A stretch of 26,168 nt of DNA, from NCBI GenBank assembly GCA_018399865.1, contig JAGYNL010000262.1, positions 1 through 26,168 of the forward strand, read 5' to 3'. Each line of letters starts with the position of its first letter. Within the stretch, counting starts at the first letter, position 1. The notes under the pieces are model-generated. The model had not been told where the DNA came from, did no database searches, and was given only the letters and a program-made list of their open reading frames with translations. This stretch comes from Candidatus Bipolaricaulota bacterium (GTDB taxonomy: Bacteria; Bipolaricaulota; Bipolaricaulia; UBA7950; UBA9294). The position numbers were made by a program, and so were the translations under genes. Of this stretch, positions 1-26,168 are shown in pieces.

Positions 1-282
1 TGAGTAATTTGGCCCTACCTTTGGCAGGCTTTCTACCTGCTGTGGATTGTCTGGTGATTCTGCTACCGCTACTAATCGGTCAATTCCTCCCAAATCGATA
101 ACGATTTCTGTATATAAGGGAATGCCTGCAATAATGACCCTAGTTGGCTGACTGTCAATGGTAATCTCCAATCCTCTGTCGTCAATCAGCGCGACAGGGA
201 AGCTCTGTGCTATGACCACAGATCCCCATAATGCCACTACGACTACAGCAGCCAATAATTCTTTTAAGTGTTTCTTTTGCAT
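1..282 (-). CDS. Periplasmic binding protein of an ABC importer for cobalamin/siderophore (BtuF-like), N-terminal 94 residues only
   Basis: The reverse strand reads open from an ATG at 282 to the window edge, so the gene is truncated by the window, not broken. A signal peptide (KK then a hydrophobic run ending near residue 25, AQS) is followed by the start of a Peripla_BP_2 domain: FPVALIDDRGLEI, then QPTRVIIAG and a TEIVIDLGGIDRLVAVA stretch ending LPKVG. This order (D-x-x-G-R/L, P-x-R-I, LG, vVG) is that of BtuF/FhuD/FecB proteins. There is no lipobox cysteine. An AGGAGGAG site lies 11 nt before the ATG. It sits 192 nt downstream of the corrinoid adenosyltransferase on the same strand, so cobalamin is the likeliest ligand; an iron-siderophore ligand cannot be excluded from 94 residues. 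Confidence 0.8.
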   Translation of the reverse strand, partial: MQKKHLKELLAAVVVVALWGSVVIAQSFPVALIDDRGLEITIDSQPTRVIIAGIPLYTEIVIDLGGIDRLVAVAESPDNPQQVESLPKVGPNYS

Positions 283-474
283 AGTACCACTTTCTCCTCC
301 TACCCGCGAGCACTTGCTGGCCCTTGCTTGGCCACTCTCGTGAGAGAAACTCCTACTCTCAACGTCCGATAAATCCGAACGCAAAAACGCGCACATTCTA
401 CCGTATCGCATTTACGTCCGCTACATTTTTGCCTGACATCATTACTGACAGAATCCCCGCGATTGCGTCATCCC
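283..474. other. 192-nt gap between the adenosyltransferase and the BtuF-like gene
   Basis: No ORF is convincing here. On the minus strand I see no clear -35/-10 pair, no strong terminator and no recognisable cobalamin riboswitch core. A small self-complementary CTCTC-GT-GAGAG lies near 342-353. Whether the binding protein has its own promoter or is read from the upstream operon is open. Confidence 0.4.
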
Positions 475-1008
475 TTAGTACTCTATGCCAACGCGCGCGT
501 CAATCCCGCGATCGAACGGGTGCTTGACCGCGTCAATCCTACTGACAAGATCAGCGTGAGCAAGCAACTCCTCCGGTGCGCCACGACCGGTTAAGATAAC
601 CTCTATGGTCCTGTTCTTCTCATTAAGCAACTCCAGAAGTTCAGTAACTGTCACCATTCCCAATTCGATAACGACGTTCATCTCATCGAGGATAACTACG
701 TCATAGACTCCTGATGTCAGCACCTCCCTTGCTCGGGTGATGCCGCGCGTTACGATCGCGCGGTCCTCATCTGTTACCCTACCCGGCACAACAAAGTGAG
801 AAGGGCCAAATTGCTCCAGATCAAAGCCGCTTATGTGGCCGATGGCACGCACCTCCCCATAGGTGGGGAAGTTATCGCCTCCCTTCAGAAACTGGATCAT
901 GTGTACATGCATTCCCTGACCAACAGCCCGTATGCCTGCTCCGATTGCAGCGGTGGTTTTCCCTTTTCCGCCGCCAGTGTAGACCTGTACCAGGCCCATC
1001 TTTTCCAT
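475..1008 (-). CDS. cobO: Corrinoid (cob(I)alamin) adenosyltransferase, CobA/CobO/BtuR family
   Basis: Transfers the adenosyl group of ATP to Co(I) corrinoids, giving adenosylcobalamin in the cytoplasm. About 177 residues, usual for the CobA/BtuR family. The P-loop GGGKGKTT is at residues 12-19, a Walker-B-like DVVILDEMN lies in the middle, and the family signature LTGRGAPEELLAHADLVS is near the C-terminus. I place the start at the ATG at 1008: it lies one base after the TAG of the upstream mutase gene and 12 nt after a GGAGG site inside that gene's end. A TTG at 1020 would have no room for the ribosome site; an ATG at 999 is possible. Tight coupling to the B12-dependent mutase indicates that it makes or repairs that enzyme's cofactor. 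Confidence 0.92.
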   Translation of the reverse strand: MEKMGLVQVYTGGGKGKTTAAIGAGIRAVGQGMHVHMIQFLKGGDNFPTYGEVRAIGHISGFDLEQFGPSHFVVPGRVTDEDRAIVTRGITRAREVLTSGVYDVVILDEMNVVIELGMVTVTELLELLNEKNRTIEVILTGRGAPEELLAHADLVSRIDAVKHPFDRGIDARVGIEY

Positions 1009-1009
1009 G

Positions 1010-4000
1010 CTATAGGTCAACCTCCACTCGCCCCACTTTTAATGGACGAAGGTATTTCTTAAGCATGCGGACGGCGCGCTCTGGGTCAACGCGGCCGTAT
1101 AATCCGCCAACTGTTGACAGAACATAGTGGGCATCTAATAGCACTTGCCCATTGGGTCGCAGCACCGTGTACTCATCCTTGTTGAACAGCACGCCCTTGG
1201 CAATAAGTTCCAGTTCCTCTAGCTGCTCCTTCGTACCCTCACGAGCTTTGCCGTATATCGTGCCCCCAACCATGAGAATGTCTGTTGACTGAGAGAAGAA
1301 GTTAACACCGTATTGTAGGAAATACACATCCGTTTCGCGTACATATCCAACGTTGTTCTTTGTCGTGATCCGCATGACCTCATTAGTCATAAACGCTCGT
1401 ACCCAATTCTCCTCTCTGCTCTTCGGGAGTTCGTGGGGGTTCTCATGTACCCACTTAATGTAGCTACCAAGGTCGATCTCGTATCCCTCCGCGTTCTTTT
1501 TCACGAATCTGACAAACGTATCCTCTGTAGAAAGGGCGATGTTTTTAAATCTCTCTGAAAACAGCGAATTCAGCTCCTTCTGCATCTCTCCGCTCCTGTA
1601 GCGATCGATCTCCACCAGGTTCTCCGCGTTATACGCCATTCCATACTTACCCTCCACACGGCGATAAGCGAGCGGCATATTCGGAGTTTTCAGGATACTT
1701 CGCTTGTTTCGTTTCTCGGCAACTTCCCACGGATACACATAAAGAGGATTATCAGGCACATTTGCATAGAAGTCAGTAGTCGCCCCACCTACGTCAAGGC
1801 ATACAAGCGGACCGATTCCTTCCTCCTGCCCATACCCCCTGACCAGCAGATTGACCCCGAGGAACGCGGCCCGCGGAGTAGGAATAAACGGCGCATCCAT
1901 ATACTGTTCTGCTACATCGAAGCCCTTTCCGCGTATCACAACCGTCTGAAAGAGGTCTCGTATTGTCTCGTTTACGGTTTCGATATTGTATTGGTTTACT
2001 TCGGGCATGATGTTGCCGACCACCCGGATATCAATCCCCTTTTCTGTAAATAGCTTCTCGACATCATCGGCAATATCCTGGTTTCCTGCGTAGATGATCG
2101 GTACACCGTACTTGGTATGAGTAACGTATTTAGCCGTGTCAGCAAGTATCTGTGCGTTGTGCAGCTGTGTCTTAGCTTCCCCTCCATCGTCCGTCCCTCC
2201 GGAGATAAGAATGATCTCTGGTTCATCGTGTTCGTAGATCCTGCGACCTAGTTCCTCAGAGAGCTTGCCATAATAGCGTCCCACTATCTTTGCTCCCGCA
2301 GTCAACGCTGCGGTATCTGCCGCGAATCCGCTCTCAGCATCGGTCAGGGCCACAGTTACCATTTTCAGGCCACCCTTGGCACTCGAGCATGGCAGCTTCA
2401 GATCAAATTTACTTAAAGAGTGCTCCAAGGGCTCCCAGTTGCCAGCTATCTCTACCTCTTCAGCCACGCCAAGCCCACTGGCAAGGGAGTAGCGTATGTC
2501 TTCGAGAACAGTTGGCACGTACCGAAGCGTTACTTCTTCGTTCTTGGTATTGAACGTAACCATTTTTGTGAACGTACTCCCGAAGTCCACGGCAAGAACG
2601 TTCAAGTTATCTAGATCTCTTACTCCTGCCTTGCGACGAAACGCGTCTACTTGCGCGTCACTGATCCGCTCTTCCACCTCGGTTATTGTTGACTGCTCAT
2701 TACCGAATAAGATATCCGAATAGAAATACCAGGGGAACTTCTCCCGTACGCGCCTCACACGCTCAAACTCATCCTTCACTGGCTTTCCATCGAATAACTT
2801 GATCTTGCACATCCCGCCGGTGTTGTCCGTTTTGCACTTGCCGGCCATTTCGTAACGCTTGTCAATTACTGTTACTTGTGGAGCCTGAAATAGACCGGTC
2901 TGCAACGCCAGATCGAGGCTATCAGGACTGACCATCTCGCACCTCCCGGTGCGATAGTTGGACTCATCGACAAGCTCAAGGAGCAACTCCTCGTAGTTCA
3001 TTTTGCGGGCCTGGACATCCTCTCGTTTTGCTGCTTCCTCAGAGGAAACTGCATAATCAAAGAAGTTGTCCAGTGTGACGTTACCCTGGTATCCACCGAT
3101 TAGAGCAAGATGGAAGATGTTGTACATAGCTCCCTTCTTCAGCTCTTCCTTGCGAGCTATCACCTTGGGGTCATTCCATATGTCCGGCTGCGGTCCTCGC
3201 TGAAACTCCTCGAATACCTGTTTTGTTATCTCACAGCTCTCAACAATATCCGCTGTCTTCGCTTCGTGGTGCGCCTCTGATATGCTAACGACGTGCACGA
3301 TATCTGGCTCCATAAACATCTGCCAATAGGTTGTCATCCCCAGATGTCCCTGCGCTCTGTCCAGGTTAGGAGGAAAACTGGATAGTCCACCTCTTGTCTC
3401 GCGAATGATGTTGTAGTCGAAATGACGAGTAAGTGGCTCTATGAGCTCGTAGGCTGCGCGCATCTTCGCGAGATCGTAAAGCGGATATATCTCGGGTGGT
3501 AGATCAAACATGAGTTGCATGACGTAGTTCTTGATACCCATTTTCAGCGCCACAACACCGCTCAACACGTGATCAGCAACATAGAGATCATCCGTGCAGT
3601 TTCGTAGCTGCCACTGATGGGGATCGTTTATCTCAAGTGGTTTATCAATGGATGCCCACCATTTCATAACGTTGAAGTGTTCAACAAATCCGTCCCATAT
3701 AGATAGTGGGCCGCGCCCATCCAATTGGTTATAGTAGAAGATAGGCACGGCGGGGAACGCCATGTTAAGGGTTTCCTCAAAAATTTTAGCTACTTCCGCT
3801 AGCTCATCTGTCCCAGAGTAGATTCGCGACAATGGGAAATTTCCACGTTTGGTCGCTTCCTTAAGCGCCCTCAGATCTTCTTTTCCTCCTATTGGTGCTC
3901 CACCCTGCCCCCGCGGGTGTTCCTCCGGATCTTCTTCCCCTCGCACGAACTTGGCCAAGAACGCTTGTGAGGGTTGGTCAGGTGCCAGCGAGACAATCTC

Positions 4001-4690
4001 AAGGCACTTCGCATCGCTCAGCTCCTCCACACCCTTGATTGTAGGTTCAAGCGAATCGGCCGCGATTCCTATGTGCGCCCGAATTACTGGGCGACTTTCC
4101 CTTGCCCTTACTTGCTTGATTCGCTCGAGGAGATCGTCCGACCAGGTCAAATCCGCGGCCTTCTTCCCTGGAATACGTTTAGCAAACTGCTCTAGCTCGT
4201 CCATTGTGACGTAGTCATCCACAATGATCTCAAAGAAGCCCTTGAATCCTGGTCGCTTCTGGTACTCAGCAGCGACCTTCGCAAGATCGAAATGCCTATC
4301 ATCAACAGGAGTAAACCGATCTGGCTGCATTATCTGGCCAGTGATGGCTCTCACTAGGTTTGCTGCTGGACGAGTCCCCCCAAACGCATATCTTATTCCT
4401 GTTGACTTCTGATCAAGACCGCGTTCAAGGGCTTTCTCGATCAGCTCGGTGATAATTTCATCGACGTGCAGATCGCCCAGCCGATACGAGATCGCTACGA
4501 CCTCGGGATTTGACTCCTGTATTTTGTTAAGAAGCTCGTCGATAGTGACTGCTGGGCCGAGTTTTATCGCGATGTAGTTCACTCCTAGATCCTCAAGCCA
4601 CTCTGCAAACTTCTCCGTTCCGAGCGTGTGCACGCAAGGGTCCATAGATCCAGCTAAAACACGTCTTTTCTTTCGTATCTGGTCGCTCAT
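1010..4690 (-). CDS. Single-chain B12-dependent mutase (B12-binding domain + glutamate-mutase-like barrel) fused to a GlmL/MutL-type ATPase reactivase
   Basis: A 1226-residue fusion. Residues about 10-150 form a Rossmann-like B12-binding domain with the His-x-x-Gly of the base-off corrinoid motif (H21, G24), an AISYRLGD strand end and a FGG turn. Residues about 155-690 are a large catalytic region. Its MKWWASIDKP, ALKMGIKNYVMQL and SISEAHHEAK segments show faint likeness, from memory, to glutamate mutase E chain, so the substrate is not assigned. Residues about 695-1226 are a GlmL/MutL (MutL_GlmL, ASKHA ATPase) domain: phosphate-1 loop AVDFGSTFTK near 700, ILISGGTDDGG near 830, phosphate-2 LDVGGATTDF near 967, ILMVGGT near the end. 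GlmL proteins are thought to chaperone or reactivate B12 mutases. The ATG at 4690 is preceded by GGAGG at 9 nt; an upstream TTG at 4723 is less likely. Gap of 25 nt to the dehydrogenase; the corrinoid adenosyltransferase follows by one base. Confidence 0.85.
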   Translation of the reverse strand: MSDQIRKKRRVLAGSMDPCVHTLGTEKFAEWLEDLGVNYIAIKLGPAVTIDELLNKIQESNPEVVAISYRLGDLHVDEIITELIEKALERGLDQKSTGIRYAFGGTRPAANLVRAITGQIMQPDRFTPVDDRHFDLAKVAAEYQKRPGFKGFFEIIVDDYVTMDELEQFAKRIPGKKAADLTWSDDLLERIKQVRARESRPVIRAHIGIAADSLEPTIKGVEELSDAKCLEIVSLAPDQPSQAFLAKFVRGEEDPEEHPRGQGGAPIGGKEDLRALKEATKRGNFPLSRIYSGTDELAEVAKIFEETLNMAFPAVPIFYYNQLDGRGPLSIWDGFVEHFNVMKWWASIDKPLEINDPHQWQLRNCTDDLYVADHVLSGVVALKMGIKNYVMQLMFDLPPEIYPLYDLAKMRAAYELIEPLTRHFDYNIIRETRGGLSSFPPNLDRAQGHLGMTTYWQMFMEPDIVHVVSISEAHHEAKTADIVESCEITKQVFEEFQRGPQPDIWNDPKVIARKEELKKGAMYNIFHLALIGGYQGNVTLDNFFDYAVSSEEAAKREDVQARKMNYEELLLELVDESNYRTGRCEMVSPDSLDLALQTGLFQAPQVTVIDKRYEMAGKCKTDNTGGMCKIKLFDGKPVKDEFERVRRVREKFPWYFYSDILFGNEQSTITEVEERISDAQVDAFRRKAGVRDLDNLNVLAVDFGSTFTKMVTFNTKNEEVTLRYVPTVLEDIRYSLASGLGVAEEVEIAGNWEPLEHSLSKFDLKLPCSSAKGGLKMVTVALTDAESGFAADTAALTAGAKIVGRYYGKLSEELGRRIYEHDEPEIILISGGTDDGGEAKTQLHNAQILADTAKYVTHTKYGVPIIYAGNQDIADDVEKLFTEKGIDIRVVGNIMPEVNQYNIETVNETIRDLFQTVVIRGKGFDVAEQYMDAPFIPTPRAAFLGVNLLVRGYGQEEGIGPLVCLDVGGATTDFYANVPDNPLYVYPWEVAEKRNKRSILKTPNMPLAYRRVEGKYGMAYNAENLVEIDRYRSGEMQKELNSLFSERFKNIALSTEDTFVRFVKKNAEGYEIDLGSYIKWVHENPHELPKSREENWVRAFMTNEVMRITTKNNVGYVRETDVYFLQYGVNFFSQSTDILMVGGTIYGKAREGTKEQLEELELIAKGVLFNKDEYTVLRPNGQVLLDAHYVLSTVGGLYGRVDPERAVRMLKKYLRPLKVGRVEVDL

Positions 4691-4715
4691 CTGTGCGTTC
4701 CTCCAGGCTCGACTT

Positions 4716-5900
4716 TCACTCAAATAGGCTTTCGATTGCCGTTATTCCATAGCGCTGAGGGGCGCGTGTCGTCATGATATCGCGCCCAACAAGCTCTCCT
4801 TCTGCTAGGTATTCCCTACCTATCCATGCACTTGTGTTAATAATCACCTCATCGATGGTTGGGGTCTTCACGCCGACTAACGATCCAATACCTCTTGTTA
4901 CTACCAAGCCAAATGGGAGATCCTCGCTAAGATAACGGGCTTGAGTATCGATTACATACCCTTGCTCTTGCTCTTTTACCGGCGCCTTTAACGTCTGATA
5001 TCCCTTATTAGTTTGGAATTTCCTCATCAGGTTGGAGGTATCGGAGATTTCCCCAGCATATGTCTGACTAAGCCAGCGTGATAGATGAACTACATTTGGC
5101 ATTACCACGCCTGGCAGTACCCGTTCCACTGCATCCCTTATATCAAGCACCTCTTCGCTCATCGCGGACAGAATGGAGGCGGTCTTGGTGTCAACACTCC
5201 CGTAGAACAGGGGTACGTCAGATTCAGATGAGTACATACGCTGGAGCCGCTCGGAGAACACCCCGTACATAATGCCCGGATGAATTAGCTGCCCCGTGTT
5301 TGTTAGGCTGAGCTCTACCATAGACCCGTAAGGTATGATCTCCATTCCAAATAGCTCGGAGAATAGTCCTGCTTTGCTGGAAGCCTCCTCTGCCGGCATC
5401 GAGGCTACCCCTAGTCTTTTCTTAGTACCGTAGATTACAACCGAACGTCCGAACTCCTCAGTGCGGCATGCCCAGGGCAATGTCTGGAAACCAACGAGTA
5501 TAGCTCTATGCTGCTCGGCCGCCGCAAATATCTCCCTCGCCTGGAATTCCAGACCGCTACGGGCCGGGAGGACTGCTAAAATCCTCCCGCCAATATGGGG
5601 TGCAAGCTGGGAAAGGACAGCTTCATGAGCAAATGCTGGCACAGCGATGATAATGACCGGTGAATCTGCGGCCGTCCGAGCATCTCCTGTTACGCGTATC
5701 CGTTCAGAGGATACTGCATGTATCTGTCCATTCATATGTACATTAAATTGCGAATGTGTGTCGATAGCATCCTCGAATCGCTTCCTCTCATTTTCAATAG
5801 GCAAATACAAGCGTACATGGCTTTGCTGATCATGAAGAAGAATCGTACCAATCAAGGCATGTGCACCGTTTCCTCCACCACACACGGTAACCCAGTTCAT
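4716..5900 (-). CDS. NAD(P)-dependent opine dehydrogenase family (octopine/nopaline dehydrogenase-like)
   Basis: 394 residues. An N-terminal Rossmann fold begins at once with VCGGGNGAHA (residues 6-15), the GxGxxA dinucleotide loop of the octopine/nopaline dehydrogenase family. IIIAVPAFAHE (83-93) matches the second nucleotide-contact strand, and LTNTGQLIHPGIM (199-211) carries the Asn and His placed where the family has its catalytic His. The C-terminal half is the all-helical Octopine_DH domain. Family members reversibly couple an amino acid to a 2-oxo acid by NAD(P)H reduction of the imine; others act on related imine or hydroxy-acid substrates, so the exact reaction is open. Start ATG overlaps the upstream stop as ATGA, with GGAAG at 6 nt. 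Translational coupling to the glutamate-cyclase-like gene and to the mutase places it in the same pathway. Confidence 0.85.
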   Translation of the reverse strand: MNWVTVCGGGNGAHALIGTILLHDQQSHVRLYLPIENERKRFEDAIDTHSQFNVHMNGQIHAVSSERIRVTGDARTAADSPVIIIAVPAFAHEAVLSQLAPHIGGRILAVLPARSGLEFQAREIFAAAEQHRAILVGFQTLPWACRTEEFGRSVVIYGTKKRLGVASMPAEEASSKAGLFSELFGMEIIPYGSMVELSLTNTGQLIHPGIMYGVFSERLQRMYSSESDVPLFYGSVDTKTASILSAMSEEVLDIRDAVERVLPGVVMPNVVHLSRWLSQTYAGEISDTSNLMRKFQTNKGYQTLKAPVKEQEQGYVIDTQARYLSEDLPFGLVVTRGIGSLVGVKTPTIDEVIINTSAWIGREYLAEGELVGRDIMTTRAPQRYGITAIESLFE

Positions 5901-6931
5901 ACACTGCTTCCTTCTGACGCTCGCTCAACAATCGAACGCATGATCCTCACCAGTGCGAGGTGGACACCCATGGGAATACCATCGACGCTTCCACCTACGT
6001 AGCCAGTTACTCCATCAATAAATCCAGCTCGCGCACATCCTTCAAGTAATCTTCTTTCTATATCTTCGTTGTGAAAGACATCGATCCGCTTCGACAGCAC
6101 ACCCAAGCAAGCAGCGATCCCATAAGCCCCCCAGTTGGAGACCGCCGCAACTACCAGCGCATCCGTCGATACAGAAGGCGCAAACCCAGCCAGACCCGTA
6201 TCCCCAAAGCCTTCAGCTAACACCCTCGCGGCCTCGGCATGAATAACCCCCATTCCTACCTCGTTGCCACCATCGCCAATTCCAACCGTGAATCTGCCTC
6301 GCTTGCGGGCTTCGATTACTAACTGGTCAACCTTTGCGCTAGTAGCTGTAACGTTCTCGCCACGACATGAGTAAATGAGGCCTTTCTCGTTCATTCCACC
6401 TTTCTCGACAACGATTACTGCGCCTGGTGAGTACAGGTTGAACAAGCGTTTCGCCTCACGCTCTGCATCCTCGAGCGAAACAGGAAACGGCAACACAGCG
6501 GCTGGATGTATTGGTCCCTTGCAATTGCGGGTTAGCAGAACAGACTCTGCTGACAGCAACTTGAACCCGGCGCAACCAACAATCTTGCTGAATGCTGGTA
6601 CAAGTTGTTGCTCGACAAGAAAGATAGGAATAGTGCCGAATGCCTGATGAATCGCTCGCGCAACAATGGTTGCCCCCGGTGGACCATCGGTCTCGGCAAT
6701 CGTCGGATCCACAGCCGTGCGATCAGGCCAACCCGTGCTGATAAACACGAACTTCTCATTTGTAAGCGAGCGGTGAAGCGACTGAGCCGCTGTCAGAACG
6801 AGAGGTTCCCCAGCCCGAGCTCGTGCAGCCTGGTACAACCTGTTAACAACCCCTCTACCGCTGACATCAACTGTTATCAGCCGGTCGATGGCCTCAGAAC
6901 ACGATAGTATTGAGCTTTCAGTGCTTGCCAC
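5897..6931 (-). CDS. D-glutamate cyclase-like protein (DUF4392)
   Basis: 344 residues, DUF4392 family, whose animal member (C-terminal part of DGLUCY) converts D-glutamate to 5-oxo-D-proline. The most telling segment is VGIGDGGNEVGMG near residues 214-226, the conserved glycine-rich GDGGNE motif. FISTGWP near 63-70 and ETDGPPGA near 80-87 are also typical of the family, as is the C-terminal GVTGYVGGSVDGIPMG. No signal peptide, so cytoplasmic. GTG start at 6931, preceded by GAGGGGG at 4 nt; the gtR stop is 9 nt upstream. Its partners are an opine dehydrogenase and a B12 mutase, which suggests a role on glutamate, its lactam or an analogue. It could instead act on another D-amino acid or acidic substrate. 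Confidence 0.8.
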   Translation of the reverse strand: MASTESSILSCSEAIDRLITVDVSGRGVVNRLYQAARARAGEPLVLTAAQSLHRSLTNEKFVFISTGWPDRTAVDPTIAETDGPPGATIVARAIHQAFGTIPIFLVEQQLVPAFSKIVGCAGFKLLSAESVLLTRNCKGPIHPAAVLPFPVSLEDAEREAKRLFNLYSPGAVIVVEKGGMNEKGLIYSCRGENVTATSAKVDQLVIEARKRGRFTVGIGDGGNEVGMGVIHAEAARVLAEGFGDTGLAGFAPSVSTDALVVAAVSNWGAYGIAACLGVLSKRIDVFHNEDIERRLLEGCARAGFIDGVTGYVGGSVDGIPMGVHLALVRIMRSIVERASEGSSV

Positions 6932-6940
6932 AAAGCCCCC

Positions 6941-7660
6941 TCATAGGTATTCGCGTACTTCATCTACCGTTCCGGAGAAATGCTCCTTCATTTCCCGGAT
7001 TGCCTTATCCACATTCCTTTCTCTTATTGCCAACAAAATCCTTTCATGACGAGCTGCATACTTCTTTATATGATCGGGATCAGAGACATAGCGCTGTATC
7101 GATTCCTGCCACAGCTTCTTCTCTTCACTAAGCAGCAGATACTTAAGGAGTTTCTCTACCACGCCGTTATGAGTGGAAGCAGCGACAAGCAGATGAAACT
7201 CTCTGTTTGACTGGAAATAGCGCGCCAGGTCGTTAGTTGAGACAGCATCCTTCATACGGTCCAGCGCTTGCTCCAGCATTAAAACATCTTCTTCGGTCGC
7301 CTGCTTGACAGCAAGCCTAATTATGCCTTCTTCAAGGAGGCGCCGCGCTTGCATCACCTCAAACGGGCTCTCACTCTCCTCGAGTACCGACATCGTATCA
7401 CTCACCATCTTGCTAACAGGAGCAGCACTCTTTACGTACGTACCATCCCCGGTTCGAATTTCGACAATTCCCGCAAGCTGTAGCGCGCTAAGCGCTTCAC
7501 GAACGGGCGGGCGGCTAATCCCAAGCTGGCGCGCTATTTCGCGCTCGGAGGGCAGCTTCGCGCCGTCGGGGTACTCCTGTGACCGAATTTGCTTCAATAC
7601 CCACTCAGCAACCAACGCGCTCTTCTTCGGCTGAGACTCGGGCCATATATTGGCTTCCAC
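6941..7660 (-). CDS. GntR-family transcriptional regulator, FadR subfamily (FCD domain)
   Basis: 239 residues. A winged helix-turn-helix at about 15-78 contains LPSEREIARQLGISRPPVREAL, unmistakable GntR, and the wing TGDGTYV. An all-helical FCD ligand domain follows (about 98-225), with REFHLLV and KEHF histidines that fit the usual metal-coordinating pocket. FCD regulators mostly sense small organic or amino acids and act as repressors relieved by the ligand. GTG start at 7660 with AAGGAAGG 5-6 nt upstream. Its own promoter at 7699-7726 carries a palindrome at 7677-7698 that recurs at the importer promoter at 12732-12753, so it very likely controls itself and both operons. Confidence 0.93.
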   Translation of the reverse strand: MEANIWPESQPKKSALVAEWVLKQIRSQEYPDGAKLPSEREIARQLGISRPPVREALSALQLAGIVEIRTGDGTYVKSAAPVSKMVSDTMSVLEESESPFEVMQARRLLEEGIIRLAVKQATEEDVLMLEQALDRMKDAVSTNDLARYFQSNREFHLLVAASTHNGVVEKLLKYLLLSEEKKLWQESIQRYVSDPDHIKKYAARHERILLAIRERNVDKAIREMKEHFSGTVDEVREYL

Positions 7661-7676
7661 ACCGACCTTCCTTTCA

Positions 7677-7698
7677 TGGGTATTACTGGTATTACCAG
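7677..7698. promoter_or_regulatory. Putative GntR operator at the gntR promoter
   Basis: A 22-bp imperfect palindrome with half-sites GGTATTAC and GTATTACC around a central TG. It matches the 22-bp site at 12732-12753 (read on the minus strand) at 18 of 22 positions by my hand alignment. It begins one base downstream of the -10 hexamer and so covers the transcription start, where bound repressor would block RNA polymerase. Confidence 0.7.
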
Positions 7699-7726
7699 AT
7701 TATACTCCCTACCTAGCCGTTGTCAA
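7699..7726 (-). promoter_or_regulatory. Sigma-70-type promoter of gntR and the mutase operon
   Basis: On the minus strand TTGACA (7721-7726) is separated by 16 nt from TATAAT (7699-7704): both hexamers match consensus. It begins only 14 nt after the stop of the upstream hydrolase gene, leaving no room for a terminator, so read-through from the importer operon is likely as well. Confidence 0.8.
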
Positions 7727-7740
7727 CACCTCAATCACCA

Positions 7741-8829
7741 CTAGCACGTAATCTCCTGGTAATGTGCCATACACGGATAACCGCCAGCAAACACTACTCT
7801 ACCACGATTGGGCATGTAAAAGACGGTTGAAATCGTACGACTTGGCGGGTCCACTTCCTCATGCCGACACAGCGAATCCAGATCATCACCGTGATACGAT
7901 AACACACTTTTCCCGCCAGCGAGGCCAGAAACCCCAAGCGACAATAATTCCTGCAATTTACGATACCGTCGCTCGCTTGTACCCTTGAACCTGCGGGTAT
8001 TAACGTCAACGAACGCTGTTTGCAACACTGGATCAGTGAAATGGTTCGTGTTCACAAGCACGCCACCGGTACACTTTCGTACTGCACACAGCTGGTTACC
8101 CAGTTCAGCCACACCAAGGTTGCCACGCTTGTCAGCAAGAATCAAGTTGCCCCTGCCCATCAGTGGGCGCTCTAACACAAGCTCCAGCGCTTCTTCCACA
8201 CTGCTACAACTCGTTAGAATCTCATGTTCAAGGGCATAGCGGGGAAGGCCAACGCCGATATCCTCTGACACAACATGCGTGTCGGCGACAGCAAGCCCGA
8301 GCGCATTCATGCCACTACTGTTAATACCGGGCACACCGTAGGTTGTCATGCCCGTGTACATATACCCTCGCTCTGGGTGAACGCGAATCATTACCTGCCA
8401 AGGTCCATACTTGGAATCTGAATCGCGATTCTTTCCAACGATCGCGCCGTCGGATGTCTTCGAGACCGCAAAAGTACTGCAACCTTCACTGCTTCTACAG
8501 TGCATAAGATCACGAAAGAAAGCGCCAATGCCCAAAAGAAGCAGTTCCTCATGATCGATAGATAGCTGCTCAGCCATAGCATCCAACCATTGGGTCATTT
8601 TCTCGGCTTCCGTCTCTAAAAATGCACGTAGCTCTGACAATGTATGGTCGCTATACGATTCGAGTCTCCGAAATTCCTGCGCCTCATGCTTCACAAATGA
8701 ACGAAACTGCTGTAAGCGGCCCTCTGTTGCGCAAAGAGCCCGCCCCATAGCCTGGCCAATATCTACTGGTTGCCCTGATATATCTAGTACATCAATCTTA
8801 AACACACTGGCCTTAGTATCATTGATCAT
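7741..8829 (-). CDS. C45-family (acyl-CoA:6-aminopenicillanate acyltransferase-like) Ntn hydrolase
   Basis: 362 residues of the AAT/C45 family of self-cleaving N-terminal-nucleophile enzymes. The nucleophile is C117 in EGCSTFAV, preceded by about 116 residues that would be the cleaved pro-segment. IVGKNRDSD (an Asn-Arg-Asp motif following the nucleophile), VPGINSSGMNALGLAV and LVNTNHF match the family core. Members cleave or transfer amide-linked acyl groups (isopenicillin N acyltransferase, several N-acyl-amino-acid and peptide hydrolases). No signal peptide, so it acts on imported material. It lies 13 nt after the permease gene and is the last gene of the importer operon, so I infer that it cleaves the imported substrate. 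ATG at 8829 has only a weak ribosome site, as expected for a coupled gene. Confidence 0.85.
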   Translation of the reverse strand: MINDTKASVFKIDVLDISGQPVDIGQAMGRALCATEGRLQQFRSFVKHEAQEFRRLESYSDHTLSELRAFLETEAEKMTQWLDAMAEQLSIDHEELLLLGIGAFFRDLMHCRSSEGCSTFAVSKTSDGAIVGKNRDSDSKYGPWQVMIRVHPERGYMYTGMTTYGVPGINSSGMNALGLAVADTHVVSEDIGVGLPRYALEHEILTSCSSVEEALELVLERPLMGRGNLILADKRGNLGVAELGNQLCAVRKCTGGVLVNTNHFTDPVLQTAFVDVNTRRFKGTSERRYRKLQELLSLGVSGLAGGKSVLSYHGDDLDSLCRHEEVDPPSRTISTVFYMPNRGRVVFAGGYPCMAHYQEITC

Positions 8830-8842
8830 ATAAAGGAACCTG

Positions 8843-9706
8843 CTATTTCTTCAGCCTCGCCAACTTCGGATCGAAAGCATCCCTCAGTCCTTGCCCCATC
8901 AGATTCACGCCCATTACAAGCAGGAAGATGGATAGTCCCGGGAAGGTTGTGATCCACCAAGCTGTAGAGATGTAATCACGCCCCGAAGCTACCATGCTGC
9001 CCCAAGTAGCAGTCGGAGGCTGAACCCCTAATCCAAGGAAGCTAAGCGATGCCTCCATAAGGATTACCCAAGCAACACGAAGCGATGCAACAACAATCAC
9101 CGATGCCATTACGTTCGGCAATAGCGAACGAATAAGGATATGCATATGGCTTGCCCCCACTGCTCGAGCGGCCTCAACATACATCTCAGCCTTAGCAACA
9201 AGAACCTCACCCCTGATTACTCGACAAGGCGTCACCCATTCCTTATACACAAGGGCGAGTATGATATTTTGTATGCCTGGACCAAGAACAGCCATAATCG
9301 CTAAAGCGAAAATAAGGTAAGGAAAAGCGAGCAGGGTATCCACGATCCTCTGGATAACCGTATCAATCTTGCCGCCGTAATACCCGGAGACAAGCCCAGC
9401 AAGCACGCCTGCGCTGCTTGCAATAGCCACGACAACCACCCCAATGAAGATGGACACCCTCGCACCGTATACAATCCGACTGAGCAAGTCGCGCCCGAGG
9501 CTATCAGTACCCAACACGTGTTTGCTGCTTCCACCATCTACCCAACTTGGCGGCCGCAATCGCTCCAATAGGTTACCCTTGTTTGGGTCATGAGGGGCAA
9601 TCATAGGAGCAAAAAGGGCCATAAATATAAAACCTAGTGTTACAAACAGCCCAACCACAGCGGCCCTGTTCCGTCTGTAAAGCTTCCAGAATCTCCTAAG
9701 ACTCAT
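8843..9706 (-). CDS. Peptide/opine-type ABC importer permease, DppC-like
   Basis: 287 residues. An N-terminal OppC_N segment (RFWKLYRRNRAAVVG, then the first membrane helix and MIAPHDPN) and a BPD_transp_1 domain with about five further membrane helices. The ATPase-docking EAA loop is VEAARAVGASHMHILIRSLLPN (first residues near 179). ATG start with GGAAGG 8 nt upstream; 27 nt from the DppB-like gene. Forms the inner-membrane channel with the DppB-like partner. Neither operon in this window contains the two ATPase genes (DppD/DppF type) such a transporter needs. Confidence 0.92.
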   Translation of the reverse strand: MSLRRFWKLYRRNRAAVVGLFVTLGFIFMALFAPMIAPHDPNKGNLLERLRPPSWVDGGSSKHVLGTDSLGRDLLSRIVYGARVSIFIGVVVVAIASSAGVLAGLVSGYYGGKIDTVIQRIVDTLLAFPYLIFALAIMAVLGPGIQNIILALVYKEWVTPCRVIRGEVLVAKAEMYVEAARAVGASHMHILIRSLLPNVMASVIVVASLRVAWVILMEASLSFLGLGVQPPTATWGSMVASGRDYISTAWWITTFPGLSIFLLVMGVNLMGQGLRDAFDPKLARLKK

Positions 9707-9733
9707 ATGATCTACCTTCCGAGATATAGCACA

Positions 9734-10744
9734 TCAAAGTCTGACCTTTGGATTGAGCAATGTGTATAACAGATCAGCAATGAAGTTCATAGCTACGTAA
9801 GTCAACGCATAGACCAATACGGCTCCTTGTACCAGCGGGTAGTCGCGCGTGTATATCGCATTGATTACAAGTCTCCCCAATCCCGGCCAGCCAAATACGG
9901 TTTCCACAATCATGTTGCCACCAAGCAACACACCAAAATTGAGGGTTACAACAGTCACTGTTGGTACAAGGGCATTACGCAGGGCATGCTTAAGTATGAC
10001 TCTCTTCTGTGATAGTCCCTTTGCCCACGCAGTACGTACGTAGTCTTGAGACAGAACCTCCAGCATGCTGGACCGAGTCACCCGCATTGTCAGTGCCGCC
10101 ATATAGGCTCCCAGTGTAATTGCGGGAAGGAGCAAATGACGCAGCACATCAACCAATGCCCTCCAGTTGCCAGTTATGACTGCATCAATCAGGAAAAAGT
10201 TGGTAATAGGCTCTAGCCCACTGGCGTAGCTTACTCGGCCCGCAACTGGAAGGACTTTGAGCTTGACAGCGAACACTATGATCAACAGCAGGCCAAGCCA
10301 GAAGCCAGGCATGGATACGCCAGCCAGGGCCGTCACAGTACTGATGTTATCCAGAATAGAATATCGCTTGATCGATGAGATAATTCCAACTGGGATCGCT
10401 ATTGCAAGCGAGATGAGTATCGCAAGGATGGTTAGCTCAAACGTGGCGGGAAGGCGACTAGAGATCAACTCAGTCACCGGCGCCCGTTGGATAATTGACC
10501 GACCAAAATCACCATGGAGAATCCCTGTAAGAAAGCGTGCGTACTGGCTGTACAAAGGAAGATCTAGCCCAAGTTCATGCCTCAGCCGGGCGATTTCCTC
10601 GTTGCTGGAGATACTACCCTTTCCCATCATAATCTCCACAGGGTCACCGGGGGTGAGATGCATTATCACGAAGACTATTAGTGTAATTCCTATAAATACT
10701 GGGATAATCTGAAGGATACGCCTGACAATATAAGCTGTACCCAA
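9734..10744 (-). CDS. Peptide/opine-type ABC importer permease, DppB-like
   Basis: 336 residues if started at the TTG at 10744. This start has AGGAG at 6 nt and gives the usual DppB beginning (GTAYIVRRILQIIPVF, then the HLTPGDPVE periplasmic motif). A longer frame reaches a TTG at 10822 but would encode a 26-residue extension running through a strong hairpin, and has no ribosome site. Six membrane helices; EAA loop RTAWAKGLSQKRVILKHALRNAL. Pairs with the DppC-like subunit. Confidence 0.9.
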   Translation of the reverse strand: MGTAYIVRRILQIIPVFIGITLIVFVIMHLTPGDPVEIMMGKGSISSNEEIARLRHELGLDLPLYSQYARFLTGILHGDFGRSIIQRAPVTELISSRLPATFELTILAILISLAIAIPVGIISSIKRYSILDNISTVTALAGVSMPGFWLGLLLIIVFAVKLKVLPVAGRVSYASGLEPITNFFLIDAVITGNWRALVDVLRHLLLPAITLGAYMAALTMRVTRSSMLEVLSQDYVRTAWAKGLSQKRVILKHALRNALVPTVTVVTLNFGVLLGGNMIVETVFGWPGLGRLVINAIYTRDYPLVQGAVLVYALTYVAMNFIADLLYTLLNPKVRL

Positions 10745-10775
10745 TGACGACTCCTTATCTGCTGCACTATTAAGT

Positions 10776-10810
10776 GAAGCCCCGCTAGGCACGTGCCCTT
10801 GCGGGGCTTC
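10776..10810 (-). promoter_or_regulatory. Strong hairpin between the binding-protein and permease genes
   Basis: Perfect 10-bp arms (10776-10785 with 10801-10810, sequence GAAGCCCCGC and its complement) enclose a second palindrome, GGCACGTGCC, at 10788-10797. On the transcript this is a very stable stem in the 87-nt gap after the binding-protein gene. No T-run follows, so it is not a standard terminator. As in malE-malF type operons it probably protects the upstream mRNA, so the binding protein is made in excess over the permeases. Confidence 0.7.
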
Positions 10811-10831
10811 TTCTAGCTTCAACTGGTCTTT

Positions 10832-12361
10832 CTACTTCGCAACCGATACGTCATGCAAATTTATACGGCCATCTGGGCTTGGGCTCCAGTTTTGCACGCG
10901 TTTGGCCTTGCCGTAGATCTCCTGCGTCACATATCCCCAGACCATCGGGCACTCCTCGTACACTATCTTCTGTCCCTCAATGAAGCAATGAAGTCGCTCT
11001 TGTGAGTCGAGCGTAATTGTGGACAGACTGAACAGGAGATCAAGGACCTTGTTAGAGTAACCGGTGTAGTTGCCGCGTTCACCCGCCCCGAGCTTCGGGA
11101 TGAATATACCCATCGGATCCATGCTGCCGTTACCCCAATCCTGGAGCCACATAGCCCGCTTCCCTGCAAGGAGTTCTGGTAACAGCACGCCCCACTCCCA
11201 TACCTGCACGGAGGCATCGATCCCTACTTCGCGAAGCATCTGCGCGTACGCCTCTGCTACATCCCTCTGAAAGTCCTCCACATCAATGACTACAGAGAAC
11301 CCGCCCGTGTAGCCTGCCTGTTCAAGTAAGTCTTTGGCCTTTGTCGGATCGTATGGGTACGGCGCCAGATCCGCGTAGCCAATGGCATTAGGTGAAAGGA
11401 TTGTCGGTATTCGTGTTGCCAGACCAGAGTACATAACCTCAACGATCTGGCTCATATTAATGGCGTAGTTCATCGCCTGGCGGACACGAACATCATCGAA
11501 CGGAGCTGCGTTTACATTCATGCCGATAAAGTAACTACGGGTGCCATTGCACATAGCAACCTCTGAATTGGCATCCGCCTCGATCTGGCCAATCAGATCA
11601 GCGGGGATGTCTGTAATAATGTCAACCTCCCCTGCCTGCAGCGCCGCTATTCGGCTTGAGGTCTCAGGGATAACCTTAAAGATCACGGTGGTAATTTGCG
11701 CGGGGCTGACTGGCGCTATACCAGGCGCGCCCCCGTAGTAGTCATCAAAGCGTTCCATCACGATCTGCGACCCTTTGTCCCAGCGAACGAATTTGAAGGG
11801 ACCTGTGCCCATTGGATGCTCCGCGAGATAGTCATCACCAACTTCCTCTACGTAATGCTTCGCTACCATCTCTTGAAATGGCAAGAAGGCAAGCAAATGA
11901 GGCATAGGGGAATCAAGAATCAGTTTGACCGTGTATTCATCGACAAGCTCGGCACCAGTCACGGAGCCAAGCAAGCTCTTCCGCGGCGATGTTTCCCCGT
12001 TGATCATCCCCTCCTTTACGAGCCTGTCAATTGTGAACTTCACGTCCTCTGCGGTGAATGGTTCACCATCGTGCCACTTCACATCCTGGCGAATGTGGAA
12101 TATCCACTCGGTGGTAGAAAGCTGTTCCCAGGATTCAGCAAGTTCAGCCTCAAGCTCCATGCCTGTTGTGCGAGTCAACAGACCGTCATACATATTGCGA
12201 ATCACCGTCTCTGTCACACGATCGCGGTGATTAGCCGGATCGAGCGTAATCGCATCTTGATTAAGCCCAACGACGAGCGTGTCACCAGCCGCCCAACCCG
12301 CTATACCGATCACCAGCAACCAGCCAATAACAGCAACAATCACCAATTGTGTCTTACTCAT
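10832..12361 (-). CDS. Periplasmic substrate-binding protein of a family-5 (peptide/nickel/opine) ABC importer, DppA-like
   Basis: 509 residues, normal for SBP_bac_5. A signal peptide with a hydrophobic core spans about residues 6-25 and ends AGWAAGDT without a lipobox cysteine, so the mature protein should be free in the periplasm. Family features follow: LDPANHRD, VIRNMYDGL, LAESWEQLSTTEWIFHIRQDVKWHDGEPF split over 70-105, DVKFTID, and MGTGPFKFVRWDKGS near 185-200. The ATG at 12361 has GAGGAGG 7 nt upstream. First full-size gene of the importer operon. The ligand class (di/oligopeptide, opine, N-acyl amino acid) cannot be told from sequence; the following hydrolase argues for an amide-bonded compound. 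Confidence 0.93.
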   Translation of the reverse strand: MSKTQLVIVAVIGWLLVIGIAGWAAGDTLVVGLNQDAITLDPANHRDRVTETVIRNMYDGLLTRTTGMELEAELAESWEQLSTTEWIFHIRQDVKWHDGEPFTAEDVKFTIDRLVKEGMINGETSPRKSLLGSVTGAELVDEYTVKLILDSPMPHLLAFLPFQEMVAKHYVEEVGDDYLAEHPMGTGPFKFVRWDKGSQIVMERFDDYYGGAPGIAPVSPAQITTVIFKVIPETSSRIAALQAGEVDIITDIPADLIGQIEADANSEVAMCNGTRSYFIGMNVNAAPFDDVRVRQAMNYAINMSQIVEVMYSGLATRIPTILSPNAIGYADLAPYPYDPTKAKDLLEQAGYTGGFSVVIDVEDFQRDVAEAYAQMLREVGIDASVQVWEWGVLLPELLAGKRAMWLQDWGNGSMDPMGIFIPKLGAGERGNYTGYSNKVLDLLFSLSTITLDSQERLHCFIEGQKIVYEECPMVWGYVTQEIYGKAKRVQNWSPSPDGRINLHDVSVAK

Positions 12362-12451
12362 AAAACTACCTCCTCTTGATCTTGGTTCTCTTCTAGGCTT
12401 GCAGACGCATCCTATTTGCTTACTCGGCTATCCGCTATCACCTCCCCAGCC

Positions 12452-12480
12452 AAAAAATCGACAATCCCACAGGGATTGCC
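12452..12480 (-). terminator. Terminator-like hairpin in the leader of the importer operon
   Basis: On the minus strand CAATCCC-TGT-GGGATTG (12462-12478), extendable by a G-U and a G-C pair to 9 bp, is followed after GA by six T (12452-12457). It lies between the operator-controlled promoter and the binding-protein start, so it would act as an attenuator or end a short leader transcript. Three-base loop and moderate GC make it of middling strength. Confidence 0.5.
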
Positions 12481-12496
12481 AAAGCGCTATCTTGTG

Positions 12497-12712
12497 TTAA
12501 AAGCCAAAAAAGGACGTATAGATATAACTCCTAGGAAGAAAAACTACGGCTTTACTCCGCTGTTCTACCCGTAACCTGATGTTTTCATTGACTATCTGCT
12601 TGTGGCTTGCTTGTATCCAGAGTATGTGATACTGTAACGTGAGGGTAAGTATTAGCAACAGACTATGCCGGTATGAAGATACAAGTGCTTTGTCGCAATG
12701 CTCTGCTTTCAC
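12497..12712 (-). CDS. Possible 71-residue leader ORF of unknown function
   Basis: GTG at 12712 has an AGGAG 8 nt upstream and begins about 43 nt after the predicted transcription start; the stop lies 17 nt before the terminator-like hairpin. The product has a hydrophobic stretch (SLLLILTLTLQYHILWI, about residues 17-33) and a basic C-terminal half. I recognise no family. Composition does not clearly look coding, so it may be chance or a decayed gene; its placement between promoter and attenuator is the only reason to list it. Confidence 0.25.
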   Translation of the reverse strand: MKAEHCDKALVSSYRHSLLLILTLTLQYHILWIQASHKQIVNENIRLRVEQRSKAVVFLPRSYIYTSFFGF

Positions 12713-12731
12713 CTATAGCGCTCCTATTATA

Positions 12732-12753
12732 TTGGCAATACCAGTATTACCAA
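12732..12753. promoter_or_regulatory. Putative GntR operator at the importer promoter
   Basis: A 22-bp near-perfect inverted repeat, arms TTGGYAATAC and GTATTRCCAA around a central 2 bp (only two of eleven base-pair positions, besides the centre, break symmetry at most). It lies 7 nt downstream of the -10 hexamer, covering about +1 to +23. Shares 18 of 22 bases with the site at 7677-7698. Confidence 0.75.
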
Positions 12754-12760
12754 CAAAATC

Positions 12761-12789
12761 AGTATACCGAAATATGCTGCCACTGTCAA
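12761..12789 (-). promoter_or_regulatory. Sigma-70-type promoter of the importer operon
   Basis: On the minus strand TTGACA (12784-12789), a 17-nt spacer and TATACT (12761-12766). Transcription should start near 12754, giving a leader of about 390 nt to the binding-protein ATG that holds the operator, a small ORF and a terminator-like hairpin. Confidence 0.8.
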
Positions 12790-12812
12790 TAGGCGGCTCT
12801 GTCTCATATCAA

Positions 12813-12861
12813 AATGTACACGAAACGGAATCGTTGCCTCATTTAAGAATGTACACGAAAC
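12813..12861 (+). repeat. Direct repeat at the left end of an IS remnant
   Basis: The 14-mer AATGTACACGAAAC occurs at 12813-12826 and again at 12848-12861, a 35-bp period. It precedes the transposase fragment, and such repeated TGTACAC-type motifs are common transposase-binding sites in IS ends. It starts about 24 bp from the -35 of the divergent importer promoter, so the element inserted right behind that promoter. Confidence 0.6.
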
Positions 12862-12875
12862 AGGGGATTCACCCC

Positions 12876-12905
12876 GTGGAATAACTTCACAAGAACATAT
12901 TCCAC
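12876..12905 (+). repeat. Inverted repeat upstream of the transposase fragment
   Basis: GTGGAATA (12876-12883) and TATTCCAC (12898-12905) are perfect complements, with CCC and GGG continuing the stem past a bulged A. In the IS leader it may hold back transposase translation or be part of the terminus. Confidence 0.5.
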
Positions 12906-12972
12906 AGGGTAGAGCTATGGTATCTGTTCACCAGTTTGTCAACTGAACGAGGAGATACCACTGGGGCTGACG

Positions 12973-13470
12973 ATGAGCCAGAAACAAACAGTGACCAAGC
13001 AGATGAGCCACAAGTACAACAAGGAAACTGTGAAGGAAAAGGGTGAGATCGTGGATTCACTGATCGGGCTCACTGGATACAACCGTTCCTACGCTGCTCG
13101 GGTACTAAGAAACCGCAGTAAGCACAAGGTGCTGGGGCGAACACGGCGCGGTAAACATACCCTAACCCTGATTGAAGATGAGCGTACTAAGAGAAAAGCA
13201 CGGCGCAAACGGGCAGCAAAGTATAAAAACCAAGTGTTCGTTGCGTTGGTGGATATCCCGATCATCTGTGACTGGATATGCGGCAAGGGATTAGCTCCCT
13301 ACCTGGCTGAGATCATCCCTGTACTAGAACGTTTCCATAAATTGGATATTACAGATGAAGTAAGAGAAAAGCTTCTGACAATAAGTGCAGCTAGCATCGA
13401 TCAGTTACTTACTCCGGTGAGGAAGCGTTACCAGTTACGCGGAAGATCTCATAGCAAGCCGGGGAATTAG
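12973..13470 (+). pseudogene. Truncated IS transposase (integrase-type, N-terminal 165 residues)
   Basis: The frame starts with ATG and encodes a basic protein with a helix-turn-helix region including the SLIGLTGYNRSYAARVLR motif seen in clostridial and related integrase-domain IS transposases, then KYKNQVFVALVDIPIICDWI. Full-length relatives are about 400 residues or more and continue after the SxSKPG motif into the DDE catalytic core. Here the frame stops right after GRSHSKPGN, so the whole core is missing and the sequence passes into an alanine racemase remnant. Not active. The exact IS family is not certain. Confidence 0.75.
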
Positions 13471-13471
13471 G

Positions 13472-13768
13472 TATTGCCTCAATAGATTGTACTATGTGGT
13501 CACCGTGGATATCGGTTGTTTAAGTCGGAAGAACAAGCTGTCTAAAGGAAAGGTCGCCGTCAAGGGTGAAAAAGCCCCCATTGTGGGTGAGATATGTATG
13601 AGCCAGACGATGATCGACGTGACAGGAATGGAGGACGTAGCTGTGGGTGATGAGATGGAGGTGATCGGGCCACAGATACATGCCGAAGAAATGGCATAAT
13701 GGTCTGATATGGAACTCTGTGAGCTGCTCACGTTATTTTCCAAAATAAAGCATATATATTTGAAATAA
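13472..13768 (+). pseudogene. alr: Alanine racemase remnant (C-terminal about 95 residues, in-frame stop)
   Basis: From 13472 the plus strand reads into the C-terminal domain of alanine racemase: VVTVDIG, then LSKGKVAVKGEKAPIVGEICMSQTMIDVT in pieces, DVAVGDEMEVIG and AEEMA. The normal enzyme has APIVGRICMDQTMVDVT; here the Arg is Glu and the Asp is Ser. A TAA at 13697 interrupts, but the same frame goes on to 13768 with ELLTLFSKIKHIYLK and a stop, which is the usual racemase C-terminus. The PLP-binding N-terminal barrel is gone. It abuts the IS fragment, so both were probably cut by one deletion. A TTG-initiated 70-residue reading is possible but would not be functional. Confidence 0.75.
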
Positions 13769-13916
13769 TCTCGTACAGCTTCTGCGGGAAATACAGAGAG
13801 TGTTCTATCATCAGGCTTTATCTAAAACACTTCCCGCAATTTCAGGCCGTAAACCGACAGCTAATATAGAGTAAGGGTTTTCACTGTTTTGTGCTCCGGA
13901 GTTTCGGTCCAGTAGA
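13769..13916. other. Non-coding remnant sequence
   Basis: Nothing recognised on either strand between the racemase remnant and the YbaK remnant. Confidence 0.4.
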
Positions 13917-14130
13917 TCAAAATCTATGATGATCATGCTTTTGAATGGCCGCAGTATTGGCTTCGGTAATTGGAATCAGATCCTCAGTTGAAATACTAAC
14001 CAACCGCCAGCTCAGGCGTCTACAACCACTTCTAGATGAGAAGCCATTATGCTATCTAGAAAGACAGGCATCGATGCTTTCGCCCCAAGTGGACTAATCC
14101 CTCCCACCTGATAGGAAGTTATGGGCACTG
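13917..14130 (-). pseudogene. YbaK/EbsC-type aminoacyl-tRNA deacylase remnant
   Basis: Reading the minus strand by hand gives SYQVGGISPLGAKASMPVFLD then MASHLEVVVDA, a TGA at the position of the usual AGRRG turn, and after a frameshift LVSISTEDLIPIT to a stop at 13917. GGISPLG and the pattern V.V.AG..G..L.I...DLI..T are those of the C-terminal half of YbaK/ProX-type editing domains, which hydrolyse Cys- or Ala-tRNA(Pro). A stop (TAG) just upstream of the fragment and the frameshift show a dead gene. Upstream it fades before the NAD kinase stop at 14199. No ORF finder would report it. Confidence 0.6.
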
Positions 14131-14198
14131 CATGCTAAGAAACCCCACACTTGTTTAGGTGCTGTATTGCAGACATGCTCATCAGATATCTTGCAGTA

Positions 14199-15029
14199 TC
14201 AATCCTTCGGCTCGCGCTTTGTACGGTCGCCCCAGTTAAGCTTTTCCTGTAACAGCTCAAAGAAGGACGGAGCATTTGCCATTCGGATTAGTCTAGTGGG
14301 TGACGAAGCACGCTTCACAGTAAGCTTGGCATCGGATGGGAGGTCGAAAGCAAAGTCTCCATCAGCGTAGATGCTCACCTGTGTATGTGTACGAACTAAC
14401 AGAACCTCATTGGCCGGGAACATCACCGGCAGGATTCCCAGCTTGTGTACAGCGAGAGGGCTTGCCAGAATACACGCTGCTGGGGGAACAATCACAGGTC
14501 CACCTGCCGACAGATTGTACGCGGTGGACCCAGTCGCTGTAGATAGAATAAGTCCATCTCCAGGATAGCTTGCTACCACTCCCTCGCCCCACAGAAGCTC
14601 AAACTCACAGAAACGAAGTGCCGAAGTCCCTGTTACTACTATATCGTTTAGCACAGTCCCGCTGCCTGCCTGAGATGAGTATGACAGACGCATCCTTTCC
14701 TCAATGACAAACGAGTCTCGAAGAACTCCTTCTAGGGCGGTGGTAAGGGAAGGAGCCTTTACTTGTGTAAGGAAACCTAGGCTGCCTAGATTCGCTCCAA
14801 GAATTGGTATGTTAGAATTCTCGAATATCGAGGCAGCGCGAAGGACTGTTCCATCCCCTCCCAAAGCAACAACAAACGCCCCCTCTTCTTCGGAGAAGCC
14901 TGGACGATCAGGATCGACAAGTATGGTTTCGATATGCTTCAGTTGTGCCCATGCCTTTAGCACGGCAAGGGTCCGCAGCGCTCCCTTTTTAACAGTGTTA
15001 GCAACGATGTAAATCTTCCTAATATTCAT
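14199..15029 (-). CDS. nadK: NAD kinase
   Basis: 276 residues, normal length for bacterial PpnK/NadK. It phosphorylates NAD to NADP with ATP or polyphosphate. VALGGDGTVLRAA has the family GGDG at 57-60, followed by GANLGSLGFLT (78-88), the GDGLILSTATGSTAYNLSAGGP substrate-binding stretch near 155-175 and a basic C-terminus. ATG at 15029 with only a weak purine-rich site. It lies 24 nt after the permease gene on the same strand, so it is the fourth gene of the NitT/TauT-type importer operon, an unusual place for this housekeeping gene. Confidence 0.95.
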   Translation of the reverse strand: MNIRKIYIVANTVKKGALRTLAVLKAWAQLKHIETILVDPDRPGFSEEEGAFVVALGGDGTVLRAASIFENSNIPILGANLGSLGFLTQVKAPSLTTALEGVLRDSFVIEERMRLSYSSQAGSGTVLNDIVVTGTSALRFCEFELLWGEGVVASYPGDGLILSTATGSTAYNLSAGGPVIVPPAACILASPLAVHKLGILPVMFPANEVLLVRTHTQVSIYADGDFAFDLPSDAKLTVKRASSPTRLIRMANAPSFFELLQEKLNWGDRTKREPKD

Positions 15030-15053
15030 CTATTCTCGTCTTCTCACGGGCTT

Positions 15054-15818
15054 TCATTTAACGGACCTTCTTTTAACATATTTCCAACGACAGGCAATTC
15101 GCTCGATAACATCCACTGCCACATACAAAAGAAGGCCAAGCATTGCCATTGCCACTATCCCCGCAAATGCCTTATCTCTCCTGAACAACATATTCTTGTT
15201 GATAAATGAGCCTAGACCGGTTCCCAAGGCCGCTTGCGTTTCTGCAATATAGAGAAAGGCAATACCTAGCCCAATACTCACTCGAACACTGGTAAGGATT
15301 TCCGGTAATGTTGCCGGCACAATCACGTGCCAGTACACCTGCCAGCGCGTCGCCCCTGCTGAGACCACACTAGTTACATGCTCCTCATCGATGTTTTTGG
15401 CAGCCCCTTGTGCCGAAACGAGGATTTGAAAGAACAGAACAAGGGCTACCATTACCACTTTGGTAGCACTCCCTGTTCCGAATACCACAAACAAGAACAG
15501 GATAAGGGCAACCTGCGGAATAGGATAAGTGATGTAGATAATTGGGGAGAAGAAACGATCAAGCGCTGGTTCGCGGCCAATCACTAGGCCAAGAGGCATT
15601 GCTCCAGCTAGTGAAATTAGTATCGCCAGTACAAGACGCCAGGCGCTGGCTGCAAAGTTGCGCTGCAGTTCAGCAGCATTTTTCACCACCTGGGACAAAG
15701 CATCAAATGGACCGGGAAGCAGGGCAGCATTGTTGATGGCGTTAACAGCAACGCTAGCCATTTCCCATAAAAATAGAAGCGTGGCAAGGCTGACGATATA
15801 AGTTAAGACGCGTTTCAT
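15054..15818 (-). CDS. ABC importer permease, NitT/TauT (SsuC/TauC/ThiX-like) type
   Basis: 254 residues with about six membrane helices: an N-terminal helix (TYIVSLATLLFLWEMAS), AWRLVLAILISLAGAMPLGL, and the central ITYPIPQVALILFLFVVFGTGS that is characteristic of the SsuC/TauC group. The ATPase-docking loop is SVVSAGATRWQVYWHVIVPATLPEIL. The start overlaps the ATPase stop by 4 nt. Forms the channel with the neighbouring ATPase and binding protein. Confidence 0.92.
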   Translation of the reverse strand: MKRVLTYIVSLATLLFLWEMASVAVNAINNAALLPGPFDALSQVVKNAAELQRNFAASAWRLVLAILISLAGAMPLGLVIGREPALDRFFSPIIYITYPIPQVALILFLFVVFGTGSATKVVMVALVLFFQILVSAQGAAKNIDEEHVTSVVSAGATRWQVYWHVIVPATLPEILTSVRVSIGLGIAFLYIAETQAALGTGLGSFINKNMLFRRDKAFAGIVAMAMLGLLLYVAVDVIERIACRWKYVKRRSVK

Positions 15819-16546
15819 CTTTCTAGAGCCTCTCGCAATTGTGATATCACTGCCCGGAAGGCCGACGTTTCACGGTAGTCAAGCCTCCCCATCTCTTTGT
15901 TGTCTACGATTCTGCTTATCCGTGCAGGGCGATCTGTAAGCACAATAATCCTTGCGCCAAGGAACGCTGCCTCTTCGATATTGTGCGTCACCAGTATCAG
16001 AGAGAAGCCATTTTCGTGCCACAAATTGAGAAACAGGTCTTGAATCTTCTCGCGCGTTAAGGTATCCAATGAAGCTAACGGTTCATCCATTAGCATGACC
16101 GATGGTGAAGTGGATAAAGCACGGGCGATTCCAACCCGTCGCTTCATTCCTTCAGAAAGCTCAGCAGGAAAGCGCGACATCACGTTGTCCAGCCCAAGAT
16201 GAGCCAAAACCTCGGCTGAATTCTGCCTCGGAAAATCGCCATTGAGTAACAACGAGAGATTGGCGTTCTGCCACACCGTCTTCCAGGGAAGAAGGCCGGC
16301 ATTTTGAAGGATCAAAGCAATTTCCCGTCTAGGCGCAGTTACCTCTTCTCCGGCAATTGTGATAGTCCCCGAATGTGGCTTGAAAAGACCACACAAAGCA
16401 AACAGCAGCGACGTCTTCCCGCACCCGGAAGGACCGATCAGAGCCAGGCTATCACCCTTATCCAGGTGAAAAGAGATGTTTTCAACTGCCCGTACGGTCT
16501 TCTCTCCTTTTCCATAATCAATGGTTACTCCATCTACATATATCAT
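15815..16546 (-). CDS. ABC importer ATPase, NitT/TauT (SsuB/TauB/ThiZ-like) type
   Basis: 243 residues. Walker A GPSGCGKTS (38-46), Q-loop with the group-typical LQNAGLLPWKTV (80-91), signature LSEGM (130-134, Glu and Met where LSGGQ is canonical), Walker B MLMDEPLASLD (151-161) and the H-loop VTHN. All catalytic residues are present. Overlaps by 4 nt with both the binding-protein gene before it and the permease gene after it, so the three are translationally coupled. Confidence 0.93.
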   Translation of the reverse strand: MIYVDGVTIDYGKGEKTVRAVENISFHLDKGDSLALIGPSGCGKTSLLFALCGLFKPHSGTITIAGEEVTAPRREIALILQNAGLLPWKTVWQNANLSLLLNGDFPRQNSAEVLAHLGLDNVMSRFPAELSEGMKRRVGIARALSTSPSVMLMDEPLASLDTLTREKIQDLFLNLWHENGFSLILVTHNIEEAAFLGARIIVLTDRPARISRIVDNKEMGRLDYRETSAFRAVISQLREALER

Positions 16547-17565
16547 TTTACGAATTGATCAGTAGTCACATCCTCGTAAACTGGATGTTTCCATGTGTAA
16601 CCTTTCCACTGCTCCCATGCAACAACATCCTCAAATTTGTCCTTGGGGAGCATCGCCGGATATGGAAAGCAAGGTATGTCAAATTTGTCAAGAATGCCTT
16701 CGGGAACGCTCTCTTCTGTTAGTCCGGGGAAGAATAGCGAAAGAGCAATATCAATTCCTTCCCTCATCAATTCGTCTCTGGTTGTTCGATTTATCTTATC
16801 AATAGCCTCTCGGTAAACATCATAAAATTTGCCAACTACACCAGGGTATTTGTCGACCATTTCCCTACGGAAAATTACAACGCTAGGTAAAATTTCAATC
16901 CCCTCGAAATCTGACAGGTGAATAAGCTTTGTGCCTGGCTTTAGCGGGGGATATTCACATAGGTAGGTTATGTAGGGCTCTGGTAGAACAGCCGCATACA
17001 AAGAGCCAAGGTTGAGGAACATAGACAGCTGCAGCATGTTGTTCCAATAGGAATAATGCTTATCCGGATCCACAGTGTGACCCAGGCTTATAAGCAATGA
17101 GTCAAGCGCATACTCTATATCACTCATTTCGGTGATTCCAATCGACCTCAGCGTGTTTCCCGCCTCTGTCCGATCAAGCAAATCGTCCACTGATTCTATT
17201 CGGAAGTAACTCTGGGTCAGAAGAGCTAAACTTCCTGTCTGCTGTGGTTGATATGCGATACTGGTGATCAAAACGTCAACACCGTTAGCAACAAGCAAGA
17301 TGGCGGTTGATACATCACATATCATCGCATCGATTTCACCTGCCATCAGGGCCAGCGTACGGGCTTGGTTATCACTTAAGCCAACCACCTCTACTTCAAG
17401 TCCATTCTGTGCAAACATATCCCATCCGTTAGCGAAAGCTATGGGAAGGCAACCCATCACCGGGGGTAGACTGAGGTGCAGCCGTGGGGCAGCAGTTACT
17501 ACAATAAAGGATGTGAAAATGAGTATGGCAAACAACAAAAATACGAATCGACAAAAACGAATCAT
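16543..17565 (-). CDS. ABC importer substrate-binding protein, NMT1/THI5-like (NitT/TauT type)
   Basis: 340 residues. A signal peptide (hydrophobic about 7-24, ending VVTAAPRL) without a lipobox cysteine, so a soluble periplasmic protein. The fold is indicated by FANGWDMFAQNGLEVEVV, LMAGEIDAMICDVSTAILLVANG and the later PGVVGKFYDVYREAI stretch, all in the positions of NMT1-type proteins. The group binds nitrate, sulfonates, thiamine pyrimidine precursors or riboflavin; nothing here, including the leader, settles the ligand. ATG at 17565 with AAGGAGG 5 nt upstream. Confidence 0.88.
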   Translation of the reverse strand: MIRFCRFVFLLFAILIFTSFIVVTAAPRLHLSLPPVMGCLPIAFANGWDMFAQNGLEVEVVGLSDNQARTLALMAGEIDAMICDVSTAILLVANGVDVLITSIAYQPQQTGSLALLTQSYFRIESVDDLLDRTEAGNTLRSIGITEMSDIEYALDSLLISLGHTVDPDKHYSYWNNMLQLSMFLNLGSLYAAVLPEPYITYLCEYPPLKPGTKLIHLSDFEGIEILPSVVIFRREMVDKYPGVVGKFYDVYREAIDKINRTTRDELMREGIDIALSLFFPGLTEESVPEGILDKFDIPCFPYPAMLPKDKFEDVVAWEQWKGYTWKHPVYEDVTTDQFVK

Positions 17566-17601
17566 ACGTTCCTCCTTGACTATTACAACACGTATTTACC
17601 G

Positions 17602-17629
17602 ATTATACTGCACCCATCTTAATCAACAA
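17602..17629 (-). promoter_or_regulatory. Promoter of the NMT1-type importer/NAD kinase operon
   Basis: On the minus strand TTGTTG (17624-17629), 16 nt, TATAAT (17602-17607). Leader of about 30 nt, too short for a riboswitch, so no TPP-type control is present. Confidence 0.65.
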
Positions 17630-17643
17630 CTGGAAACCGGCTA

Positions 17644-17750
17644 ATGATCAAAGCCAGGACCGGCTATCATTCTTCGTCATACCCCCGCACCTGCAACGAT
17701 GTCGCTAGCTTGCAGCACGACAATTCTTACTAAGAGAAAGCTTTGATCAT
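17644..17750. repeat. Nested inverted repeats in the divergent intergenic region
   Basis: ATGATCAAAGC at 17644-17654 is exactly complementary to GCTTTGATCAT at 17740-17750, 85 bp apart. Inside it CTGCAA (17691-17696) pairs with TTGCAG (17710-17715). The region separates the importer operon from the exporter genes and has no ORF. It may be a paired operator, a structured leader of the exporter mRNA or a mobile-element scar. Confidence 0.5.
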
Positions 17751-17763
17751 AGGATCTTTGGTA

Positions 17764-19545
17764 ATGACGGGCGCTTTACGTGTATTGGTTTTCGGGGTAC
17801 GATCTACATCCATGAATCGATTGAGCGGATGGTTGTGGAAATATCGGGGACGGATCCTGCTGGGATTCGTATCTTTGTTGGTTGTTGACGGGGCTACGCT
17901 CATTGTGCCTCTGGTAATAAGGGAAGCCATAGACCGTCTGGCTAGCGGCCAAGGCGGGCTGCTGATGAGCGGAGTGTACATCATTAGCCTCGCTGCCGTT
18001 GCTATGGCTTTCCGCTTTCTTTGGCGGTACTTCCTCATCGGAAGCGCTCGCCAAATTGAACGTGACCTTCGCCAAAAGCTCTACAATCACCTGCTTCGCC
18101 TGTCTGCGTCCTTCTATAATGAACGCAAGACAGGCGATCTGATGGCTCACGCAACAAATGATATAGATGCAGTCAGCCGCGCCTGTGGATTCGGTGTTCT
18201 GACTGTAGCGGATCCCTTGTTTATGATCCCAGTTGCACTGGGGATAATGCTTACCATCAATCCGCGCCTAACTCTGTACGCGATAATCCCCCTGCCAGTA
18301 CTGACCGTTTTCATGCTTACATTTGGCAGAATGATCCATCACCGATTTGAGGTGGTGCAAGAGGCTTTTTCCGACCTGATGGAGAAGGTAAGAGAAAACG
18401 TGGCCGGTATAAGCGTTGTTAAATCGTTCGTGCAGGAAGAAGGAACTCAGCGAAATTTTGCTGAAACAAACAGCGATTTTATCGACAAAAACATGTCTTT
18501 AGTTCGGGTCATGGGCTTGTTTCACCCGCTAATTACACTGCTAGGGGGAGCAACCATGGCCATCATCCTGTGGGTGGGGGGAGTGGGTGTAATAACCGGC
18601 TCCATCTCCCTAGGGGATTTCGTAGCATTCAACCAGTACCTTACAATGTTAATCTGGCCAATGATATCATTGGGATGGGCGGTAAATGTTATACAGCGCG
18701 GACGAGCATCACTTGAGCGCATCAACCGTCTCCTTGTTTCCTGCCCCGAAATCGTCGGTCCACCACACCCGCAAATCGCTGAAGGATCAAGAATAGATAT
18801 CGAAAACCTCACTTTCTCATACCCATCGCGTAATGGAGACACCCCAGCAATCTCTGATATAAACCTATCAATTGAGGAAGGAACCACCCTGGGTGTAGTA
18901 GGATTAACTGGTGCAGGGAAAAGCTCTCTAGTGCGGTTAATCCCGCGCATATTCGATCCCCCACCGGGCAGTGTACGCATTGGCGGAAAGGACGTACGCC
19001 AACTTGATCTGGCAAGACTGCGGCAAATGATCGGTTTTGTTCCCCAAGATCCTTTCTTGTTCTCCGCCTCAATAAGGGAGAACATCGCCTTTGGTAACCC
19101 TTCAGCTAGCCAACAGGAAGTAGAAACCGTAGCTCAACTTGCCGGCATCCACGATGAGATTATCGCTTTCCCTGAAAGGTACGAAGCCAGGGTAGGAGAG
19201 CGGGGAATCGCCCTCTCCGGAGGCCAAAAGCAAAGAGTAGCAATAGCTCGTGCTCTGTTGATAGATGCTAACATCCTCATATTTGACGACCCTCTTTCCG
19301 CTGTTGATGCAGAGCGCGAGACGTTTATCTTGAGAAACCTACGTAAGTTCTTCCAGGGGCGGACCACTATCGTGATCGCTCATAGGCTGTCCGCGGTAAT
19401 GCATGCCGACTGGGTAATAGTTGTAGATAAAGGACGAATTGTTGAACGTGGAACACATGCACAACTGCTGGATAAGCAAGGAATCTACAGCAGGATATGG
19501 GCCCTGCAGCAAGCAGAGAAGGAGGTGAACCGTGAGTCATCATGA
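17764..19545 (+). CDS. Heterodimeric ABC exporter, subunit with degenerate ATP site (TM287/LmrC-like)
   Basis: About 593 residues: a six-helix ABC_membrane domain (to about residue 320) and a C-terminal nucleotide-binding domain. Walker A GLTGAGKSS (near 383), signature LSGGQKQR (near 487), Walker B ILIFDDPLSAVD (near 509) and the H-loop IAHR. The residue after Walker B is Asp where the catalytic Glu is expected. This marks the degenerate-site half of type IV heterodimeric exporters such as TM287/288. Such proteins pump hydrophobic drugs, lipids or peptides outward. Start uncertain: ATG at 17764 has AGGA at 9 nt, while ATG at 17812 (MNRLSGWLWKYRG) matches the usual family start but has a poor ribosome site. 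Overlaps the next gene by 14 nt. Confidence 0.92.
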   Translation: MTGALRVLVFGVRSTSMNRLSGWLWKYRGRILLGFVSLLVVDGATLIVPLVIREAIDRLASGQGGLLMSGVYIISLAAVAMAFRFLWRYFLIGSARQIERDLRQKLYNHLLRLSASFYNERKTGDLMAHATNDIDAVSRACGFGVLTVADPLFMIPVALGIMLTINPRLTLYAIIPLPVLTVFMLTFGRMIHHRFEVVQEAFSDLMEKVRENVAGISVVKSFVQEEGTQRNFAETNSDFIDKNMSLVRVMGLFHPLITLLGGATMAIILWVGGVGVITGSISLGDFVAFNQYLTMLIWPMISLGWAVNVIQRGRASLERINRLLVSCPEIVGPPHPQIAEGSRIDIENLTFSYPSRNGDTPAISDINLSIEEGTTLGVVGLTGAGKSSLVRLIPRIFDPPPGSVRIGGKDVRQLDLARLRQMIGFVPQDPFLFSASIRENIAFGNPSASQQEVETVAQLAGIHDEIIAFPERYEARVGERGIALSGGQKQRVAIARALLIDANILIFDDPLSAVDAERETFILRNLRKFFQGRTTIVIAHRLSAVMHADWVIVVDKGRIVERGTHAQLLDKQGIYSRIWALQQAEKEVNRESS

Positions 19546-21598
19546 TGAGTATCTGGACGAGATAACAGGCAAAGCCTTCGACTTACGGCTAATGCGCCGC
19601 ATGTTTCACTTCCTGAAACCCTACTGGCGAGTATTCCTAGTATGCATTCTGTTAATCCTTGTCCTTACCGGAATTCAAACGCTACTACCCTACATCACAA
19701 AGATTGCCATAGATGAATTTCTTACACTTACTTACGCCATTGTCACACTAGACGAGCCGCCATCCATGGGCCAGCCAATAGCCCTAGGAGACAATCGATA
19801 TCTTGTATCGATGGAACACGTTACATCTAAGCAGAGCGAGGCTTGGGAACTATTAGGAGATCTATCTGCAAAGCGCTACTTGTTTATTCAGCAAGGAAGC
19901 GCACACCAGGATGTGGTTAGTCGCTATCCTGAGGCATTTACTCCTGTTGCTACGGGCTTCTTCGCTTCAGAGGACCAACTGCATAGTCTCCCTGCATCAG
20001 AGACCATCGCGCTGCGGCAGAGCGCGGTTGCTGGCGTCATCCGATTAGCAATCCTGTTTGCCATCGCCCTTGTAGTTCGCTTCCTATTCGGAGTAGGACA
20101 GGTTTATCTGCTTCAACTAACCGGCCAGAAGGTGATGTATGACATGCGCCGCGAGATCTTTGGCCACATTCTACATCTCCCGCTTTCCTATTTCGATCGC
20201 AACCCTGTGGGCCGGCTCGTAACTCGGGTTACAAACGATGTCGCGGCAATAAACGAGATGTTCACTTCCATGCTTGTAAACCTGTTCCGAGACACCTTTC
20301 TCATCTTCGCTGTCATAGGAATTATGTTTTCCTTGCAATGGCAGGTTTCATTGCTAGTCCTGGCGCTTTTGCCCTTTGTCATGCTGGCGGCAGTGGAGTT
20401 TCGCAAACGCGTGCGCGCCGCGTATCGAGAAGTACGCCGACAGATTGCCAGACTGAATGCCAATCTTCAGGAATCAATATCCGGCATAAGGATCATCCAG
20501 GTGTTTGTGCAGGAGGTCAAGGCAAACCAGCGCTTTCAAAAGATAAACCTAGATAAGTACAAAGCCAACATGCGCCAGCTACTTACATTTGCCATATTTC
20601 GTCCTTTGATGAGCTTCCTCAGCTCGTTCGCCATTGCTCTGGTCATTTGGTATGGGGGACGAAATGTTCTCCTGGGAAGCCTCTCCTTGGGTGCCTTGAC
20701 CGCGTTTATTCAGTACGTACGCATGCTGTTTGAGCCCATCCTAGAACTCTCAGAAGGCTACAATGTGCTTCAAGCCGCCATGGCTGCCGCTGAAAGGATC
20801 TTCATCCTACTTGACGAGCCAGAGGAGGATCGAGGCGGAACTAAGAAGATCGAGAACGTTCAAGGCGAGATAGAGTTTCGTCACGTGTGGTTTGCCTACA
20901 ATAACACAGACTGGGTGCTAAAAGATGTGTCCTTTGTTGCCAAACCCGGCTCCAGGGTTGCCATTGTGGGGCCAACCGGCTCCGGGAAAACAACTATAAT
21001 ACGCCTATTACTGCGGCTGTACCCCATCCAGAAGGGACAGATATTACTGGATGGAATTCCTATCCAACAACTTGATCTTGCTTTCCTCCGATCCCGCATG
21101 GCTGTGGTCCTACAAGACGTGTTCCTTTTCTCTGGGGACATTTTGGAGAACATCCGCTTACATTCAGGAATCCAAGCAGAGGAAGCAATCGACGCGGCCC
21201 GCTTCGCCAATGCTGATTTTGTGGAAGACTTGCCAGAAAGGTATGCAACCGAGGTGAAAGAACGCGGAGTAACACTCTCTGTGGGTGAGCGACAGCTGCT
21301 TTCCTTTGCCCGGGCAGTGGCCTTCAAGCCCGAGATCCTGGTCCTGGATGAGGCAACCGCAAGCATCGATTCTCACACAGAAAGCCTGATCCAGAATTCG
21401 CTGAAAAGGATCATGGAGGGAAGAACTTCCCTGATTATCGCTCACCGTCTATCCACAATTCGCCAATCTGATAACATTATCGTATTGCACCACGGCAAAA
21501 TCGTGGAAGAGGGAACTCACAAGGAGCTTATCACCCTAAACGGCCTCTACGCAGCTCTTCACGCCATGCAGTTTGCTAACTCGAGTGTAGAAGAGTAA
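19532..21598 (+). CDS. Heterodimeric ABC exporter, catalytic subunit with extracellular insertion (TM288/LmrD-like)
   Basis: 688 residues. Walker A GPTGSGKTT (near 483), Walker B ILVLDEATASID with the catalytic Glu (near 606) and H-loop IAHR. The signature is LSVGERQ, not LSGGQ, so the site it completes with the partner is the degenerate one. Between helix 1 (about 33-56) and helix 2 (about 167-190) sits an extra, non-hydrophobic segment of about 100 residues that must lie outside the membrane. An insertion here is known in several heterodimeric exporters and explains why this subunit is about 100 residues longer than its partner. GTG start with a near-perfect AAGGAGGTG 4-5 nt upstream, inside the end of the first gene. 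Confidence 0.92.
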   Translation: MSHHDEYLDEITGKAFDLRLMRRMFHFLKPYWRVFLVCILLILVLTGIQTLLPYITKIAIDEFLTLTYAIVTLDEPPSMGQPIALGDNRYLVSMEHVTSKQSEAWELLGDLSAKRYLFIQQGSAHQDVVSRYPEAFTPVATGFFASEDQLHSLPASETIALRQSAVAGVIRLAILFAIALVVRFLFGVGQVYLLQLTGQKVMYDMRREIFGHILHLPLSYFDRNPVGRLVTRVTNDVAAINEMFTSMLVNLFRDTFLIFAVIGIMFSLQWQVSLLVLALLPFVMLAAVEFRKRVRAAYREVRRQIARLNANLQESISGIRIIQVFVQEVKANQRFQKINLDKYKANMRQLLTFAIFRPLMSFLSSFAIALVIWYGGRNVLLGSLSLGALTAFIQYVRMLFEPILELSEGYNVLQAAMAAAERIFILLDEPEEDRGGTKKIENVQGEIEFRHVWFAYNNTDWVLKDVSFVAKPGSRVAIVGPTGSGKTTIIRLLLRLYPIQKGQILLDGIPIQQLDLAFLRSRMAVVLQDVFLFSGDILENIRLHSGIQAEEAIDAARFANADFVEDLPERYATEVKERGVTLSVGERQLLSFARAVAFKPEILVLDEATASIDSHTESLIQNSLKRIMEGRTSLIIAHRLSTIRQSDNIIVLHHGKIVEEGTHKELITLNGLYAALHAMQFANSSVEE

Positions 21599-21649
21599 AC
21601 ACCCCTTACCGACCCCAGCTTCGCGCCTGCTAACCTTGATCATCTTGAT

Positions 21650-22663
21650 CTAAGCTTCCAGGGCTTGTCGACGAAGATCAATGCCAGGACGCAGATCTTT
21701 CTCGTACAGGTCGTCTTGCCGGGTTGGGCGCATCCCCGCCCTTTCATAGACCCGGTTCGCGCCGGTAAGGCTAGTAGCGTCAACCCCTAGACCAACCCTT
21801 TTCTTACCCCGTCTGCCAAACTCAGCAAACAGATGATTCAACAAGGCTATCGCTACGCCTCGCCGGCGCCAGGGCCTTCTAACCCCCAAGATATCCACCC
21901 AACCCATCTGCGGATCCTCCGTCTCCTTAGGCCAACAAAGAGCCATACCAACAATCTGCTCTTTCTCTATGGCTAGAAACCAAAGGGAGGGATCGAAGTT
22001 ATGGTCACTTGTGATCCAATGCCTCCAGAAGCCTATTCGCTGCTCCAAAGGCGCATCTACATCTCCCCAATGATCCTTAAACGCATCCTGCACAGCTATG
22101 ATGGTTGGCTCTAGATCCTTAGAGGGATCAAAAACGCGCACGGTGATACCATCAGGCCATTGTGACTGAAAGGCTCTTTCTGCAAGTTCTATTTCCATGC
22201 GATAGAAATGACGCACCAGCCTATATCCATATTTCCTCAGCAGAGCCTGAGTCCGTTTATCCTTGGAGTTTATCGATTGGCTAAGGGTAACCTTGGCCTC
22301 CATCGGGGCCTTATCGATGGCAAGCCGCGCCCTTTCTTCTTCCCACTGTAGCAGAAAGGAACCGATACCCAATCCAAGGTAATCAGGATGCACTCGGCCC
22401 CAACTATGTACACTCACATGCGGCTTCCGGGCATCCCATACCTCAGCGTATCCTACCAGATCACCATCATTACTTATTACAACTCGTGTGTCAGTATCCA
22501 GATTGAACAACGGGGTTTTCCACTCTACACCTTGATCATGCACATCGTGTTTTTTAACCCCTAGAAGATCTAGCGAACAAGCATTAAATAATGATACAGT
22601 TCTTTCCAAATCGCTCATCATTGCCGGACGAACGGTGAAGTCGCGTGGCATATATAATGACAT
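21650..22663 (-). CDS. Tandem-domain GNAT N-acetyltransferase
   Basis: 337 residues with two GNAT folds. The first (about 8-150) has the acetyl-CoA loop RVHPDYLGLGIGSFLL; the second (about 172-320) has VRRPWRRRGVAIALLNHLF followed by LGVDATSLTGANRVYERAGM, the usual GNAT motif B. The layout is like mycothiol synthase and many unassigned double GNATs; in those one domain is often inactive. No neighbour suggests a substrate. ATG at 22663 has AGGAG 5 nt upstream. Converges with the exporter genes, 51 nt apart, without an obvious terminator. Confidence 0.85.
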   Translation of the reverse strand: MSLYMPRDFTVRPAMMSDLERTVSLFNACSLDLLGVKKHDVHDQGVEWKTPLFNLDTDTRVVISNDGDLVGYAEVWDARKPHVSVHSWGRVHPDYLGLGIGSFLLQWEEERARLAIDKAPMEAKVTLSQSINSKDKRTQALLRKYGYRLVRHFYRMEIELAERAFQSQWPDGITVRVFDPSKDLEPTIIAVQDAFKDHWGDVDAPLEQRIGFWRHWITSDHNFDPSLWFLAIEKEQIVGMALCWPKETEDPQMGWVDILGVRRPWRRRGVAIALLNHLFAEFGRRGKKRVGLGVDATSLTGANRVYERAGMRPTRQDDLYEKDLRPGIDLRRQALEA

Positions 22664-22793
22664 CTTAACTCCTTATAGTAATCATATTAACGAATCGAAG
22701 CTGGTTTAATGGAAGACAGTTATCTAGGTATCAGCGCTTAGGGGATTTCTGTAGCTTGATGCTTCTTTAATATAAGTACCAAGCTAATAACGC

Positions 22794-22865
22794 TTATCGT
22801 GAGGTCTCTCCGGAAAGCCCACAGGAAGCGCCCATCAAATAGCTTTTATTTGTTTTGGTAATCAT
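22794..22865 (-). CDS. Possible 23-residue leader peptide upstream of the GNAT gene
   Basis: ATG at 22865 with a GGGAGG 6 nt upstream, about 65 nt after a well-formed promoter. Encodes a short peptide beginning MITKTNKSYLMG and ending GETSR. It could be a leader peptide of an attenuator, an uncharacterised small protein or the dead start of a lost gene. I recognise no family. Confidence 0.3.
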   Translation of the reverse strand: MITKTNKSYLMGASCGLSGETSR

Positions 22866-22936
22866 ATCTCGCCTCCCTATAGGTACTCTAAACAGGATGC
22901 CCAATTGCATCGTATGCCCTGTTACAGGTTTCAAGT

Positions 22937-22964
22937 ATTATATTGACCAGACTCATCAAGTCAA
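22937..22964 (-). promoter_or_regulatory. Promoter reading toward the GNAT gene
   Basis: On the minus strand TTGACT (22959-22964), 16 nt, TATAAT (22937-22942). Transcription would start near 22930, giving a leader of about 265 nt with the GATGC/GCATC hairpin near 22891-22906 flanked by AACAG/CTGTT. Confidence 0.65.
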
Positions 22965-23268
22965 ATCTGGAGCTTTCAGGCCAAACCATAATCGAAAAGT
23001 CGGCCATTTCCAGTAAACGAGCCTTACATTACTCCCGCGGCCTTGAAGACCACTTTTCCTAGGCCCGGTTTCTGCGCTTCATAGCAGTTTATAAAGCACT
23101 TGAGACCCCCAGTAACACGCAAAAAAGCATCAGCCACACAATCCTTCCATGCCAAGAAAGACATCACTAGCTCCAGCCGTGTTCCCAATGCTGTGCTCAA
23201 TCCTCATACAAAAGATCAAAAATGACGTGCAAGAATTTGCGTAGCTATCCCGCTCTCCTCCTTCCCAG

Positions 23269-23300
23269 AAGTCACGTTGCAACCGTGTGCAACGTGACTT
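23269..23300. promoter_or_regulatory. 13-bp perfect palindrome upstream of the peptidase promoter
   Basis: AAGTCACGTTGCA (23269-23281) and its exact complement (23288-23300) flank a 6-nt spacer. There is no T-run, so it is not a terminator. It overlaps the -35 position of the promoter whose -10 is TATAAT at 23316-23321, so it is most likely an operator. Confidence 0.6.
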
Positions 23301-23321
23301 GTCTTATGCGCAGGGTATAAT
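23295..23321 (+). promoter_or_regulatory. Promoter of the Xaa-Pro peptidase gene
   Basis: TATAAT at 23316-23321. The -35 region is poor (GTGACT at 23295-23300, 15 nt away) and lies inside the palindrome's right arm, so an activator or repressor probably sets its use. Confidence 0.5.
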
Positions 23322-23350
23322 CCTTAGATCTCAAGAAAGAGGAGAAGGTT

Positions 23351-24460
23351 ATGGACTACCAGTCACGTTTGGATAACCTAAAAAACGAGCTTCGACAAGA
23401 AAGAATAGACGTTCTAGCGCTCATTCCCGGAGCAAACTTCACCTATATAACGGGGATGTTCAAGGAAGTAAGCGAGAGACCGTTTGTTGTGTTTATAAAT
23501 TCATCGGAATCATCTCCTCCTTCGGTTCTGCTTCCTTACCTGGAAGTAGAGACTTTTCTTGAATCAGTTTCCTACCCAGCTGATCTGATTTCCTACACAG
23601 ACGAACAAGGCTACGCGCCAGTATTTGCTCGTGCATGCCAGGGCTTCAATGATCAAGGGTTGGTGGTCGGTGTAGAAGAGCGATCCATGCGCATGCTAGA
23701 GCTGCGTCAAATCCAGCAAAATGCACCCAAGGCAAAGATCGTAGTGGCCGATGATTTGCTCGCCAAAGCAAGAATGCAAAAGGACGAAAAAGAAATCGAG
23801 GCCATACGTAACGCAATTAGGGTAAGCGAGCTATCGCTCGAGTCCACCATTGCGCAAGTGAAGCCGGGCATGACTGAGCGCGACGTAGAGATGATCCTAA
23901 GCCTGGAGATGCTTAAGCACGGAGCAGATGGTCACGGATTTCCGCCTATTGTTCTCTCTGGACCTCGGGCTGCATTACCACACGGGGTTGCCGGAGAGCG
24001 TCACGTACAGGAAGGAGACTGTTTGCTGATTGATTTTGGTTTCCGTGTTGGCATGTACTCCGCTGACATTACTCGTACATTCGCTATTGGCACCTCCAAT
24101 CCTGAGTGGAAAGAAATCTATGATTTAGTACTAGCGGCTAACCAGGCCGGTCGTGACATCGCCAAACCCGGTGTTCAGGCAGCAGAAGTAGATTACGCAG
24201 CACGTAAGGTTATTGAAGATGCAGGATATGGCAAATACTTTAATCATCGTACAGGACATGGTTTAGGCCTAGATATCCACGAGCCACCGTATATTGTCTC
24301 GGGAAATAAGACCCTTCTTCAGCCGGGTATGGTTTTTACCGTTGAGCCAGGCATATACTTGCCGGAGAAGGTTGGCATACGTATCGAAGATGACATCGTG
24401 ATAACCCAGGAAGGGGCAAAATCTCTATCAACCTTCTCCCGTGAGCTTACCTCGCTTTAG
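23351..24460 (+). CDS. Xaa-Pro aminopeptidase / M24 metallopeptidase
   Basis: 369 residues. An N-terminal creatinase-like domain (about 1-130) with IPGANFTYITGMF, then the pita-bread M24 domain. The dinuclear-metal ligands are all present: both Asp in LLIDFGFRVGMYSADITRTF (near 227 and 238), His in GHGLGLDIHEPP (near 302), Glu in TVEPGIYLP (near 331) and Glu in IRIEDDIV (near 345). It should release N-terminal residues before proline (PepQ/PepP type) in the cytoplasm; dipeptidase versus aminopeptidase cannot be told apart. ATG at 23351 with GGAG 6 nt upstream. The 3' end overlaps the convergent glycosylase gene by 14 nt. Confidence 0.93.
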   Translation: MDYQSRLDNLKNELRQERIDVLALIPGANFTYITGMFKEVSERPFVVFINSSESSPPSVLLPYLEVETFLESVSYPADLISYTDEQGYAPVFARACQGFNDQGLVVGVEERSMRMLELRQIQQNAPKAKIVVADDLLAKARMQKDEKEIEAIRNAIRVSELSLESTIAQVKPGMTERDVEMILSLEMLKHGADGHGFPPIVLSGPRAALPHGVAGERHVQEGDCLLIDFGFRVGMYSADITRTFAIGTSNPEWKEIYDLVLAANQAGRDIAKPGVQAAEVDYAARKVIEDAGYGKYFNHRTGHGLGLDIHEPPYIVSGNKTLLQPGMVFTVEPGIYLPEKVGIRIEDDIVITQEGAKSLSTFSRELTSL

Positions 24461-25121
24461 AAGGATAAACACACACCTCGTTCAGCGGGCAACCCAAGCA
24501 GAGAGGCGACCTTAAGCGACATCGCTCCTTTCCATGCCGTACAAGCAGCGCATGATACTCGTTGTACAGGTTCACATCAGAAGGAATGCTTGTCATGAAC
24601 AACTTGCGTAAGCTACCATATGTCTCATTACCATTGATCAATCCTAAGCGCTTAAGAACACGGCGAGTATAACCATCAATAACAAAGCTTGGCTTCTTAG
24701 CAGCGTAGAGAATTATTGAATCAGCTGTCTCTTCCCCAATGCCACGCAGCAGGAGCAACCGACCCCTCATTTCCGCTACCGAAAGCGCGAAAAGCTCACT
24801 CAAATCACCATGATATTCCCTTATCAGGTATATTGAGAAACACCGCAGCTTTTTTGCTTTCTGATTGTAATATATTGTGGACCGTATATGCTCTGCCAGC
24901 TCTCCCAACGATGCCTGCGCAATTGCTTCCACGGATAGAAGGCCAGCCTTCTTGAGAGCAGCTATTGCTCGCTCTACATTCCTCCACGCTACTGCTTGGG
25001 TAAGTATGGCTCCAACCGAGATCTCAAAAGGATCCTCACCAGGCCACCAATGTTGCTCTCCGTACGCCTCAAACAGCTTGTCATAGATGGAAATTAATCC
25101 CAGGCTCACCCTACTGGCCAT
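24447..25121 (-). CDS. Endonuclease III-like DNA glycosylase (HhH-GPD, 4Fe-4S)
   Basis: 224 residues. FEISVGAILTQAVAWRNVERAI starts the HhH-GPD fold. The helix-hairpin-helix is LLLLRGIGEETADSIILYA (122-140) and the catalytic Asp is D149 in VIDGYTRR. The 4Fe-4S loop C-x6-C-x2-C-x5-C is complete near the C-terminus. The lyase Lys of E. coli Nth (in GVGRKTAN) is Glu131 here, so a monofunctional glycosylase, of the MagIII/alkylation-repair kind, is more likely than a true Nth. Start ATG overlaps the end of the amidase gene by 11 nt, so the two are probably co-transcribed. Confidence 0.9.
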   Translation of the reverse strand: MASRVSLGLISIYDKLFEAYGEQHWWPGEDPFEISVGAILTQAVAWRNVERAIAALKKAGLLSVEAIAQASLGELAEHIRSTIYYNQKAKKLRCFSIYLIREYHGDLSELFALSVAEMRGRLLLLRGIGEETADSIILYAAKKPSFVIDGYTRRVLKRLGLINGNETYGSLRKLFMTSIPSDVNLYNEYHALLVRHGKERCRLRSPLCLGCPLNEVCVYPSKAR

Positions 25122-25764
25122 TCAAGAACGTTTTAATGGAAGCCACAATCGCATCCGCCAGCTTGCTTTGATACGAGATATTCTGCAAAAGTGTTGCCTC
25201 GGCAGGGTTGGTGAGAAATCCCGTTTCTACCAATACTGCTGGCATCTCGGCTCGCCCGATATATAAGTTGCGCCATTTGACTCCTCTATCAACACTCGCA
25301 GTTACGGCCACAAGCTTTTGTTGCAGAATTTCCGCCAACAGATAACTTCGCGCATCAGATCTTTGCCCTTGATCTAACAACACCTCTATTCCTGTCACAC
25401 AAGAATCACTAAAAGCATTGGCATGAATACTTATGTACATGTCCGCATTCATCTCATTGGCCCATGAGATACGATCAGTAGTCCGTATGTACTTATCATC
25501 GCGCCTGGTGAGCACCACATTAAACTGAGACTGGGGCAGGGATTTTATGTATATCATCTCGGCTATTGCCAAGGTAATGTCCTTCTCTTCTACGCCACCA
25601 ACGCCGATTGCCCCCGGATCTTTGCCTCCGTGACCCGCATCTATTACCACAAGATATGTATAACTGGGAATAGGCGCTTGTTCACCAGCCCCCATGGACA
25701 AACATGAAACAGCTATGGCCAACAAAACCATACTTATTGCAGGAATTCTCAGTGGGCGTTCCAA
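25111..25764 (-). CDS. Exported N-acetylmuramoyl-L-alanine amidase (Amidase_3)
   Basis: About 217 residues from the TTG at 25764, which has a GGAG 10 nt upstream; a longer frame to a GTG at 25794 lacks a ribosome site. A signal peptide (IPAISMVLLAIAVSCLSMGAG) leads straight into an Amidase_3 domain. The zinc ligands are H45 (DAGHGG), E60 (VEEKD), H114 (SIHANAF), and the catalytic Glu is E180 (VLVETGF). It cleaves the lactyl-Ala bond of peptidoglycan. The SCLS segment might be read as a lipobox but lacks the usual L-x-A/G just before the Cys. No cell-wall-binding repeats. Confidence 0.92.
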   Translation of the reverse strand: MERPLRIPAISMVLLAIAVSCLSMGAGEQAPIPSYTYLVVIDAGHGGKDPGAIGVGGVEEKDITLAIAEMIYIKSLPQSQFNVVLTRRDDKYIRTTDRISWANEMNADMYISIHANAFSDSCVTGIEVLLDQGQRSDARSYLLAEILQQKLVAVTASVDRGVKWRNLYIGRAEMPAVLVETGFLTNPAEATLLQNISYQSKLADAIVASIKTFLNGQ

Positions 25765-25799
25765 GCAAGCATCACTCCTTTGCCATAGTAGCACAATAC

Positions 25800-26078
25800 T
25801 TTACCGAGGCTCCCCGCACCAGCCAAGTTGTCAGCCGCCGCTAAGACATGTGAGCCACAGACAAAACTTCTGGTTCCTTTCTTACAGGACCAATTGGCAA
25901 TTGACTACCCCGAGGTTCTTCGTACACCAGCGCTTTCAAATGCTCTCTATGATATGAACTCAAGAATCTGCACTATCAATAGATAGATGCCAATCTGTGC
26001 CATTTTGCCGGACAAGACAACACGCCTTACTTAAGTAGCTGAGCAATTCCAAGTTACAAACCAATCATACCACTTAAC
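25800..26078. other. Intergenic region before tRNA-Lys
   Basis: No gene found on either strand apart from the tRNA promoter at its right edge. Confidence 0.5.
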
Positions 26079-26107
26079 TTGACAGGCAAATCGCCCTTTC
26101 GTAACAT
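26079..26107 (+). promoter_or_regulatory. Promoter of tRNA-Lys
   Basis: TTGACA (26079-26084), 17 nt, TAACAT (26102-26107). The start would fall a few bases before the mature tRNA 5' end. Confidence 0.7.
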
Positions 26108-26120
26108 TTTCTTGTTTCCT

Positions 26121-26168
26121 GGGTGGTTAGCTCAGTTGGGAGAGCAACGGACTCTTAATCCGTGGGTC
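26121..26168 (+). tRNA. tRNA-Lys(CTT), 5' part, cut by the window end
   Basis: Acceptor strand GGGTGGT, T8-A9, D-arm GCTC/GAGC with loop AGTTGGGA, anticodon stem ACGGA/TCCGT and loop CTCTTAA, so anticodon CTT, reading the lysine codon AAG. The sequence ends in the variable region; the T-arm and 3' acceptor strand lie outside. Confidence 0.93.

Follow-up and report, generated by a model that had tools for sequence, protein, structure and literature searches.

The window, by which we mean the whole 26,168-nucleotide stretch of contig JAGYNL010000262.1 from a Candidatus Bipolaricaulota bacterium, carries genes for an importer, a presumed amide hydrolase, an opine-dehydrogenase-family enzyme (ODH) and a mutase-like B12 protein (MUT) in one cluster. 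Which compound could such a cluster handle, and do its genes belong to one system? Few AdoCbl radical mutases are known, and every reaction added to them has been of note.

Gene order and predicted operators

As the sequence-only reading had described from named families, every gene of the cluster is encoded on the minus strand, and neighbors overlap or lie a short distance apart (Pfam scan). In the direction of transcription, the run begins with a solute-binding protein of family 5 (peptide/opine/nickel type; 10832..12361; SBP_bac_5, 1.5e-92), a DppB-type permease (9734..10822; BPD_transp_1, 2.6e-42) and a DppC-type permease (8843..9706; BPD_transp_1, OppC_N). No importer ATPase gene was found within the gene run of the window. 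These are followed by a C45-family Ntn hydrolase/acyltransferase, the presumed amide hydrolase (7741..8829; C45_proenzyme, 155 bits against a cut-off of 85, and also C45/AAT), which has a GCS motif at residue 116, and by a GntR/FCD regulator (6941..7660; Pfam GntR and FCD). The next gene encodes a DUF4392 or D-glutamate-cyclase-like protein (5897..6931; GLUCM-like_C (DUF4392), 226.7 bits) with both the ETDGPPGA and GDGGNEVGMG motifs. ODH, an NAD(P) oxidoreductase (4716..5900; Octopine_DH, PF02317), MUT (1010..4690) and a corrinoid adenosyltransferase, CobA/BtuR (475..1020; CobA_CobO_BtuR, P-loop present), come next. The last ORF (1..411) covers only the 5' end of a gene for a binding protein that resembles Peripla_BP_2 (BtuF/FhuD type), as it is truncated at the window end. 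The earlier assignment of this ORF as BtuF-like stands through clustering with L009:691-1572, which is itself Peripla_BP_2; this similarity is its only basis, and the incomplete ORF has no Pfam match of its own. The spacing from the solute-binding protein to the BtuF-like ORF, neighbour by neighbour, is 9, 27, 13, 80, 9, -4, -8, -11 and 63 bases. The -8 overlap stems from a TTG start. A start at the ATG of position 4690, which has a GGAGG ahead of it, gives 1226 amino acids, the length of the database copy (P0001); MUT is therefore better set at 1010-4690. The nine-gene order from the solute-binding protein to CobA was found again in two related loci (L001 and L009).

Two promoters were located on the minus strand. 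P1 of the importer operon (12761..12789) consists of TTGACA, 17 bases and TATACT, and the argument for it is its position beside the predicted GntR operator O1 (12732..12753), a near-palindrome of the form 10-2-10. P2 (7699..7726; TTGACA, 16 bases, TATAAT) adjoins the second predicted operator, O2 (7677..7698), before gntR. It should be mentioned that the loose promoter pattern is not significant by itself (7 found, 3.6 expected). We trained the operator matrix with the sites of L001 and L009 only. O1 was the top match of the whole window (27.7; the maximum over 40 mononucleotide shuffles was 19.3) and O2 was the second-best (25.8). Because the near-palindromic operator is present at both promoters in three loci, the window and the two related ones, both operons are probably controlled by one GntR, as the sequence-only reading had expected. 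The regulator would act by repression rather than by activation.

Genes linked to the ODH-MUT pair in other genomes

The gene for ODH lies directly upstream of that for MUT in all 17 long-form loci that could be judged. L005, which begins 36 bases ahead of MUT, was excluded from this count, as were G007 (L007, L032) and G010 (L010, L033), in which ODH and MUT lie at the ends of separate contigs. In addition, ODH and MUT occur as one natural fusion chain of 1657 amino acids (P0067). In the Atribacterota sample, a close ODH was found in 8 of 50 genomes, exactly those with MUT. Thus, the link proposed earlier between the opine-dehydrogenase-family enzyme and the B12 mutase is supported, and the two form the core of the locus. 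In one genome (G480), a close ODH (E 3e-72) adjoins an Opp importer and no long-form MUT is present, so ODH may also be able to work alone.

The other enzyme families vary. DUF4392 is linked in seven long-form loci (window, L001, L002, L003, L009, L029 and L030); of 19 draft MUT genomes, 9 have it somewhere in the genome, and it was not found in the other 10. The window, L001 and L009 are the only loci whose gene run includes close relatives of C45 and CobA. DUF4392, C45 and CobA are lineage-specific additions, and the conserved linkage of five families expected earlier was not found: only ODH-MUT is constant, and a strictly conserved five-family set was an over-reading. Cofactor maintenance is nevertheless built into the window's locus, as had been stated, by the MutL domain of MUT and by CobA. 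In other loci the hydrolase is a Peptidase_C26, an amidohydrolase or an M20/M81-like enzyme, and in some lineages it is weakly assigned (for example, AAT in L012 with 27.8 bits, cut-off 23.2). By raw occurrence, importers or TRAP systems, and likewise hydrolases, turn up repeatedly close to the pair across several phyla. The activity of the DUF4392 family is disputed: one report describes D-glutamate cyclase in mouse (PMC5339696), and another describes a Thermococcus homologue as a Mn-dependent phosphatase (PMC5132392). The window protein is assigned to the family by its domain.

Active sites of ODH and MUT and the possible substrate

ODH keeps the catalytic His-Asp dyad and the active-site Trp in 20 of 20 aligned sequences, residues given as characteristic of opine dehydrogenases (PMC10787698). 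It resembles octopine dehydrogenase from Pecten maximus (3c7a) in fold family, His212/Asp329, Arg324, Trp278 and Cys148. In contrast, Glu142 of the octopine site, described as binding the guanidinium (PMC2924402), is replaced by Gln and Gln118 by Arg in all 20 ODH sequences. A constant Asn at the position of Met206 was seen in the 20-sequence alignment, was broken in a larger alignment and was discarded.

MUT is a single chain of three parts: a B12-binding Rossmann domain (4331..4666, minus strand) with His21 as the cobalt ligand, a TIM barrel with the following part (2726..4147, minus strand) and a MutL/GlmL-type reactivase domain (1049..2599, minus strand; PF13941, 5.8e-80, 269.7 bits, over the cut-off). 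The B12-binding domain scored 25.5 bits, below the Pfam cut-off of 32.1. Fusion of a mutase to its reactivator has a parallel in IcmF, an isobutyryl-CoA mutase fused to its GTPase chaperone, whereas the fused domain of MUT is of the MutL type. The fold of MUT is a computational prediction, and the barrel is predicted to be glutamate-mutase-E-like. In the structural ranking, glutamate mutase E was the best match of both the long and short forms, followed by KamD and OraE; no MttB-type methyltransferase catalytic barrel was among the 50 structural matches listed, an absence that carries no weight. A PDB search by hmmsearch with the MUT profile returned corrinoid proteins only, plus three weak unrelated matches. 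HH-suite gave no usable TIM-barrel alignment of MUT with GlmE, OraE or KamD, the profiles being too uniform; it did align the B12 domain with OraE, and an alignment of this domain was also obtained with KamE. A home-made profile alignment preferred OraE over KamD and placed GlmE near chance, the opposite of the fold ranking. The barrel comparison therefore rests on the fold ranking and on MAFFT columns in three alignment runs. The single Glu330/338/472 column was identical in all three runs, and so were those of R66 and R100, whereas those of R149, E171 and Tyr177 moved between runs (Tyr177 fell on a MUT Tyr in one run).

We favor the explanation that the locus is a GntR-repressed system for uptake and breakdown of an amide-linked amino-acid or opine-type compound, with ODH-MUT as its unit. 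The Opp/Dpp-type importer would take the compound up, and the C45 Ntn hydrolase would probably free it from an amide. With NAD(P), ODH would form or cleave a C-N bond that links an amino acid to a keto acid. MUT would rearrange the same substrate by adenosylcobalamin radical chemistry, maintained by its own MutL-type reactivase and supplied with AdoCbl by CobA. The import operon suggests an external origin of the compound.

A glutamate or D-glutamate mutase pathway seems unlikely, although several observations point to it. By this pathway, an imported amide or lactam would be opened by C45 or DUF4392, MUT would form a methylaspartate-like product, and ODH would deaminate or condense it. Glutamate mutase E as the best structural match, with its GlmE-type barrel, and the linkage of DUF4392 in the seven loci are consistent with this. 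The MutL domain also matches the NCBI GlmL equivalog model, with 270 bits, short of the cut-off of 475, and the conserved Arg of ODH at the Gln118 position could take a carboxylate. However, no Arg was found in the columns aligned with R66, R100 and R149, which we take to be the substrate-claw arginines of glutamate mutase, in 12 MUT rows of three alignments (the R149 column being inconsistent). The PF06368 (glutamate mutase) model had no match in the window MUT and is present in some short forms. MUT has its own invariant arginines (R204, R289, R326, R363 and R433), and its first barrel strands are hard to align, so a dicarboxylate substrate is possible. Methylaspartase, expected where the opine-dehydrogenase partner is found here, was over the cut-off in one of 19 draft MUT genomes, with weak sub-cut-off matches in seven more, and DUF4392 was not found in 10 of the 19. 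In the window, neither glutamate mutase E nor methylaspartase matched among the 20 larger ORFs (Pfam scan), which agrees with the absence of the usual partners noted before. The missing claw arginines and the scarcity of methylaspartase argue against glutamate or D-glutamate, the substrate that the sequence-only reading had suggested. Glutamate mutase further differs in its separate chains, GlmS/GlmE with GlmL.

It is rather improbable that import with amide cleavage and the ODH-MUT pair are two unrelated functions with a common regulator and neighborhood. C45 and the importer type vary by lineage while ODH-MUT stays, as such a division would predict; however, the same operator stands at both promoters in three loci, and in several phyla importers or TRAP systems, as well as hydrolases, accompany the pair.

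Ornithine 4,5- and lysine 5,6-aminomutases resemble MUT in B12 domain type and fold, and they have an NAD(P) dehydrogenase as a neighbor, comparable to ODH. A PLP-dependent system of this type, with ODH in place of the deaminating dehydrogenase Ord or Kdd, would also agree with KamD and OraE as the next structural matches, with the aligned B12 domains and with the home-made profile alignment. In contrast, at the position of the PLP Schiff-base Lys, 11 residues after the cobalt-ligand His, all 53 long forms have Leu or Met and all 30 short forms have Ala; it is Lys in all six OraE and seven KamE compared, corresponding to Lys629 in OraE and Lys144 in KamE (PMC3958899). The RxxGQS motif for PLP phosphate occurs in 0 of 53 MUT, as against 6 of 6 OraE and 12 of 16 KamD (the exact motif is missing in four). 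We consider this system very unlikely. Judged by these aligned residues, the active site of MUT fits neither glutamate mutase nor the PLP aminomutases. That MUT is a corrinoid methyltransferase-type protein is more improbable still: the nearest sequence matches of its B12 domain are methyltransferase corrinoid proteins and MTTB genes occur in L003 and L004 (in L004 by sequence cluster), but the MutL reactivase, the mutase-type barrel and the conserved Glu fit radical mutases.

The short form and the orphan family of 2009

The pairing of a B12 protein with an opine dehydrogenase is itself known, as an orphan, since 2009. Zhang et al. describe a predicted B12 protein of unknown function, "always adjacent" to pfam02317, with an N-terminal B12-binding domain, a TIM barrel and D-Ala-D-Ala-ligase-like and asparagine-synthase-like neighbors (PMC2667541). 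The short form fits this family by description and neighbors rather than by the sequences of the paper's 11 proteins. MUT of the window likewise has an N-terminal B12-binding domain, then a TIM barrel, and an ODH-type neighbor. It differs in its fusion to MutL and in its setting, an import and hydrolase operon with GntR; the long-form clade is 34-37% identical to the short form. The statement that the cluster has no known pathway name thus holds for the name, and the pair had already been described. No later reaction assignment was found in the literature searched; an octopine dehydrogenase gene appears in Thermoanaerobacter ethanol stress, and the text seen makes no link to a mutase (PMC3751872). 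What is new here is the MutL-fused form, the catabolic-looking setting, the operator and the atypical active site.

The orphan pair is not rare. It is widespread in anaerobes, and of the 338 Bacillota genomes sampled, 67 contain the short form. The 71 places from this search include two long-form MUT (G013, G224), two proteins in two pieces each (G201, G432) and one distant match with 36% identity (G120). An ODH match lies directly upstream on the same strand in 63 of the 71 places, that is, in 60 of the 67 short-form genomes. ODH is downstream in G142 and G190, and a further check showed ODH2 beside MUT2 in G333; L131 and L159 have MUT2 without ODH nearby. In the protein search with the short form, 7,812 of 7,999 scored candidates had E<=0.001, and the best 120 were at least 71% identical. 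The long form narrows the orphan problem and makes the old orphan directly testable: it is a single chain with reactivase, it has a naturally fused dehydrogenase partner, each of the two partners keeps a conserved pocket, and the locus adds an operator together with an import operon. On the mutase side, the pocket would comprise R204, H206, Q242, R289, Y291, R326, H358, R363 and R433.

We examined wide flanks in 48 loci, from 48 of the 68 genomes with matches in the Bacillota search. ATP-dependent amide ligases, not hydrolases, adjoin the short pair in 12 of the 48 loci (three on the other strand); they are D-Ala-D-Ala-ligase-like and asparagine-synthase-like, as in the 2009 description. Because of these ligases, the pair is not catabolic everywhere. 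A bolder and, as a whole, highly improbable extension would make ODH and MUT one PLP-free machine that moves an amino group. By analogy, ODH might oxidise an opine to a keto-acid imine, which would replace the PLP aldimine of ornithine and lysine aminomutases, so that the radical enzyme would need neither PLP nor its Lys. Bearers of the short form might then make a rearranged amino acid and join it by the D-Ala-D-Ala-ligase-like or asparagine-synthase-like enzyme, and organisms with the long form, the window's host among them, might take up this conjugate, cleave it and use it as food. Separately, in 7 of the 48 loci the short pair is followed by genes for a V-type ATPase, which we take as chance neighborhood.

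The locus and its putative operators

The locus runs from 12361 down to 1 on the minus strand of the window. The genes lie in the order solute-binding protein, two permeases, C45 Ntn hydrolase, GntR/FCD regulator, DUF4392 protein, octopine-dehydrogenase-family protein (ODH; 4716-5900), a fusion of B12-binding domain, TIM barrel and MutL (MUT, the long form; 1010-4690), corrinoid adenosyltransferase and, last, the 5' part of a periplasmic binding protein. These are the gene families, and the order, named in the sequence-only reading. Intergenic distances range from -11 to 80 bases. The start of MUT is most likely the ATG at 4690, from which its residues are numbered, because GGAGG lies upstream and the database copy has 1226 aa. 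The nearest relatives of the locus are L001 (Candidatus Bipolaricaulota) and L009 (Acetothermia), with MUT identities of 83% and 77%, respectively, so that the window's host probably belongs to Bipolaricaulota.

Candidate operator sites were first chosen by eye and from common palindromes before both operons in the window, L001 and L009, and then tested. When the matrix was made from the L001 and L009 sites only, the top two matches in the window were at 12732 (score 27.7), before the binding-protein gene, and at 7677 (25.8), before gntR; the maximum over 40 mononucleotide shuffles was 19.3. In reciprocal tests, the matching sites ranked first and second in L009 (27.2 and 24.9; shuffles up to 17.3) and in L001 (21.6 and 16.6), where the second site falls below the highest shuffle (16.9). 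The general pattern of the sites is TTGGTAATAC-NN-GTATTACCAA, and those of the window lie directly behind promoter-like TTGACA...TATACT and TTGACA...TATAAT. No comparable site pair was prominent in the 13 other MUT loci scanned. The putative operators before both operons agree with the earlier proposal that one regulator controls the two, and not with separate regulators.

The operon is separated from the following genes by a 165-aa plus-strand ORF (12973-13470), which had no match in a Pfam scan and, judged by eye, resembles the beginning of a transposase remnant. Adjoining the operon on the minus strand (14199-17565) are a NAD-kinase-like gene and an NMT1/ABC ATPase/permease (Ssu-type) importer, and two ABC exporter half-transporters are encoded on the plus strand (17743-21598). 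The contig that carries L001 has a second DUF4392 gene (G001:C25:2-730).

The ODH-MUT pair in the long form

The core of the locus is the ODH-MUT pair. In each of the 17 long-form loci with the 5' side on the contig (window, L001-L004, L006, L008, L009, L011-L015 and L028-L031), the gene immediately upstream of MUT was ODH. L005, whose contig begins at MUT, and genomes G007 and G010, with ODH and MUT at contig ends, were left out of this count. Fifteen MUT loci came from a scan of the genome_contigs collection, which picks up only carriers of six exact peptides; their record titles include Bipolaricaulota, Acetothermia, Aerophobetes, Spirochaetales, Atribacteria/Atribacterota, Lokiarchaeota, Bacillota/Firmicutes, Desulfovibrio and Anaerolineaceae. 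Further long-form loci were added through whole-genome searches. In database protein P0067, ODH, B12-binding and MutL domains are in one 1657-aa chain.

We sampled the phyla of the genomes containing L009 (Bipolaricaulota), L012 (Atribacterota) and L013 (Bacillota), each phylum being named by the record title of its locus. Long-form MUT was present in 2 of 100 Bipolaricaulota genomes, both already known carriers. Among 50 Atribacterota genomes, the 8 with MUT are the identical 8 that carry a close ODH (E 3.7e-90 to 5.7e-80), and 22 others have distant ODH matches only (E 3.9e-24 or worse). Long-form MUT was found in 2 of 398 Bacillota genomes, and close ODH in these two and in G480. The distances of MUT and ODH in 16 loci were correlated (Spearman 0.53; 2 of 2000 permutations as high), shared descent not being subtracted. 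Among 19 MUT genomes, methylaspartase did not exceed the cut-off in 18 and DUF4392 was not found in 10; most loci come from draft metagenome-assembled genomes, so these absences are weak.

In G480 (L090:9162-15985), all genes of an Opp/Dpp importer, including those for both ATPases, come directly after the close ODH relative, and a genome search found no long-form MUT. This arrangement may be a simpler context for the compound on which the dehydrogenase acts.

The short form and a possible origin of the fusion

Weak glutamate-mutase matches beside ODH-like genes in Bacillota led to the discovery of a short form, MUT2. This protein (549 aa) has a B12-binding domain and a TIM barrel without MutL and is 34-37% identical to long-form MUT; it should be mentioned that structural claims such as the TIM barrel are based on predicted models. 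The MUT2 search matched 68 of 338 Bacillota genomes, among them G013, which has the long form only. The short form is present in 67 of the 338, with that of G120 distant (36%). ODH was directly upstream on the same strand in 60 of these 67, by comparison of two match lists. Among 48 short-form loci inspected with wider flanks, the dehydrogenase partner (ODH2) was directly upstream in 44, directly downstream in L168, within the same gene run in L151, and not found within the flanks of L131 and L159. The short form is commoner than the long form and probably older. A predicted B12 protein family linked to pfam02317 was described by Zhang et al. in 2009 without assignment of a reaction (PMC2667541), and we found no later assignment among the open-licence papers searched.

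A separate MutL gene adjoins the short pair in 6 of the 48 loci (L141, L152 and L165 by Pfam; L137, L148 and L151 by BLAST). In L152 and L165, it lies 3' of MUT2 with gaps of 2 and 4 bases, which is the domain order of fused MUT. Therefore, the MutL domain of MUT is most plausibly a reactivase that serves this mutase itself. The gene run at L151:4876-10744 (ODH2, Ddl-like ATP-grasp ligase, 4HBT thioesterase-type protein, MutL and MUT2) resembles a small operon for biosynthesis with the short form at its core.

The ODH pocket and the neighbors of the pair

Compared with scallop octopine dehydrogenase, all 20 MUT-adjacent ODH proteins retain His212, Asp329, Arg324, Trp278 and Cys148. Glu142, which is described as binding the guanidinium group in the scallop enzyme (PMC2924402), is replaced by Gln, and Gln118 by Arg, in 20 of 20. 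Among the 28 short-form partners with a residue at the Gln118 position, Arg is present in all, and Gln occupies the Glu142 position in 22 of 28. Judged from these residues, ODH looks like a working enzyme of the opine dehydrogenase type whose pocket is not suited to arginine.

Opp/Dpp or TRAP genes are near the pair in 14 of the 17 long-form loci, as a raw neighbor count within the flanks. Opp/Dpp-type genes occur in the window, L001, L003, L006, L008, L009, L013 and L028, with ATPases in L031, and TRAP genes in L004, L011, L012, L029 and L030; L032 and L033 also have Opp/Dpp-type genes. Hydrolase genes are near the pair in 11 of the 17 (raw neighbor count). The types are C45 (window, L001, L009), AAT-like (L012, and L015 by cluster), Peptidase_C26 (L008, L028, and by cluster L007, L013 and L033; opposite strand in L007 and L008), amidohydrolase (L006, L033, and L031 by similarity) and M20 or M81 (L003, L031).

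In place of these hydrolases, 12 of 48 short-form loci (raw neighbor count) have ATP-dependent amide ligases next to the pair or within its gene run: eight Ddl-like (three on the other strand), three AsnB-like, including L159 without ODH2, and one other ATP-grasp. In one reading, some organisms would incorporate an unusual amino acid into an amide, and others would set the same amino acid free and consume it.

MTTB-family methyltransferases are encoded at L003:5522-6946 and, by cluster, at L004:12416-13873, with no obvious corrinoid partner beside them. GntR genes of the FCD type are present in the window, L001-L004, L009, L011, L012, L029 and L030, and of the UTRA type in L008 and, by cluster, in L013 and L028.
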